DNA of 64,000 bases from Bacteroides sp. (GTDB lineage: Bacteria > Bacillota > Clostridia > Lachnospirales > Lachnospiraceae). The translations under genes and the position numbers were made by a program. Positions 1 through 64,000 of the stretch are shown here, piece by piece. The stretch covers positions 1 to 64,000 of the forward strand of contig JAMPBO010000007.1 in the NCBI GenBank assembly GCA_023666705.1. The letters are read 5' to 3'. Position 1 is the first letter of the stretch. Every line of letters starts with the position of its first letter. Under the pieces are notes generated by a model. It did no database searches. It had not been told where the DNA came from and saw only the letters and a program-made list of their open reading frames with translations.

Positions 1-2
1 TT

Positions 3-380
3 ATATTAAATACCAAGGGAACCATGAATGATGTAACACCTGAAATGAAACGGCTACTGGATTACATAGACGGACAGGCGGCATCTGATACTTTTACAGA
101 AGAGCTGGAAACTGCGGTTAAGTCCGCTAGAAGGAATGAGAAGTGGAGGATTGATTATATGACACTTGAAATGCATTATCGGGAAAAATATGAAGAAGGT
201 TTTGAGCAGGGTATTGAGCAAGGCTTGGAACAAGGTATTGCACAAGGTGCAGAGCAGGAAAAAATGCAGTTGGCAATCAAAATGTTAAAAAACGGGGATT
301 TGTCTGTTGAAAAAATTTCCGAATACTCAGGACTTGCCATTGAACAGATAACAAGGCTAAAAGCCGAAATTTCTAAATAG
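3..380 (+). CDS. Rpn/PDDEXK_2-family nuclease (transposase-like), C-terminal part only
   Basis: The reading frame is open to the left edge, so this is the C-terminal part of a longer gene. The residues before the first ATG (ILNTKGT) fit the end of the nuclease core of the Rpn / PD-(D/E)XK transposase-like family, and residues 55-75 form the E-Q-G repeat (GFEQGIEQGLEQG) found in the tail of these proteins. Rpn proteins are DNA endonucleases linked to RecA-independent recombination and to phage defence. The catalytic residues lie outside the window, so I cannot tell whether the gene is intact. It ends just before a bidirectional terminator and converges with rfbA. Confidence 0.75.
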   Translation: MLNTKGTMNDVTPEMKRLLDYIDGQAASDTFTEELETAVKSARRNEKWRIDYMTLEMHYREKYEEGFEQGIEQGLEQGIAQGAEQEKMQLAIKMLKNGDLSVEKISEYSGLAIEQITRLKAEISK

Positions 381-391
381 AATTGTCTAAT

Positions 392-435
392 AAAAAGGAG
401 CTGCACATTATTGCTTAGTGCGACAGCTCCTTTTT
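392..435. terminator. Bidirectional intrinsic terminator
   Basis: A GGAGCTG/CAGCTCC hairpin is flanked by an A5 run on the left and a T5 run on the right, so it can terminate both the plus-strand Rpn gene and the minus-strand rfbA gene. The stem including A/T runs is about 12 bp around a 20-nt loop. Confidence 0.85.
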
Positions 436-451
436 ATAAACAGTTTTATTT

Positions 452-1321
452 TTACAATCCATTTGCGACATCAACCAGATACTGTCCATATGCCGTTTTC
501 ATAAGAGGTTCAGCAAGTGCAAGCAACTGCTCCTTATTGATAAAGCCCCGTCTATATGCGATTTCCTCAATACATGAAATATACATGCCCTGCCTTTTTT
601 GGAACGCTGCCACAAAATCAGCGGCATCAAGGAGCATGTCATGGTTTCCTGTATCAAGCCATGCAAACCCACGCCCAAGCGTCTCCACCATAAGCGTGCC
701 CCGTCTTAAATACTCATTGTTTATACTGGTTATCTCAATTTCGCCTCTTGCCGAGGGCTTTACGTTTTTTGCAATATCCACAACATCATTGTCGTAGAAA
801 TAAAGCCCCGGAACGGCATAATTCGACTTTGGATGTTCAGGCTTTTCCTCTATGGAAAGTGCTTTTCCATTCTTATCAAACTCAACTACCCCGTATTCTC
901 TCGGGTCCTTTACATAGTAACCAAATATTGTTGCACCCTTTTCCCTTGCAGCGGCAGCTTTCAAAACCCTTGAAAAGCTCTGTCCATAAAAAATGTTATC
1001 ACCAAGGACGAGTGCCACATGATCCGTTCCAATGAAATCCGCACCGATAATGAACGCATCCGCAAGCCCTCTTGGCTGCTCCTGCACAGCATAGCTAAAG
1101 TGCATGCCAATCTGCTCCCCCGTACCAAAAAGCTCCTGAAAAGCAGGCAAATCTCTAGGAGTTGATATGATAAGCACCTCTCTTATTCCCGCAAGCATAA
1201 GAGTAGAAAGCGGATAATATATCATGGGCTTATCGTAGACAGGCATTATCTGCTTTGAAACTGCCTTTGTGAGCGGGTACAGACGTGTGCCAGAGCCACC
1301 GGCAAGTATGATTCCTTTCAT
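452..1321 (-). CDS. rfbA: Glucose-1-phosphate thymidylyltransferase RfbA
   Basis: Transfers dTMP to glucose-1-phosphate to make dTDP-glucose, the first step of dTDP-L-rhamnose synthesis. The 289-aa length is standard. The N-terminus carries the nucleotidyltransferase signature [11 protein letters not shown], followed by [17 protein letters not shown] and the substrate motif [19 protein letters not shown]. The ATG follows a GGAGG-type site (AAGAAGGAGGTTACTT). It lies downstream of rfbB on the same strand, separated by about 225 nt that hold a long palindrome. The later pathway genes rfbC and rfbD are not in this window, so the end product (rhamnose or another 6-deoxy sugar) cannot be fixed here. 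Confidence 0.96.
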
Positions 1322-1370
1322 AAGTAACCTCCTTCTTGAAATATATTGCGTATTTTTACTTTCTTGTGTA

Positions 1371-1545
1371 TTTTACTCCGAACTATCTCCGTTGGATTTT
1401 CACAGGTATATCGAAAACCGCTTTCGCTCCGACGAAATCGTAACAGTGCTAATCTCGATAAAACCTCGCTAAGCACTGACGATTTCTAACGGTTTTCTGT
1501 ATACCTGTGAAAATCACAAGGCGATAGTTCTCACTCAGAAAATAT
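1371..1545. repeat. Long imperfect inverted repeat (MITE/REP-like) between rfbB and rfbA
   Basis: The spacer is nearly one large palindrome. The outer arms 1380-1420 and 1490-1530 match through GAACTATC...GATTTTCACAGGTATA...GAAAACCG, of which 16 bp (1395-1410 against 1500-1515) is perfect. Inner arms GAAATCGT-CAGTGCT pair again around a loop of about 20 nt. Flanking TTTTACT/AGTAAAA extends it weakly, almost to the rfbB stop. There is no coding frame. It could be a small non-autonomous mobile element, or an RNA hairpin that changes the rfbB:rfbA ratio. I saw no second copy in the window. Confidence 0.8.
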
Positions 1546-1546
1546 T

Positions 1547-2632
1547 TTACTTGTCCTTATACATATCCTCGTAATATTTCTGATAATCTCCGCTTGTTAC
1601 GTTTTTCATCCAGTCCTCATGCTCGAAGAACCACGCAATTGTTTTCTTTATGCCCTCGGCAAACATGGTTTCAGGATACCAGCCAATATCTGCCTTTATC
1701 TTGTCAGGTGCGATTGCATATCTTCTGTCATGTCCCTTTCTGTCCTCAACGTATGTGATGAGATCTTTTGACACAAGGGCTTTTCTTGGGTCATCATCTG
1801 CAAGCATTTCCTGAAGGGTGTCAATGATTATATTTATGATTTCTATATTCTGTTTCTCGTTGTGTCCGCCTATGTTGTAGGTCTCAAAAAGCTTACCCTG
1901 CTCCTGCACCATATCGATTGCCTTTGCATGGTCCTCCACATAAAGCCAGTCACGGACATTTTTTCCGTCACCGTAAACAGGAAGCTTCTTGCCTGAAAGT
2001 GCATTGTTTATAATAAGCGGTATCAGCTTCTCAGGGAACTGGTATGGTCCGTAATTGTTGCTGCAGTTTGTTATATTTGCAGGAAATTTGTATGTGTCCA
2101 TATATGCCTTTACAAGCATATCCGAGGACGCCTTGCTTGCAGAATACGGACTGTGCGGGTCGTACGGTGACGTCTCATAGAAAAACGCACTGTCATCATC
2201 AGGGAGCGAGCCGTAAACCTCATCTGTTGACACATGAAGAAATTTCTTTCCCTCTTTAAAGCTTCCGTCAGGAAGTTCCCAAGCCGCCTTTGCACAATTT
2301 AACATGGTTGCCGTTCCAAGCACGTTTGTCTGCACGAAAATCTCAGGATTTTTAATACTTCTGTCAACATGTGACTCTGCCGCAAAATGCACCACACGGT
2401 CTATGTCGTTTTCTGCAAATATTTTTGATATGGCATCCCTGTCACAGATATCTGCCTTGACAAATGTATAGTTGTCCCTTCCCTCAACCTCCTTTAAGTT
2501 TTCAAGGTTTCCTGCATAGGTAAGGACATCAACGTTTATTATCCTTATTTCATTATCATATTTTTTAAACATATAATGAATATAGTTTGAACCAATAAAG
2601 CCGGCTCCGCCTGTTACCAAATAAGTTCTCAA
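1547..2632 (-). CDS. rfbB: dTDP-glucose 4,6-dehydratase RfbB
   Basis: Converts dTDP-glucose to dTDP-4-keto-6-deoxyglucose using bound NAD. It is an extended SDR of 361 aa with an N-terminal Rossmann motif (TGGAGFIGSNY), the catalytic STDEVYG segment and the YSASKAS active-site Tyr/Lys. The start is TTG: a strong AGGAGG site sits 8 nt upstream (minus strand) and the frame opens MRTYLVTGGAGFIGSN, the usual beginning of the family. It follows gatB by 86 nt on the same strand, so it may be read through from the T-box operon or have its own promoter, which I could not define. Confidence 0.96.
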   Translation of the reverse strand: MRTYLVTGGAGFIGSNYIHYMFKKYDNEIRIINVDVLTYAGNLENLKEVEGRDNYTFVKADICDRDAISKIFAENDIDRVVHFAAESHVDRSIKNPEIFVQTNVLGTATMLNCAKAAWELPDGSFKEGKKFLHVSTDEVYGSLPDDDSAFFYETSPYDPHSPYSASKASSDMLVKAYMDTYKFPANITNCSNNYGPYQFPEKLIPLIINNALSGKKLPVYGDGKNVRDWLYVEDHAKAIDMVQEQGKLFETYNIGGHNEKQNIEIINIIIDTLQEMLADDDPRKALVSKDLITYVEDRKGHDRRYAIAPDKIKADIGWYPETMFAEGIKKTIAWFFEHEDWMKNVTSGDYQKYYEDMYKDK

Positions 2633-2718
2633 ATTACTTCCTCCTATTAACTCTTAGATGATTGCGAAACTCCTTATATTCAAAACCTGATTTCCCAATT
2701 ACCTAATATATTTATCTG

Positions 2719-4155
2719 CTACTTCGACAATAGTTCCTTCAAGATACGGTTTACCTCGCCCGGGTCTGCCTTGCCCTGCATTGCCTTCATGGTCTGTCCC
2801 ACAAGGAAGCCGATGGCTTTTTCCTTGCCGCTCTTATAATCCTCCACGGATTTCGGATTTGCGGCTACGATTTCCTCAATTGTTTTGGTAAGTGCTCCCG
2901 CATCATTTACGGTTTTAAGCCCATTTTCCTCAACATATTGTTCAGGGTCTATGTCGTCCGTAAATATCTTTTCGTATACTTCCTTTGCAACAGTTCCGTT
3001 TATAGCCTTTGACTCCACAAGTGCGATAAGAGCCGCAAGGTTTTTCGCTGAAAATGACAAATCATCAGCATCAACCGAATGCTCCTTCATAAGACGCATG
3101 GTCTCCACCATAAGCCAGTTTGATACCTTTTTCGGTGCGGCACCAAGTGCGATTGCCTCCTCAAAAATATCTGCCATTTTCTTGGAATTTGTTATAATGT
3201 CTATGTCATAATCCGGAATATCGTATTCTTCCTTATACCTGATGCGTTTTTCATCACGAAGCTCAGGCTGTTTTTGGCGTATTTCCTCCATCCATGCATC
3301 ACTTATGACAATCGGAACAAGGTCAGGGTCAGGGAAATATCTGTAATCCTGTGCATCCTCCTTCGAACGCATCGGATAAGAATATTCCTTTGTGTCATCC
3401 CATCTTCTCGTTTCCTGAATCACCGTTTCACCCGACTCAAGCAAATCAATCTGACGCTCACGCTCATTTTCGATTGCCCTCGCAATTGCCTTAAAGGAGT
3501 TCAGGTTTTTCGTCTCTGTTCTCGTTCCAAATTCCTCACTGCCAAGCTCTCTGATGGAAAGGTTGACATCTGCCCGCATGGAGCCCTCGTTTAATTTGCA
3601 GTCGGACGCTCCAAGATACTGTATAATCAGCCGAAGCTTCTCAAGATATGCAATAACCTCCTCTGCCGACCTCATATCAGGCTCAGAAACAATCTCTATG
3701 AGTGGCACGCCGGAACGGTTAAAATCTACTAAGGAGCTGTCCGTAAACGGGTCATGCACAAGCTTTCCCGCATCCTCCTCCATGTGTATCTCATGGATTC
3801 TCACAAACTTCTTTTTGCCGTCAACCTCGATTTCCACCTTTCCATCACGGCATATCGGATAATAGAGCTGTGATATCTGATAGTTCTGTGGATTATCGGG
3901 ATAAAAGTAATTTTTTCGGTCAAATTTACAGTTCTGCGTAATGGTACAGTTCGTTGCAAGCCCAACTGCTACCGCCTTTTCCACAACAGCCTTATTCAGC
4001 ACAGGAAGCGACCCCGGCATACCCGTACATACGGGACATGTGTGTGTGTTGGGAGCACCGCCAAATTCCGTGGAGCAGCCGCAGAATATTTTTGTTTTCG
4101 TTGCAAGCTCTACATGAACCTCAAGTCCTATGACTGTTTCATATGTTTTTGACAT
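2719..4155 (-). CDS. gatB: Asp-tRNA(Asn)/Glu-tRNA(Gln) amidotransferase subunit B
   Basis: GatB is the kinase/transamidase and tRNA-binding subunit of the GatCAB complex, which converts Asp-tRNA(Asn) and Glu-tRNA(Gln) to Asn- and Gln-tRNA. The 478-aa length is standard. It shows the family N-terminus ETVIGLEVHVELATKTKIFC, Zn-ligand cysteines (CGCS and CPVC), the DFNRSGVPLIEIVSEPD motif and a C-terminal YqeY-like tail ending in GEVNRILKELLSK. The start lies 2 nt from the end of gatA, so translation is probably coupled. Confidence 0.98.
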   Translation of the reverse strand: MSKTYETVIGLEVHVELATKTKIFCGCSTEFGGAPNTHTCPVCTGMPGSLPVLNKAVVEKAVAVGLATNCTITQNCKFDRKNYFYPDNPQNYQISQLYYPICRDGKVEIEVDGKKKFVRIHEIHMEEDAGKLVHDPFTDSSLVDFNRSGVPLIEIVSEPDMRSAEEVIAYLEKLRLIIQYLGASDCKLNEGSMRADVNLSIRELGSEEFGTRTETKNLNSFKAIARAIENERERQIDLLESGETVIQETRRWDDTKEYSYPMRSKEDAQDYRYFPDPDLVPIVISDAWMEEIRQKQPELRDEKRIRYKEEYDIPDYDIDIITNSKKMADIFEEAIALGAAPKKVSNWLMVETMRLMKEHSVDADDLSFSAKNLAALIALVESKAINGTVAKEVYEKIFTDDIDPEQYVEENGLKTVNDAGALTKTIEEIVAANPKSVEDYKSGKEKAIGFLVGQTMKAMQGKADPGEVNRILKELLSK

Positions 4156-4157
4156 TC

Positions 4158-5663
4158 CTAAAGCCCCCTTTCAGCAAGCAGTGCAGGTCTTTCATAGTTC
4201 CTGCTGCACTCAAACGAATATGCAGCCCTTATAATCGACTTTTCATCAAAGGTCTGTCCCAAAAGCTGGAGTCCTACCGGCATGCCGTTTTTATCAAAGC
4301 CACAGGGCAGTGAAATTCCCGGAATGCCTGCCAGGTTTACGGAAACAGTGTAAATGTCTCCAAGGTACATTTTAAGCGGGTCGGAAAGGGACTCTCCCTT
4401 TGTAAGTGCAGTCGTAGGTGCAACCGGACCCAGTATCACATCATAGTTTGCAAATGCATCGTCAAATGCTTTCTTTATGAGTGCCTTTGTCTTTAACGCC
4501 TTAACATAGTATGCATCGTAATAGCCTGAGCTTAAAACAAAGGAACCAAGCATGATTCTTCTCTGTACCTCAGGACCAAAGCCCTCGGAACGCGACTTTT
4601 TATACATATTATGAAGGTCTGTATATTCAGCAGTCCGATAGCCATACTTAACACCGTCAAACCGTTCAAGGTTTGAGGATGCCTCCGCAGATGCAATAAT
4701 ATAATATGCAGGTATGGCATATTCTACCATTCCAAGGTCAAATTCCTCAACGATTGCACCTTTCTCACGAAGAATGTCTGCCGCTGCAAGAACGTTTTTC
4801 TTAACATCCGCATCAATTCCTTCGCCAAAATAATCTCTCGGTATGCCAATTTTCATTCCCTTTACATCATCAACAAGTGCAGCGGTAAAATCGCTTCCCT
4901 TATCAACAATTCCATCGCCTGTATCATCCATGTTCTCATTATATGATGTAGAATCCTTCGGGTCATGCCTGCATATAATTTCCAGAATTGCCGCACAATC
5001 CGTTACATCCTTTGCGATAGGTCCAATCTGGTCAAGAGAGGAGCCGTAAGCAATCAGTCCGTATCTTGATACTCTGCCATAGGTAGGCTTTATTCCTGTT
5101 ACACCACAAAATGCGGCAGGCTGTCTGATGGAACCGCCTGTATCAGAGCCTAGTGCATATGGCACCTCCTCGGCTGCAACTGCTGCGGCAGAGCCTCCTG
5201 AAGATCCACCCGGAACCTTATTCAAATCCCATGGATTTTGGGTTGGTCCGTAAAAGGATGTCTCCGTTGTGCTTCCCATTGCAAACTCATCCATGTTTGT
5301 CTTTCCAATAATGACAGCTCCTGCATCCTTCAGTGCAAGAACAGCATCAGCAGTATAGGTTGGAATAAAGTTACTGAGTATTTTTGAGGAACAGCTTGTA
5401 AGCAGCCCTTTCGTACACATATTGTCCTTTATTGCAACAGGCACGCCCGCAAGTGGTGACGAAAGCTCTCCTGCATCTATTTTTTCCTGTATCATCTTTG
5501 CCTGTTCCATTGCATTTTCAGCATCAACAGTTACAAAAGCATTTACATCATTTTCTAATTTTTCTATTCTGTCAAGGTATGCCTTTGTTACATCCATAAC
5601 CTTAAGCTCCCCTGACTTTATTTTCTTTCCAAGCTCTACAGCCGTAAGTTTCGATATATCCAT
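4158..5663 (-). CDS. gatA: Asp-tRNA(Asn)/Glu-tRNA(Gln) amidotransferase subunit A
   Basis: GatA is the amidase-signature subunit that releases ammonia from glutamine or asparagine for the transamidation. The catalytic Lys is in AIKDNMCTKG, the glycine/serine-rich GGSSGGSAAAVAAEEV segment carries the cis-Ser, and the nucleophile Ser is in GSDTGGSIRQPA. I prefer the ATG at 5663 (MDISKLTAVELG), because a GGGGGT site sits 7 nt upstream. A GTG nine bases earlier would add MLR but overlaps that site. It is about 501 aa and is followed closely by gatB. Confidence 0.97.
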   Translation of the reverse strand: MDISKLTAVELGKKIKSGELKVMDVTKAYLDRIEKLENDVNAFVTVDAENAMEQAKMIQEKIDAGELSSPLAGVPVAIKDNMCTKGLLTSCSSKILSNFIPTYTADAVLALKDAGAVIIGKTNMDEFAMGSTTETSFYGPTQNPWDLNKVPGGSSGGSAAAVAAEEVPYALGSDTGGSIRQPAAFCGVTGIKPTYGRVSRYGLIAYGSSLDQIGPIAKDVTDCAAILEIICRHDPKDSTSYNENMDDTGDGIVDKGSDFTAALVDDVKGMKIGIPRDYFGEGIDADVKKNVLAAADILREKGAIVEEFDLGMVEYAIPAYYIIASAEASSNLERFDGVKYGYRTAEYTDLHNMYKKSRSEGFGPEVQRRIMLGSFVLSSGYYDAYYVKALKTKALIKKAFDDAFANYDVILGPVAPTTALTKGESLSDPLKMYLGDIYTVSVNLAGIPGISLPCGFDKNGMPVGLQLLGQTFDEKSIIRAAYSFECSRNYERPALLAERGL

Positions 5664-5675
5664 CCTAAGCACCCC

Positions 5676-5963
5676 CTAGTCAAATGTTTTCGGCACCTTG
5701 TAACAGCCGTCCTTCTGCTCAGGTGCATTTGAAAGAAGCTGCTCCCTGTCGTCGCCGTTTGTGACAGCGTCCTCCCGGAATACATTTTTTACGGGAAATG
5801 CATGACTCATGGCTGGAACATCGTCTGTATCCAATTCATTTAACTTGCTTACATAATCAAGCATATTGGACATATCCTTTTTTGCCTGTTCCTTTGCCTC
5901 ATCGGAAAGCTCAAGCTTGGCAAGAATACCAACATACTCTATTGTTTCATCCGTAATAACCAT
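5676..5963 (-). CDS. gatC: Asp-tRNA(Asn)/Glu-tRNA(Gln) amidotransferase subunit C
   Basis: A 95-aa helical-belt subunit that holds GatA and GatB together. It shows the family pattern [19 protein letters not shown] at the N-terminus, [17 protein letters not shown] in the middle and the usual C-terminal VPKTFD. The stop codon is 13 nt before the gatA start, and gatC begins 14 nt after aspS, consistent with one transcript aspS-gatC-gatA-gatB. Confidence 0.96.
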
Positions 5964-5977
5964 AAGATACCTCCTAT

Positions 5978-7726
5978 CTAGCTTCTCACCTTTATATGCA
6001 CTTCACGAAGCTGCTGCTCCGTTACCTCGCCCGGTGCACCACACATTAAATCCTGTGCCGTGCCGCTCATCGGGAATGGTATTACCTCCCTGATATTTTC
6101 CTCATTACGAAGAAGCATAATCATTCTGTCAACGCCCGGTGCCATGCCTGCATGAGGCGGTGCACCAAACTGAAATGCACTGTAAAGTGCACCGAATTTT
6201 TCCTCCAAAACAGACTTGTCATAGCCTGCTATCTCAAATGCCTTTTCCATAATCTGCATGTCATGGTTTCTGACGGCACCTGAGGAAAGCTCAACGCCGT
6301 TGCAGACAATATCATACTGATATGCAAGTATTTCAAGCGGATCCTTTTCATTTAATGCATCAAGTCCTCCCTGCGGCATAGAAAACGGATTGTGGGTAAA
6401 TCCGATGCTCTTTGTCTCAGTGTCGTACTCGTACATTGGGAAATCATTAATATAACAGAACCGGTATGCATTTTTCTCAAGCAAATCCAGTCTGCTTCCG
6501 AGCTCTGTTCTGATCTGTCCTGCAAATATTGCCGCCTGCTTCTTCGTATCGGCAATAAAGAATATTGTGTCACCCACATCAAGTCCTGCCTTGTCGGCAA
6601 GCTCCTGCTTCATATCATCAGGAATAAACTTGTCGATTGGTCCCTTGTAAGTTTTATCCTCAAGCACCTCAAGGTAGCCAAGTCCACCCATTCCGATTGA
6701 GGTTGCAAACTTGAGCATTTTCTCATGCTGACCCTTGGAAAGCTTTGCATGTACATTGATTGCCCTTACGGTCTTGCCATGAAATGGCTTAAAGGTGCAT
6801 CTCTCAAAAAATTCTGAAAGGTCAATAATCTCTAACGGATTTCTAAGGTCCGGCTTGTCCGTACCATATTTCAGCATTGCCTCCTCATAGCTGATAACAG
6901 GATATGGTGCCTTTGTGACGGAATATCCTTTCGGTGCAAACTTTTCAAAGGTTGCGGAAAGAACCTCCTCACCGACTTTAAAAACATCCTCCTGTGTTGC
7001 AAAGCTCATCTCAAAATCAAGCTGGTAAAACTCTCCCGGTGAACGGTCAGCCCTTGCGTCCTCATCCCTGAAGCACGGTGCAATCTGAAAATATTTATCA
7101 AAGCCTGACACCATTAAAAGCTGCTTATATTGCTGCGGTGCCTGCGGCAGTGCATAAAACTTGCCCTTATATTTTCTTGAAGGAACAATATAGTCCCTTG
7201 CCCCCTCCGGTGATGATGCACAAAGTATCGGGGTCTGTATTTCAAGGAAGCCAAGCTCTGTCATTTTCTCACGCAGAAAGCTTATGACCTTTGACCTGAA
7301 AATCATATTGTCCTTGACCTTACGGTTTCTCAAATCGAGGTAACGGTACTTCAGTCTTACCTCCTCACGAACCTCCTTTGAGGTTGTAACCTCAAACGGC
7401 ACCTGCTTGTAAACCTTTCCAAGCACATCAACCTTGTGTGCCTCAAGCTCTATGGTGCCTGTTGGAATTTTAGGGTTGTAGGTTTCCTCATCCCTGTGCT
7501 CAACCAAACCCTCTACGGAGATACACTCCTCCCTTGTCAGACCGTCAAGCAGGCTTGTATCTCTCATAACAACCTGCATCACGCCGTACATGTCACGAAG
7601 GTCAATAAACGATACGCCTCCGTGGTCACGGATATTTTCAATCCATCCTGCTATGCGGATTTCCTTTCCAACAAGCTCCTCACCCATATTTTCCATTGTC
7701 ATGTCTCTGTAAATGTTTAAACTCAT
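5978..7726 (-). CDS. aspS: Aspartyl-tRNA synthetase, bacterial type (probably non-discriminating)
   Basis: Charges tRNA(Asp) with aspartate. The 582-aa length fits the bacterial type: an N-terminal OB-fold anticodon-binding domain ([20 protein letters not shown]), class II motif 2 around [21 protein letters not shown], a bacterial GAD insertion, and motif 3 GVDRMIMLL. Being first in an operon with gatCAB suggests the enzyme also aspartylates tRNA(Asn), with GatCAB finishing the job. That is inference from context. Expression is controlled by the T-box leader immediately upstream. Confidence 0.97.
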
Positions 7727-7749
7727 GTTTTTCTTCCTTTCCTAATAAA

Positions 7750-8031
7750 GTAAAAAAGCCCGAGGCTTTATAAACCTCGGGACGAATAAACAACAGTTAT
7801 CCGCGGTACCACCCGCTTTAAAATATAAGTTATGTAAACTTACATTTTCTCTCTATCTCCGTAACGTGGATAAAACGTATATACCTAGACCTCACCTAAA
7901 GGCTTCAATATATCAGCTCAGGTAGCGTTCCGCCATGTAGGGTGTCATGCTATAGCTCTCAGTCTGCGGCTATATTCCCTGTCATGTCCTTTTACCGGCA
8001 GTCTCCGTCATTGCCTTTTCCTTTATACTTT
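7750..8031 (-). promoter_or_regulatory. T-box riboswitch leader of aspS-gatCAB
   Basis: The minus strand reads the T-box core GGGTGGTACCGCGG (complement of 7801-7814), followed by a GC-rich terminator, CCCGAGG-N9-CCTCGGG with a U6 run (complement of 7752-7781). Upstream is a Stem I-like region with AGGGAATATAGCC and GCGGAACGCTACCTGAGCTG. T-boxes bind uncharged tRNA and then favour the antiterminator. The best specifier candidate is AAC (Asn), complement of 7927-7929, in GGAACGC; a GAC (Asp) triplet also exists nearby, so the amino acid is inferred rather than proven. Confidence 0.95.
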
Positions 8032-8037
8032 GCAAAG

Positions 8038-8066
8038 ATTATATGCTAATTATTCCCAAAAGTAAA
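8038..8066 (-). promoter_or_regulatory. Sigma-A promoter of the T-box/aspS transcript
   Basis: The minus strand has TTTACT (complement of 8061-8066), a 17-nt spacer and a perfect TATAAT (complement of 8038-8043). Transcription would begin near 8031, just ahead of T-box Stem I. Confidence 0.8.
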
Positions 8067-8089
8067 GGGGTTATATGCATTATTTTTCA

Positions 8090-8935
8090 TCATCTGCTAT
8101 ATTTTATCAGCCCATTTATGGCATAGCATAAATTGCACCAGACGGATTTCCAAAATCCATATCCCGCATATCTGTAGGTTTTAAAATTCATAACCGCCGA
8201 TTTAAGCTTATTGCCGGATTTACTTCCGGGTGTTATTCTGTACAGTAAAAGCGGTTCCTGTATTCCCACTGCATATTCATAATCCTTCAGCATTTTCAGC
8301 CACGACAGATAATCCTCATGGGCATCACTATGCTGCATTGGATATTTCAGCATCACATCTCTTTTTACCAATACGGAGGAACAGTTAATGCAGTTCGTTT
8401 TCTCAATCTCCTTAAGGGTTATCTTTATCGGGGTTGTGATTATTTTATCAAGCATATCCCCCTCGGAGTCCACAAGAATCCGTGATGTATTGCAAAGCGG
8501 TGCTGCCTGATACTGCTTCATGGTTTCAAGCTGCTTTTCAAGCTTTTTTTCCTCCCATATATCATCCGCATCAAGAAAAGCCACATATTTTCCCCTTGCA
8601 AGCTTTACGCCCCTGTTTCTTGTGACTGCAACCTTTTTATTTTCCTTGTTTGAGAAAATGTATACAGGAAATTCACTGTTTTTCAGGCTTTTATCACATA
8701 CAATGCCTGCCCACCTGAAAATAATCGCTTTTTCATTCAGTCCGCCAATGGATGTTTTTTCTTCCGAAACCTCATAGCTCCACTTAACCTTTGATAGAAA
8801 CTCCTCTATCCACGCCTCTCCTGAATGGTCATCAACAATAATAATTTCCTTTTTCACGTCCTGCTTTACCGCAGAGGAAAAAGCATCCATGATATATTTG
8901 CCCGGATTGTATGCAGGAATAATTACTGATACCAT
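8090..8935 (-). CDS. Family 2 glycosyltransferase (GT-A fold)
   Basis: Predicted to transfer a sugar from a nucleotide donor to a surface glycan. The N-terminus VSVIIPAYNPGKYIMDAF and the metal-binding FLDADDIWEE motif (around residue 120) are typical of GT2, as is KYPMQHSDAHEDYLSWLKML in the acceptor region. An insertion around residues 65-95 is longer than usual. There is no clear membrane anchor. It is the last gene of the glycopolymer operon; its ribosome site (AGAGGCGG) is preceded by a GATGTTCAA motif that also overlaps the intergenic end of the sstT-like gene. Confidence 0.9.
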   Translation of the reverse strand: MVSVIIPAYNPGKYIMDAFSSAVKQDVKKEIIIVDDHSGEAWIEEFLSKVKWSYEVSEEKTSIGGLNEKAIIFRWAGIVCDKSLKNSEFPVYIFSNKENKKVAVTRNRGVKLARGKYVAFLDADDIWEEKKLEKQLETMKQYQAAPLCNTSRILVDSEGDMLDKIITTPIKITLKEIEKTNCINCSSVLVKRDVMLKYPMQHSDAHEDYLSWLKMLKDYEYAVGIQEPLLLYRITPGSKSGNKLKSAVMNFKTYRYAGYGFWKSVWCNLCYAINGLIKYSR

Positions 8936-8952
8936 TTATACCGCCTCTTTTC

Positions 8953-8961
8953 TTGAACATC
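8953..8961 (-). repeat. GATGTTCAA leader motif, copy 1 (short form)
   Basis: On the minus strand GATGTTCAA lies 4 nt before the AGAGGCGG site of the GT2 gene starting at 8935, in the short gap after the transporter stop. Only the 3' end of the leader family (see 25177-25230) is recognisable here. Confidence 0.45.
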
Positions 8962-8962
8962 G

Positions 8963-10186
8963 CTAAAACCTAACCTCTCGTCCCTCTTTTTTCCACTGCC
9001 GGAATTCTGCCGTAGCGGCAAAGAGAACGTCTCCTGAGGAATTAATTGCCGTTTCAAAGGAATCCTGCACAACGCCTACAATAAATCCTACGCCTACAAC
9101 CTGCATTGCCACATCGGCTGAAATGCCAAAAAGCGAGCATGCCATAGGAATGAGCAGCAGCGAACCGCCTGCCACACCCGATGCACCGCAGGCTGCAATT
9201 GCTGAGAGCAGGCTTAAAATAATTGCCGTCGGTATATCCGTTGCAATATTCATTGTGTTTGCCGCAGCCATAGTCATAACAGTAATTGTTATGGCTGCAC
9301 CGTCCATATTGATTGTAGCACCAAGAGGAATGGAAACGGAATAAACATCCTTATCAAGCCCGAGCCTTTCGCAAAGTGCCATGTTAATCGGAATATTTGC
9401 TGCGGAACTTCTCGTAAAAAATGCTGTAAGTCCGCTTTCCTTAAAGCATCTTAGCACAAGGGGATATGGATTTTGATGCAGGCAAATCCACGCGATAAGC
9501 GGGTCAACAATCAGTGCCACAGCAAGCATACATCCCACCAACAGAAGAAGCAGCTTTCCGTAATCGGTAAATATACTAAGACCGTTCGTGGAAACGGTAG
9601 TAAATACAAGTCCCAAAATTCCGAAAGGTGCCAAATTTATAATCCACTTTACTGCCTGCGACACAGCATCGGAAATATCCTGCATCGCCCTGATTGTCGT
9701 ATCTGCCCCGTACTTTTTAAGTGCCAGTCCAAATATGACCGCCCACGCCAAAATTCCGATATAGTTGGCATTCATCAGTGCACTTACGGGATTTGCAACA
9801 ATATTATTAAGAAGGGACCGCAGCACCTCGGAAATGCCGCTTGGAGCCGTCTGCTCCACAGCCGCCGTAAGCTTCAGGGTAACAGGAAATGCAAAGCTTG
9901 CAAGCACAGCTACAACCGCAGCAAGAAATGTACTCAGCATATAAAGGATAATCACTGTCCTGAATTTCTTTCCGATACCGCTGCTTGCCTTCGCCAAAGA
10001 GCTTATGACAAGCACAAATACCAAAATAGGTGCAACCGCCTTAAGTGCCCCGACAAAAATATCACCAAGAATTGATATAGCCGTTGCCTTTGGTGCAAAA
10101 ACACCAAGCAGTGCCCCGATAACCAAGCCTATAAAAATTCTTAAAATCAAGCTTGTTTTGTTATATATGTCCACAATTTTTTTCAT
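8963..10186 (-). CDS. sstT: SstT-like serine/threonine:Na+ symporter (DAACS family)
   Basis: Sodium-coupled amino acid uptake across the cytoplasmic membrane. The 407 aa contain about eight hydrophobic spans. The HP1/HP2-type serine-rich stretch [20 protein letters not shown] and the [16 protein letters not shown] motif are diagnostic for the dicarboxylate/amino acid:cation symporter family, and SstT is the closest fit by length and the N-terminal [17 protein letters not shown]. Its place inside a glycopolymer operon is odd. It may simply be co-transcribed, since it starts 17 nt after the glycerophosphotransferase gene. Confidence 0.88.
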
Positions 10187-10202
10187 ACGTTTTCCCCCGC
10201 TT

Positions 10203-11441
10203 TCATTTTTTCATTTCCTCTAACGTGTCTCCCATCGTAAGCTTTATAATCCGCTTTGTTGCATGCCCATCGCAGGCACTCATATATTTCTCCTTAAATT
10301 TCCTTACCTGTTCCTTGTCAAACCGGGTATCAATATGCTTAATGTAATCCATCACCTGATATCCACTTTCACATATCGGTCCCGGAACAAACTCGTCATA
10401 TTTGTAGTAAAAGCCTCTCCAGTCAAAGTAATTATTTAAATCATAGGCAAAAAATACCATCGGTCTCTCAAAAAGCGAATATTCAAATATTAAGGAGGAG
10501 TAATCCGAAATGCATATGTCACTGACAAAGAGCAAATCCTCTATTGTCATAATATCCGTAACATCCTTTGCAAATTCTGAAAACCGCTCATCAATTAAAG
10601 GGCGTTCCTTTACGAACGGATGATGCTTAAACAGCATGACGTATTTATCACCAAGCTCTGCATGCATCATATGCATATCAAATCTGTCAGGTGTTTTTGC
10701 GGAAGCAACCCTGCCCCTGAAGGTTGGTGCATAAAGGATAACCTTCTTTCCCCTTGCATTTGGAAATTCCTTGTAAAGCTTTTCGTATGCCTGTTCCTTC
10801 CTTCCTTCATCAAAAAACACATCCGTTCTGGAAACGCCAACCGGCTTTACGGTATTATCCTTATGCTTAAGCGTCATTGCTTCCTCATATGCCCAGACAA
10901 CCTCCTTTGCACTTACCGTCACATTGGTATAATTCCCATGATACGGATATTTTTCCAATGTCTTCCTGTCATCCCCAAATTTAAGCTCTGCTGTGCTCAT
11001 TCCAAATTTTTTAAATGCACCGCATGCGTGCCAAAGTTGTGTAACCACAGTTCCTTTTCGCAGCTTCAGACAACTGAACACATTGGAGGAATCATTCAAA
11101 AACACATACTTGGCAGTCGCAACATCCGCAACCATTGCTCTACATAATTTCTCATATTCCCGCCAGCCCAAAAAGCCCATGCGGAGATAATGGATATTTA
11201 GCTTATACTTATAATTTTGTTTCAGTTCATCGTATATAAGCTCAAAGCTGTCGCTCATTTCCGGAAGACGTACCTCAATAAACACCACCTTACTGCTGTC
11301 AAGCTTCTCCTTTGCATGCTTTCTGTAAACAGAGGGATATAATATCCGCAGGGAATAAAATCTGTACAGCCTCTTTGCCACCTTGAGAAACATCTGATAT
11401 CCTTTTGATTTATATACTGTTCTTTTCCATCCTGTCAACAT
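10203..11441 (-). CDS. CDP-glycerol glycerophosphotransferase-like enzyme (TagB/TagF family)
   Basis: Enzymes of this family transfer glycerol-phosphate (or ribitol-phosphate) from the CDP-alcohol to a lipid-linked glycan in teichoic acid synthesis. The 412 aa show the family landmarks: the substrate-binding [14 protein letters not shown], the nucleotide segment [10 protein letters not shown], and the C-terminal [23 protein letters not shown]. It lacks the large N-terminal GT domain of long TagF proteins, so it resembles a primase or short polymerase. A paralogue follows upstream at 11576-12718. The exact polyol is unknown. Confidence 0.88.
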
Positions 11442-11575
11442 GTTTTATCTTCCACTCTTTCCTGACATGCCATAGCATTTCTATTTAACATTCATCCACC
11501 AATTCCAACATTATGTAAATAACATTTACAACCTCCATTTAAAATTTTACTTTTATTATTTTCATATTACAAGCT

Positions 11576-12718
11576 TTATTCTTTATTTGTAAACCTCATG
11601 ATATATTTTGTGAGCCGCTCCGTGGCACGTCCGTCACAGGCATCCATGTATGCTTCACGGAATAATTTTCTTGCTGCCCCATACGCATCCGACGTGCCGA
11701 GTGCTGATTTAAGGGCATGTACCGCTTCATCGCCTGTAACATTTTTTATCACCTGCCCCGGCAGACTATTGTAATCAAGATAATACCCCCTGTCACCCTC
11801 ATATTTATCGTAATCAGGGGCAAAAAATATGATAGGTCTGTCTTCCAATAAAAACTCGAAAAAAATAGACGAATAATCTGTTATCAATATATCTGCACAG
11901 CAAAGAAGCTCCTCTGTAGTCATGGGAAGTGCTTTCCTGCCGCTCCCTGCAATAATATGAGGATGAAAGCTTTTTATGATGTAAATTTTATCCCCACAGC
12001 ACGCTATCAGCTTATCGATTTCTTCCTCTCCCACAAGGGATGCATGTGCCGCATTTTCCCGAAAGGTAGGTGCATACAAAACAACTGTTTTCCCGGCCGC
12101 ATCAGGAAACATATACCGAAACCGTGCCTTGCATGCATCCATGTAATCCTTTCGAAACAGCTTATCGGTTGCAGACACACCAATCGGTTTTACAACAGCT
12201 CCGCCAAGCCGCATGGCGGAGCAAAAGTACGGAACACACGCCGTTCCGCTGACCGTAACCAAATCATAATTTTTATATACGTTGCCTTTGTAGCCCTTCG
12301 GTATATCATCCTCCGAATCATATCCAAACTGCTTAAATGCCCCACAACCGTGCCATAGCTGTATCACCCTTGTAGCCTTCTTTTTTTTACAGGATGCCAC
12401 AGGCAAAAAATTATCACATAATATAACTGCTTTTGCCGTAGCATACCGCCTCATAAAGCCCATCATTTTTTTCATGCCTGACCATGTACCAAGACCTGCC
12501 AGGTCAAAAAAATATTCTTCCACACGAAGTCCCGACATGACAAGCTGCTTTTTGAGCAGTTCCATATGAGGCGGACATTTTTCATGGTGGGCATCTGCAA
12601 ATATAACCTTCCCGCCATCAATTTTTTTTCCACGGTTTAAATTGTAGATGAGCGGAAATATAACATGCTGCGAAACCATTTTCAATATCTGCTTCACCTG
12701 AAACTTAAGCTTATTCAT
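11576..12718 (-). CDS. CDP-glycerol glycerophosphotransferase-like enzyme (second copy)
   Basis: A paralogue of the neighbouring 412-aa enzyme, 380 aa, with the same landmarks: VIQLWHGCGAFKQFGYDS, VVLYAPTFREN and ITDYSSIFFEFLLEDRPIIFFAPDYD. Two such enzymes side by side usually split primase and polymerase roles on the linkage unit, but which is which cannot be read here. The start overlaps the stop of the upstream SDR gene by 4 nt (ATGA), indicating translational coupling. A 134-nt gap separates it from the next copy; that gap is AT-rich and shows no terminator. Confidence 0.88.
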   Translation of the reverse strand: MNKLKFQVKQILKMVSQHVIFPLIYNLNRGKKIDGGKVIFADAHHEKCPPHMELLKKQLVMSGLRVEEYFFDLAGLGTWSGMKKMMGFMRRYATAKAVILCDNFLPVASCKKKKATRVIQLWHGCGAFKQFGYDSEDDIPKGYKGNVYKNYDLVTVSGTACVPYFCSAMRLGGAVVKPIGVSATDKLFRKDYMDACKARFRYMFPDAAGKTVVLYAPTFRENAAHASLVGEEEIDKLIACCGDKIYIIKSFHPHIIAGSGRKALPMTTEELLCCADILITDYSSIFFEFLLEDRPIIFFAPDYDKYEGDRGYYLDYNSLPGQVIKNVTGDEAVHALKSALGTSDAYGAARKLFREAYMDACDGRATERLTKYIMRFTNKE

Positions 12719-13776
12719 GCCATACTCCTCATAATATCCATCGTTCTTTTCAGTCCTGTCTGCATGTCATACAGGGAAGTCCAGCCCAAGCCCTTAAGCC
12801 TTGATGTGTCAAGCACAGCCTTTGTCGCCTTGGAATAGCCTGCACATTCAAGCGTATCAGGCAGTTCAAACTGAACCCTGCTGCCTGCATATTCCGCAAT
12901 CATATGTGCCAGCTCCTTAAGCATAAAATCCGAGGAATGGGATGCCACATTGTATACCTGCCCATTTTCGCCATCCAGCAAAAGCTTTACGGTTGCCGAA
13001 GCAGCATCAGCGACATAACAGTAGGAATACAATTGGGTTCCCTCACTTTTTAATACGATATCCTCCCCCGAAACACCTTTTTTAATAAACTGGGAGATTG
13101 CCTTTGTATCCGATGCAAGCATGGTTGGTCCGTAAGTCCTTGACAGTCTTGGAATTACAATATCCATGCCCTCCTGTTTTCTGTATGCCTGACAAATTGC
13201 CTCCCCTGTTCTTTTACTCTCTGGGTATCCAGCACGCAGCGTATTACAATCGATATATCCCATGTAGTCCTCCGCAAACTTATCCGTGTCACCCCTGTTT
13301 TCTCCATATATCTCAACCGATGACAAAAATACAAACCGTTTACAGTTTACGGCAGCCGCCCACCGAAGCAGATTGTCAGTTCCCATAACATTTGCCGCTA
13401 TGGTTCCCACAGGGTCACCTGCATATGCCATGGGATGGGTGTTGCTTGCAGCGTGGATGATATAGTCAGCAGCAGGCAGGCAAAGGTCTTCCACCGGCTT
13501 ATTTATGTCACGGCAAAAAAACCTCAGATTATCCTGCACTCTATTGTTTCCAAAACGTTTTTCCGCCTTTTCCCTGTTTCTTCCAAGCACATAAACACCA
13601 ATATTTTGATTGAACCTTTCAGTCCGGTAGATGAAAACATCCACAAGAAAACTGCCAATCATTCCCGTGCCGCCTGATATTGCCACGGTTTTATCCGTAA
13701 GCTTCTCCCAGTTATAGTCAAGGGTGGCAATTCTTTCAACATCCTCCATATATTGTTTGCAGTCGTACAATATCAT
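12715..13776 (-). CDS. NAD-dependent epimerase/dehydratase (extended SDR)
   Basis: A 353-aa extended SDR with the Rossmann motif SGGTGMIGSFLVDVF near residue 35, an NADH-pocket HAASNTHPM and the active-site Tyr/Lys in AGYPESKR. It probably modifies a nucleotide-activated sugar or polyol. Because it directly follows an IspD/TarI-type cytidylyltransferase, the substrate may be a CDP-linked compound, which would make the pair functionally parallel to TarI/TarJ. However, TarJ is an alcohol dehydrogenase of a different family, so this is inference. It overlaps the next gene by 4 nt. Confidence 0.85.
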   Translation of the reverse strand: MILYDCKQYMEDVERIATLDYNWEKLTDKTVAISGGTGMIGSFLVDVFIYRTERFNQNIGVYVLGRNREKAEKRFGNNRVQDNLRFFCRDINKPVEDLCLPAADYIIHAASNTHPMAYAGDPVGTIAANVMGTDNLLRWAAAVNCKRFVFLSSVEIYGENRGDTDKFAEDYMGYIDCNTLRAGYPESKRTGEAICQAYRKQEGMDIVIPRLSRTYGPTMLASDTKAISQFIKKGVSGEDIVLKSEGTQLYSYCYVADAASATVKLLLDGENGQVYNVASHSSDFMLKELAHMIAEYAGSRVQFELPDTLECAGYSKATKAVLDTSRLKGLGWTSLYDMQTGLKRTMDIMRSMA

Positions 13777-13804
13777 TCAAATACCTCCACCCGCATTTTA
13801 CGCA

Positions 13805-14527
13805 TTAATCCACACAATTACTGTTCTCTTTTTTTGCCGTTATATATCCTTTGAAAATTTCAAGGTCATCCTTTGTGGTAAGCTTTATATTTTTGTCGGA
13901 GCCCTTTGCAAAATAAAGCCGCTCTCCAAGCTCCACCATCATTGTATTTGTGTAGGAGGAACCATAAATTCCGATTTCCTCACGAAATGCCTTTTCATAT
14001 GCCCACAGCAGCTTATCCATTTTATATGCCTGCGGTGTTGACACCCGTCTTAAGGTCTCTCTCGGAATATATTTTGTTGTTGAAATATCATCATCCACAA
14101 CAAATATCTGCTCATTATAGGGCAGCGATGTAACACCATTTCCATACCTGTTACACGTTTCCACAACATCATTTAATACCTCTGCATCCACCAACGGTCT
14201 TATGCCGTCATGTATAATAATGTTGTCGCTGCCATCACATTTATTTTTCAGATTTTCCACACCGTTTCTTATGGACTCCTGTGCAGAGCTTCCACCTGAC
14301 ACAACCCACTTAAGCTTTGTAATGTCGTACTGTCCTGCATAGTCCCATAACGTATCATGCCATCCATCTATGCACACAACTTCAATGGCATCAATCAGTG
14401 CGTGGTTCTGAAAGCCCTCCAGTGTATATACAATCACAGGCTTGTCGTACACATTGATAAACTGCTTCGGTATCGTTTCACCCATTCTTTGTCCCGTACC
14501 GCCTGCAATGATAATTGCTATATTCAT
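13805..14527 (-). CDS. IspD/TarI-family cytidylyltransferase
   Basis: Couples CTP to a phosphorylated polyol. The 240 aa have the IspD/TarI signature AGGTGQRMGETIPKQFINVYD at the N-terminus, IIHDGIRPLVD in the centre and VSTPQAYKMDKL before the C-terminus. IspD makes CDP-methylerythritol and TarI makes CDP-ribitol. The location among teichoic-type glycerophosphotransferases and sugar transferases argues for the polyol-phosphate (TarI-like) role rather than the isoprenoid one. Its start overlaps the end of the sugar transferase gene by 4 nt. Confidence 0.88.
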   Translation of the reverse strand: MNIAIIIAGGTGQRMGETIPKQFINVYDKPVIVYTLEGFQNHALIDAIEVVCIDGWHDTLWDYAGQYDITKLKWVVSGGSSAQESIRNGVENLKNKCDGSDNIIIHDGIRPLVDAEVLNDVVETCNRYGNGVTSLPYNEQIFVVDDDISTTKYIPRETLRRVSTPQAYKMDKLLWAYEKAFREEIGIYGSSYTNTMMVELGERLYFAKGSDKNIKLTTKDDLEIFKGYITAKKENSNCVD

Positions 14528-15900
14528 GCCTTGTCCCCCTCTTTCGGACCATTATCGCCTGCGAGTGCCGTTGTCTGTCCATCCCTTACGCCCTCTGTGC
14601 TTTCCTTTCGGAATATAGCACGCACGGTAAGCAGCATAAGCTTTATGTCAAGCCACAGGGAATACTCCTGTATATAAATCAAATCCATTCTAAGCTTGTC
14701 GATTGGCACGGTATTATATTTGCCATACACCTGTGCATAGCCTGTAATTCCCGCCTTAACCTTCAGCCTGAAATCAAACTCAGGAATGGACTTTGCATAT
14801 TTCTCAAATATTTCAGGACGTTCCGGCCTCGGTCCCACAATCGACATATCACCTGCGATAACATTAAAAAGCTGCGGCAGCTCGTCAATATGAAAATTTC
14901 TAAGTACCCTTCCCACAGGCGTAACCCTGTCATCATGCTTTCTTGCAAGGCATGCCCCCGTGGTCTCTGCATCCGTTCTCATGCTCCTGAACTTGAATAT
15001 AATAAACTTTTTGCCGTCGCGGGTCAGCCGTTCCTGCCTGTAAAAAACTGGTCCGCCATCATACAGCTTGATGATTGCCGCAACAATCAGCATAAACGGA
15101 GCCAGCACTACAATTCCAATTATGGATACCACAATGTCAACAAGCCGCTTTACAATCCGCTGGTCAGCAAAAAGCCCCTGGTTTCTTGACAAATATAAGG
15201 GAGTATCAAGCAAATGTAAATCATCAGCACCACGCATGATAATATCGGTTATTTTCGGAACCACATAGGTCCGGATGCCATGCTTATAACAATATTTTAT
15301 AATGCTGTTCCGCTCCTCCGCAGACAAATCATATAAAAATACGCCCTCGAAATCCAAAACCTCACTGCATATCTTTTCATAGCCCTTTTCGTAGTTCAAT
15401 AGTTCACTTACAACATACTTGTCCTTTCGCGAGCAAAGCTTTTTTAAGAATTGCTCCAACGGATATTTTCCATAAATAATGATAACCCGCCTCGGTGGAA
15501 ATGCTTTCCTGTAAATTCCCTTTGCCAGTATGACCCACAGTCCCGAAATAGCTATTTGCACAAGAGCCAGCACTACCATAGGCATAAACGGCATATATTC
15601 CGACCACATCATACATATAAAAAAATATCCCGCCACATTGGATAGCAGCTCTGAAAGCCCATGTGCAAGAATTAAATCCGATGCCCTCAGGTAGCTTATT
15701 TTATATCCGTGAAAGCTTTTGGTCAGCATATAAATAAATATGGCATACATTGCAATCACAATCATATGTCCATGCCTGAAAAAAGGGCTGTCATCCGAAA
15801 TATCGTAACATCTGAACCAAACATATGAAAATGCAATAATCTCAAACAGCCATAATAAAAAGTTGGACACTATGCCAAGAAATCTTTTTCGCTGTTCCAT
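14524..15900 (-). CDS. Polyprenyl glycosylphosphotransferase (WbaP/CpsE type)
   Basis: Starts a glycan by moving a sugar-1-phosphate from a UDP-sugar to undecaprenyl phosphate on the inner membrane face. An N-terminal half with four to five hydrophobic spans is followed by a CoA-binding-like middle domain, then the catalytic bac_transf domain from about residue 265 (RLVDIVVSIIGIVVLAPFM, QERLTRDGKKF, FRSMRTDAE, IVGPRPERPE, ITGYAQVYGKYN). I chose the ATG at 15900, ten nt after AAAGGG; the GTG at 15909 would overlap the ribosome site. Ten or so charged residues end the protein. Confidence 0.93.
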   Translation of the reverse strand: MEQRKRFLGIVSNFLLWLFEIIAFSYVWFRCYDISDDSPFFRHGHMIVIAMYAIFIYMLTKSFHGYKISYLRASDLILAHGLSELLSNVAGYFFICMMWSEYMPFMPMVVLALVQIAISGLWVILAKGIYRKAFPPRRVIIIYGKYPLEQFLKKLCSRKDKYVVSELLNYEKGYEKICSEVLDFEGVFLYDLSAEERNSIIKYCYKHGIRTYVVPKITDIIMRGADDLHLLDTPLYLSRNQGLFADQRIVKRLVDIVVSIIGIVVLAPFMLIVAAIIKLYDGGPVFYRQERLTRDGKKFIIFKFRSMRTDAETTGACLARKHDDRVTPVGRVLRNFHIDELPQLFNVIAGDMSIVGPRPERPEIFEKYAKSIPEFDFRLKVKAGITGYAQVYGKYNTVPIDKLRMDLIYIQEYSLWLDIKLMLLTVRAIFRKESTEGVRDGQTTALAGDNGPKEGDKA

Positions 15901-15925
15901 AACGAACACACCCTTTCATCGGTTG

Positions 15926-17725
15926 CTATTGGGCTAAGGTAAATGGAGGAAGTGACACGGGAAAATTAACATTGTAAAACGGGTCTCCGTTTTCCAATAC
16001 ATCCTTCCATTTTTTTTGGAACAGACTTACTTCCCCTGCAAACCGTTCCGCTTTTTCCAGTGTATCCTCATAGCCTCTTGACTTGGATTCGTAATGATGC
16101 CATTTTGCATCTGCACAGTAAGTCACAAGCAGTCCCTGCTCCCTAACCTTGAGACAATAGTCAACGTCATTACATGCCACCACAAACTCCTCAGAAAGCC
16201 CGCCCACTGCATCATACACACTTTTCTTTGTGAGCAGGCAGGCAGCAGTAACCGCACTGAAATTACTGTTAATTTTTGCCCGCATCATATATCCAAGCTC
16301 GTTGTCCTTCATTCCATTAAATACATGTCCAGCATAGCCTCCAAAACCAATAACAACACCAGCATGCTGTATTGTATCATCCCCATAAAAAAGCTTTGCC
16401 CCCACAACACCTACATCTTCACGCATACAAATTCCAAGCATACGGCTGATTGCATTGGTCGACATAAGTTCTGTATCATTATTCAGCAACAGAATATAAT
16501 CTCCCTTTGCAAAACTCACACCGTAATTATTGATTGCAGAGTAATTGAACCCTTTCTTCCAATAAACCACATGGAAGCTTTCGTGCTTTGCCTCCATTTC
16601 CTTATAATATTGAAACGTTTTATCCTCTGTACTATTATTTTCCACAACAACAAACTCGATATTTTTGTAATCACTTCTGTCATAAATCGAGCTCACACAT
16701 TTATCCAAATCATCAATATGATCCTTGTTTGGTATAATAATTGATATAAGCGGTGGTTCACCAATCACATATTTCACATCGTAAAGTCCCCACATATCCG
16801 TATTTTCAACTGTGGCTTTAATGCCCATCCTGTCAAGATGTGCCTGAAGTGCCTTTCTTCCATTTTCATATGCATACAGCTTACTTTCAGGATTTCCAGC
16901 CGTAGATGCCTTGTGCACCCGCCAGTGATACAGCATTTTGGGAATGTGCCTGATACGGCTCGTCTGCTCCACACACTTTAGGATAATATCATAATCCTGT
17001 GCCCCATCAAAATTCCTGTCAAATCCTCCCACCTTGCGAAACAAATCCGTCCTTGCAACAAAGAAATGGGTAATATAATTGTGTACCATAAGTAAATCCA
17101 TGGAAAAATCAGGCTTGAACTTTGGGTTCATCAGCTTTTTTCCTTTGGAATCCATCATGTCCTCATCCGTATATAGGATATCATATTGTTCTTCGTTTAG
17201 TGCCCTTGCAATATGATAAAGTGCGTCAGGCGTAAGCAAATCATCATGGTCAAAAAGCCCAACATATTCACCCTTTGCAAGCTCCAACGCAGCATTTGTA
17301 TTTTCAGATATTCCGCGATTTTTCTCTAAAAAGGTGCAGACAATCCTGCTGTCCTTTTGCACATATTCTTTCAGGACACTCACCGCAAGAGCACCCGCCT
17401 TAGTACTTACATCACTGCCGTCCGCAATACAAAGCTGCCAGTTTTGATAGGACTGGTTCATCACGGACTCAATCATTTCACGCAAATACTTTTCAGGTGT
17501 ATTGTAAGTTGGGACAACCACACTGATTAGAGGATTATATGACAGTTTTTCCTCTCTCTGCCTCGCAAGCTCGGCGGCATCCGCCTTATTTGCCTCAAAC
17601 CATCCCGGATAATAATAGTTAATACCATACAAAATAGCCTTAAGCTTTTCCTTAAATGCTCCCAGCCCATTTTCAGATATATACTGGAACCCCTTTTTAA
17701 TATATTTAGGCTTAAAAAAATTCAT
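15926..17725 (-). CDS. Two-domain family 2 glycosyltransferase
   Basis: A 599-aa cytoplasmic or peripheral protein with two GT2 domains. The first begins near residue 62 (NPLISVVVPTYNTPEKYLRE) and has the DXD region GLFDHDDLL; the second begins near residue 322 (PPLISIIIPNKDHIDDLDKC) with LLLNNDTEL. A short N-terminal region precedes them. Paired GT2 domains occur in polysaccharide and rhamnan-type polymer synthesis, where one chain-extends with two linkages. It is the first gene of the operon that ends at 8090. Confidence 0.92.
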   Translation of the reverse strand: MNFFKPKYIKKGFQYISENGLGAFKEKLKAILYGINYYYPGWFEANKADAAELARQREEKLSYNPLISVVVPTYNTPEKYLREMIESVMNQSYQNWQLCIADGSDVSTKAGALAVSVLKEYVQKDSRIVCTFLEKNRGISENTNAALELAKGEYVGLFDHDDLLTPDALYHIARALNEEQYDILYTDEDMMDSKGKKLMNPKFKPDFSMDLLMVHNYITHFFVARTDLFRKVGGFDRNFDGAQDYDIILKCVEQTSRIRHIPKMLYHWRVHKASTAGNPESKLYAYENGRKALQAHLDRMGIKATVENTDMWGLYDVKYVIGEPPLISIIIPNKDHIDDLDKCVSSIYDRSDYKNIEFVVVENNSTEDKTFQYYKEMEAKHESFHVVYWKKGFNYSAINNYGVSFAKGDYILLLNNDTELMSTNAISRMLGICMREDVGVVGAKLFYGDDTIQHAGVVIGFGGYAGHVFNGMKDNELGYMMRAKINSNFSAVTAACLLTKKSVYDAVGGLSEEFVVACNDVDYCLKVREQGLLVTYCADAKWHHYESKSRGYEDTLEKAERFAGEVSLFQKKWKDVLENGDPFYNVNFPVSLPPFTLAQ

Positions 17726-17890
17726 ACCATACCTCTTTTTGTATTCTTATAAAGAAATAAAGCTGCCACATTAAGAGACAGCCACTTGTACAACCTTTTT
17801 TGCGTCCATCAATCCTTCAATGGCACTAATATTATAGTGATAAAAATTTAACATATGCTTCCATAAATGTCAATGGTTGGAGGGGAATCG
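17726..17890 (-). promoter_or_regulatory. Leader of the glycopolymer operon with hairpin
   Basis: About 165 nt precede the first glycosyltransferase gene on the minus strand. A candidate TTGACA lies at the complement of about 17865-17870, but it has no convincing -10 at 17 nt; the nearest perfect TATAAT is too far. A hairpin, GGCTGTC-N9-GGCAGC, followed by TTTATTTCTTT (complement of roughly 17750-17785), looks like a weak attenuator. This is a low-confidence reading. Confidence 0.4.
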
Positions 17891-17919
17891 CAAAATCATC
17901 CATAAATTGTCAGTATGGG

Positions 17920-17948
17920 TTGCACAAACATCATTAATATTTTATTAT
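17920..17948 (+). promoter_or_regulatory. Promoter of the ROK kinase / 6-phospho-beta-glucosidase pair
   Basis: TTGCAC (17920-17925), a 17-nt spacer and TATTAT (17943-17948) sit 33 nt before the AAAAGGAG-associated ATG at 17981. No obvious operator or cre site overlaps it. Confidence 0.65.
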
Positions 17949-17980
17949 ATAGGTAGTTATATCAGAAAAGGAGTTGAATT

Positions 17981-18943
17981 ATGTATCTTGTCTTTGATAT
18001 TGGTGGAACTTTTATCAAATATGCCATTATGGATGGTGATGGCAACATATCCGTAAATGAAAAATATCCGACTCCCATTGATGCGGGACACGGTGTAAAT
18101 GACCTTTTAGACGGAATCGAACAGCAATACCGCAGTCTGAAACAGCAGTACGACATAGAGGGGATTGCCGTTTCATTGCCCGGGCAAATTGATATTGAAA
18201 ACGGTATCGTATATGGTGGCGGAATTTTAAAATACCTTGACAGGGTTAAACTTGGAGCACGAATCAGCAAACGCTGCGACAACCTTCGTGTATCCCTTGA
18301 AAATGATGGTAAATGTGCAGCACTCTGCGAAGCATGGCTTGGAAACGCAAGTGATTCGGAAAACGCATATGTTCTCGTCATAGGCACAGGCATTGGCGGC
18401 GGCATGATAATCAATCACCACGTACACCACGGAAGCAGCTTTATGGCTGGTGAGGTTTCATACGTCATTGACAACATGAAACGTAATCAGGTTGACTCCA
18501 TCCGGACCGCTGAGACTATCCAAGGGCTTAGTGCAACCTTGGACAGTATGCCTTACTCCATGTCTGCACGATGCTCCACAGGCGGCATATGTAACAGGGT
18601 TTCAAAGCTAAAAGGAATGAACATTAAGGATATCAGCGGAGAGCTGATTTACAAATGGGCTTCCGAGGGGGACGAGCAAATTGCAGATGTCCTTGAGGAC
18701 TGGTATTTTGAAATTGCCAAGGCTTGTGTGAACATATACTGCATTTTTAATCCTGACATCATTTTAATTGGCGGCGGCATCAGTGCACAGCCTTTGTTTG
18801 TTGAAGGAATTCAAAAATATGTGGACAAGCTGAAAAAGCTGACCTATGTATTGAACAACATAAAGGTTGACGTATGCAAGTACCGCAACCGTTCCAATTT
18901 ATTCGGTGCCGTAATGAATTTTAAACAGCTCTATAAGGAATAA
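17981..18943 (+). CDS. bglK: ROK-family sugar kinase, probably beta-glucoside kinase (BglK-like)
   Basis: A ROK kinase of 320 aa. The N-terminal ATP-binding motif is VFDIGGTFIKYAIMD, the second phosphate motif is VIGTGIGGGMIINHHVHHG, followed by AGEVSYVID. The classical CGxxGCxE zinc motif is replaced by CSTGGICNRVSKL, as expected for a subset of the family outside the glucokinase/NagC types. The next gene encodes a 6-phospho-beta-glucosidase, so I infer that this kinase phosphorylates cellobiose-type disaccharides at the 6-hydroxyl after non-PTS uptake. Symbol and substrate are inferred from this pairing. Confidence 0.78.
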   Translation: MYLVFDIGGTFIKYAIMDGDGNISVNEKYPTPIDAGHGVNDLLDGIEQQYRSLKQQYDIEGIAVSLPGQIDIENGIVYGGGILKYLDRVKLGARISKRCDNLRVSLENDGKCAALCEAWLGNASDSENAYVLVIGTGIGGGMIINHHVHHGSSFMAGEVSYVIDNMKRNQVDSIRTAETIQGLSATLDSMPYSMSARCSTGGICNRVSKLKGMNIKDISGELIYKWASEGDEQIADVLEDWYFEIAKACVNIYCIFNPDIILIGGGISAQPLFVEGIQKYVDKLKKLTYVLNNIKVDVCKYRNRSNLFGAVMNFKQLYKE

Positions 18944-20376
<1,433 letters not shown>

Positions 20377-20377
<1 letters not shown>

Positions 20378-20505
20378 CACACATTTCATCTTACGGACGG
20401 CAAGAATGAAAGGGCTGCCGCAGTAAAGAGTTAAGGCACATGGTTGCTTAACTCCCTACTGCGGTAGCCCTCTTTAATGTACAAACGTCAAGATGAAATG
20501 TGTGT
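20377..20505. repeat. 16-bp inverted repeat flanking the terminator (copy of the histidine kinase tail)
   Basis: ACACACATTTCATCTT at 20377-20392, directly at the glucosidase stop, is the exact reverse complement of 20490-20505, which lies inside the 3' coding end of the convergent histidine kinase gene. A terminator hairpin lies between the arms, so the two mRNAs would carry complementary tails. Confidence 0.8.
20411..20475. terminator. Large bidirectional intrinsic terminator
   Basis: A 15-bp stem (AGGGCTGCCGCAGTA with TACTGCGGTAGCCCT, one G-T pair) is topped by a second 8-bp stem (GAGTTAAG/CTTAACTC). It is followed by TCTTTAAT on the plus strand and TTCATTCTT on the minus strand. It separates the convergent glucosidase and kinase genes. 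Confidence 0.9.
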
Positions 20506-21502
20506 ATTCCCCCAATCGGCTGCGAACGGTTATTTTGCCTCCCATTCCCTCCACGATGGACTTGGTCAGGGACAGCCCGATTCCCACACTGTTTGGGTTT
20601 ACGTCCTTATTTACCCTGTAAAAACGTTTAAAAATATTTGGCAAGTCCCCATCTGGTATTCCCATTCCGTTATCCTTGACATATATTCTTGTGTACATGG
20701 ACGTTTTTTCAACCTCAATTTCGATTTCCGCATTTGATGGAGAATAATCCGATGCATTTTTTAATAGGTTGATTATGCCCTCAACAAGCCAGTCTCCATC
20801 GCACATAAGCTGTTCATTTCCGTCACAGCTCACATGTACGCTTTGTTCTCTTTCCTGTGTAAGGTATGTGACACCCTCCACAGACCGGCAAAGCAGCTCC
20901 CGCAAATTGCAGGGTACATTTTCAAATTGAATGGCACCCGCCTCAATTCTTGCAAGCTTGAGCATGGATAACACCATCCACTCCATTCGCGTAAGCTGGT
21001 TTTTGGATTCACTTATTATCTCTTTTCTTTTTTTGTCCTCCATCACCCTGTCATCGTACAGCAAATCCATAAATACGGTAAGAGCGGCAAGCGGTGTTTT
21101 AAGCTGATGGGAGATATCCGACATGATATCCCTTAAAAAATTTTTTTCCTCCTGCTCCTTATCCTTGCTGTCCCTAAGTGCACCGACCAACTTATAAAGA
21201 TTGGAGTAAAGCTCTCCAAGCTCTCCCTGCTCGTAAGGTTCCGGCGGTATGTCATGATTATCCAACAGCTTCATCATAACATCCGTTGCCTGTCGGACAT
21301 CCTTACATATATGCCGAAGCTCCAGGATTGCAATTACATATATGATTACTTCCACGAGAAAGCATGCACCTATCATCATCCACAGTCTTGCAGTAAATTC
21401 ACGTAAAACGGCATACGCAGCCGCAGAAAATCCCATTAACAGCAGAATTCCCCACAATATATAATATTTGTTAAATTTTCTTATTTCATAGCTGTCCTTC
21501 AT
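20474..21502 (-). CDS. Sensor histidine kinase
   Basis: A 342-aa sensor. Two membrane spans near residues 14-58 are separated by only a few residues, so there is practically no extracellular domain. Then come the phosphoacceptor SDISHQLKTPLAALT, the N box LLKNASDYSPSN and the G boxes KDNGMGIPDGD and GIGLSLTKSIVEGMGG. Such intramembrane-sensing kinases often read the state of an ABC transporter, and this one is adjacent to a permease/ATPase module. The gene starts 12 nt after the response regulator. Confidence 0.93.
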   Translation of the reverse strand: MKDSYEIRKFNKYYILWGILLLMGFSAAAYAVLREFTARLWMMIGACFLVEVIIYVIAILELRHICKDVRQATDVMMKLLDNHDIPPEPYEQGELGELYSNLYKLVGALRDSKDKEQEEKNFLRDIMSDISHQLKTPLAALTVFMDLLYDDRVMEDKKRKEIISESKNQLTRMEWMVLSMLKLARIEAGAIQFENVPCNLRELLCRSVEGVTYLTQEREQSVHVSCDGNEQLMCDGDWLVEGIINLLKNASDYSPSNAEIEIEVEKTSMYTRIYVKDNGMGIPDGDLPNIFKRFYRVNKDVNPNSVGIGLSLTKSIVEGMGGKITVRSRLGEYTHFILTFVH

Positions 21503-21514
21503 ACGAACCTCTTT

Positions 21515-22195
21515 TTAAAGCTTCTTAAATCTGTAACCGACACCCCGCACCGTTTCTATATAGCTGCTGTCCTCTCCCAAACGGTCCCGCAGACGTTTCA
21601 TGTAAACGGAAAGTGTATTGTCGTCTATAAACTCGCCATCAATGTCATACAGCTTTTCCAGCATGGTCCGCCGCTCTAAAACATTTCCTGCGTTCATAAG
21701 TAAAATTCTAAGCAGCTTAAGCTCGCTTGTCGTACATTCCACTGTTTTCCCACCCTTGAAAAGTGCAAACTCATCCACATGGAATTCGTGACTGCCAAAG
21801 GAATATACATTCTGGCTCCTGCCCTCCCTGTAAGAGCTTCTTCTGATATTCGCCAAAATACGTGAAAGGAGCTCCTTTACACGATACGGTTTCGTCACAT
21901 AATCATCCGCACCAAGCTCAAGCCCCTGCACAATATTTGCCTCCTCCGATACGGCAGAGAGAAATATAACAGGCACATGGCTTCCCTTACTCCTGATTTC
22001 CTCGCAAAAGGAAAAGCCTGTGCCGTCAGGCAGCATTACATCAAGTAATATCAAATCTATATTGTTGTCGTAAAGCTTCCGTGCAGTCTCAATCGTTCCT
22101 GCCCGTACCACCTCATATCCGTCAGACTGCAGTGCATATTCCGTCCCCATGGCAAGGGCAAAATCATCCTCCACCATCAAAATTCTGTATGCCAT
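21515..22195 (-). CDS. OmpR/PhoB-type response regulator
   Basis: A 226-aa regulator: receiver domain with DD near residues 9-10, phospho-Asp in LILLDVMLPDG and Lys in TKPYRVKELL, followed by a winged-helix domain with the ELKLLRILLMNAGNVLERR start and GVGYRFKKL end. It partners the downstream kinase. The TTACA-ATTT-TGTAA site upstream of the transporter genes is a candidate target. Its leader contains the GATGTTCAA motif 7 nt before AGGAGG. Confidence 0.94.
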   Translation of the reverse strand: MAYRILMVEDDFALAMGTEYALQSDGYEVVRAGTIETARKLYDNNIDLILLDVMLPDGTGFSFCEEIRSKGSHVPVIFLSAVSEEANIVQGLELGADDYVTKPYRVKELLSRILANIRRSSYREGRSQNVYSFGSHEFHVDEFALFKGGKTVECTTSELKLLRILLMNAGNVLERRTMLEKLYDIDGEFIDDNTLSVYMKRLRDRLGEDSSYIETVRGVGYRFKKL

Positions 22196-22212
22196 AAAAA
22201 CCTCCTGGGATT

Positions 22213-22221
22213 TTGAACATC
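22213..22221 (-). repeat. GATGTTCAA leader motif, copy 2 (short form)
   Basis: On the minus strand GATGTTCAA is followed 7 nt later by the GGAGG of the response regulator gene starting at 22195. The 5' part of the leader family is not present. Confidence 0.45.
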
Positions 22222-22280
22222 ATTTTGAAACTATAACTATTATCCTTTTATATTGTAACTCATCACAGGAAAAAAGGCAC

Positions 22281-23561
22281 CTATTTTCTTATAGCCTCCA
22301 GAGGATTTAATTTTGAAGCCCATCTTGCAGGTATATAGCCTGCCAAAATTCCCAGAACGGTGGACGTAATGATTGCCACAAAAACAAGCCACGGCGGAAT
22401 AACCGCAAGCACCGTTCCTTTTTCATAATCAAGCAGTGCTACGGCAACCTTGTTTATAATACCCTTTATTCCGTACGACAACCCTACACCAAACAAACCT
22501 CCTGCAAATCCTAAAACACCCGATTCAAACAAAAACATGCCAAGCAGCTCGTCCGTATCACAGCCGATAACCTTAAGCATACCAATCTCATTGATGCGGT
22601 CATAAACCGATGTTGTCATGGTATTGCTGATTCCGATTATGGCAACAACAAGTGCAATGGTTCCGATACCGCCCAAAAGGAGCTGTATCATTTTAATCTG
22701 CTTTTTTGCACTTTCCAGATATTCCTTTGCATTTGATGTTTCATATCCCATATCCTGCAGCTTTTTTACAACAAAATCCACATTCTGTATATCATCCACA
22801 ACAACAACCGCACTGGTGTAAATCCATTCCTTATATGCATTTCCATTTGCATCCGTCGGCTGTATGTATAAGCTGTTATTTTGGCTGTTTCGTTTTAAAT
22901 ATTTTTTCAGTTTATCCAAATCACAGTAAATACTCTGGGACTGCAGCGAGTAATCCTCCTCATCACCTGCAAGCACACCTGTGACCTTAAATTTTGCAGA
23001 AAAAGCAGCGTCACCATAACCAAATTCCACATTTACAGGTGTGTTTACCAGTGCATCCAGCCCCTTACCTTCTCCCTTTGAATATGAAAGTCCCGATTTG
23101 TAATTATAAAAAAACAATCCCATGGAGTTTCCCAAAATCAGCCCTGGTTTATTACCACTATTCTCAAGTGAGGAATGATCCGAAAGCGTAAGCTGCTCAA
23201 GCTGCTCTGACGGTATTCCGACAATATCAGTGTATGCACTGTATTTCCCTATTTCCAGCGTGGCACCGATCTCATATTGGGGATACACATAGGAAACCCG
23301 CTCTACATCCCTGAATTTTTCCAGCGTCCGATCCGTCAAAAGCTTACTTTTTTCCTTGTAGGACGCTCCCCCTGATACGGTAATGGTTTTTACGGTATTT
23401 TCATTTTCAAACTCGGACAGAAGCTCTTTTTTTACACCAAAACCAAGTGCAAGCAGGGATACGATGGATATAACTCCAATTGTAACCCCAAGCACGGTGA
23501 GCACCGTTCTTGCTTTTCTCCGTTTCATATTCATAAGACTTAACCGGAACATCCAGCCCAT
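22281..23561 (-). CDS. ABC transporter permease, MacB/FtsX type
   Basis: A 426-aa permease with the MacB/FtsX layout: one N-terminal span (ARTVLTVLGVTIGVISIVSLL), a large extracellular domain with GNSMGLFFYN and a strongly charged middle, then three C-terminal spans ending AGYIPARWASKLNPLEAIRK. It works with the ATPase at 24494-25159. Its ATG shares one base with the stop of the upstream CARDB-like gene, indicating coupling. Confidence 0.93.
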   Translation of the reverse strand: MGWMFRLSLMNMKRRKARTVLTVLGVTIGVISIVSLLALGFGVKKELLSEFENENTVKTITVSGGASYKEKSKLLTDRTLEKFRDVERVSYVYPQYEIGATLEIGKYSAYTDIVGIPSEQLEQLTLSDHSSLENSGNKPGLILGNSMGLFFYNYKSGLSYSKGEGKGLDALVNTPVNVEFGYGDAAFSAKFKVTGVLAGDEEDYSLQSQSIYCDLDKLKKYLKRNSQNNSLYIQPTDANGNAYKEWIYTSAVVVVDDIQNVDFVVKKLQDMGYETSNAKEYLESAKKQIKMIQLLLGGIGTIALVVAIIGISNTMTTSVYDRINEIGMLKVIGCDTDELLGMFLFESGVLGFAGGLFGVGLSYGIKGIINKVAVALLDYEKGTVLAVIPPWLVFVAIITSTVLGILAGYIPARWASKLNPLEAIRK

Positions 23562-24484
23562 CAGAATTCCTCCAATATCTTTTTCTTTCTTCTGTACCTC
23601 ATAACCGAGAGTATAATGATAAGGATTAACAAAGCGACAGCCACAATTGTTATGGTTGTTGTCTTTGATATGCCCTCTTTCTTCGTCTCCTTTAAAGTCG
23701 TCAGATTACTGTAATCAATTGCATCCACATAGATGGATATCTCCTGACTTTCCTCGAACTTATTTCCCTGCTTGTCCTCATATGTAATTATCATGGAATT
23801 TTTGGATGCCATTTCATTGGAATGTGTCGTCTTCGTTATGATATCGATATTTCCACTCTTCCCTGATTCTATGTTCCCGATATAGCTTACCTGTTCATCT
23901 ATATTTTCTCCCTCAACCCTGACGGAAACATTGTAAAGCGTGCCTTCCCCTAAGTTGTTTACCATTCCCGTGATTTCAACATCATCACCAAGCTTTACCG
24001 AATCGTCCGTTAAAACATCTGTAATTGACAGCCTTTGCTTCAGGGAAATCGGAATAAAAATGTTATCCTCCACCGTGTAGGAATATCCGTTTACATCTTC
24101 ATATTCAGACTTAATAGTAAGCTTATATGCCTTTTCCTCCAAACCCTTAACTGCCATCATGTCAAATGTAATTTCCATTTCCTGCTCTGCCGGAAACTCA
24201 CTGATATACTCCGTGCCTGCTCCCTTTGCAGGTAACAGTTCTCCCGCCTCAGATGAAACCGTAAGCTTTAAATTCCGTACTTTTTTGGAAGCCGTATTTT
24301 TCAGTGTCAGGATAAGCTTAAAGCTCTCACCCGAGACAACCGCAGTTGGATTCAATTGATAATCCGTTACCATTACCTTTGGTTCAGCCGCCTTGGACTG
24401 CATACCTGCAAAGGAAGCTATGGCAAGCATAACAGCCATTATAAAAATATATATATTCTTTGAGTTCTTTTTCGTCTTATACAT
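23561..24484 (-). CDS. Secreted, C-terminally anchored protein with CARDB/NEW3-like repeats
   Basis: A 307-aa protein with an N-terminal signal (IYIFIMAVMLAIASFAGMQ), two all-beta repeats recognisable from V(S/V)...FKLILTLKNTASKKVRNLKLTV and DDVEITGMVNNLGEGTLYN, and a C-terminal span TTTITIVAVALLILIIILSV followed by a basic tail. CARDB/NEW3-type domains bind adhesion or carbohydrate partners; here the protein sits between ATPase and permease and may be an extracytoplasmic adaptor playing the part of MacA. That role is inferred. Confidence 0.75.
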   Translation of the reverse strand: MYKTKKNSKNIYIFIMAVMLAIASFAGMQSKAAEPKVMVTDYQLNPTAVVSGESFKLILTLKNTASKKVRNLKLTVSSEAGELLPAKGAGTEYISEFPAEQEMEITFDMMAVKGLEEKAYKLTIKSEYEDVNGYSYTVEDNIFIPISLKQRLSITDVLTDDSVKLGDDVEITGMVNNLGEGTLYNVSVRVEGENIDEQVSYIGNIESGKSGNIDIITKTTHSNEMASKNSMIITYEDKQGNKFEESQEISIYVDAIDYSNLTTLKETKKEGISKTTTITIVAVALLILIIILSVMRYRRKKKILEEF

Positions 24485-24493
24485 AAGCTCCTC

Positions 24494-25159
24494 CTACTCT
24501 ACAATTTTTCCATCTGAAATCTTTATGATCCTGTCTGCCTCTCTTGCAAGGTCGATATTGTGTGTGATTAACACTAATGTCTGGTTTAATTTCTTTACAG
24601 AATCATGCAAAAGTGCCATAACCTCATTTCCGTTTGCAGAGTCAAGTGCACCCGTAGGTTCATCCGCAAGTATGAGGGATGGTCTGTTCGCCAATGCCCT
24701 TGCAATTGCGACACGCTGCTGCTGTCCACCAGAAAGCTGATTTGGCAAGTGCTTTCTCCGGTCCTTGAGTCCAAGCATTTCTATTATACTATTGATAAAT
24801 TCCTTGTCCGGCTTTTTGTGGTCAAGCAATATCGGCATACTGATATTTTCCTCAACCGTAAGCACTGGTATTAAATGATATGCCTGAAACACAAAACCTA
24901 TTTTTCGTCTTCGGAATACAGACATTTCATCATCCGACAGTGTGGTGATATCCTTTCCGTCAACCGTGATATTTCCGCTTGTTGCGGTATCTACGCCACC
25001 CATAACATGAAGCAGGGTTGATTTCCCTGAGCCTGACGCTCCCACAACTGCCAAGGTTTCCCCTTTTTCAATGGTAAGGCTCACATCATCCAGTGCCCAC
25101 ACCCTTGTATCTCCTGCTCCGTATATTTTCGTCACATGCTCCATTTTAACTATTTCCAT
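24494..25159 (-). CDS. ABC transporter ATP-binding protein (MacB/LolD type)
   Basis: A 221-aa ATPase. Walker A is VGASGSGKSTLLHVMGG, the signature LSGGQQQRVAIARAL, Walker B LILADEPTGALDS and the switch His LVLITHN. This is the common MacB/LolD/BceA class that works with FtsX-type permeases. The gene is preceded by a structured leader copy (25177-25230) and a hairpin, so it may be regulated separately from the permease upstream. Confidence 0.96.
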   Translation of the reverse strand: MEIVKMEHVTKIYGAGDTRVWALDDVSLTIEKGETLAVVGASGSGKSTLLHVMGGVDTATSGNITVDGKDITTLSDDEMSVFRRRKIGFVFQAYHLIPVLTVEENISMPILLDHKKPDKEFINSIIEMLGLKDRRKHLPNQLSGGQQQRVAIARALANRPSLILADEPTGALDSANGNEVMALLHDSVKKLNQTLVLITHNIDLAREADRIIKISDGKIVE

Positions 25160-25176
25160 ATGGTTTCCTCCAATCT

Positions 25177-25230
25177 TTGAACATCAGCCCATTCCAAATT
25201 TGCTTTCAGCAAATGGGCTGACGCTACGTG
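25177..25230 (-). repeat. Structured leader element, best-folding copy (A)
   Basis: Read on the minus strand the element has arms CGTCAGCCCATT and AATGGGCTGATG (12 bp with one G-T), enclosing an internal TTTGCT-GAA-AGCAAA hairpin, then GATGTTCAA followed 5 nt later by the GGAGG of the ATPase gene. The same layout recurs at 41259-41334 and 47659-47733 with compatible stem changes, and the 3' motif alone recurs at 8953, 22213, 31908 and 39088. It is not described in families I know. Confidence 0.8.
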
Positions 25231-25256
25231 TCAAGTTTTCATAGAAAACTTGACAC
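25228..25256. repeat. 13-bp perfect hairpin beside the leader element
   Basis: GTGTCAAGTTTTC and GAAAACTTGACAC form a perfect 13-bp stem with a 3-nt loop, between the permease stop and the leader element. There is no U-run on either strand, so it does not look like a plain terminator; it may be a processing or stability element. Confidence 0.75.
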
Positions 25257-25270
25257 AACCTTTCTATATA

Positions 25271-27637
25271 CTAATCTCCGCCTGCATTTAAGTCATTTAA
25301 AATTCCCTTGCTCATCCGTATAACCGGAAAATAAATCGAACCACAAAGCACCAGCGTTGATACGATAACCCCAATCACTGCCGCCCTGACAGGATATACC
25401 AGATCAATCTGGAATATGGTAATTATCGCCTGCCGAAGCGGTATCAGTCCTGCAAAGCCTGCTACACACCCAATCAGGTTTGCAAGCAGTGAAGTAATGA
25501 TACCTTCCAGCATAACAATATAGCAAAGCTTTTTTTTCGATACGCCTATCACCCTAAGCTGTGCAAGCTCACCCCTTCTCAGATACAAATTGCTGGCACT
25601 CGTATTTATGATATTCACGGATGTCATTACGACAATAAACAAAATAAACATACTGATATATCTTATAGATTTCTTTAAGTTTACCCCCGAAGATGCATCA
25701 TATGCAAAGCTTGATACATATACATTCGTGTCACTTAAAAAATCATCTGAGAGTAGCAAATCCATCGTTTCCGAGGTCAGCCCCTGCCCTTTTTTTATTT
25801 TATATTTCAGTCCGTTACTGTCTTTTTCTCCAAGTCCGGTCATTGCATAATAATTTTCCAATGGTACAATTGCCGTTATATTTTCTAAATTAAGCTTTTC
25901 CTTATCATACTCCACAATTCCCTCTACCGTGTAGGTTTCGTAAGCTCCTTCCTCAACAAGCTCATTCCAGCAATCATAATAGAGTCCGGAAAAGCTAAAA
26001 TCCTCTGGTTTTTTATCCTTATCCATCGTTGCATACTCAATCCACCGTTCGGAAAACATGGTGTTAAATTTCTCAAAGTCTACAAGATTAATGGTATCTC
26101 CCACCTGATAATCATTTTCCTGATAATATTTCCCATAAAGGTCTTCCGGCGTAAGGCTCTGGTCATCATCGTCCTCCTCTTCATACCGTGGATACGCTAT
26201 TTTTTGGCGTTCAATTATCAGACCATGATCGCTGACATCTAATGTTCCGTCCACCAAAAATGCCTCATGCTTCTGGAATTCCTCACGGCTATATCCAAGC
26301 ACATTTATTTGACTAAAATATACTTTATTTATCATATGCTCTTCACTATGTTCATTTAAATTCAACTCATCAATCCACGAGCCTGACCAGGTACCTTTGA
26401 TATATTCATCATTATATTTGCTATAGAGTGCTTCATAATCGGCAACCGGAATCCTTGCAATGTACATCGGCTGAATATCCTCAACATTTGGTTCACTGGC
26501 AAACCGTTCCAGTACATCATATGACGGCATTCCTGCTTTTGCGTTTTCAATGTCGACCTCACGGCCTACCGGATTAAAACAGTAAAATTGGTACTCTCCA
26601 TATTGACCCATTCTACGGTCCAGCAAATCATTTATCGAGCTTGACACTACCGAAATCATAATAAAGGCAGCGATTCCCAGTGCAAAGGTTGCCACGGACT
26701 TGAAAAACCTGCTCTTATTCCCCATAAGGCTTTTGTAGGCGTAATCTCCCTCCACACCAAAAAGAACTCCAAAAATACTCTTTCTTCTCTTCTTCAGCTT
26801 CTTTTTCTTTATGTTAAAGTTTCCCCGCACCGCTTCAACCGGCGATATTTTTTTGACAATGTTGCTATTTTCTTTCATAACGAAGTATAAATCTCCGATA
26901 AATGCCACAAGCACAAACAAAACAGGAACAATATGAAGCCCCACCTTTATGTTTGAAACCGCTCCTATTATGGCAGCAACCAAAAAACCGGTCAGCATTC
27001 CAAGTGCCACGCCTGAAATTTCCTGAATGAAGCCCATTAAAAATATAATGGTTTTAAGCTGTCCCCTTGTGGCACCGATACACCTTAAAATTCCATAGTC
27101 CTTCACCTGCTCCAGAGTGTTCAGCTGGATGGAATTCCTTATGATTCCAACACCGATAATTGCAAATATTACCGACAGGAACAAGAACAAAATAAGCGTG
27201 ATGTATACCGTGTCACCTGCATAGCCCTGCAGATAATACGAGGCAAGCGTATCGTTTATTTTTCCTTCAATTCCATATTCTGCTGTGAGTGTATCCAAAT
27301 ATTGGTTCATTCTATATGGATTTTTTGTATTGATGAACAACGCGTTCTTGATGTAGGAACCATTCTTATATGCTGCATAATAATCGCCTATGTAGGCATC
27401 CTTGACAAATTCCTGATTGATAATGCCTGTTACCTGCTCCTCCGTCTCAGGAAACATGACAATTTCATAATTTGCCTGCTCACGCACCCTGTCCCTATTG
27501 TTAATAAAATTACTGAAATACAAGGTTAAAATAACAAACAATGCACCTGCAGCCAATGCGACTCCCAAAATTGTGAGCATAGTACGTTTTTTTTGATATT
27601 TCAGATACAATTTTGAAAGCTGGTTATAACGCTCCAA
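25271..27637 (-). CDS. Large FtsX-type ABC permease
   Basis: A 788-aa permease, first gene of the module. It has an N-terminal span (RTMLTILGVALAAGALFVIL), a first FtsX core near residues 150-260 (FAIIGVGIIRNSIQLNTLEQ), a second near 305-340, a long extracellular stretch, and a final FtsX core with RGELAQLRVIGVSKKKLC. The layout resembles ten-span BceB/YtrF-like permeases. The start is TTG with GGGAGGG 8 nt upstream. A TTACA/TGTAA operator candidate and a hairpin lie just upstream. Confidence 0.9.
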   Translation of the reverse strand: MERYNQLSKLYLKYQKKRTMLTILGVALAAGALFVILTLYFSNFINNRDRVREQANYEIVMFPETEEQVTGIINQEFVKDAYIGDYYAAYKNGSYIKNALFINTKNPYRMNQYLDTLTAEYGIEGKINDTLASYYLQGYAGDTVYITLILFLFLSVIFAIIGVGIIRNSIQLNTLEQVKDYGILRCIGATRGQLKTIIFLMGFIQEISGVALGMLTGFLVAAIIGAVSNIKVGLHIVPVLFVLVAFIGDLYFVMKENSNIVKKISPVEAVRGNFNIKKKKLKKRRKSIFGVLFGVEGDYAYKSLMGNKSRFFKSVATFALGIAAFIMISVVSSSINDLLDRRMGQYGEYQFYCFNPVGREVDIENAKAGMPSYDVLERFASEPNVEDIQPMYIARIPVADYEALYSKYNDEYIKGTWSGSWIDELNLNEHSEEHMINKVYFSQINVLGYSREEFQKHEAFLVDGTLDVSDHGLIIERQKIAYPRYEEEDDDDQSLTPEDLYGKYYQENDYQVGDTINLVDFEKFNTMFSERWIEYATMDKDKKPEDFSFSGLYYDCWNELVEEGAYETYTVEGIVEYDKEKLNLENITAIVPLENYYAMTGLGEKDSNGLKYKIKKGQGLTSETMDLLLSDDFLSDTNVYVSSFAYDASSGVNLKKSIRYISMFILFIVVMTSVNIINTSASNLYLRRGELAQLRVIGVSKKKLCYIVMLEGIITSLLANLIGCVAGFAGLIPLRQAIITIFQIDLVYPVRAAVIGVIVSTLVLCGSIYFPVIRMSKGILNDLNAGGD

Positions 27638-27688
27638 TAAAATCCCTCCCGTCCATTTGGAAATCCTGCTACAGAAAAACGCAAAACA

Positions 27689-27730
27689 CCCATGTAATAT
27701 AACCAGTATATAACGGCTATATTACATGGG
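27689..27730 (-). terminator. Hairpin after the lipoprotein gene (terminator or promoter-proximal structure)
   Basis: Perfect 13-bp arms CCCATGTAATATA/TATATTACATGGG enclose a 16-nt loop and on the minus strand are followed by GTTTTGCGTTTTT. This fits a terminator for the lipoprotein gene, though it also lies between the operator at 27745-27758 and the permease gene. Confidence 0.65.
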
Positions 27731-27744
27731 CGTGACAAGCTTTC

Positions 27745-27758
27745 TTACAATTTTGTAA
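27745..27758. promoter_or_regulatory. TTACA-N4-TGTAA operator candidate for the ABC/TCS module
   Basis: TTACA-ATTT-TGTAA (14 bp) is a dyad of the shape reported for BceR-like response regulators (TNACA-N4-TGTAA). It lies 108 nt upstream of the large permease gene and downstream of the lipoprotein stop. The response regulator at 21515-22195 is the natural candidate to bind it. Confidence 0.55.
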
Positions 27759-27792
27759 TTCTATAGTCCCTGTGACCGAAACAAAAAACAGG

Positions 27793-29148
27793 TTAATACA
27801 AAATTTTACTATAGGAACCACTCCCAGGGACATTATAAATGATGGAACCATCCAAGGCACATACTGTTACAACTGCCGTTTTCTCCTTCGTATCTCTTTC
27901 ACTGCCTGAGTCGTAATAACGCCATACAGGAACAACCGCATATGAAATTCCATCATATGTTATATATACATACCCAAACTCTACACTGCCCACAGTATAA
28001 ACTGCAAATTCCTTACTTATCATTCTTTCAAATTCTTCCTTGGCAAACTCATTTACCTGTTCAAAGGACAACATTTCCGATTGCTTGGCTGCCGTCTCCG
28101 GCTCCATATAATTTCCTAAGATGGAAAAGCTACACACACCATTATTATTCACACATACCACCACATAAGGCTGCACTGCCGCAAAATCAATCCTACCTGC
28201 TTCCATAGTAGTCTGCACAGGCTCGTATGCAAACAAAAGATGTGTGCCATTTTCTGACATACCAAAAACCATCGTATATCCATCCACAGCAAGCTCTGTT
28301 TCGGATACCATTACGTTATTTTGCACCGTATGCAAAAGTTCCATGTTATCTAATCCAAGCCCATCCAGAAATTGCTTTGCCGAAGCTTCCGCACCCTCAC
28401 GATTGCACGGATTGTCTACATTTACTTCATTCATTCCAAGTGTCTCTACAACTATATAATCCTCATCCAGACAATTTGCATCCAAATATGCCAATCCCAA
28501 CAAATCATCTTTCTCATACGTCATAGCCCACAATTTTCCATTTACATTACCCCTTAAATATGCCTGCTCATTGGTAAACGTGTTCACTTCTTCACCCTCG
28601 TCGCTCACCGATATGGATGTCTCTGTTACTGTATAAACAATCTTATCATCCGGATATTCCACATAATTATCCTCGTTATAATTTTCAAGCATATACTCTA
28701 TGTACGATACATTGCTATTCGCTTTATCTTCATATCGTTCTTGAAAAAATTGAAGCTCCGCCTCAAGCTCCGCCCTGCTTAATATACCGTAAGGCTTGAC
28801 GTTGTCATACTCCCCATTGTCAAACAGCTTTTGGGCATATTTCAACACAAATTCATCCTTGTTTTCATATTCTGTTGCCGTGAAGGTAGGTACTTCACCA
28901 TATCCTTCTGCGTATACCTTTGCATCAACAGTTGTAATTCTTCCTCCTGCTTCAACCGTATAGGAAATTGTATCCGGTATCTCATTGCCGTCACTTTCCT
29001 CTGCCGCATTTCCATCACCTGCCTCCATGCCTGCATTTTCCTTTAAATCATATGCGATATCATCCTTGTTTGCCTTTCCACATGCAGAGAGTAAAACAGC
29101 CATTCCAAATATAATCACTGACTTACACACTTTTTTTACAACTTCCAT
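27793..29148 (-). CDS. Lipoprotein of unknown function (paralogue of 36849-38087)
   Basis: A 451-aa lipoprotein: the signal ends in the lipobox LLSACG (Cys near residue 22), followed by an acidic linker (NAGMEAGDGNAAEESDGNE) and then a beta-rich domain. The C-terminus (ISYAVVPVWRYYD...VTVCALDGSIIYN) resembles the C-terminus of the lipoprotein at 36849-38087, which ends VPVWILSDGD...IIINAIDGSVIQLL. The ATG at 29148 is chosen because GGAGGG lies 8 nt upstream; earlier ATGs overlap it. I do not recognise the family with certainty (DUF6034-like from memory). Confidence 0.75.
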   Translation of the reverse strand: MEVVKKVCKSVIIFGMAVLLSACGKANKDDIAYDLKENAGMEAGDGNAAEESDGNEIPDTISYTVEAGGRITTVDAKVYAEGYGEVPTFTATEYENKDEFVLKYAQKLFDNGEYDNVKPYGILSRAELEAELQFFQERYEDKANSNVSYIEYMLENYNEDNYVEYPDDKIVYTVTETSISVSDEGEEVNTFTNEQAYLRGNVNGKLWAMTYEKDDLLGLAYLDANCLDEDYIVVETLGMNEVNVDNPCNREGAEASAKQFLDGLGLDNMELLHTVQNNVMVSETELAVDGYTMVFGMSENGTHLLFAYEPVQTTMEAGRIDFAAVQPYVVVCVNNNGVCSFSILGNYMEPETAAKQSEMLSFEQVNEFAKEEFERMISKEFAVYTVGSVEFGYVYITYDGISYAVVPVWRYYDSGSERDTKEKTAVVTVCALDGSIIYNVPGSGSYSKILY

Positions 29149-29226
29149 GTTCATTCCCTCCATTTTAAATGCCTGACATCATTATTTTATAACTGCATTC
29201 TTTCCTGAGATTACTATAAAATATAA

Positions 29227-29245
29227 ATGTATCTTTTTTGCATCA
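29227..29245 (-). promoter_or_regulatory. Shared 19-nt motif upstream of the lipoprotein gene
   Basis: The plus strand reads ATGTATCTTTTTTGCATCA, which matches 48310-48328 at 18 of 19 positions. Both copies lie 54-79 nt upstream of a minus-strand start of an anchored or lipoprotein gene. A TTGATG box followed by 17 nt and TATTTT overlaps it, so it may be a promoter spacer with an operator. Confidence 0.5.
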
Positions 29246-29345
29246 ATGAAGCATTTATAAATTTTATATTTGATTTTGAAAGATTTGTTTTTATCCTATA
29301 TCATCCCATTTTTTACAAACTATCAAAGATGGGAACATACTACCG

Positions 29346-29374
29346 TTGCAATACTTGCCACACAATGTTAAAAT
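29346..29374 (+). promoter_or_regulatory. Promoter of azlCD
   Basis: TTGCAA (29346-29351), a 17-nt spacer and TAAAAT (29369-29374). The transcript would begin near 29381, leaving a leader of about 85 nt with a hairpin. Confidence 0.55.
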
Positions 29375-29464
29375 ACTAAATTGTAACTGCAAGCGGGCTT
29401 ATAGCACCGCTTCCCAAGAAATTTCAACGAAATTTCTCATATACTATAGAAAGGACGGCGTTCC

Positions 29465-30196
29465 ATGAACACCAAAAGCTTCAAAATGGGATTACAAGAC
29501 GGAATACCTGTTGCACTTGGATATTTCGCCGTTTCATTTACCTTTGGCATTGCCTCAATATTAGGTGGTCTTACCACATGGCAGGCAGTGCTTATTTCAA
29601 TTACAAACGTCACATCAGCAGGACAATTTGCCGGTCTTTCCATCATTGCCGCCGGCGGTTCCTATCTGGAAATAGCACTCACCCAGCTAATCATAAATTT
29701 ACGCTACAGCCTGATGTCATTTTCACTGGCTCAAAAGCTTGAACCACAGGTTCCATGGTATCACCGGTGTCTGATGTCTTACGGCGTTACGGATGAAATA
29801 TTCGGTTTAAGTGCAGCTAGGGAAGGTAAAATCAGTCCCTTTTACAACTATGGCTGCATGTGCATTGCCATTCCAGGCTGGGTAATGGGCACCTTGATTG
29901 GTGCCGTATCAGGAACGATACTGCCTGACACAATACTCAGTGCTCTTAATGTCGCAATTTATGGTATGTTTCTTGCCATTATTATTCCGCCTGCCAGGAA
30001 AAATCTTACCATTTTAGCAGTCGTTGCTTCTGCCATGATACTAAGCGGTCTGTTTCGTGTCATACCATTGCTTTCGGAGATTTCCTCAGGCTTCGTAATC
30101 ATTATTGTGACACTGCTCGTTTCGTGTGTTGCAGCATTGCTGCGTCCAATTGGGGATGAAAATCAGACAAAGGAGAATATAGAACTTGAAGCATAA
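29465..30196 (+). CDS. azlC: AzlC family branched-chain amino acid exporter subunit
   Basis: The larger subunit of the AzlCD two-part exporter for branched-chain amino acids and analogues such as 4-azaleucine. 243 aa with about six spans and the family motifs GLQDGIPVALGYFAVSFTFG, SAGQFAGLSIIAAGGSYLE and INLRYSLMSFSLAQK. An AAAGGACGG site precedes the ATG. The azlD start lies inside its last codons, so translation is coupled. Confidence 0.93.
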   Translation: MNTKSFKMGLQDGIPVALGYFAVSFTFGIASILGGLTTWQAVLISITNVTSAGQFAGLSIIAAGGSYLEIALTQLIINLRYSLMSFSLAQKLEPQVPWYHRCLMSYGVTDEIFGLSAAREGKISPFYNYGCMCIAIPGWVMGTLIGAVSGTILPDTILSALNVAIYGMFLAIIIPPARKNLTILAVVASAMILSGLFRVIPLLSEISSGFVIIIVTLLVSCVAALLRPIGDENQTKENIELEA

Positions 30197-30503
30197 CATT
30201 TACATATACATATTAGTCATGGCAGGCGTTACATACCTGATTCGCATGCTGCCATTGCTCCTTTCAAAGAAAGAGCTCACCAATCGTTTTATAAAATCAT
30301 TTTTATATTATATGCCGTATGCCTGTCTTGCTGCCATGACATTTCCCGCTATCCTATTCTCTACAGGAAGTACGGTTTCTGCCGCAATTGGCTTTATTGC
30401 AGCCCTTATTGCAGCTTACCGTGGCAAAGGTCTGCTTACCGTTGCCTTGTTTGCATGCCTCACCGTGTTTATTACAGAACAATGCATGATACTTTTGGGG
30501 TAG
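30186..30503 (+). CDS. azlD: AzlD family branched-chain amino acid exporter subunit
   Basis: The small partner of AzlC: 105 aa with three to four spans (YIYILVMAGVTYLIRMLPLLL, FYYMPYACLAAMTFPAIL, YRGKGLLTVALFACLTVFI). The start is TTG overlapping the last 11 nt of azlC, with AAAGGAG 11 nt upstream. The R(M/L)LPLLL near the N-terminus is a family feature. Confidence 0.9.
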   Translation: MKHNIYIYILVMAGVTYLIRMLPLLLSKKELTNRFIKSFLYYMPYACLAAMTFPAILFSTGSTVSAAIGFIAALIAAYRGKGLLTVALFACLTVFITEQCMILLG

Positions 30504-30525
30504 GTGCCGGCGGCAAATAATCCAT

Positions 30526-31890
30526 TTAAAACCCTTTTTCCCTAAGGTCACTGACAAGCTGCACATAAAACTCCCTCACATCAAAGCCCTTGAAATTTTC
30601 TCTGTTCAAGTCTATTACGTCTCCGTGGGAAATTCCTCTTTTGCCTTCAACGGTTAAGAACTGATAGGACTCACCCCATTGAAATGATTTTTCTCCCACC
30701 AGACCGTCATTTGGTCCATCAAAGGTTTCAACCAGCTTGTAGGAAAGATTCAGTGGAAATCTTCCGTTCCGTGCAACATTAAGCTTAGAGCCTACGCTTT
30801 GATAGTAGACACCCTCTACGTCGTGAACAAACTCGTTCCGCTTATTGCACGCTGTTGCAGTCAAATCACTGACTGCCGCCATAAAATCAGGGTTCGGATC
30901 CCCCAGCTTTTTTAACGCCGTATTATATGTAGTGGCAATTGTATCCTGCTGTGCCTTCGGTATCCTGGAGAGGAGATAATCTGCAAACTCACATCCTCTG
31001 TGAGGCGTATTTATCGTTGTCAATGATGCAACGTACTTACTTACGCCACACTGTGAAAGTGCATACCTTATATCAAGACCACCCTTGGAATGTGCAATGA
31101 CATTGACCTTTTCGGCACCCGTTTCCTTGATAATATATTTTATCCGCTCCGCCAGCTCTTCGCCGCAGCTTTCCACGGAAGCGGCTGACTGGTGATTTCC
31201 ATAATAGATAACTGCACCGTTATCCTCAAGCTCCTTTGGTATCCTGCCCCAATAATTCAGATATTTAAAATCACGGAAAAAGACCCCATGAACCATAAGA
31301 ATCGGATACTTTGTTCCACACAATTTTTGCCCTGCACGTTTTTCATTTAAAATTGCTTTTTCTTGTTCAACGCTCACCTCTCTGCTGACTGTGACAATAA
31401 TATTTCCAAGGGCAACCAAATGTGCAATCGGAATCCATCCGACCAAAATGCCAATGACCCTTTTCTTTACACCAAGCTGGACCGATGTTGCATAAACCCT
31501 GATAATTCCGTTCCAGAAGCATATGGCAAGAACAACAACAGCAATAACAGAACTGACAATCCAAAGCTTTGTTTCGTCCTTTGCTCCTCCTATAGAGAGC
31601 TTGCCAAGCATACCAATCAATGAAAAAATTGCAGTTGCAGTTGCGGAAAGCACAAATATTATGAGTAGCTCACAGCCGTCACCTGCAATCCGCAGCCTTT
31701 TTCCCTTTAGGGAACGATTAAACGGTGACGGATAAACATTTAAAAAGATATAAAATACCGCAATCAGTGGCAATATCCACATGGCATGTCCTAGTCTGTG
31801 CAGGGAATAAAAGTTTGCAAGCTCAAACAATACGGTTGCAGACAGTAATCGATATATATTTTTTAGTATTTCAATTGATACTTTCTTCAT
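30526..31890 (-). CDS. Membrane-anchored alpha/beta-hydrolase lipase
   Basis: A 454-aa protein. The first 180 residues hold about four spans; the C-terminal half is a lipase-like alpha/beta hydrolase with the oxyanion segment PILMVHGVFFRDF, the nucleophile elbow VIAHSKGGLDIRY (GxSxG as AHSKGG), and SLTTINTPHRGCEFAD. The catalytic His lies probably in GISHGDVIDL near the end. It resembles triacylglycerol lipases fused to a membrane anchor, acting at the cell envelope. The leader carries GATGTTCAA 4 nt from GGAGG. Confidence 0.87.
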   Translation of the reverse strand: MKKVSIEILKNIYRLLSATVLFELANFYSLHRLGHAMWILPLIAVFYIFLNVYPSPFNRSLKGKRLRIAGDGCELLIIFVLSATATAIFSLIGMLGKLSIGGAKDETKLWIVSSVIAVVVLAICFWNGIIRVYATSVQLGVKKRVIGILVGWIPIAHLVALGNIIVTVSREVSVEQEKAILNEKRAGQKLCGTKYPILMVHGVFFRDFKYLNYWGRIPKELEDNGAVIYYGNHQSAASVESCGEELAERIKYIIKETGAEKVNVIAHSKGGLDIRYALSQCGVSKYVASLTTINTPHRGCEFADYLLSRIPKAQQDTIATTYNTALKKLGDPNPDFMAAVSDLTATACNKRNEFVHDVEGVYYQSVGSKLNVARNGRFPLNLSYKLVETFDGPNDGLVGEKSFQWGESYQFLTVEGKRGISHGDVIDLNRENFKGFDVREFYVQLVSDLREKGF

Positions 31891-31907
31891 TTATAAAACC
31901 TCCAAAC

Positions 31908-31923
31908 TTGAACATCAGCCCAT
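31908..31923 (-). repeat. GATGTTCAA leader motif, copy 3 (3' half)
   Basis: The minus strand reads ATGGGCTGATGTTCAA, then 4 nt, then the GGAGG of the lipase gene. The 3' stem arm is retained but the 5' partner arm is missing, so this copy is probably a decayed or truncated one. Confidence 0.6.
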
Positions 31924-32013
31924 GAACATCTATCCAAGACACATCATACCACACACGTTTGATGTTTTAAAGACTTTCTGCATGTTTTTGGAGGTATGTG
32001 ATAATGTTCCCAA

Positions 32014-32871
32014 TCATTCCAATACTTCCAAATTACGGTAATTCAGATAATAGACCAAGGTTGTCAATCCAAGAACAATCGCCGTTACAAGGACTACGCA
32101 TCCCATTGTTATTGCTATATCCAATGATGGATTAATAAAATATCCCGGCATAAACTTCGCCATTTGAGGAAAGACATTGACCAGACCCTTCGATGTGAAC
32201 ATATTTAAGATAAACGGAAACAATGCCGCCATAAACCTGTTTGAAAACCATTTTGAGACTGTCACGCATATGAGGGCAAAAATTCCCCCATAAATAAAAT
32301 TTAAAACAATAAAGCACACCGCATATAAAACAGGATGTTCAAAAAACAGTTCATGCCACAATGCCATGTTGCTTCCGCCCTTCATTGCCAGCAAATCAAT
32401 CCCCACTGCAGGAAGATAGCAGGCAGCGGTCATTATGCTGAGTATAAGGGGCACAGCCACCACAATTCCACCTGAAATAAATGTAACAGTATACTTCGAC
32501 ACAAGATAATCCCTGCGTGAACCCTTTGCAAGAACAGAGGAAATATACCCTGAATTTATGTCATGATAAAGTGACATTCCGTAGGGCATAACAGAAATAA
32601 CAGGAAATATAAAATAAAAAAATGCATTGTACAACGAAAAACCGTCATTCCCAAGCCATCCCTGCAGTATCCCGCATTCAAACCAATCGTCTAAAACTCC
32701 ATACTCCTGTGATTGGAGCATTACTTCCAGCATTTCTTTATTTGGGACATACAAATGAACGTAAATCCATCTTGTATGTAATATCACTATAATAATTCCC
32801 AGAATAATGCTTATCAAAAAGCCTTTCGACCTGAGCATCCTTTTCATTTCATTTTTTAACATGTTTTTCAA
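32014..32871 (-). CDS. ABC-2-type permease-like membrane protein (copy 1)
   Basis: 285 aa with six predicted spans beginning SKGFLISIILGIIIVILHTRW. An R(D/S)Y between the spans and the layout resemble ABC-2 permeases of drug or lantibiotic exporters. The start is probably TTG at 32871 because AAGGTGG lies 7 nt upstream. It is the last gene of the secreted-protein cluster; its partner permease is at 33564-34388. Confidence 0.7.
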   Translation of the reverse strand: MKNMLKNEMKRMLRSKGFLISIILGIIIVILHTRWIYVHLYVPNKEMLEVMLQSQEYGVLDDWFECGILQGWLGNDGFSLYNAFFYFIFPVISVMPYGMSLYHDINSGYISSVLAKGSRRDYLVSKYTVTFISGGIVVAVPLILSIMTAACYLPAVGIDLLAMKGGSNMALWHELFFEHPVLYAVCFIVLNFIYGGIFALICVTVSKWFSNRFMAALFPFILNMFTSKGLVNVFPQMAKFMPGYFINPSLDIAITMGCVVLVTAIVLGLTTLVYYLNYRNLEVLE

Positions 32872-32919
32872 CTTACCGCCACCTTATCATCCTTTTGGAG
32901 AATTGTAAAATCAACGCTC

Positions 32920-33501
32920 TTAATTTAACTGCATCACGTTTATATCCGAAAGCACAATTTCCTTCCTCACAGGATATACCCCGAAAATCAGCCTGTATTC
33001 GGTATTTTCTATATTTTGCCACTCTTTTTTTGATAAATTGTTTTTGTATATTTCGTAAACAATCGTAAATGTATCTCCTGATTTAAAGCTCCCACTTGCC
33101 AACGATGGGTTCATATCGTCAAACAGCATAGGGTCAAAGCTGTTAAAAACATACAGGTACTTTATCGGTATGTAGGTTTCAACCCTTGCCCCATCCGCAG
33201 CAAGCTCAGCCGAAAACTCCACCAACAGGACTTTCCGTTCGCCATCATCAGGGATACTGTACTGCCCATACTGGGGATTTTCCTTGAAAAACGCATCATA
33301 GTCCATCATTGTTGCAGATTGAATCCCATAGTTTATTCCCTTGTATTCCACTTTTTCTGTCTGACCGTATATCTGATATTCGGGGAGAAGTGCATTTTTA
33401 TTTACGTTATATACCCTTATTGCATATAGAACGATGACAGCCAGAATAATCAGACTTACCATGGCTGTCCAAATCCTGCTTCCTTTTATTTTCATTTTCA
33501 T
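32920..33501 (-). CDS. Single-span protein of unknown function in the secreted-protein cluster
   Basis: 193 aa: a basic N-terminus, one span (WTAMVSLIILAVIVLYAIRVY) and an extracellular beta-rich domain of about 150 residues with VLLVEFSAELAADGARVETY and SGDTFTIVYEIYKN. It resembles DUF5028-type proteins from memory. It is encoded between two permeases, so it probably sits on the outer membrane face of the same complex. The upstream 299-aa protein has a similar plan. Confidence 0.6.
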   Translation of the reverse strand: MKMKIKGSRIWTAMVSLIILAVIVLYAIRVYNVNKNALLPEYQIYGQTEKVEYKGINYGIQSATMMDYDAFFKENPQYGQYSIPDDGERKVLLVEFSAELAADGARVETYIPIKYLYVFNSFDPMLFDDMNPSLASGSFKSGDTFTIVYEIYKNNLSKKEWQNIENTEYRLIFGVYPVRKEIVLSDINVMQLN

Positions 33502-33563
33502 TTATGCTTCCTTCCGATGTTTATATTTACTTTCATTCAAATTATGTTTTAAAACGTGACCTG

Positions 33564-34388
33564 TCAATATATGTCTCTTTTTCTTATTATCACATAACCG
33601 ACGAAACAGAATCCCATTATAAGACAGGTAAGATAAATAAGTCCTGTTTTCCAGTCAAGAGTAGCACCTTCTGCCGTATATCTGCACAACATGGCATATC
33701 CGGTCGGCAAAAGAGGATGTGCGTAATATATTGAACAAACAATTATTCCTCCCAGAATTACCATGGCACAAATATCTCCACATAAAAGCGATATTACAAT
33801 TTGAAACATGGACAGTAAAACACCAACTAAAAATGGAATAACTACTATTAATATAAATCTTCCATTATCATGCAACAACAAGGAAAGATTTAAATGTTCC
33901 ATAAAAACAGCATCCACAGCAAACACATTATTTTTTCCTCCAACCCATGAAAATACCATATTTACACCCATAATCGAAGTAAAAAACAGTACGTTTACAA
34001 GTACACACCATATACATTTTGAAAACCACCATATAACTCTGTTGCTGCTTTTTATCATCAGAGTGACCCCATAGTCCTTCATATCTTTTCTTACATAACC
34101 ACCTATAAGATACGCCAGTACCAAGTACTGTGTTACCCATCCAAACGGCAGCGTAAATTTAATACCTGAACCAGATATACAATTATAAGGTAAGCTTCCT
34201 AAAAAGCTCCATGCCCCAAAATCCCACATTGAAAGTCTGCTGTTTGCACGGATACAATCCATACCACTGAAATGCCGATAGCATAAAATGCATGTAATAA
34301 TCTGAAACACAACAGGAGCAATCCATTTGATTTTGCATTCTGCAATCCCCCGATTAAAATCATATTTAAGCATTCGATACAATTTCAT
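33564..34388 (-). CDS. ABC-2-type permease-like membrane protein (copy 2)
   Basis: 274 aa with about six spans (APVVFQIITCILCYRHFSG, MVILGGIIVCSIYYAHPLL and a final GLIYLTCLIMGFCFVGYV). It overlaps the ATPase by 23 nt, which points to one complex. Together with 32014-32871 it would form a heterodimeric membrane domain. Confidence 0.72.
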   Translation of the reverse strand: MKLYRMLKYDFNRGIAECKIKWIAPVVFQIITCILCYRHFSGMDCIRANSRLSMWDFGAWSFLGSLPYNCISGSGIKFTLPFGWVTQYLVLAYLIGGYVRKDMKDYGVTLMIKSSNRVIWWFSKCIWCVLVNVLFFTSIMGVNMVFSWVGGKNNVFAVDAVFMEHLNLSLLLHDNGRFILIVVIPFLVGVLLSMFQIVISLLCGDICAMVILGGIIVCSIYYAHPLLPTGYAMLCRYTAEGATLDWKTGLIYLTCLIMGFCFVGYVIIRKRDIY

Positions 34389-35028
34389 TATTAACTACCT
34401 CTACAATATGACCTTCTTCCATTTTTATAATTGTATCTGCTATTCCTTCCATTTTTTCCTTGTCATGGCATGCAAGAATAATAATTCTATCCTCTGACAA
34501 CAATTCCCTGATTACTTCCCATATCAGTTCGACGCCGTGATCATCAATTGCATTTGTAGGTTCATCCAAAATTATAAGTTCAGGCTCTCCAAGTATGGCA
34601 GCAGCAACTCCTAACCTTTGACACATTCCCAAAGAATAATTAGAATATTTACGCTTATCGGAAGCTGAAAGTCCAACCCGTTCCATTGCCTTATGAATAT
34701 CATTTTCATCAATATTACCTTGTATATCGCCCAGCATCTTTAGATTTTGAAATCCTGTATATGATTTTAAAAATTTAGGATTTTCAATCAAAATCCCTAC
34801 GCTTGGCGGAAACGAAATTTCTTTTCCAAGCAAACAATGATCAAACAATACTTCTCCCGAATCCGGGAACACCAAGCCTGTTATACACCGCATCAGCATT
34901 GTTTTTCCTGAGCCGTTTATTCCTGTCAATCCGTATATATGTCCTCCTTGAAGATTCAGGCATATATTCTCCAATACCGGGACTTTATGTATACTTTTGT
35001 TTAAATTGTTTATAACTAAATTTTTCAT
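34366..35028 (-). CDS. ABC transporter ATP-binding protein (bacitracin/lantibiotic export type)
   Basis: A 220-aa ATPase. Walker A GINGSGKTMLMR, signature YSLGMCQRLG, Walker B LIILDEPTNAID and the switch His in ILACHDKEKM. The short form and the LGMCQRLG signature are common in immunity-type exporters such as those for lantibiotics. It precedes and overlaps a permease gene. Confidence 0.93.
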   Translation of the reverse strand: MKNLVINNLNKSIHKVPVLENICLNLQGGHIYGLTGINGSGKTMLMRCITGLVFPDSGEVLFDHCLLGKEISFPPSVGILIENPKFLKSYTGFQNLKMLGDIQGNIDENDIHKAMERVGLSASDKRKYSNYSLGMCQRLGVAAAILGEPELIILDEPTNAIDDHGVELIWEVIRELLSEDRIIILACHDKEKMEGIADTIIKMEEGHIVEVVNNEIVSNA

Positions 35029-35111
35029 ACAATATTTCCTGTTATTTTCACATCATTACCATTAAATACAAAATATGCAAATTATTTTTAAAATTTTTTT
35101 CAACACATGGA

Positions 35112-36002
35112 TTATATCTCTACCTGCTCCATGGAAAATGTTGAAAATTCATTCAGGCTTCCCCGAAAAAGCTCAAAATATCTTACTCCCTCCTGTTCCT
35201 GAATAATGTTTGTATCACTTGCTGCCTGTCCCACACTGATTACGCTGACATAAAACACAAGCTGGTCATCCCACGATATTGTTTGTTCATTTTGCCTCTC
35301 CCATGTATTCATAGTAAACGTATATATACCAAGTACAAGTTCCCTTGATTCTCCCGATTTAAGGGTTACTTTGCATATAGACGGTGTATCTAGCTTTTCC
35401 TCGTCTCCATTCATATAAAAGCACTCACTCGCACCACCTACTATATAGCCGTTTTCATCTGTGACGTCCATTGATACGGTTCCAAATGCGTTATATTCAA
35501 CTTCAACATTTCCTATATTTTCAATCTCAAAAACATAACAGATAATTAAAAGCCTGTTTTCTTTTTCCATGTCTTCCAATGGTTTGCACATATGTGGACC
35601 ATCAACTCCGGTATCAATCCTGTACTTTTCATTATATTCAGGTATCACTTCCGGTATAGACGCAACATCTTTGATACATCTCACATCCTTGAAGATATAT
35701 TTTATTCCACCTTTTTCGAATGCTTCATATGGCTGAACCTCATTTCCATGTACCGCCTCATATTCCTTGTCTTTTTCCTCATTTTCCTGTAAATTTGCAA
35801 AATAGGAAGTATCATCCACTTCTGTCGAATTACTGCTTTTATCTGAAGTGATATCTTCGCTTTCAATACCTGCATCTATTGTTATAGTTGAATTTGATTT
35901 GTCACCACTCGTATTTTTAATAATGTTCACTCTTATAATAACTGCACATAAAATACAAAAAATCACTCCTGAAATCATATAAATGATTTTTTTGTTATTC
36001 AT
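35112..36002 (-). CDS. Single-span membrane-anchored protein of unknown function
   Basis: 296 aa: an N-terminal span (IIYMISGVIFCILCAVII), a Ser/Thr/Asp-rich linker, and an extracellular domain from about residue 90. I prefer the ATG at 36002; the upstream GTG is nearer to the ribosome site but not better. It resembles DUF5027-type proteins from memory. It lies between the secreted protein gene and the ATPase, so it may hold the secreted protein or receive a signal. Confidence 0.6.
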   Translation of the reverse strand: MNNKKIIYMISGVIFCILCAVIIRVNIIKNTSGDKSNSTITIDAGIESEDITSDKSSNSTEVDDTSYFANLQENEEKDKEYEAVHGNEVQPYEAFEKGGIKYIFKDVRCIKDVASIPEVIPEYNEKYRIDTGVDGPHMCKPLEDMEKENRLLIICYVFEIENIGNVEVEYNAFGTVSMDVTDENGYIVGGASECFYMNGDEEKLDTPSICKVTLKSGESRELVLGIYTFTMNTWERQNEQTISWDDQLVFYVSVISVGQAASDTNIIQEQEGVRYFELFRGSLNEFSTFSMEQVEI

Positions 36003-36084
36003 CGTATGCACGCCCTTTCTCTATTATCAGACCGTCGAAACCCACTCCGACGGTCCTTTTTCAGGTTAAACTCAAACAATTTCG

Positions 36085-36558
36085 CTACTGAATAACAGGA
36101 TAATTTGTCTGTGTGTCCGGGCTCCATGCACCTGAAACTGTCCCCGTACCTACCAACGACCTTATGCCAAGATTTGCATAAGCATATCCATTTTCATAAA
36201 CATAATTTGTCACTCTATACTGTCCTGTGCTAGATACAATAAACCTTGAAGTACATGGGACACGCTTTTTAGTGTTTTCTCCGGTTTCTCCCACAGGTGA
36301 TATATATATGCTTGTTACTCCGTTAAGGCTTTTTCCCCATTTGAAATAAAACTTACTGTTTGTATCCTTTTTACGGTTGTTTTTGGTATACTGGTAACTG
36401 GTATTGCTTGGGGAAACATTATACGTCCAGTTACTATCAGCATTCGATGCAAACACATTGTTCATATTTGTTAAAACACAAAACGCCATCATCATTGTCA
36501 CAATACCAGCCATAATTTTGTTACTTTTTTTTCTTTTATTTATGTATGTCTTTTTCAT
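36085..36558 (-). CDS. Small secreted protein, DUF2712-like
   Basis: 157 aa with a signal peptide (KIMAGIVTMMMAFCVLTNMN, cleavage near VFAS-NAD) and a mature part of about 115 residues rich in Asn, Ser, Thr, Tyr and Gly. It has one Cys. A WTYNVSPSNTSYQYT start and the GAWSPDTQTNYPVIQ end resemble secreted DUF2712-type proteins, which sit beside transporter genes. It may be the cargo or the effector of the ABC system; a bacteriocin-like role is possible but not shown. Confidence 0.65.
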   Translation of the reverse strand: MKKTYINKRKKSNKIMAGIVTMMMAFCVLTNMNNVFASNADSNWTYNVSPSNTSYQYTKNNRKKDTNSKFYFKWGKSLNGVTSIYISPVGETGENTKKRVPCTSRFIVSSTGQYRVTNYVYENGYAYANLGIRSLVGTGTVSGAWSPDTQTNYPVIQ

Positions 36559-36848
36559 AATAAATTTCTCCTTGTTTCTTTTAAATTTCTAAATTCTCGC
36601 CCAAGGTTGTAATTTCGGAGCACACACTCCAATCAGGTAACATTATATACATCCTAAGTATGTGCTTTCTTCATGCCCTCCGTCATGATTACATTTTTTA
36701 CCCACATTCCTCCTTTGTTGTTTAAATTTTTCTTTGTATGTTTTACTTTCCTCCCCTCTGCTTTTACCGTAACAATTCATAAAATCTTACACTGTTACGA
36801 CATACCATGTATGTATTTAATATGCAGTTTGTCCTACACTCATTATTC
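36559..36848. other. Upstream region of the secreted protein gene
   Basis: About 290 nt with no convincing gene. It contains a CGTAACA-N18-TGTTACG inverted repeat (36768-36774 and 36793-36799) and a TTTGTCCTA element at 36828-36836 like the TTTTGTC half-sites at 38176-38274. On the minus strand a 17-codon frame (MWVKNVIMTEG...) follows a GGAGG site at only 1 nt, so it is doubtful. Confidence 0.5.
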
Positions 36849-38087
36849 CTACAACAACTGTATCACACTGCCATCAATGGCATTGATGATGATAAATCTC
36901 TCTGATTGTGTATCACCATCACTTAAAATCCATACAGGAACTATGTTTTGTACATTTGTATCTTCCTCATTTGGGATTGCAAAATATTTAAGCTCAAGTT
37001 TTCTTAGTAAAATTATATTTTCCCTGTCTGCCTTACTGTTCGTTATAATTTCCCTATATATCTCCTTAACCTGCTCAAAATCAAGCAACTTCACATTTTC
37101 CGCTTTGATTTCTGAAATATAGCGTGGTGCATTATATTCCATACTTATTATGCCCTCGTCATTTATATAAAACCTGACATATTCCTGCGAATACTCATCA
37201 ATATACCCAACCTCAGGCATACCTTCCTCTCCACTAAATTCAAAAATATTATTAAAATAAGCATATCGGTCAGCGACATCTATTCCATCGATATTTTTAG
37301 CAAAAAGAACACTATATCCGTCATAATAATTCGTTTCTCTGTCGTCTTTTTCCGTAATATACCAACGGAGTATATTGATTTCCTCTATTCTCATATCTGA
37401 TATCCCCAGCTGCCCAAGTTCATCATAAAAGGTTTCCTCCAGTGTATCCTCCGAAATGTGACATCTGTTGTCCACATCATAACCAGCCATATACCCTTGC
37501 CATCCCAAAGAAAGTTCTTTTACTTCCCTGTCTTTTATGAAATCCCCATAGCTAAACGGAACACATTCAATCAATTCGCTGTTAACCTCCTTATAAGCAC
37601 TAATAACATAACGAACACCATTTCTGATTGCTACATATCCATCGCCTTTATAAGATAACATTTCAAGTTCTTTCTCCGTAAAATTTCCCTTTGCTTCCTC
37701 ACTTTCAATGGAATATACCTCATCAAACTCCATCCCATTAATGTATTCATCCCAAAACCCCTGATTGACTTCCTTTGGTTTTGTTTCCATTACATTTACG
37801 CCTGTTACATCAGGAACAATCACCTCCGCATAAATCCTTACGGTGGAACCGCTTCCACCTGATGTTGCCAAATCCTCCTGCCATACTTCTGGAATGTCTA
37901 AGCTCTCCCTTAGACCTCCCTTTGCAGTCGAAATATCATAATCCTTTTTGTTTTCTGCTTCCTCCGATGTACTCTCTACTTCCTCCGATGTAATGCCAGA
38001 CATATCAACCTTTTCTCTTTTGGTACATCCTGATAACATTATCAAAATGACACACAGCATAACAGCCGTACTCTTCTTTATTTTCAT
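36849..38087 (-). CDS. Lipoprotein of unknown function (second paralogue)
   Basis: A 412-aa lipoprotein with signal and lipobox LIMLSGCTKREK (Cys near residue 20), an acidic Glu/Ser linker, and a long beta-rich domain. The end, NIVPVWILSDGDTQSERF then INAIDGSVIQLL, resembles the 27793-29148 lipoprotein. The start at 38087 (MKIKKSTAVML) is chosen because GGAAAGGGG lies 7 nt upstream. It is the first gene before the secreted protein gene and may be co-regulated with it. Confidence 0.75.
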   Translation of the reverse strand: MKIKKSTAVMLCVILIMLSGCTKREKVDMSGITSEEVESTSEEAENKKDYDISTAKGGLRESLDIPEVWQEDLATSGGSGSTVRIYAEVIVPDVTGVNVMETKPKEVNQGFWDEYINGMEFDEVYSIESEEAKGNFTEKELEMLSYKGDGYVAIRNGVRYVISAYKEVNSELIECVPFSYGDFIKDREVKELSLGWQGYMAGYDVDNRCHISEDTLEETFYDELGQLGISDMRIEEINILRWYITEKDDRETNYYDGYSVLFAKNIDGIDVADRYAYFNNIFEFSGEEGMPEVGYIDEYSQEYVRFYINDEGIISMEYNAPRYISEIKAENVKLLDFEQVKEIYREIITNSKADRENIILLRKLELKYFAIPNEEDTNVQNIVPVWILSDGDTQSERFIIINAIDGSVIQLL

Positions 38088-38106
38088 GTGCATTCCCCTT
38101 TCCTTA

Positions 38107-38165
38107 AACAACAACTGTATCACGCAGCTACCAATGGCATTGATTGTTTTAAAAAATCTTAACAG
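38107..38165 (-). pseudogene. Vestigial 3' end of a lipoprotein paralogue
   Basis: On the minus strand this reads LLRFFKTINAIGSCVIQLL in one frame, matching the end of the intact lipoprotein gene (RFIIINAIDGSVIQLL). DNA identity is clear over CAATGCCATTG and TGATACAGTTGTTG. The frame runs into the next lipoprotein signal. It indicates a former tandem copy. Confidence 0.7.
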
Positions 38166-38175
38166 CTTTGTCGTT

Positions 38176-38274
38176 TTTTGTCACTAGGACAAAACACTAA
38201 CGAATAAGCGAGTTGTACCAGTTGTTTTTTTAGGGGATAACAATTTTGTCCTGAACATATCTTTTTTTGTCCTG
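38176..38274. promoter_or_regulatory. Repeated TTTTGTC half-sites (candidate operator)
   Basis: TTTTGTC-ACTAG-GACAAAA (38176-38194) is a perfect 7-bp dyad. Two direct copies of TTTTGTCCTG start at 38244 and 38265, 21 bp apart (two DNA turns), as seen in LytTR-type sites. One more half-site (TTTGTCCTA) lies at 36828, upstream of the secreted protein gene. Confidence 0.5.
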
Positions 38275-38396
38275 GATGAAATTTGACTTGGTAAATTTAT
38301 ACAATTTTCAAATTTTTAAAATTGAAATTTTCATTGAAAATTTTAATAGGGAATTTTTGCGAATTTTCGTAATTTTTCTATTTTTATAAGCTTTCC

Positions 38397-39044
38397 TTAG
38401 CTTTTAAAACATTTGTGTATATTTTGCGGTTTTCCAAGCACAAGAAGCGTTGTATCTTCCTCAATCATTGTTTCGTGATTAACAGCAAGGTTCATGTCCC
38501 CACCGGACTTGATTCCCATAATATTAATTTTATATTTTTTCCTGACATCCAGATTGCCTACGGTTTTTCCCATCCAGTGCTTAGGCGTAGGGATTTCATA
38601 GATTCCGTGCTCCTCGTCAAGCTGTATATAGTCCAAAATGTAATCCGACGTGTACCTGATTGCCACCCATGAAGCAAGCTGCCGTTCAGGATACACAATT
38701 TCATCCGCACCGTTCCGCAACAAAAACTTGGCATGTATATCACGGGCTGCCCTTGACACAACAAGCAATGCTCCTAGCTCCTTTAACAGCAGTGTGGTCT
38801 CTAGCGAGCTTTGAAAATCATCACCTATGGCAACAATACAGACATCAAAATTTCCCACTCCGACAGAGCTCATAAATTCCTTGTTTGTACTGTCGCCAAT
38901 TTGTGCATTTGTCACATAAGGCAGCACCGCATCAATTCTGTTTTCAGCCTTATCAATTGCCATAACCTGATGCTTTTTCCCGTATAGCTTTTTTGCGATA
39001 TGACGCCCAAATCTTCCCATTCCAATTAATAATATACTTTTCAT
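38397..39044 (-). CDS. ktrA: Potassium uptake regulatory subunit (KtrA/TrkA family)
   Basis: A 215-aa RCK protein that gates the KtrB channel. The N-terminal RCK_N Rossmann fold has GMGRFGRHIAKKLYGK, with the acidic tip in MAIDKAENRID, and the RCK_C domain follows (IYEIPTPKHWMGKTVG). It is next to the membrane subunit and shares its transcript direction. Its leader contains a decayed copy of the leader element (39088-39141). Confidence 0.94.
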   Translation of the reverse strand: MKSILLIGMGRFGRHIAKKLYGKKHQVMAIDKAENRIDAVLPYVTNAQIGDSTNKEFMSSVGVGNFDVCIVAIGDDFQSSLETTLLLKELGALLVVSRAARDIHAKFLLRNGADEIVYPERQLASWVAIRYTSDYILDYIQLDEEHGIYEIPTPKHWMGKTVGNLDVRKKYKINIMGIKSGGDMNLAVNHETMIEEDTTLLVLGKPQNIHKCFKS

Positions 39045-39087
39045 TTTATATTTTCTCCTCTATCGGACATCTGCTCATTCCAAACCA

Positions 39088-39141
39088 TTGAACATCCGTC
39101 CATTACTCAACAAATCCCTTTAGCAACGTCAGCCCACTACG
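39088..39141 (-). repeat. Leader element copy 4 (diverged, overlaps ktrB end)
   Basis: The minus strand has GTGGGCTGACGTTGC, which runs through the ktrB stop, then TAATGGACGGATGTTCAATGG. The half-sites are recognisable but the stem is not restored, and the ribosome site lies about 35 nt further downstream, so this is a weak member. Confidence 0.4.
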
Positions 39142-40478
39142 ATTGATTCCTTGGGCAGCCTATAGCCCGCATTTTTGTTTGTAACGGCAGCAAACAAAAT
39201 GGTAAGTCCTCCCACCCGTCCAAAAAACATCAGGACGATTAATATTATCCTGGAAACCAAGCCAAGCTCCGGTGTGATTCCCAGTGAAAGTCCCACTGTC
39301 CCTATGGCTGATGCCGTTTCAAAAAGACACGCTGACAACGTAAGCCCCTCCAGCTCGCTTATAATAAATCCACCTGCCAAAAATAAAAAAAGATATATGA
39401 TTAACACTGCTGCCGCATCCTTAACCGCATGTGCATCCATCCTTCTGCCAAAAAACTGCGAGTCATCCCTGCGTCTGATTACGGATATTGCAGATGCAAA
39501 AAGCACCGCCACCGTTGTCAGTTTCATCCCACCCGCAGTAGAACCGGGAGCTGCCCCTATCAGCATAAGGATAATGGTAAGTGCCTGCCCACTGTCACTG
39601 AATCGTGCCGTATCTACCGTGTTAAACCCTGCCGTTCTCGGTGCCACAGACTGAAAAACAGCGGCGTATACCTTTTCCTCTCCTGATAAATATTCCCATT
39701 GTGGCTTATCAAATTCAACAAAATAAAAAAATAATGTGGAAACTATAATGAAACCGCATGTAAAGCAAAGAATAACCTTGCAGGGCATACGGTATTTTTT
39801 TATGTGAATCCCATGGGTTCTCACATCATCCCACGTGATAAAACCGATTCCCCCGATTATGATAAGTACCATAATCACAATATTAATCAGTGGCTCACCT
39901 GCAAATGTTATGAGTGATGAACGCGGCTTGACCGTTCCCATCAAATCAAAGCCTGCATTACAAAATGCTGATATGGAGTGAAAGACCGCATACGCCATTC
40001 CTTTGAAAGCTCCAAATAATCTGATAAAAACAGGTGCCATCAAAACGGCACCCGTAAGTTCAACAAAAAAAGTAAGCTTCAGGATAAATCCTATCAGCTT
40101 AACAATTCCACCCACCTTTGGTGCAGAAATGGCATACTGTAATGTGCTCCTCTGCATCAAACCTATTTTTCGCCCCGTCAGCATAACAATTGCGACAGCA
40201 ATTGTAACCACGCCTATCCCGCCTATCTGTATCAAAATGGCTATCACCGACTGCCCGAAAAAAGACCAATAGGTTGCCGTATCCTGCACAACAAGCCCCG
40301 TAACACATACAGCAGACGCAGACGTAAAAAGTGCGTCCATAAAGTCCGCACCTGTATCCTCTTTGGTTGCAATCGGCAGGGAAAGTAACATTGCCCCTGC
40401 AAAAATTGCAACCAAAAAACCTAATATTATAATTTGAAAAGCCGACAGCTTAATATTTCCTTTTTCCATGTAAAACAT
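39129..40478 (-). CDS. ktrB: KtrB/TrkH-family potassium channel subunit
   Basis: A 449-aa K+ transporter subunit. Four M1-P-M2 repeats with selectivity-loop motifs: SASAVCVTGL, HSISAFCNAGFD, SVAPRTAGFNTVDT, ETASAIGTVGLS. Hydrophobic segments number about eight to ten. The first ATG is favoured because AAGGTGAT lies just upstream. Paired with KtrA it should mediate Na+/K+-coupled uptake. Confidence 0.95.
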   Translation of the reverse strand: MFYMEKGNIKLSAFQIIILGFLVAIFAGAMLLSLPIATKEDTGADFMDALFTSASAVCVTGLVVQDTATYWSFFGQSVIAILIQIGGIGVVTIAVAIVMLTGRKIGLMQRSTLQYAISAPKVGGIVKLIGFILKLTFFVELTGAVLMAPVFIRLFGAFKGMAYAVFHSISAFCNAGFDLMGTVKPRSSLITFAGEPLINIVIMVLIIIGGIGFITWDDVRTHGIHIKKYRMPCKVILCFTCGFIIVSTLFFYFVEFDKPQWEYLSGEEKVYAAVFQSVAPRTAGFNTVDTARFSDSGQALTIILMLIGAAPGSTAGGMKLTTVAVLFASAISVIRRRDDSQFFGRRMDAHAVKDAAAVLIIYLFLFLAGGFIISELEGLTLSACLFETASAIGTVGLSLGITPELGLVSRIILIVLMFFGRVGGLTILFAAVTNKNAGYRLPKESIVVG

Positions 40479-40537
40479 TTCATCACCTTGAAAATATTTT
40501 ACACATAAACCAAAAATATTATTCTTCCTGCAAATGA

Positions 40538-41239
40538 TTAAACCTTTGCACGAAACAGACTATTCCGGACTCTGTTCAGATTTGCAAGTGCCATCATTTT
40601 ACTGCGTCTCACCCACCATGATTCTTCGTCGTCATCCTTTACTTTTCTTCCCCACATGCTGCTGCCCATAGGACCTGACTGACCTAAATGCTCCTCAATA
40701 GACGCCCCAAATCTCTCAGTGTGATAATTCGGCGAATATCCCATCATGGACGCAAACGGATTATGTACTGACCTGTCTTCGGCTGTATATCCAAGCACCC
40801 ATGCCTCATATGACGGATCATTTTTCATTTGCTCCCATCCCTTGTCCGATATATTCCAGACATTTACATCATTTTGCTGGGAAATATCATATGGTATACT
40901 GTCCATAAGCTCCGTAAAAAACTGCTTATATTCATCCATCGTCATATCTTCTCTTGAAACAGCTTCCGCATTGTTTTTTGCAAGAACCCGCTGTCCCGCC
41001 CTGACCTGATTTTCAACATGCCACGCTTCCTTCGGGTGCTCCCTTTTATATTTGTCCACCACACTTTCCTTTTGCACGGCTGTTTTTTTCAATGTGTCAG
41101 AAAATGACACGGTATCCGTTGACGCAGCCTGCGTGGTGTTCGTATTACTGTTTGTTTGCGTTTTGCTTGTGCTACTATATTTTTGTACCATAGATTGATA
41201 CATCCCCAGTTGATACAGACTTGTATTAAAATAATTCAT
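40538..41239 (-). CDS. Protein of unknown function (233 aa)
   Basis: No signal peptide and no clear membrane span. The first 50 residues are rich in Ser, Thr, Asn and Gln; the rest is charged (SREDMTMDEYKQFFTELMDS, DDDEESWWVRRSKMMALANLNRVRNSL). The ATG at 41239 is chosen because GGGAGG lies about 8 nt upstream; a GTG at 41266 would sit inside the leader element. I do not recognise a family. It precedes ktrB by 59 nt. Confidence 0.65.
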   Translation of the reverse strand: MNYFNTSLYQLGMYQSMVQKYSSTSKTQTNSNTNTTQAASTDTVSFSDTLKKTAVQKESVVDKYKREHPKEAWHVENQVRAGQRVLAKNNAEAVSREDMTMDEYKQFFTELMDSIPYDISQQNDVNVWNISDKGWEQMKNDPSYEAWVLGYTAEDRSVHNPFASMMGYSPNYHTERFGASIEEHLGQSGPMGSSMWGRKVKDDDEESWWVRRSKMMALANLNRVRNSLFRAKV

Positions 41240-41258
41240 ATTAAGCTTCCTCCCATTC

Positions 41259-41334
41259 CTGAACACCAGCCCATTATCTGACAGGTTTCTATATAACCCA
41301 AATTTCCTTTCAACAAATAGGCTGTCGTTACGTG
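41259..41334 (-). repeat. Structured leader element, copy B (with stem changes)
   Basis: On the minus strand CACGTAACGACAGCCTATT, TTTGTTGAAAGGAAA, a TTATATAGAAA insert and AATGGGCTGGTGTTCAG are followed 5 nt later by GGGAGG of the 40538-41239 gene. Arm changes versus copy A (CGTCAGCCCATT to CGACAGCCTATT, with GGCTGATG to GGCTGGTG) largely keep pairing through G-U. Confidence 0.75.
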
Positions 41335-41501
41335 TTTTTGCGGTATATAATATTCCTCATGTAATGTTTATCGGAAGCCTTACATTTTTATATGATATTA
41401 TTTCACTGCCCTGTTACGGAACGTAACTGTAGCTTATCATCGTTCGCAAGTTATCATCAAAAGTGCCCGTATTTTTGGTGATAATCTTAGAACTATAATT
41501 T

Positions 41502-42467
41502 TTACTCGTATATCTCCTTATAAAATTCAGCATAATCCTTTCTCTTGTCCTTTGTAAACTGGATTGCTGTTCTGGGATGCTGGTTCAACTGTCCCGTCAT
41601 GAGGTACTGTAAATCATACCCCCAGACAATGCCATCCTCCTTCAGCTTAATCATGTTTTTCTCTATAAATTGATACACAGGATAAACCTTGTATTTTGGA
41701 TTTTTAAGAAATCCAAGAAGAAGCTCCATTGCACAATTTCCTGCACCTCTGCCCATTGCAAGATAGGTTCCGTCCAACCAATCAACACCATCACCACATG
41801 CCTCAATGGTATTTGCAAAAGCAAGCTGCTGATTATTATGGGCATGAATACCAATTTTCTTGTTATACTTTGCAGCAAATTCGAGGTACAAATCCGCAAT
41901 TCTTGCCATCTGCTCAGGATATATGGAACCGAAGCTGTCCACAATGTAAATGACATCCACGGGTGTTTTTCCAAGCATGTCCAAAGCAACCCTCATATCC
42001 TCCTCCTGGGCATGTGATATTGCCATAATATTACAGCTTGTCTCATAACCCTTTTTGGCAGCATCCTCAACCATATCAATTGCCTCAGGCATTTGATGAA
42101 TATATGCCGCAACCCTGACCAAATCAACAGGTGAATTTACCTTTTGGTCAAAATCATTTTTGTCATGCCTTCCGATATCTGCCATAATTGCAAGCTTAAG
42201 GTTCGTGTCGTTCTCTCCCACAATCTCCCTGATATGGTCATCATTACAAAACTTCCACTTGCCAAACTTCGACTCATCAAACACCTTTTTCGATGCCCGA
42301 TAGCCCATCTCCATATAATCAACGCCCGCCTCTATATTGGTCTGGTATAAATTTTTAACAAACTCATCCGTAAAATAAAAATCGTTGACCAATCCTCCGT
42401 CACGAAGTGTTGCATCAACAACCTTAATACTTTCCCTGTAACCTAAAAGCTTTGAAACCTCTTTCAT
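41502..42467 (-). CDS. HMGL-like aldolase (4-hydroxy-2-oxovalerate aldolase related)
   Basis: A 321-aa TIM-barrel enzyme of the DRE-TIM family. The DATLRDGG catalytic motif is near residue 20, HAHNNQQLAFANTIEA carries metal ligands, and GAGNCAMELLLGF near the C-terminus shapes the pocket. Substrate is unknown; related genes occur in capsule loci. The start at 42467 is chosen because AAAGGA lies 8 nt upstream; longer frames lack a site. Confidence 0.85.
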   Translation of the reverse strand: MKEVSKLLGYRESIKVVDATLRDGGLVNDFYFTDEFVKNLYQTNIEAGVDYMEMGYRASKKVFDESKFGKWKFCNDDHIREIVGENDTNLKLAIMADIGRHDKNDFDQKVNSPVDLVRVAAYIHQMPEAIDMVEDAAKKGYETSCNIMAISHAQEEDMRVALDMLGKTPVDVIYIVDSFGSIYPEQMARIADLYLEFAAKYNKKIGIHAHNNQQLAFANTIEACGDGVDWLDGTYLAMGRGAGNCAMELLLGFLKNPKYKVYPVYQFIEKNMIKLKEDGIVWGYDLQYLMTGQLNQHPRTAIQFTKDKRKDYAEFYKEIYE

Positions 42468-42568
42468 AATATGCATCCTTTCGTATAAACTCTTTACCAC
42501 GTTGAAGTGGCAAAACAACTATAACAAATAATATCCAATCTGTCAACACAAGATGCCAACACAAAAAC

Positions 42569-42600
42569 GACACCCATAGATTCCAAAACCTATGGGTGTC
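42569..42600 (-). terminator. Intrinsic terminator of the 42626-43621 gene
   Basis: An 11-bp stem GACACCCATAG/CTATGGGTGTC with a 10-nt loop, followed by GTTTTTGTG on the minus strand. Confidence 0.85.
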
Positions 42601-42625
42601 TTAAATATGGTAATACAAAACGCCT

Positions 42626-43621
42626 TTACTCGGTTGTCTGCTCCTTTGATGCATAATAATCATCAAACAGCTTATTTGCCGCATCCAGCGTTGCATTGCT
42701 GATATCAGGAAGCTTTCTTCCCCATGATTTCGTTGCAAGCTTGAAGCCCTTATGCATTGCAGCCTGCATTTCCTTCATTTTCTCAACATCATCCCCTGCA
42801 AGTGCACTGGCAAAATCAAATAATCTTTGAGAGGTCTGCTTTACGCCCCAATAACCATCCTCAGAAATATCCTTTTGTGCCTGTGCCTTTGTTGCGGCAT
42901 CTACCGTATAGTTTCCACTTGCGATGAATTTCCACATTGCATCGCCGCCCTTGGCAATGCCATAAGCATTTGCCTGCTTACCCAGCATATTCTGAACAAG
43001 GTTTGTAAGGCTCTGCTGCCTTGCCTCCTCGTCTGCCTTTAACTGCGAAACTATCTTTGCCCTGTCCTCGGCACTCATTTTCGTCACGGAATAGGTTGCT
43101 TTTTTTGCAGTGGTATCTGATTTTTCATATGTATCTTTTTTTGCCTTTTCTGCCTTCGCTTTCTTTTCCTTCTGTTTTTTAATTCGTTCCTGCAGCTCCT
43201 TTGCATCCGTTTTCCTGTACGTCTTTTTGGTATCGTTGCCTGACTGGCTAATACTCCATCCGCCACAGGTACCGTCTGGATTAATAATCACACCTCTTGC
43301 AACAGTTGTAAATGCACCGTGCTGCAAAGGCTCATTTCTCAATCCCTGAACACAATCATAAATCAGTGCTTCGTATTCCACCCGTGCATCCGGATCTTCC
43401 TGCATCTTCCTTAAAATCGTTGGTGAGATTGCAATGTTTTTCGTTCCGTCTGAACTAAATGGCTGCGTATTTGTAGAAAAATTCATGTCCTTATACTGCT
43501 TTGACAAATCTACTAAAATACTGTTTCCTTCACTTCCCTGTGCGTTGGCATTGTCAACTCTGGATTTCGCATAATTATATGCTTCCTGGGACACCCAGCT
43601 GTCGCCTACCTTAATTGCCAT
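42626..43621 (-). CDS. Protein of unknown function (331 aa, DUF6033-like)
   Basis: No signal peptide. The N-terminal half contains AISPTILRKMQEDPDARVEY and a glycine-rich GTCGGWSISQSGNDT, then a strongly basic Lys/Glu coiled segment (KIKKQKEKKAKAEKAKK), and a C-terminal helical part. It resembles the DUF6033 family from memory. Its promoter is overlapped by a BlaI-type dyad (43706-43733), so the nearby BlaI-like repressor may control it. Confidence 0.65.
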   Translation of the reverse strand: MAIKVGDSWVSQEAYNYAKSRVDNANAQGSEGNSILVDLSKQYKDMNFSTNTQPFSSDGTKNIAISPTILRKMQEDPDARVEYEALIYDCVQGLRNEPLQHGAFTTVARGVIINPDGTCGGWSISQSGNDTKKTYRKTDAKELQERIKKQKEKKAKAEKAKKDTYEKSDTTAKKATYSVTKMSAEDRAKIVSQLKADEEARQQSLTNLVQNMLGKQANAYGIAKGGDAMWKFIASGNYTVDAATKAQAQKDISEDGYWGVKQTSQRLFDFASALAGDDVEKMKEMQAAMHKGFKLATKSWGRKLPDISNATLDAANKLFDDYYASKEQTTE

Positions 43622-43697
43622 ACTATCATCCTCCTTGATTTGATATCTGCTATCAGCAAAGCTGGTAACAGCCGCACGGTTTGCCGTGCTTATTAAT

Positions 43698-43733
43698 ATT
43701 ATAGTATAATTATTTACGTTTGTAAATAATTAT
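43698..43733 (-). promoter_or_regulatory. Promoter with BlaI-type operator for the 42626-43621 gene
   Basis: Minus strand: TTTACA (complement of 43721-43726), a 17-nt spacer, TATAAT (complement of 43698-43703). Over the -35 lies a perfect 12-bp dyad, ATAATTATTTAC-N4-GTAAATAATTAT, with core TACGTTTGTA, one base from the TACANNTGTA box of BlaI/MecI. Confidence 0.7.
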
Positions 43734-43769
43734 GGTCCAATTCACCCTTTTACCTGCCCAAGAACGGCT

Positions 43770-45107
43770 TTATATCAGATATTTGAGCCAAAACTCCCAG
43801 ATATCATTCATGAAACCATCATCACTCAGATAAAAAATATCATTATAATCATCGAGAGAAACTACGCCTACATTTCCGCCACCGCCACAGCCCGGCACCT
43901 TATAAATCATATCAAAACCGATATAAACGCACTCTCCCGATATGCCATTTTTCTTTATCAGACTGTCAAATTTATCCTCGTTTATAATCAGCCTGCCATC
44001 CCTCGCCTCGACTGCATCCTGCAATTCCTCCATGTCATATTCACACAAGGTAACCGTTTCATCATACAAAATAAGCTCTTCTATAACGGAATACCTCGGA
44101 TAAGAGCCCTTCCATATCCCTGCCATCAGAGCTGCAAATACAAGTGTAAATGCCATGGTCTGGGTTCGCAGTTTTCTGAAAAAGCACTTTCTCTGACCCA
44201 CAAGTGCAAGATAGGAAATCCGTTCTTTGATTTTGCCATAATCGTTTCCGCCCACAAAGGATACCATGTCCGCTTCTGCATTTTTGCACATGCTTCCTGC
44301 AACAAAAAGCAATACCGTCCCATAGCGGTATGGCTCTGTATTGGTGTAACCGATACATTTTTCGTCACAGACCCGCTCCATGTCATCCCGCAGCTTACTG
44401 TTTAAGTAAAACATAACCGGATTTATCCACCAGTAAATCCAAAGCAGCCGGAATACGAAAATCCAAAAGATATGTCCCGACTTTATGTGCATCAGCTCAT
44501 GGCACAGCATCATAAGCCGTTCCTCCTTTGTTGCCTCCTGAAACAAACGCTTTGGTATTACGATATACGGGCTCCAAATACCGCCCGAAAAAGGACTTAT
44601 CTCCTTATCAGTCACATATATACACACTCTGCTTAAATATCGTCTTGCAATCCGATTTTCCCGAATACGGCACCCGCTGTCGGTCAAATCCTGTCCCAGC
44701 GTCTTTTCCAGTGCCTTTTTGCACATGGATGTATCAGCAAAACGCTCCAATCCCCTTACCCAACGTCTCAGCTTATTGCTTTTATGTATGAATACCAGAA
44801 GCAGAACAAGCATGACCAAAAAATATATCATGCCTATATTTGTCGCTGCTATTTTATACAATAACCCTGTCAGGAAATATGTATGCGGGTGATAAAATAA
44901 CCTGCTCATACCCGTAAATACCATTGGCAAAACAAGTAAGCCTGCATAAAAATCTATGCTTGCATATTTGCTTCGGTTGCACAGACGGATTATCAAAATA
45001 AAAGGCACCATAACCAGACCCATCAGCAGGGTTTTCAAACATTTAATCAAGCCATACTGACAAGAAAATGTCACAAAATTTACAAGTGTCCCGAACATTT
45101 TATCCAT
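43770..45107 (-). CDS. BlaR1/MecR1-family M56 metalloprotease
   Basis: A 445-aa membrane sensor-protease. Several N-terminal spans are followed by the zinc motif CHELMHIKSGH (HEXXH) and a C-terminal extracellular segment of about 110 residues. Unlike true BlaR1 (about 600 aa) it lacks the penicillin-binding sensor domain with SxxK, so the inducer is probably not a beta-lactam. It overlaps the BlaI-like gene by 8 nt. Confidence 0.9.
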   Translation of the reverse strand: MDKMFGTLVNFVTFSCQYGLIKCLKTLLMGLVMVPFILIIRLCNRSKYASIDFYAGLLVLPMVFTGMSRLFYHPHTYFLTGLLYKIAATNIGMIYFLVMLVLLLVFIHKSNKLRRWVRGLERFADTSMCKKALEKTLGQDLTDSGCRIRENRIARRYLSRVCIYVTDKEISPFSGGIWSPYIVIPKRLFQEATKEERLMMLCHELMHIKSGHIFWIFVFRLLWIYWWINPVMFYLNSKLRDDMERVCDEKCIGYTNTEPYRYGTVLLFVAGSMCKNAEADMVSFVGGNDYGKIKERISYLALVGQRKCFFRKLRTQTMAFTLVFAALMAGIWKGSYPRYSVIEELILYDETVTLCEYDMEELQDAVEARDGRLIINEDKFDSLIKKNGISGECVYIGFDMIYKVPGCGGGGNVGVVSLDDYNDIFYLSDDGFMNDIWEFWLKYLI

Positions 45108-45498
45108 TCTTTTTCCTATCCTTCATGTTACGCAATATGGTGTTTAACTCCTCAAGCTGCTCCTCGGTGATGTTGGCACTGGAAAGAAAGCTTGCAACCG
45201 CAAGGGATGCATTTCCGCCAAAATAATGCTTTACAAATCGTTCACTCTTTAAACCAAGGCATTCTTCTTTCGTGCAGGCTGCACTGTAATGATATACCCT
45301 TGCGTCCTTGGCATCAACCGTGTACGTTAGAACACCCTTTGCAACAAGGCGGTTAATCATAACCCGTATCGTCTTTTTACTGATGTCGGTAACTCCTTCC
45401 AGCTCTTTAATTATCATTGACGCAGTTACAGGTCCGCTGTGCTTCCACACAATTTCCATAATCATCCATTCATTTTCACTTGGTATCCCCTCTACCAT
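45100..45498 (-). CDS. BlaI/MecI/CopY-family repressor
   Basis: 132 aa with a winged helix (GIPSENEWMIMEIVWKHSGPV, ISKKTIRVMINRLVAKGVL) and a C-terminal dimerisation helix. It binds dyads of TACANNTGTA; a match lies just upstream at 45537-45550, so it is probably autoregulated and cleaved by its M56 partner on induction. No beta-lactamase gene is near. Confidence 0.92.
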   Translation of the reverse strand: MVEGIPSENEWMIMEIVWKHSGPVTASMIIKELEGVTDISKKTIRVMINRLVAKGVLTYTVDAKDARVYHYSAACTKEECLGLKSERFVKHYFGGNASLAVASFLSSANITEEQLEELNTILRNMKDRKKNG

Positions 45499-45536
45499 AG
45501 CTCCCTCCGATAATAATATTTCATTTAATATATCGG

Positions 45537-45550
45537 TTTACACATGTAAA
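45537..45550. promoter_or_regulatory. BlaI-type operator of the regulator pair
   Basis: TTTACACATGTAAA contains an exact TACA-CA-TGTA. It lies 39 nt before the repressor start, between a weak TTAACT (-35) and TATATT (-10) on the minus strand. Confidence 0.75.
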
Positions 45551-45586
45551 TAGTTAACCTTGCGTATAAATATAAAATTTTTTTGA

Positions 45587-45602
45587 TTTTTACTTGTAAA
45601 AA
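45587..45602. promoter_or_regulatory. Dyad upstream of the HD-GYP promoter
   Basis: TTTTTAC-TT-GTAAAAA ends 15 nt upstream of the -35 box of the plus-strand HD-GYP gene. It resembles the BlaI dyads but lacks the ACA/TGT inner bases, so it is a weak candidate. Confidence 0.4.
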
Positions 45603-45617
45603 CCGTGAGAAAACACC

Positions 45618-45646
45618 TTTACAATCGCAAAACATGGATATATAAT
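45618..45646 (+). promoter_or_regulatory. Promoter of the HD-GYP response regulator
   Basis: TTTACA (45618-45623), a 17-nt spacer and a perfect TATAAT (45641-45646). An AAAACATGGATA sequence occurs twice nearby (45629-45640 and about 45650-45661), as a short direct repeat. Confidence 0.85.
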
Positions 45647-45706
45647 AAGAAAACATGGATAACTAGGATTGTGATATCCGATAAAGCACGAAAGGAGCAA
45701 TACGTC

Positions 45707-46831
45707 ATGGATGCAGAAAGAAAAACAATACTTATTGCAGACGATGCGGAAATAAACCGCGAATTATTAAAAATGATTTTTGAACGACAGTTCGATGTTT
45801 TGGAAGCAGAAAACGGTGCACAAACAATTGAGATTCTTGATGAAAAACATGATGAGATCTCAATGTTGTTTCTTGATTTGATTATGCCTGAAAAAACAGG
45901 CCTTGAGGTAATGGAGCATATGATTGACAAGGATTATATGAATACCATTCCCGTTATTATGATTACCGGCGAGTCTACGGCAGAGACTGATATGAAGGCA
46001 TACGAATATGGTGCCTCTGACATTATATATAAGCCATTTGCAGCAAAGGTTATCCTTCGCCGTGCCATGAATATCATGGAGCTTTTCGAAAACAGAATAC
46101 ATATGGAAAAGAAGCTGGAGAAACGTACAAAACAGCTAATCGAAAGTCGGGAAAAACTTGAAAAGAATAACGAATTCCTGATTAACGCATTAAGCTCTGT
46201 TGTCGAGTTCAGAAGCCTCGAGTCAGGAGAACACATTAAGAGGGTTAAATTTTTCACCCGTATTTTCCTGAATTGTCTTAAAAAATATTATCCCGAATAT
46301 GAGCTTACAAAGGATAAGATTGATTTGATCGTAAATGCCTCTGCACTTCACGATATTGGTAAAATTGCAATTCCTGACAGTATTTTGTTAAAGCCCGGCA
46401 AGCTTACCAAGGAAGAGTTTGAGGAAATGAAAAAGCACACGGTTTACGGATGCGATATTCTTGAAAACTTCAGACAGGAGGACAGTGAATTTTACAAATA
46501 CTGCTACGATATATGCAGGTACCACCATGAGCGTTATGATGGAAATGGTTATCCTGACAAGCTTGTGGGTGAAGACATTCCGATTTGGGCACAGGTTGTT
46601 TCCATCGTGGATGTATATGATGCCCTTGTCAGCAAGAGAGTTTACAAGACACCTTACGCTGCTGATGTAGCTGTCAGAATGATTCACGACGGCGAATGTG
46701 GTGTATTTTCTCCAAAAATATTAGACTGCTTTGATATCGTACGGGATGTATTGTTTGAATCATCCGAAGCCTTTTCATACGCAGACGCTAACACAGGGGA
46801 AAACAGTATCGTTTTACCCGATAGTAAATAA
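45707..46831 (+). CDS. Response regulator with HD-GYP output (cyclic di-GMP phosphodiesterase-like)
   Basis: 374 aa. Receiver with LIADDAEINRELL, phospho-Asp in SMLFLDLIMPEKTG and Lys in IYKPFAAKVI. A coiled linker precedes the HD-GYP domain: HDIGKIAIPD, then HHERYDGNGYP and IVDVYDALVSKR. HD-GYP domains usually hydrolyse cyclic di-GMP. The start at 45707 follows AAAGGAG by 9 nt; the longer frame would begin inside the promoter. Confidence 0.92.
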   Translation: MDAERKTILIADDAEINRELLKMIFERQFDVLEAENGAQTIEILDEKHDEISMLFLDLIMPEKTGLEVMEHMIDKDYMNTIPVIMITGESTAETDMKAYEYGASDIIYKPFAAKVILRRAMNIMELFENRIHMEKKLEKRTKQLIESREKLEKNNEFLINALSSVVEFRSLESGEHIKRVKFFTRIFLNCLKKYYPEYELTKDKIDLIVNASALHDIGKIAIPDSILLKPGKLTKEEFEEMKKHTVYGCDILENFRQEDSEFYKYCYDICRYHHERYDGNGYPDKLVGEDIPIWAQVVSIVDVYDALVSKRVYKTPYAADVAVRMIHDGECGVFSPKILDCFDIVRDVLFESSEAFSYADANTGENSIVLPDSK

Positions 46832-46855
46832 ACAATTAGAATTTCCTATAAAAAT

Positions 46856-46890
46856 AAAAAGACTGATGCAGCCGATGCACCAGTCTTTTT
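46856..46890. terminator. Bidirectional terminator between HD-GYP and SDR genes
   Basis: A 10-bp stem AAAAAGACTG/CAGTCTTTTT with T-runs on both strands separates the convergent genes. The 15-nt loop also contains ATGCA/TGCAC. Confidence 0.88.
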
Positions 46891-46900
46891 ATTTACTTTT

Positions 46901-47644
46901 CTATGATTTTGTTGCTCCGTCTACCGATAATATCTCACCTGTTACATAGCTTGCCATGTCACTTGCAAGATATAAGAAAGCATTTGCAACCTCCTCAGGC
47001 TCGCCGGGACGTCCAAGTGGAATTTTTGCCGAAATGGACTGTACAACCTGCTCTGGTAATGCTGCCACCATATCCGTCTTTGTAACACCCGGAGCAACTG
47101 CATTTACACGAATGTTATCCTTGCCAAGCTCTCTCGCCAAAGAAACCGTAAGACCATTTACCGCAAACTTACTTGCCGGATATCCTACACCGGCAGGTTG
47201 TCCTGAAATACTTACCATGGAGCTTGTATTGATAATACAGCCGCCTCCCTGTTCCTTCATCATCTTAGCTGTAGGTAATATCGCATAGAATATTGCCTTT
47301 ACATTTAAATCTATTACCTTGTCAAATTCCTCAGGCGTGTAATCATAAAGCGGCGTATTCTGCGAAATTCCTGCATTATTTACAAGAATATCAATTCTGC
47401 CATACGTTTCCTTTACCTCCAAAAGTGCCTGTTCAACCGCTGCCGCATCCGTGAGCTTCGGAAATTTGCCTTCTACCTCCCAAGCTGAATTTTCCTCCTT
47501 AAGCTTTGCAACCGCCTTATCAACCGTCTCCTGTCTGGAACCAAATAACACGACCTTCGCATTGTTTGCCAAATACTTACGTACAATCTCAAAGCCGATT
47601 CCTCTTGTTCCCCCTGTTACTACTGCAACCTTTCCTTTTAACAT
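46901..47644 (-). CDS. SDR oxidoreductase, FabG-like
   Basis: A 247-aa short-chain dehydrogenase: cofactor motif VTGGTRGIGFEIV, NNAGISQN, the catalytic SMVS...YPASKFAVNGL, and the C-terminal SYVTGEILSVDGATKS. It could reduce 3-oxoacyl-ACP but stands away from other fatty-acid genes, so the substrate is open. Its leader holds a structured element copy (47659-47733). Confidence 0.88.
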   Translation of the reverse strand: MLKGKVAVVTGGTRGIGFEIVRKYLANNAKVVLFGSRQETVDKAVAKLKEENSAWEVEGKFPKLTDAAAVEQALLEVKETYGRIDILVNNAGISQNTPLYDYTPEEFDKVIDLNVKAIFYAILPTAKMMKEQGGGCIINTSSMVSISGQPAGVGYPASKFAVNGLTVSLARELGKDNIRVNAVAPGVTKTDMVAALPEQVVQSISAKIPLGRPGEPEEVANAFLYLASDMASYVTGEILSVDGATKS

Positions 47645-47658
47645 AATTTACCTCCCAT

Positions 47659-47733
47659 CTTTAAACATCAGCCCATTACATAGTAGTTTTCTATAAACCA
47701 AAAATTTGCTTTTCAGCAAATAGCTGATGCTGC
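47659..47733 (-). repeat. Structured leader element, copy C
   Basis: On the minus strand CATCAGC (complement of 47723-47729) and GCTGATG (complement of 47666-47672) pair as outer arms; TTTGCT-GAAA-AGCAAA (complement of 47705-47720) is the inner hairpin; a TTTATAGAAAACTA insert follows; then GATGTTTAA, 5 nt, GGGAGG and the SDR ATG. Confidence 0.78.
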
Positions 47734-47788
47734 TTCATTAAATTATGTTATTATTTTAACATTTATATAACATTAATTCCATTGATTT

Positions 47789-48256
47789 TTAAAAATCGAG
47801 TATATTTTTATTAATCCAGCTTCTTATTTTTGATGTCCGCTTATATGCATTAATGTTATATTCGCCATCAACATTATAGGTTGACTGTACACTTACAGAT
47901 ACTGCACCGTTTTCTCCGTCCCACTCATACTGCTCCAATTTGTGCTCGCCCTGTTCCAGCTCTATTTCCTTTATTGTTTTTCCATTTTGGTAATAAACAA
48001 TCTTTGCCTTTCCGCCCCTTATATTTATGCTGCCATCTATGTAATATTCATACCCATTTCTGCCCGTATCCGTAAAATTAATTTTCTGGGTATTATTTTC
48101 AATATTTTCATCCAGCTTCATGATATTGAGCTCGCCTTCTGACATCGAAAATTTTTCCCAGCTTCCCTTTTTCAAGAGAGACAGACATGTCACTACAATC
48201 ACTACCGCCAGCAATACTCCGGCTGATAAAAAAATTATTTTCTTACGTTTGCCCAT
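47789..48256 (-). CDS. Small single-span anchored protein of unknown function
   Basis: 155 aa: a basic N-terminus, one span (IIFLSAGVLLAVVIVVTCLSL), then an extracellular beta domain with FTDTGRNGYEYYIDGSINI and SVSVQSTYNVDGEYNIN. The ATG at 48256 follows GGAGGAG. The family is not recognised. A GGATACA-N14-TGTATCC dyad (48290-48317) and the 19-nt motif shared with 29227 sit just upstream. Confidence 0.65.
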   Translation of the reverse strand: MGKRKKIIFLSAGVLLAVVIVVTCLSLLKKGSWEKFSMSEGELNIMKLDENIENNTQKINFTDTGRNGYEYYIDGSINIRGGKAKIVYYQNGKTIKEIELEQGEHKLEQYEWDGENGAVSVSVQSTYNVDGEYNINAYKRTSKIRSWINKNILDF

Positions 48257-48309
48257 ATTAACTCCTCCATTCATTGAATTTTTAACCATGGATACAACTT
48301 AACATACGG

Positions 48310-48328
48310 ATGTATCCTTTTTGCATCA
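48310..48328 (-). promoter_or_regulatory. Shared 19-nt motif, second copy
   Basis: 18 of 19 bases match 29227-29245. On the minus strand it follows ATGATG by 17 nt with TATGTT as a -10 candidate, 54 nt before the start of the 47789-48256 gene. Confidence 0.5.
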
Positions 48329-48530
48329 TCCGGTAAAATTTGGTTATTTACATTTGTTATATCACCTCAAAAAATGGAGTCAATACAGTTAAAATTATTA
48401 TAAAAGTCCCTTAAGCAAATCTTAAAAAATCGAGCTAACATGGCAGTATATGATGATTTTGGCACAAAAATAATATACAATCATGAAATGAATTTCTCAG
48501 CTAAAATCGGATTATCCCAACATTAACGCC

Positions 48531-48559
48531 TTGCTCTATTATCGCATTTAACTTATAAT
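48531..48559 (+). promoter_or_regulatory. Promoter of the DUF3592-like gene
   Basis: TTGCTC (48531-48536), a 17-nt spacer and a perfect TATAAT (48554-48559), followed by GGAGG before the ATG at 48612. Confidence 0.75.
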
Positions 48560-48611
48560 GCTAATTACATATGTACGAATCATATCTATGAAGTTGAAAC
48601 GGAGGCACATA

Positions 48612-50015
48612 ATGTCTAAAAAGAAAACTTATACAGGGCGGCAGGTTGCATTACCCATCGTGCAGACTTTTGCAGGGGTTTTGCTTTTTGCTGTCATTGC
48701 ATTTACAATCGCGGAAAAGCTTACTACGTTTAAAGGTCTTTCCATCAGTGAGGAACTTCCCACAGTAACAGCAACATACACAAATTGCATTGAATACACA
48801 CGCACGAATTCCGAAAACCAAACCATTACCAGTTATACCTATGATTTTGAATATGAAGTAGCGGGAACCACATACAGACACTCGTCGTCCAGACATGCCT
48901 CACCTGTCGAAATCGGAACGACTTTTGAGCTTCATTATAGCCCTTCTAATCCTAATCAATACACAGATTATGCCTCCTTTGGTGAATCCTTGTTATACCT
49001 GATTCCAACCCTTGTGATTGCCTGTATCCTGCAAATCACTGCCATCGTTTTATTTATTCAGGAACGAAAGGCTAAGCTTGCAGCGAAAGCCATTGCAGAA
49101 GCATATAACACAACGATTGAAAGAGCCAGAAAAATAGACTTTGAGCATGTTGACTGCGGAATAGACGAAGCCGCCCTTTATAATATGCTGGAACCGATTC
49201 GGCTTAAAATATGTCAGTTAGAACTAAAATGTAAAAAAATATCACATGGCAACATAGGTCTGCCGGGACCGCTCGTTGTGATTACATTAATCATATGGTT
49301 TATCCAGGACCATCGGTTGAAACGTACAAAGGAAAAGCTTGAGGCAGAACAGACCAATTTTTATACCAGCTACCGCCAGAAAATTGCAGAACCGTTACTA
49401 CAAACCTTCTTCCCGGATTATAAATACATGCCTGCACAGGGCATTCCGGAAAAAGAAATTTACGACCTTGATATTTTTGGTAACGGTCACAGTTACAAAG
49501 CTCACACGGAAGACTATGTGGAAGGAACTTACAAAAATCTTTTCTATAAGCAGTCTGACCTTACCCTGCATTATACCGTCAACAACGGAATGTCAACAAC
49601 CTTTTCAGGACGTATCGGCATTTATGATATCCGACAAAGCTTTGACGGTCATGTCGTGATATGCGAAAAAAATTATACCGCCATCAATTTAACCGGACTG
49701 GAAAAGGTTCAAATGGAGAATATTGCCTTTAACCAGATTTTTGACGTATATGCGGACCAACCTCACCAGGCATATTATATTTTGACACCTCACTTTATGG
49801 AACACATCATGTCATTGAATACCCTTGGTGATTTGTGTATCAGCTTTACAAAAGATAAAATCTGTATTTTGAGGGATGAAACATCAGGAATGTTTGAGCC
49901 TGACCTTGACCATCCGCTTAACATTTCACACGAAATTGACCGAAGCTATTATGAATTAAAGGAAATACAGTTATTTATCGATACACTTGCACTTGACAAA
50001 AAAATAGCACCATAA
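48612..50015 (+). CDS. DUF3592-like membrane protein with long cytoplasmic tail
   Basis: 467 aa. A first span (VQTFAGVLLFAVIAFTIAEKL) is followed by an extracellular DUF3592-like domain (VTATYTNCIEYTRTNSENQ, YEVAGTTYRHSS), a second span (LLYLIPTLVIACILQITAIV), a charged helical stretch, another hydrophobic stretch (LVVITLIIWF) and a C-terminal domain of about 210 residues. The ATG at 48612 lies 6 nt after GGAGG. Function is unknown. Confidence 0.7.
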   Translation: MSKKKTYTGRQVALPIVQTFAGVLLFAVIAFTIAEKLTTFKGLSISEELPTVTATYTNCIEYTRTNSENQTITSYTYDFEYEVAGTTYRHSSSRHASPVEIGTTFELHYSPSNPNQYTDYASFGESLLYLIPTLVIACILQITAIVLFIQERKAKLAAKAIAEAYNTTIERARKIDFEHVDCGIDEAALYNMLEPIRLKICQLELKCKKISHGNIGLPGPLVVITLIIWFIQDHRLKRTKEKLEAEQTNFYTSYRQKIAEPLLQTFFPDYKYMPAQGIPEKEIYDLDIFGNGHSYKAHTEDYVEGTYKNLFYKQSDLTLHYTVNNGMSTTFSGRIGIYDIRQSFDGHVVICEKNYTAINLTGLEKVQMENIAFNQIFDVYADQPHQAYYILTPHFMEHIMSLNTLGDLCISFTKDKICILRDETSGMFEPDLDHPLNISHEIDRSYYELKEIQLFIDTLALDKKIAP

Positions 50016-50051
50016 ATAAATTTTTCTGTTATGTAAAAAAGCAAAAAAATA

Positions 50052-50088
50052 AGACCTTGAAATGGTTTTCCCTTTTCAAGGTCTATTT
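50052..50088. terminator. Bidirectional terminator
   Basis: AGACCTTGAAA/TTTCAAGGTCT is an 11-bp stem followed by ATTTTG on plus and TTATTTTTTT on minus. Confidence 0.85.
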
Positions 50089-50123
50089 TGATGTTATTAA
50101 ATTCATCCTTTGCCTCCAACATG

Positions 50124-50315
50124 TTATGCGTAATAAATTACTGTACTGTCCTCAGGTAAATCCCTGTATTCTCTTTCCCGAAGCTCCTGCTCAAACGATA
50201 AGGTTCTTTTTTTACGTCGCCTGCTGTCGTCTTCTCTTTTTTGTTTTGGATTCATGTAGACTGGGGCGACGAACGCCACTCTCATGAATTCCTTAGCTCC
50301 GTAGTCTGCTTTCAT
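50124..50315 (-). CDS. Small charged protein (63 aa or 53 aa)
   Basis: A short protein: MRVAFVAPVYMNPKQKRED, a basic RRRKKRT patch and an acidic-polar end (RDLPEDSTVIYYA). GGGAGGAG lies almost touching the first ATG (50315); an internal ATG at 50285 has AAGG 5 nt upstream, so the real product may be 53 aa. It sits between a terminator and the upstream of the hybrid kinase genes. The basic-charged composition and clean stop suggest a real small protein, but the family is unknown. Confidence 0.5.
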   Translation of the reverse strand: MKADYGAKEFMRVAFVAPVYMNPKQKREDDSRRRKKRTLSFEQELREREYRDLPEDSTVIYYA

Positions 50316-50448
50316 CTCCTCCCTTCTGTTGTCATATATGACTATATATAAGCACTACGTTTCTATTATATATATCGGACAAAAGGGAGGAAAATTATAC
50401 CTTTCCCGCATGAAAAAAACGGAAATCAATCAAATATTTTATTGTAAA

Positions 50449-53400
50449 TTACACATTCAGCCACTTGTTTAAGGTTGCAATCACCTGCTTGATATCCAGC
50501 GGTTTTGCAATATGGTGATTCATGCCTGCTCTCATCGCAAACCGCACATCCTCCGCAAATGCATTTGCCGTCAGTGCTATAATCGGAATGTTCTTCAAAT
50601 CCTCCCTGTCCTCCTTGGCTCTTATCTGTCTTGACGCCTCATAGCCATCCATAACAGGCATTTGAATATCCATAAATACAAGGTCATAGTGCCCCTGCTC
50701 CGTCTCCGTAAGCTCCGTTACCGCTTCCTGTCCATCCCAGACATGCTTCACCTCAAGCCCCATGCTCTCCAATATTTCTTTTGCTATTTCCGCATTGATT
50801 TCATTGTCTTCAACAAGCAGAATTCTCTTGCCGTCAAATCTTGCCTCACCCACAATTTCCTTGTAGTTGCTGCCTTCCCCGTCTCCATTCACAAGTCTCC
50901 GGAACAAATACGACAGCCTTGATTTAAATACAGGCTTGCTTATAAAACCGCTGACGCCTGCCTGCTTTGCCTTTTCCTCAATTTCCGACCAGTCATATGC
51001 AGACTGGATAATAATTGCAGTGTCCTCACCTACAATCTCACGTATTGCCCCCACTGCCTCAACACCATCCATTTCTGGCATTTTCCAGTCGAGTATGGCA
51101 GCAAAATAATGCTTTCCTGCATCATGTGCCTCTTTTACCTTTTCGACTGCCGCCTGACCGCTAAGCACCCATTCGCTTTCAATGCCCATCTCGTCCAAAA
51201 TCATACAGGTACTCTCGCATGCATCCTTACTGTCATCAACCACAAGCACAGGTGCCTTCACATACTCTTTAAAGGATATCGTATGGTCATCCTGCAGCTG
51301 CAGATAAATTGTGACAATAAACTTTGAACCCTTCCCTTGTTCGCTCTCGACCCTTATATCTCCACCCATCATGCGGACAATGTTTAACACGATGGAAAGT
51401 CCAAGTCCCGTTCCCTGTATTTTATTGGTTTTTGTATCATTTTCCCTCGAAAATGGGTCAAAAACATGCTCCAGAAAGTCCTTTGACATGCCGATGCCAT
51501 TATCCTCAAAAATAAATTCATAGCATCCCACACTGCTTTGGTTTGTTATCTTTTCCGTAACATACAGGTTGATTTTTCCACCCGACGGCGTATACTTGAT
51601 TGCATTGCCCATAATGTTGAGAAATACCTGCTCGATATGCAGGCTGTCACCTATCACATCATCGTGCTGTATATCCTTTATATACACCTTCATTTCATGG
51701 TTTTTCGCCTCAATCTGCGGCTGGACAATATTCAGCATATTATCAATCAGCTCCTGCAGGCTGAATTCCTCCTCCGCAAATTCCATCTTGCCCGATTCTA
51801 TCTTGCTCATGTCAAGCACCTCATTAATCAGGGTAAGCAGATGCTTGCCTGACGAGGTTATTTTGTCAAGACAGTCCTTGACACGTTTTTTATCGTCAAT
51901 ATGGGCTGACGCAATTGATGTCATTCCTATAATTGCATTCATCGGAGTACGGATATCATGGCTCATACGCGACAGGAAATTTGACTTTGCCTGATTGGCA
52001 CTGCTTGCTGCCTCATATGCCTCCCTGAGTGCAACCTGTGCCATCTTTTCCCTGTCATAGGATTTTTGAAGCATTTCCCAATCCCGCTTCACACGAATCC
52101 GGTACATAACGAAAAACAATATCAACAGCAAAATGAATCCGGTTGCCAACACCAAAACAAGCACAATATGGTCAGTCAGAAAATCCTGCACCGTATATTT
52201 TCCCTCAACATAGGAATTTCGAACCAGTGAGTCTCTGATTAATGCATCATCTATATTATTGATACCTTTATTTAAAATGGCATACAATGTGCTGCTTCCC
52301 CGGTTTACGGCAAAGCAGAACTCCATAACCTCCTCCATTTCTGCCACATGTAAGTTTGCAAACTCATCATGTGCATTCATGTATCTGTGGATAACATCGC
52401 TGTTTACAAGCATACAGTCCACATCACCCTTTTGAATTGCCAAAAGACAATCCTCCCAGCTTTGGTACATTTTCTGCCTGGTGTCAGGGTAATTTACGGA
52501 CAGATAAAATGACTGCTGCGGACTTCCGTTGTAAACCGCAGCACTATCATAAATATCCTTGCTGTAATCTCCCTGATACACAACACTCATATGCGTACTC
52601 ACAATTGAAATTGTCTGGATATAGCCTTGGGTTTCCGAGTACCACAGGTCACCAAAGGTTGGAAATATCATATCAAGCTCCCCAGCCTTTAACGCCTGTA
52701 TCATGGCGTCATATTCATCATAGCATGTACTTGTAAAGGTAATGCCCATATAGTCAGACAAATTCTCTAAAAGCTCAGGAAGGATTCCCAGCAGTTCGCC
52801 GCTGTTTTCGTCCTGATCGCAAAATGGCATATACTCATTCAAATAGCCTACCCTTATCTCACCATGCTCCCCAAGCCACGCCTTTTCTTCGGCATTCAGG
52901 TCTCTTTGTACCGTGCCTCTGTTATAGTATTTGTCCTCAAGCCTTGAAACATAAAACGGAAAATCAGACGATATTTCCCTCTGTGCCACATTCAGCTCCT
53001 GCAGGATGTCCTTACGGTTTTTATTCACAGCAAAATAGTAATCGTATGTGCCGATATTAAACAGCTTTCTATAGCCCTCCATCCTGTCATTTTCTATAGT
53101 GACAATACAGTCCAGCTCACCGTTTTCAATTGCCTGCTTTCGTTCCTCCAATTCGTCATATGGGATAGCTTCACATGTAATATTGTTTTCCTCGGCAAAC
53201 TCTTCTACAAACCTTGCCATATATGTATTACTCTTCACGCCAATGCGTTTCCCATTCAATGCAGAAGGACCATCCGCCATGTCTATGGCACTGTCATCGG
53301 GAACATATATATAATATGTCTCCCCGCCCATTGCGTACTCTGAAAACAGCAGGGATTTTTCCCTGCCTGCATCCTTTGTAACCATTGCCATAATGTCAAC

Positions 53401-53730
53401 TTCACCGCTTAGAAGCTTCTGGTATATCTCATCCCATGTTCCATATTCATACTCATAAATCCATCCCGTATATTTTGCGATTTCCTGATAGTATTCATAT
53501 GCGTAGCCCTGCTTTCTCTCATTGTAACCACCAGCCTGTCCGGCATTATCATGGTAATAACCGACACGCACGACTTTGCCTTCCGTGTCTGTTTCGTCCC
53601 CCTTCGTTTCTGCATTTACGGTTAAAGAGGGAAAGGAGCACACTGCCATACAAAGAGCAAACAATACGCAAATTATTTTTGCATGGATATTTTTTTTTAT
53701 TTTTCTTTTTTTAAGCTTCTGCATTTTCAT
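50449..53730 (-). CDS. Hybrid histidine kinase with two periplasmic-binding-like sensor domains (BvgS/EvgS-like)
   Basis: 1093 aa. Signal peptide, two SBP_bac_3 (venus flytrap) domains near residues 52-275 and 290-525, a single span (LVLVLATGFILLLILFFVM), then HisKA (MSHDIRTPMNAIIG), HATPase (GLGLSIVLNIVRMMGG), and two receivers (VLVVDDSKDAC with AILDWKMPEMDG; LLVEDNEINAEI with FMDIQMPVMDG). No HPt domain is present. It should sense extracellular small molecules. It follows the PAS kinase by 43 nt on the same transcript. Confidence 0.93.
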   Translation of the reverse strand: MKMQKLKKRKIKKNIHAKIICVLFALCMAVCSFPSLTVNAETKGDETDTEGKVVRVGYYHDNAGQAGGYNERKQGYAYEYYQEIAKYTGWIYEYEYGTWDEIYQKLLSGEVDIMAMVTKDAGREKSLLFSEYAMGGETYYIYVPDDSAIDMADGPSALNGKRIGVKSNTYMARFVEEFAEENNITCEAIPYDELEERKQAIENGELDCIVTIENDRMEGYRKLFNIGTYDYYFAVNKNRKDILQELNVAQREISSDFPFYVSRLEDKYYNRGTVQRDLNAEEKAWLGEHGEIRVGYLNEYMPFCDQDENSGELLGILPELLENLSDYMGITFTSTCYDEYDAMIQALKAGELDMIFPTFGDLWYSETQGYIQTISIVSTHMSVVYQGDYSKDIYDSAAVYNGSPQQSFYLSVNYPDTRQKMYQSWEDCLLAIQKGDVDCMLVNSDVIHRYMNAHDEFANLHVAEMEEVMEFCFAVNRGSSTLYAILNKGINNIDDALIRDSLVRNSYVEGKYTVQDFLTDHIVLVLVLATGFILLLILFFVMYRIRVKRDWEMLQKSYDREKMAQVALREAYEAASSANQAKSNFLSRMSHDIRTPMNAIIGMTSIASAHIDDKKRVKDCLDKITSSGKHLLTLINEVLDMSKIESGKMEFAEEEFSLQELIDNMLNIVQPQIEAKNHEMKVYIKDIQHDDVIGDSLHIEQVFLNIMGNAIKYTPSGGKINLYVTEKITNQSSVGCYEFIFEDNGIGMSKDFLEHVFDPFSRENDTKTNKIQGTGLGLSIVLNIVRMMGGDIRVESEQGKGSKFIVTIYLQLQDDHTISFKEYVKAPVLVVDDSKDACESTCMILDEMGIESEWVLSGQAAVEKVKEAHDAGKHYFAAILDWKMPEMDGVEAVGAIREIVGEDTAIIIQSAYDWSEIEEKAKQAGVSGFISKPVFKSRLSYLFRRLVNGDGEGSNYKEIVGEARFDGKRILLVEDNEINAEIAKEILESMGLEVKHVWDGQEAVTELTETEQGHYDLVFMDIQMPVMDGYEASRQIRAKEDREDLKNIPIIALTANAFAEDVRFAMRAGMNHHIAKPLDIKQVIATLNKWLNV

Positions 53731-53773
53731 TCAGTCCTCCTTTACCAGTCAAATAGTACTTACCGTCAATCAA

Positions 53774-56578
53774 TTAACCAAGGATTTTAGCCAATGCCAT
53801 AAATAACTTTTTCACGTCAATCGGTTTTGCAATGTGACCGTTCATGCCACTCTTTAACGCATTTTCCTTATCTTCCTCAAATGCATTTGCCGTCATTGCC
53901 AGAATTGGTATGGCTGCCAGTTTTTCATTTTCCAGTGCCCGAATGTCCCTTGTTGCTTCGTAGCCATCCTTCACAGGCATTTGTATATCCATAAGTACCA
54001 GCTTATAATATCCCGGCTCGGATGCACACAGCTTGTTAACTGCAATCTGACCGTTACCTGCAATATCAATCTCGAAGCCTGCATTTTTTAAAATTTCCTC
54101 CGCAATTTCCTGATTCAGCTCATTATCCTCAACCAGCAAAATTCTCGTTCCCCTGAACCGTTCCATGGCACTTTCTATATTTTGACCCTTACCTTCATCC
54201 ATGATATCAGAATTTATATAATTTTGCGGTACTGATGGAAGTCCCGCTTCTACCGCATCATTCAGCCGGAATGTAAATGACATTACAGCCCTTGTTCCAA
54301 CTCCCTGCTCGCTCCAAACAACAATGGAACCATTCATCAAATCCACAATATTTTTGGTGATTGCCATACCCAGTCCTGTACCTTGGATTCCACTTATGGT
54401 CGTATTTTTTTCACGCTCAAACGGCTCAAAAATACGCTTCAGATACTCATGGCTCATACCGATTCCCGTATCCTCTACACAAAATTGATAATCGGCATAG
54501 CCTGCACTTGCACCTGTCTTTTGTTCAATCAAAAGCTTCACCGTACCGCCCTGATTTGTATACTTGATGGCATTGCTGATTAAATTTAACAATACCTGAT
54601 TCAGTCTCAGCTTATCACAATATACCTCGCCGTTTGACACAGATGTAGTGTCAACAATAAATGTAAGCTGCTTCTCGCTTATGTTTGACTGTACAATATC
54701 ACTAATCTCCTGTGCAATGTCAATGAGGTTGCAGGATACCTCCTCAATCTGCATCTTGCCGCTTTCAATACGGCTCATGTCCAGCACATTGTTGATAAGC
54801 TCCAGCAAATGATTGCCTGAGGAAGTGATTTTCTCCAAATATTCCCGCACTCTTTCCATATCTCCAATATGAGTGAGTGCAAGGGAGGTAAAGCCCACAA
54901 TTGCATTCATTGGCGTTCTGATGTCATGTGACATATTGGAAAGAAACGCACTTTTTGCCTTATTTGCCATATTTGCCTGCACAAGTGCATTTTCCAAAAG
55001 CATTTTCTGCTCCATTTCATTTCGGATTTCCTCATCCACATTACGGATTCCTAATACAATACTGTAGTCGTCCTCTCCTTGTCCTGCATGAACCACCTTT
55101 ATTTCATGGTACTTTATTTCACCGCTAATAAGGGCACGGTAATTGATGCTAAAGCTTTTCCTTCTTTGAAGCTCGTTTTTGATATTTTCCTTTGAACAGG
55201 CAGAAAAGAGCATATCCCTGTCATCCTCATGGACAAAATTTGCAATATAGCTTCCCATGCTTTTCTCTAACGAAATATCCCCTATAAATGCACTTTCAAA
55301 TGTATTCTTACTTTCCTCATCTGCTCTTAAAATAACACCCTCCTCCGTATCAAGGGCAAAATAAAGCACAATCTTAAAATCAATGCTCAACGCCTTTACA
55401 AGCTCGTTCTGGCGTTTCTCATTTTCCTTTTCCTGAAGCTTCTGTTCCGTAACATCCAACAGAAAACGACGGTAAAACATTTCACCATTTTCCTTTAACA
55501 GCTCAATATTTCCCATAATATACAAAAGCGTTCCGTCTTTATGCAGCACACGGTATTCAACACTGGCACTGTCCCCTACCTTTTTGAGCCTGCTTATGCT
55601 TTCACGCAGTGCCGCTTTGTCCTCATCCAAAACTGTTTCTGCAATCATCTGGAAGCCGTCGCGAATAAGCTCATCCAGCGTTTCATACCCAAGAATGCGG
55701 AGTGCTGTCTGATTAATATTTAATACACTGGAACCATCTACAGTGTGATAAACCACACCGCATTCCAGCGTATTGAAAATCTTTTCCAGTGAATGGTTCT
55801 TTTTTATGATTTCCTCCTCATAAGCACGCTCCTGTGTAATATCAATACCGACGCCTGATGTTCCCATCACGCTTCCATCCCAATCGTAAAGCGGTGCCTT
55901 GTAGGTTGTCATAAGCCTTGTGTCATCGCCTGTCTTAACCGTTTCCTCAGAAACGCAGACCATCCTCTTTTCCATGACCTCCCTGTCTGACGCCATACAG
56001 TCATTTCCCTCATTTTCAGGGTCACTTGGATCAACATCCCATATATAATAGTGGTCCCTGCCCTCCACCTGTTCCTTCGTTTTATTTACAGTCCTGCAAA
56101 AACTGTCATTCACCTTTCTATGTAAGCCCTCTTTGTCCTTGTACCAAATCAGGTTTGGCACACTGTTAATCGTTGCCTCCAAATATTGGTTTGTCTGCCA
56201 AAAATCCGTCTTCATTTTGTATGTCTGCTGCCATCTTGCAAAGCGGAATGTAAGCTCATCCTCTGTCATCGGCAGCGTCCAAATATCCGTGATATCTGAC
56301 AGGCTATCTGAGAAGGCATCCATCATATGTTTTTCTGCAAACAAAATAAGCTGCACTTCTTCCCTTTTGTTTTTTATGAAGGCTTTTACCGCATCAAGGG
56401 TATCTATATTTTGCAGGTTTAGAAAAACCACATCCGCATCGGACATTTGTTTCTCATCCAGTATTTTATTTTCAACAAAAGTGTGGGTAAAATGTTCCAG
56501 TGGCTTTATTTCTTTCATCACATCAAATAACGTACACGAATCACCTATTAAAAATATACAGAGCTGACAACTATACAT
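53774..56578 (-). CDS. Cytoplasmic hybrid histidine kinase with PAS domains
   Basis: 934 aa without membrane span or signal. An N-terminal pseudo-receiver-like domain (residues 1-115) is followed by two to three PAS-like domains (PNLIWYKDKEGLHRKVN; ERAYEEEIIKKNHSLEKIF; ...), HisKA (NMSHDIRTPMNAIVGF), HATPase (GLGMAITKNIVDLMNG) and a C-terminal receiver (ILLVEDNELNQEI, LMDIQMPVKDG). It may process metabolic signals. It is the first gene of the two-kinase operon. Confidence 0.92.
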   Translation of the reverse strand: MYSCQLCIFLIGDSCTLFDVMKEIKPLEHFTHTFVENKILDEKQMSDADVVFLNLQNIDTLDAVKAFIKNKREEVQLILFAEKHMMDAFSDSLSDITDIWTLPMTEDELTFRFARWQQTYKMKTDFWQTNQYLEATINSVPNLIWYKDKEGLHRKVNDSFCRTVNKTKEQVEGRDHYYIWDVDPSDPENEGNDCMASDREVMEKRMVCVSEETVKTGDDTRLMTTYKAPLYDWDGSVMGTSGVGIDITQERAYEEEIIKKNHSLEKIFNTLECGVVYHTVDGSSVLNINQTALRILGYETLDELIRDGFQMIAETVLDEDKAALRESISRLKKVGDSASVEYRVLHKDGTLLYIMGNIELLKENGEMFYRRFLLDVTEQKLQEKENEKRQNELVKALSIDFKIVLYFALDTEEGVILRADEESKNTFESAFIGDISLEKSMGSYIANFVHEDDRDMLFSACSKENIKNELQRRKSFSINYRALISGEIKYHEIKVVHAGQGEDDYSIVLGIRNVDEEIRNEMEQKMLLENALVQANMANKAKSAFLSNMSHDIRTPMNAIVGFTSLALTHIGDMERVREYLEKITSSGNHLLELINNVLDMSRIESGKMQIEEVSCNLIDIAQEISDIVQSNISEKQLTFIVDTTSVSNGEVYCDKLRLNQVLLNLISNAIKYTNQGGTVKLLIEQKTGASAGYADYQFCVEDTGIGMSHEYLKRIFEPFEREKNTTISGIQGTGLGMAITKNIVDLMNGSIVVWSEQGVGTRAVMSFTFRLNDAVEAGLPSVPQNYINSDIMDEGKGQNIESAMERFRGTRILLVEDNELNQEIAEEILKNAGFEIDIAGNGQIAVNKLCASEPGYYKLVLMDIQMPVKDGYEATRDIRALENEKLAAIPILAMTANAFEEDKENALKSGMNGHIAKPIDVKKLFMALAKILG

Positions 56579-56660
56579 AACCCAAATGCCTCCTATATCT
56601 TACTGTAAATAACTCATATGTCTTACTTTTTGCCTCACAGATAAAAGAACCCATAATGAT

Positions 56661-56689
56661 ATATTAACAATTGGTAAAATCTATGTCAA
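56661..56689 (-). promoter_or_regulatory. Promoter of the two-kinase operon
   Basis: On the minus strand a perfect TTGACA (complement of 56684-56689) and TAATAT (complement of 56661-56666) are 17 nt apart, upstream of the PAS kinase. Confidence 0.85.
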
Positions 56690-56728
56690 CTATTTGATTA
56701 AACCAAGTGGATATGTTTTTTCATGCTT

Positions 56729-56762
56729 CGGCGGTGCAACCTCTTTCGAAATTGCACCGCCG
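56729..56762. repeat. GC-rich hairpin after metY
   Basis: CGGCGGTGCAA/TTGCACCGCCG forms an 11-bp stem directly after the metY stop. It has no U-run on either strand, so termination is uncertain; it may stabilise the mRNA end. Confidence 0.6.
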
Positions 56763-56788
56763 CACCCTTCAAACATGTGAGCTATATT

Positions 56789-58072
56789 TTATAAAACAGC
56801 CTGAAAGCCATTTTCCAAATCTGCTATTATGTCGTCAATATGCTCCGTTCCTATGGACAGACGAATTGTATTTGGCTTAATTTCCTGGTCCGCAAGCTCC
56901 TCAGCGGTAAGCTGGGAGTGGGTAGTTGTTGCAGGGTGAATCACTAAGCTCTTTACGTCAGCTACATTTGCAAGCAGTGAAAAAATCTTTAAATTGTCAA
57001 TAAATTTGTGTGCTTCCTCCTGTCCGCCCTTAATCTCAAAGGTAAATATGGATGCTCCGCCATTTGGGAAGTATTTTTCATATAATGCATGATTTGGATG
57101 TGACGCAAGCGACGGGTGATTTACATGCTCTACCTGCGGATGCTTTTCCAAAAATTCTACAACCTTCTTTGTATTTTCCGCATGACGGTCCAGCCTCAAT
57201 GAAAGGGTCTCCACGCCTTGAAGAAGTAAAAATGCATTAAACGGCGATATGGTTGCACCTGTATCCCGAAGCAATATGGCACGAATGTATGTAACAAATG
57301 CCGCAGGACCTGCCGCATCCACAAAGGAAACACCGTGATAGCTCGGATTTGCCTCAGCTATCGGTGCATATTTTCCGCTTGCCTTCCAATCAAATTTTCC
57401 TGCGTCCACAATAATTCCGCCTAATGTTGTGCCGTGTCCGCCAATAAACTTTGTGGCGGAATGAACAACAATATCTGCCCCATGTTCAATCGGACGGATT
57501 AAATACGGTGTTCCAAATGTATTGTCAATCACAAGCGGCAGTCCATTTTGATGGGCAATTTCCGCAATTGCATCAATGTCAGGAATATCACTGTTGGGAT
57601 TTCCCAATGTCTCCAGATAAATTGCCTTTGTATTTGGCTGGATTGCCGCCTTTACCGCCTCAAGGTCATGCACATCCACAAACGTGGTTGAGATACCGTA
57701 CTGTGGCAATGTATGTGCAAGCAGATTGTAGCTTCCACCATAAATTGTTTTCTGTGAAACAATATGCTCCCCTGCCTGTGCTAAAGCCTGAATGGTATAT
57801 GTAATCGCTGCCGCTCCGGAAGCAAGTGCCAGTGCTGCCACACCGCCTTCAAGTGCCGCCAGTCTCTTTTCCAAAACATCCTGTGTGGAATTTGTGAGTC
57901 TTCCATAGATATTTCCTGCATCCGAAAGGTTAAATCTTGCTGCCGCATGGGCGGAGTTTTTAAATACATAGGAGGTGGTCTGGTAAATCGGCACTGCACG
58001 TGCATCTGTTGCCAAATCCGGTTCCTCCTGTCCTACATGTAACTGAAGCGTCTCAAATTTGTAATTACTCAT
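56789..58072 (-). CDS. metY: O-acetylhomoserine sulfhydrylase / aminocarboxypropyltransferase
   Basis: Makes homocysteine (or methionine) from O-acetylhomoserine with sulfide or methanethiol, using PLP. 427 aa, of the usual size. PLP Lys is in VHSATKFIGGHG; the N-terminal LHVGQEEPDLATDARAVPIYQT and PNTIRLSIGTEHIDDIIADLE are family motifs. It stands alone with its own promoter, overlapped by a palindrome. Confidence 0.95.
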   Translation of the reverse strand: MSNYKFETLQLHVGQEEPDLATDARAVPIYQTTSYVFKNSAHAAARFNLSDAGNIYGRLTNSTQDVLEKRLAALEGGVAALALASGAAAITYTIQALAQAGEHIVSQKTIYGGSYNLLAHTLPQYGISTTFVDVHDLEAVKAAIQPNTKAIYLETLGNPNSDIPDIDAIAEIAHQNGLPLVIDNTFGTPYLIRPIEHGADIVVHSATKFIGGHGTTLGGIIVDAGKFDWKASGKYAPIAEANPSYHGVSFVDAAGPAAFVTYIRAILLRDTGATISPFNAFLLLQGVETLSLRLDRHAENTKKVVEFLEKHPQVEHVNHPSLASHPNHALYEKYFPNGGASIFTFEIKGGQEEAHKFIDNLKIFSLLANVADVKSLVIHPATTTHSQLTAEELADQEIKPNTIRLSIGTEHIDDIIADLENGFQAVL

Positions 58073-58101
58073 ACTTATTTCCTCTTTTCCTATTGTTTTT
58101 T

Positions 58102-58142
58102 AACCTAGTATTCATATTAACATACTAGGTTTATCGTGTCAA
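58102..58142 (-). promoter_or_regulatory. metY promoter with palindromic operator
   Basis: TTGACA (complement of 58137-58142), 17 nt, TAATAT (complement of 58114-58119). A perfect 10-bp dyad AACCTAGTAT-N10-ATACTAGGTT (58102-58131) covers the -10 and the start region. The regulator is not in the window; a sulfur-responsive repressor of the CymR type is a guess. Confidence 0.8.
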
Positions 58143-58207
58143 CAAAAACATAACAATAATTGGATACACTTATGTCGTTACATTGTAACCTCTTTGAAAC
58201 AGTTTCC

Positions 58208-59203
58208 CTACAGTGTAAAAATAAGCTCTATCCCAAACCCTGTTTCGTATGGAATATAGTTATCAGAGCCAAGTGCCACGCATATTTTTTCTGCATATTT
58301 TTTCACAAGATAAAGACCCATTCCCGTAGCCTTTTGCCTGTTTGGGTGTCCGCCTGTAAAGCCCTTATCAAATATAAACGGTGCATCCTCGGAAAGCACA
58401 CCTTCCCCATTGTTGTAAATACCAAGATGCACCTTATCTTCCACGTTATTTAATGAAATAAATAGTTCTCCCTCTTTTTCGTCAGCGTACTTGACCGCAT
58501 TATCTATCAACTGGGACAGCATGAAAAACACAATTTTCCGGTCAGATACAACCTCTATCAGAGAAATATCTGTACGAACCTTAATTTTTTTCTCCTCAAA
58601 AAAAGGCTTATATTCATGCAGTACCTCCAGGATACATTCATCCAGTAGAAATTTTGTATATTTAATATCTGTATGGTCTGTCTGCAGCCTTGCATAAAAC
58701 AGAATCCGCTCCACATCCTCACCCAGCTGATGTGAAATATAATTCATCCGTGCATACACATACGGAGACATTTCATCCCTATGATTATCCAGGACAAGCG
58801 TTGACAGGGCTAACGGTGTTTTTGCCTCATGCACCCATGATTCAATGTATTCACGGTATGACATAAGCTCCACAGTCCTCTCATTAACCATAGCTGACTG
58901 CTCCACAAGCTTTTTATAAACCGCATCAATTATTTCACGATTTCCAAGCCTGCTGACAAGCTCATCCCTTACCCGTTCGGTTGGTGCTTCCAAAAGCTGC
59001 ATGATAATACGTTCCGTTTTCTGCCTGCGGTGAATGTCCATAAAAATGCCCACGGACGCAACCAATGCCGTAAACAAAATAATAAATGGCACCATATATT
59101 TCATTGCTTCACGCCGCATAATCCAGACAACAAAAATAAATCCCACATCTGTCAATAGCAACAGCCCTATCCAATTTCCTGCCTGCTTCAAATATTTTAT
59201 CAT
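58208..59203 (-). CDS. BceS-like intramembrane-sensing histidine kinase
   Basis: 331 aa. Two spans near residues 10-55 with almost no extracellular loop, then a short coil and the phosphoacceptor ESWVHEAKTPLALST, typical of BceS-like kinases, and HATPase motifs LIDNAVKYADE and GMGLYLVKKYAE. Its start overlaps the response regulator stop by 4 nt. Confidence 0.93.
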   Translation of the reverse strand: MIKYLKQAGNWIGLLLLTDVGFIFVVWIMRREAMKYMVPFIILFTALVASVGIFMDIHRRQKTERIIMQLLEAPTERVRDELVSRLGNREIIDAVYKKLVEQSAMVNERTVELMSYREYIESWVHEAKTPLALSTLVLDNHRDEMSPYVYARMNYISHQLGEDVERILFYARLQTDHTDIKYTKFLLDECILEVLHEYKPFFEEKKIKVRTDISLIEVVSDRKIVFFMLSQLIDNAVKYADEKEGELFISLNNVEDKVHLGIYNNGEGVLSEDAPFIFDKGFTGGHPNRQKATGMGLYLVKKYAEKICVALGSDNYIPYETGFGIELIFTL

Positions 59204-59886
59204 ATCCTGTCTTCCCTTTTCCCTGGCATCAGTACATACCCCTGTCCTCTTTTATTTAATATCATATCACCTAACTCTATCTGTGACAGGCTTTTTCTCA
59301 GTCGGCTCATGTTGACCTGTAATATATTCTCGTCCACAAATTCATCTGTTCCCCACACAGCGGCAAACAGCTCCTGCTTGCCCACTACGTCAGGGTAGTT
59401 CTCCATCAGGGTTTGCAGGATTTTCCCCTCCGTCTCCGCAAGAACCACATGCTTTTCATGGAACATCAGCTTGTATGTATCCACATCAAGGGCTAAGGAG
59501 CCTACCTTTAACATGCTCTTCAGATTATCATATGTTTTGAGCAGCCGCTCCACCCTTGCCAGCAGACGGTCAGGGTGGCACGGCTTTGTCAAAAAATCAT
59601 CCGCTCCAAGTCCAAGTGCAGTAAGCTCATCCGTAAGCGTGTCCCTTGCCGTCAATATCAGGATTGGAAAGGATGCCCTCGCTTTTAAGCTTTTGCACAG
59701 CTCATAGCCTGATTTACCGGGCAAATTTACATCTAATATGGCAAGCTGCGGCTTCCTTTCATACAATTTCTCCTCCACATGCTCAAAGGATGAAATTCCA
59801 TAAGCCGGATATCCTGCCTTTTTAAACACATGTATCAATTCGTCCCTTAAATAACTGTCATCCTCGACAACAACAATCTCAAACAC
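59200..59886 (-). CDS. BceR-like OmpR-family response regulator
   Basis: 228 aa: receiver (VVVEDDSYLRDEL, ILDVNLPGKSG, TKPCHPDRLLARV) and winged helix with VGKQELFAAVWGTDEFVDE and RGQGYVLMP. It probably activates the ABC genes through the TTACA-N5-TGTAA dyad at 62773-62789. It lies 17 nt after the permease gene. Confidence 0.93.
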   Translation of the reverse strand: MFEIVVVEDDSYLRDELIHVFKKAGYPAYGISSFEHVEEKLYERKPQLAILDVNLPGKSGYELCKSLKARASFPILILTARDTLTDELTALGLGADDFLTKPCHPDRLLARVERLLKTYDNLKSMLKVGSLALDVDTYKLMFHEKHVVLAETEGKILQTLMENYPDVVGKQELFAAVWGTDEFVDENILQVNMSRLRKSLSQIELGDMILNKRGQGYVLMPGKREDRI

Positions 59887-59903
59887 AACCTACCTCCTGT
59901 TTA

Positions 59904-61943
59904 TCATTCAAGCGAGCGTATCTCTCTGCCCGCAGTACGCTTAACTACAGCAATGTATATTAATTCCGTCAGTACAAAGGCACCCAGTATGATAGCCGCA
60001 AGAATGACCACCTTATACATATCGGTTCCAATCGGCAGCTTCGTAAAGCTGTTAAACATGGTATAAATTGCTGCCACACTGCTTACTACCGCAACGGTAA
60101 GAACCAGCATAAAGAAGGTCTGTATCTGTTTTTTCACGGAAAGCTCCATTTCCTCCATCCCTGCTCCAAGCATAATAAGTGTTCTGTACCGGTGCTTGGT
60201 CTGACGCTGCTGGATGAGATACTTGAGCCCTATCACCGTATTGGCTATAATCAGGAACAAAATTCCAAGATAGATGGTAAGGTAGCTTGCCGACACCGTG
60301 TAAAACAGATTTCTGCCGATACCCGAAAGAAAGCTGTCGTATTCGATTCCCGTCTGTGCTATCCTTTCATCCATTTGTGAAACTGCCTGCATAAGACCCA
60401 TTTCATCTACCACCTCGTCCTTAAGGCGGACATTGTAACCATATATTTCCTGCTCCCTTGCCATCTCCCAGTAAAGCTCATCCGGCACAATCAATGCCAG
60501 ATATAGGGTAATCGACCTGTCTGCTACAATATTATCATAATAAAGTGTAGATGCAACCTCATATTCGTTGCCGTTTATGCCAATGGATGCATGATTTTGC
60601 AGTGCCTCCTCCAGCACCAGCCCAAAATCCCCATCTGTTGCCATGGAGGAATATACAGCCACCTGATTACCATTTAGCTTTAATTCTTCCTTACCCATAG
60701 AGTTTAACAGTTGGTTATATGTGCTTTCTGCGATTATATAGTCAAAGCTTGTGGAAAGATTTTCTACAATATTTTCCACCAGATCTCCCGGTTCCTCCAC
60801 TTTTGCAACCGCAGCAGCAAACTTTGACAAGTCATACGCCTTTGCTTCTCCTTCCCAGTATTCATCCGATTTCATTGAAAGGTACACAGGGTAAGCGGTC
60901 TTCACCATTTCACTGATGTCTTCCTTTGCCAAAATGCTTTCTATCTGCTGCCCATCACCAAACAAGGTAAAATCCGCCGAACGTCCGCTTGTCGAACGCC
61001 CAAGTCCCATGGAAATGCCGTAGGACACACAGGCAAGTGCCAACAGCAGTAACAGTGATGCAACGGCGAGGGATTTATGCTGGGAAAGGACATTTTCCTG
61101 CACCTGTCTTGCCGTAAAAGTTTCAAGTCCCACAGCATCTGGTGCTTTTCTTCGGATCCGCCTTCCGAGAAAGCCGCCAAGTCCCTTGTAAAGTGAAAAT
61201 GTTCCCACGGTTCCAAATACAAAAATTGCAAATAACACTGCAATGCTATACGACTGCATCCGGAAAATACCGAGATAATATGCCGCAACCAGCAATATCA
61301 CACCAATTACAAACCATTCGCCGCTCTGCACAACGGATATGGATATTTGCTGTTCCTGTGCCCCATCGTTTAAAAAATCGGCAGGCTGGGTTTTTGCAAG
61401 CCTGATGCATATCATAAGCATGGCGAGCATCTGAACCAAAACATATCCACACACCGTCCAAATAACTGCTCCAAAGGAAAACGAAAATTTGTGCCCGATA
61501 ATACCAAGTCCTGCTACCTTTGCCGTTGCAAGGCTGACTCCTTCAGTGAGAAACAGTGCAACGGGAATACCGATAAGCAATGAAATCAGACTGCTAAACA
61601 GTGTTTCAAAAAACAACATAAGAAACATCCTGCTCCGCTTCATTCCAAGCATAAGGTACATTCCAAATTCACGCCTCCGGCTGTCCGTCTGGTACTTACA
61701 TGCAAAATATACGAGAAAGTATACGAAAAAAAGCGAAACGACATACACCACAGGAAGCAGATTAAGCAGCTTCTTTACCGCATCGCTTTCCACCTTTGCA
61801 AGATATAGCATAACATCCTGTTTACTCAGCGAAAGTAATGTGTAAAATGCGACTATGGCTATCACGAGAGAGCCGAAAAACAATCCGTTTCCCTCCCTAT
61901 TTTTTGCGGCATTCCGCCATACCTGCTTAAAGAACATTTGCAC
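59904..61943 (-). CDS. BceB-like ABC permease
   Basis: 679 aa. Ten spans in FtsX layout, starting FGSLVIAIVAFYTLLSL, with the large extracellular domain between the seventh and eighth spans (residues about 330-545). The ARQVQENVLSQHKSLAVASLL segment separates the two halves. BceB binds antimicrobial peptides or their lipid complexes and signals to BceS. It overlaps the ATPase gene by 17 nt. Confidence 0.92.
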   Translation of the reverse strand: MQMFFKQVWRNAAKNREGNGLFFGSLVIAIVAFYTLLSLSKQDVMLYLAKVESDAVKKLLNLLPVVYVVSLFFVYFLVYFACKYQTDSRRREFGMYLMLGMKRSRMFLMLFFETLFSSLISLLIGIPVALFLTEGVSLATAKVAGLGIIGHKFSFSFGAVIWTVCGYVLVQMLAMLMICIRLAKTQPADFLNDGAQEQQISISVVQSGEWFVIGVILLVAAYYLGIFRMQSYSIAVLFAIFVFGTVGTFSLYKGLGGFLGRRIRRKAPDAVGLETFTARQVQENVLSQHKSLAVASLLLLLALACVSYGISMGLGRSTSGRSADFTLFGDGQQIESILAKEDISEMVKTAYPVYLSMKSDEYWEGEAKAYDLSKFAAAVAKVEEPGDLVENIVENLSTSFDYIIAESTYNQLLNSMGKEELKLNGNQVAVYSSMATDGDFGLVLEEALQNHASIGINGNEYEVASTLYYDNIVADRSITLYLALIVPDELYWEMAREQEIYGYNVRLKDEVVDEMGLMQAVSQMDERIAQTGIEYDSFLSGIGRNLFYTVSASYLTIYLGILFLIIANTVIGLKYLIQQRQTKHRYRTLIMLGAGMEEMELSVKKQIQTFFMLVLTVAVVSSVAAIYTMFNSFTKLPIGTDMYKVVILAAIILGAFVLTELIYIAVVKRTAGREIRSLE

Positions 61944-62709
61944 TACCTCCTCCCAGTTGTGCCATAACGGCTACAATTCTGTCATAAAAGTCGGCAGTTG
62001 ATTCCTGATTCATATTTCTGCGAAGCTCGTGAAAAATGCATCCGTCCTGTATAAACATGATGCGGGAGCAATAGCTTGCAGCATTTGCATCATGGGTTAC
62101 CATCATAATTGTCTTTTTCTGTTTTTCATTAATTTCCGAGAGCCTATCCATCAGCGTTTTTGAGTTCCTGCTGTCAAGTGCTCCTGTCGGCTCGTCCGCC
62201 AGCACGATATCAGGGGAGGAAATGAGTGCCCTTGCCGCTGCAACCCGCTGCTTTTGTCCGCCTGACATCTGGGACGGAAATTTATCCAGCACCTCAACAA
62301 TGTCAAGCATGACAGCAAGCTCCTGAAGCTTTGCTTCTGCTTCCTTTGCTGCCACACCATGCAGGGAAAGGGGAAGCGTAATATTCTCCCTTGCGGTCAG
62401 ATTTTCCAAAAGCTCAAACTCCTGAAACAAATATCCGATTACCCTTCCCCTGTAATCTGCAAGCTTAGAACCTTTAAAGCCTGACATATCCTGTCCGTTC
62501 AGTATAATTTTTCCTGATGTGGGATGAAGCATTGTTGCAATACAATTTAACAGCGTCGTCTTGCCCGAACCGCTGGCACCCATAATTCCCAAAAACTCAC
62601 CCTCCAACACGTCAAAGGTAAGTCCTTTCAATGCTTCTGTTTTATTTTCACCCTTTCCGTATGTCTTGGTAAGCTCTTCTACCTGTAAAATTCTTTTTAT
62701 TGTATCCAT
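61927..62709 (-). CDS. BceA-like ABC transporter ATP-binding protein
   Basis: 260 aa. Walker A IMGASGSGKTTLLNCIA, signature MSGGQKQRVAAARALI, Walker B VLADEPTGALDSRNS and a long Bce-type C-terminal tail (CIFHELRRNMNQESTADFYDR) that follows the switch VTHDANAA. First gene of the Bce operon. Confidence 0.95.
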   Translation of the reverse strand: MDTIKRILQVEELTKTYGKGENKTEALKGLTFDVLEGEFLGIMGASGSGKTTLLNCIATMLHPTSGKIILNGQDMSGFKGSKLADYRGRVIGYLFQEFELLENLTARENITLPLSLHGVAAKEAEAKLQELAVMLDIVEVLDKFPSQMSGGQKQRVAAARALISSPDIVLADEPTGALDSRNSKTLMDRLSEINEKQKKTIMMVTHDANAASYCSRIMFIQDGCIFHELRRNMNQESTADFYDRIVAVMAQLGGGSANVL

Positions 62710-62772
62710 AGAAATTCTCCTTTCCTATCTGTTTTCTGCTTTCAGTATAACAGCAGGAAATTTTGAATACCA

Positions 62773-62789
62773 CTTACAGCTTTTGTAAG
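62773..62789. promoter_or_regulatory. BceR-type operator candidate
   Basis: CTTACA-GCTTT-TGTAAG is a 6-bp dyad, 64 nt upstream of the BceA-like start. It resembles the TNACA-N4-TGTAA boxes known for BceR-like regulators, with one more spacer base. A TATACT -10 lies about 24 nt further downstream on the minus strand. Confidence 0.6.
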
Positions 62790-62817
62790 GTTTGCCTGTT
62801 CATGGACGAAAGCTGCT

Positions 62818-64000
62818 TTATCTGCTGCCCTCACTTTCACCGTTTACGGACAAAATCAGCTTAAAAGAAAACGCAAACTGATTCTCATCAAACCGGTATG
62901 CCTCCGATACCATCGGTCCGCAGCTGTTGGAGCCGATTCCGTTTTGGGCGTAGTCAAGACACAGCACCACACTGTCTGACTGTTTTAGTTCAAAGTTATG
63001 TGCCACCCGTTCCAGCTCTTCCTGTGTGTACCTTGATGCATTAAAGGAAAATGGTTTTGGCGACACTGCCGTCAATCCAAACCGTCCGCCTGCAAGCTCC
63101 ACATAATCACAATCATAGTGGCTTCCGTTTTCCTGTGGGCGTATATAATCCTCGTGAAGCTGTTCTATGTCTGCATGGTATATGCCATGTGCGGACGCCC
63201 TATGCTTATCACAATAGCTCTCATAAGGTCCCATACCGTAATAGCATATCTGCTGAAGCTCCCTGTTCAGGAATAACCGCACACCAAACCTTGGCAATAC
63301 AGGAAATTCTTTATTTTTTTCTATCTTCATATCTGACGTGATTGTTCCTGCGGCATCAATGCTCCACATAATCTCAACAGACAGTATTTTTTGAATGGAT
63401 GCTGCCACCACTGACGCCCTGCTCCTTAATTCAACCTTACCATTTTGCTGACAAACCTCAGTGTCATAAGCTCTTATATATGCTTCGTTATAATGTGCCT
63501 TTTTCCACTCTGATTTTATAACCATGTCATTATCTGTAGGTGCCCGCCATATGTTTATCTCCATAGGGCGGTTCAGATAGCTTACCCCATGAAACTCAAT
63601 CTGCCGAACCATTGCATTCCGCTTATCATAGGTGTAAGTGAAGGCATCACCCTTTATCATAATCAGGCAGTCCGTTTCCTGAACTGTAAGCCCTCCGCCA
63701 CTTTCTCCTGTCTCCTCCAGTAAGCTTACTGCTTTTTGGTTTCTTGCATCCTCATTTTCAAGCAAAAGCTCATCAAATCCCAGCACATGCCCCATTGGAA
63801 TAAGCTCCATGCTTTTCTTGAGATAATAGGTCAGCTTCAAATAGACCTTGCCCACTGCCGGAATGTCAATATCTAAGTCTATTTCTGCATCACTGTGCGG
63901 TGCCACGGAATACGCCGTTATTTTTCCTGTCTCTGTTTGTTCGCCGTCACAGGTCACCTCATATCCAAGCTCCGCATAATCGGCAAGATTGTCAAAGTCC
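62818..64000 (-). CDS. GH2 beta-galactosidase, C-terminal part (runs off right edge)
   Basis: The frame is open to the right edge (DFDNLADYAELGYEVTCDGEQ continues), so the N-terminal and catalytic domains are outside. What is visible is the beta-sandwich end of large LacZ-type enzymes: NIWRAPTDNDM, RFGVRLFL, YYGMGPYESYCDKHRAS, YIRPQENGSHYDCDYVEL and the C-terminal GIGSNSCGPMVSEAYRF, where NDM and the conserved Trp/Asp shape the substrate pocket. This implies lactose or galactoside use. Confidence 0.93.
   Translation of the reverse strand, partial: DFDNLADYAELGYEVTCDGEQTETGKITAYSVAPHSDAEIDLDIDIPAVGKVYLKLTYYLKKSMELIPMGHVLGFDELLLENEDARNQKAVSLLEETGESGGGLTVQETDCLIMIKGDAFTYTYDKRNAMVRQIEFHGVSYLNRPMEINIWRAPTDNDMVIKSEWKKAHYNEAYIRAYDTEVCQQNGKVELRSRASVVAASIQKILSVEIMWSIDAAGTITSDMKIEKNKEFPVLPRFGVRLFLNRELQQICYYGMGPYESYCDKHRASAHGIYHADIEQLHEDYIRPQENGSHYDCDYVELAGGRFGLTAVSPKPFSFNASRYTQEELERVAHNFELKQSDSVVLCLDYAQNGIGSNSCGPMVSEAYRFDENQFAFSFKLILSVNGESEGSR

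What the first reader, a model, noticed from the sequence alone, without database searches (positions are those of the whole stretch)
32014..38087. Candidate undescribed secreted-protein / ABC export-or-immunity system
Consecutive minus-strand genes encode a lipoprotein, a small secreted DUF2712-like protein, a single-span extracellular protein, an ABC ATPase overlapping a six-span permease, a second single-span extracellular protein and a second permease. The set resembles bacteriocin-type effector plus export/immunity loci, but the components have no recognised function and two anchored proteins of similar plan are unusual.
Basis: partly seen in the sequence, partly recalled or inferred. Interest (0 to 1): 0.72.

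Follow-up and report, generated by a model that had tools for sequence, protein, structure and literature searches.

The report
Secreted DUF2712 protein with LanFEG-like immunity
A gut bacterium of the Lachnospiraceae carries a conserved, mobile six-gene set that looks like a secreted protein weapon together with the membrane pump and anchored shield proteins that protect its maker; many relatives have the same set, often wired directly into a cell-density signalling operon, and I found no published function for it.

Summary
Minus-strand genes at 32014-36558 encode a small Sec-secreted protein (SEC), two single-span extracellular proteins (EXT1, EXT2), an ABC ATPase and two permeases. The set is a real cassette: of 28 related loci with enough sequence, 28 carry PERM2, 27 EXT2, 26 PERM1, 25 ATP and 25 EXT1 (fused to EXT2 in the other three); seven loci not used for the profiles all carry it. 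SEC belongs to DUF2712; EXT1, EXT2 and PERM1 relate to DUF5027, DUF5028 and DUF2705. The nearest named counterpart is the unexplained B. subtilis yybN operon. The DUF6034 lipoprotein (36849-38087) is not core.

Best reading (inferred, about 0.55): an unmodified, Sec-secreted protein bacteriocin with LanI/LanFEG-like self-immunity. Evidence: the ATPase matches the lantibiotic-protection model best and has Glu in place of the Q-loop Gln; SEC-EXT1 pairs duplicate as units; ten transporter cassettes persist without intact SEC, one beside a broken SEC, whereas no complete SEC locus lacks PERM2; an AgrD autoinducer precursor lies directly before SEC in 11 of 29 loci. The window itself has no local agr. 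Killing activity is untested, and structure models were too poor to use.

The parts
36085..36558 (-). SEC: Sec-secreted DUF2712-type protein, putative effector (157 aa; signal peptide about residues 1-37)
   Evidence: C-terminal GxWSPD motif conserved
35112..36011 (-). EXT1: single-span extracellular protein, DUF5027-related; putative cognate immunity or capture protein
   Evidence: duplicated as SEC-EXT1 pairs in L061, L040 and L095
34366..35028 (-). ATP: ABC ATPase, LanF-like, Glu at the Q-loop position
   Evidence: Best NCBIfam model TIGR03740, 155 bits against 120 for the next; Glu in 39 of 40 cassette ATPases
33564..34388 (-). PERM1: ABC permease, about six spans, DUF2705-related
32920..33501 (-). 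EXT2: single-span extracellular protein, DUF5028-related; second putative capture protein
   Evidence: remote homologue of EXT1
32014..32871 (-). PERM2: ABC-2 type permease, about six spans; the member kept in every complete SEC locus
36849..38087 (-). DUF6034 lipoprotein; accessory, not part of the conserved cassette
   Evidence: Pfam 2e-24; found with the cassette only in the window, L060 and L062

Best explanation
The cassette is a secreted protein bacteriocin with its self-immunity genes. Shown: SEC carries a Sec signal peptide and no double-glycine leader; the ABC transporter has a LanF-like ATPase without a peptidase domain and two distinct permeases of about six spans; EXT1 and EXT2 are anchored with their domains outside the cell; SEC is not found without PERM2 in complete loci, while the transporter is found without SEC; SEC and EXT1 duplicate as pairs; an agrD-like gene lies directly upstream in many relatives. 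Inferred: SEC leaves through Sec, folds into a small beta-rich protein and attacks the envelope of nearby sensitive bacteria; EXT1 and EXT2 catch SEC at the producer's own surface, as LanI does for lantibiotics; the ATP-PERM1-PERM2 pump expels it from the membrane, as LanFEG does. PERM1 and ATP would be a general motor, and SEC, EXT1, EXT2 and PERM2 the specificity module. In many relatives production is tied to cell density through agr; in this genome the control is unknown.
For: Conserved cassette. LanF-type ATPase. Tandem SEC-EXT1 pairs and extra EXT1 copies in L061, L040 and L095. Cassettes without SEC in L079-L088, with a broken SEC in L088. In genome G332 two cassettes share ATP at 98.6% and PERM1 at 94.5% while SEC, EXT1, EXT2 and PERM2 are 44-60% identical; L087 has EXT1-PERM2-EXT2 twice with one PERM1-ATP. 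AgrD-like precursor 149-254 bases before SEC in 11 of 29 loci, AgrB confirmed in six loci. Patchy distribution and a plasmid copy. The related yybN region of B. subtilis is a target of Rok, as are the sboA-alb, sunA and sdp operons (PMC2978689).
Against: No activity data. No structural support: models had pLDDT 41-43. SEC has no homology to a known bacteriocin. The window has no agr module next to it. L060 and L062 keep SEC, EXT1, EXT2 and PERM2 without PERM1, which a simple pump model does not explain. Pairwise dN/dS shows no positive selection.
Confidence: 0.55

Rival explanations
1. The ABC transporter exports or assembles SEC, with EXT1 and EXT2 as surface chaperones or adaptors; SEC could be an effector, a signal or a matrix protein.
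For: SEC is not found without PERM2 in complete loci; B. subtilis YybJKL is classed as a type V exporter in a structural survey (PMC11466899).
Against: SEC has a Sec signal peptide of its own; the ATPase is LanF-like and has no peptidase domain; transporter and anchored proteins persist without SEC.
Confidence: 0.17
2. The anchored proteins and ABC transporter are a general resistance module against foreign antimicrobial peptides, and SEC is a decoy or envelope-stress protein rather than a weapon.
For: Effector-less cassettes exist; Cpr-type transporters resemble LanFEG without biosynthesis genes (PMC5786555).
Against: SEC-EXT1 pair duplications and SEC placed directly behind agrD fit an effector better than a decoy.
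Confidence: 0.14
3. SEC is a density-regulated surface, matrix or host-interacting protein with no killing role, and the transporter and anchored proteins help place or recycle it.
For: SEC shows no evident catalytic motif, and agr control fits many secreted public goods.
Against: It does not explain cassettes that keep the pump and anchored proteins without SEC, or extra EXT1 copies beside SEC-EXT1 pairs.
Confidence: 0.12

Closest known systems
Bacillus subtilis yybN operon (yybN, yybM, yybL, yybK, yybJ; function unknown)
   Same: B. subtilis has a DUF2712 protein above the family cut-off (control); that it is YybN is my own knowledge. An ABC ATPase with separate permeases follows (PMC11466899); horizontally acquired and Rok-bound (PMC2978689). 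L048 has the same make-up as I know it for yyb, with a third permease.
   Different: The window has two permeases and two anchored proteins; B. subtilis sequences could not be fetched here, so whether yyb has EXT1/EXT2 counterparts is untested.
LanI plus LanFEG lantibiotic auto-immunity (e.g. NisI-NisFEG)
   Same: ATPase with two distinct six-span permeases plus an anchored extracellular protein, beside a secreted antimicrobial (PMC5786555); best ATPase model is the lantibiotic-protection ATPase; Glu at the Q-loop position.
   Different: No lanthionine enzymes or peptidase-ABC exporter appear in the loci read; the effector is a Sec-secreted protein of about 120 residues; there are two anchored proteins; the ATPase scores below the family cut-off.
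Lactococcin 972 (unmodified Sec-dependent bacteriocin)
   Same: Small unmodified Sec-secreted protein beside an ABC transporter (lactococcin 972 features from my own knowledge).
   Different: No PF09683 match in any SEC relative, no match to an associated immunity model; ATPase far below the TIGR03608 cut-off (94.8 against 254.85 bits).

Membership tests
DUF2712 (PF10916) | Match to the family profile at its curated cut-off | tested here: inconclusive
   Window protein 18.1 bits against a cut-off of 22
DUF2712 (PF10916) | Homology through relatives | tested here: met
   8 of 20 SEC relatives match, best 1e-34; hhalign 99.2%, E 1e-19
yybN-type operon | DUF2712 gene followed by ABC ATPase and DUF2705-type permeases | tested here: inconclusive
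   Architecture met in the window and in L048; B. subtilis DNA itself could not be fetched for comparison
LanFEG/LanI immunity | LanF-type ATPase with two distinct six-span permeases | tested here: met
   that Glu at the Q-loop marks LanF is my own knowledge
LanFEG/LanI immunity | ATPase above the curated TIGR03740 cut-off | tested here: not met
   155.2 against 309.75 bits
LanFEG/LanI immunity | Located with lantibiotic precursor and modification genes | tested here: not met
   No such gene recognised in the window or among the neighbouring ORFs listed; SEC is a Sec-secreted protein
LanFEG/LanI immunity | Confers protection by expelling the antimicrobial | not testable with these tools
   Needs an experiment
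Lactococcin 972 | Secreted protein matches PF09683 | tested here: not met
   Not among matches of 20 SEC relatives; none in the own genome
Lactococcin 972 | Associated ABC ATPase above the TIGR03608 cut-off | tested here: not met
   94.8 against 254.85 bits
Double-glycine (class II) bacteriocin with peptidase-ABC exporter | GG leader and C39 peptidase-ABC transporter | tested here: not met
   SEC has a Sec signal peptide; the ATPase is 220 aa without a peptidase domain

The most novel reading that the evidence does not exclude
DUF2712 proteins are an undescribed class of unmodified, Sec-secreted protein bacteriocins of Bacillota, often made from the agrBD autoinducer operon. Self-protection comes from a modular LanFEG-like pump in which PERM1 and ATP are a shared motor while EXT1, EXT2 and PERM2 set specificity. 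The B. subtilis yybN operon would be a member.
Probability: 0.45. Interest if true: 0.78.

Novelty: new variant of a known kind. Interest (0 to 1): 0.62.

Why it matters
If right, it gives a role to several domains of unknown function at once, adds a class of secreted protein antimicrobials in common gut bacteria that the bacteriocin models tried here do not recognise, ties gut agr signalling to competition between strains, and makes the unexplained B. subtilis yybN operon directly testable in a standard laboratory strain.

Tried and rejected
AlphaFold models of mature SEC (3 sequences) and EXT2 (2 sequences) had mean pLDDT 41 and 43, so no fold search was run. No PDB homologue of SEC; only weak hits for EXT1 (3cfu, lipoprotein YjhA, E 0.02) and EXT2. 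Viral contigs held no relatives; plasmids held one, on Vescimonas fastidiosa. Anti-phage defence models matched only the ATPase. A LytTR-type tandem repeat was sought upstream of SEC: clear in L066, weak in L033, no such motif elsewhere including the window, so it is not used as evidence. The paper library has nothing on DUF2712, DUF2705, DUF5027, DUF5028 or DUF6034. Pairwise dN/dS gave no sign of positive selection. The TMcin bacteriocin class (PMC12328743) was considered and set aside: its product is a 5.8-kDa peptide half of which is a membrane helix, and its operon has a metalloprotease, unlike this one.

Full report
What is there. Seven minus-strand genes lie between a trkA/trkH pair and an alpha/beta hydrolase gene. 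SEC (157 aa) has a lysine-rich start, a hydrophobic stretch and a VFA cleavage site, then about 120 residues. EXT1 and EXT2 have one N-terminal span and an outside domain. The ATPase overlaps PERM1 by 23 bases, and each permease shows about six hydrophobic segments. The lipoprotein is DUF6034. Window protein hits to Pfam are weak except for the ATPase and the lipoprotein, so relatives were needed.

Families. SEC relatives gave hits in 22 of 299 genomes of the same family, some of them weak, and in a close relative, L023/L060. Of 20 aligned SEC proteins, 8 match DUF2712, best 1e-34; profiles of the window-type and DUF2712-type groups match at 99.2%. In relatives EXT1 matches DUF5027 (6 of 18, best 9e-82), EXT2 matches DUF5028 (4 of 17) and weakly DUF4352, PERM1 matches DUF2705 (6 of 17), and PERM2 matches ABC-2 permease families. 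EXT1 and EXT2 are remote homologues of each other (96%), as are PERM1 and PERM2 (93%). Conserved SEC residues include the C-terminal GxWSPD and a segment like NYVxE; no catalytic motif is apparent.

The cassette is real. Of 28 SEC loci with at least 4 kb downstream, PERM2 is present in 28, EXT2 in 27, PERM1 in 26, ATP in 25 and EXT1 in 25; in the other three EXT1 and EXT2 appear as one 404-448 aa protein, whose N-terminal half is clearly EXT2 and whose remainder is EXT1-like only by weak scores. L040 lacks EXT2 and ATP where its contig ends; L060 and L062 lack ATP and PERM1. Searching the genus with PERM2 alone gave 13 strong hits, all beside SEC. In 299 family genomes SEC (E below 1e-12) is in 24, PERM2 in 33 and both in 23. 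The profiles were built partly from these genomes, so the fair test is the seven genomes not used: all seven have the full set, allowing for one divergent EXT1 in L094. The order varies and copies sit at different chromosomal sites and on a plasmid, as for a mobile set. L048, from another class, carries it with a third permease, which fits the make-up of the B. subtilis yyb operon as I know it.

Why immunity rather than export. First, SEC has a Sec signal. Second, the dependence runs one way: ten PERM2 loci have no intact SEC nearby but keep the ATPase, permeases and anchored proteins in nearly all cases (L083 ends at the contig edge; L085 has no clear EXT1), and L088 retains a broken SEC. Third, SEC and EXT1 duplicate as alternating pairs in L061, L040 and L095, with extra or decayed EXT1 copies in the first two, as expected of an effector and its cognate protection gene. 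Fourth, the modules behave differently: in one genome two cassettes share nearly identical ATP (98.6%) and PERM1 (94.5%), while SEC, EXT1, EXT2 and PERM2 are 60, 44, 47 and 54% identical; L087 has EXT1-PERM2-EXT2 twice with one PERM1-ATP. Fifth, the ATPase matches the lantibiotic-protection model best and has Glu at the Q-loop position in 39 of 40 cases; that this Glu marks LanF proteins is my own knowledge. LanI plus LanFEG as auto-immunity is described in PMC5786555.

Quorum sensing. An AgrD-like ORF lies 149-254 bases before SEC on the same strand in 11 of 29 loci (10 by pattern, L064 by eye), against 6 pattern matches in 126 kb of downstream sequence on that strand. AgrB was confirmed by Pfam in six loci, and a GHKL kinase and LytTR regulator in one. 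The window and L060 have no such ORF, so regulation here is open.

Known background. The yybN region of B. subtilis is reported as horizontally acquired and bound by Rok, whose targets include the sboA-alb, sunA and sdp antimicrobial operons (PMC2978689); [quoted passage not shown] YybJ2KL is listed as an exporter of unknown function (PMC11466899). I found no paper naming the DUFs.

What does not fit. L060 and L062 keep SEC, EXT1, EXT2 and PERM2 but no PERM1 was found anywhere in their genomes, and their best ATPases are only 41-43% identical to the window's, against 53-55% for the cassette ATPases of G313 and G332. In both, a DUF6034 lipoprotein sits between EXT1 and EXT2, where ATP and PERM1 sit in the window. 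PERM2 may borrow another motor, or these systems may be decaying, though SEC and PERM2 show purifying selection between window and L060.

Verdict. No biological activity was tested.

Noticed in passing
window 20474-29163: Histidine kinase, response regulator, FtsX/MacB-type permease, CARDB-type secreted protein, ABC ATPase, a second large FtsX-type permease (788 aa) and another DUF6034 lipoprotein in a row: a second, unrelated ABC/two-component cluster near the cassette.
   Followed up: partly
L060 and L062 (genomes G320, G309): SEC-EXT1-DUF6034 lipoprotein-EXT2-PERM2 without ATP or PERM1; PERM1 is absent from both genomes. How PERM2 would work there is unexplained.
   Followed up: partly
L061 8683-13013, L040 5763-10653, L095 7563-9987: Arrays of alternating SEC and EXT1 genes, with extra or fragmentary EXT1 copies in L061 and L040.
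   Followed up: yes
L066, about 290 bases before SEC (5190): Tandem TGTCGTTC repeats 21 bases apart upstream of the agrD-SEC pair, like a LytTR regulator site; not general in the other loci.
   Followed up: partly
L082, about 740 bases before EXT1 (6149): An AgrD-like ORF with kinase and regulator genes beside a cassette that has no SEC: agr linkage without the effector.
   Followed up: no
window 50449-56578: Two very large adjacent minus-strand genes (1093 and 934 aa), the first with a signal-peptide-like start; not examined.
   Followed up: no
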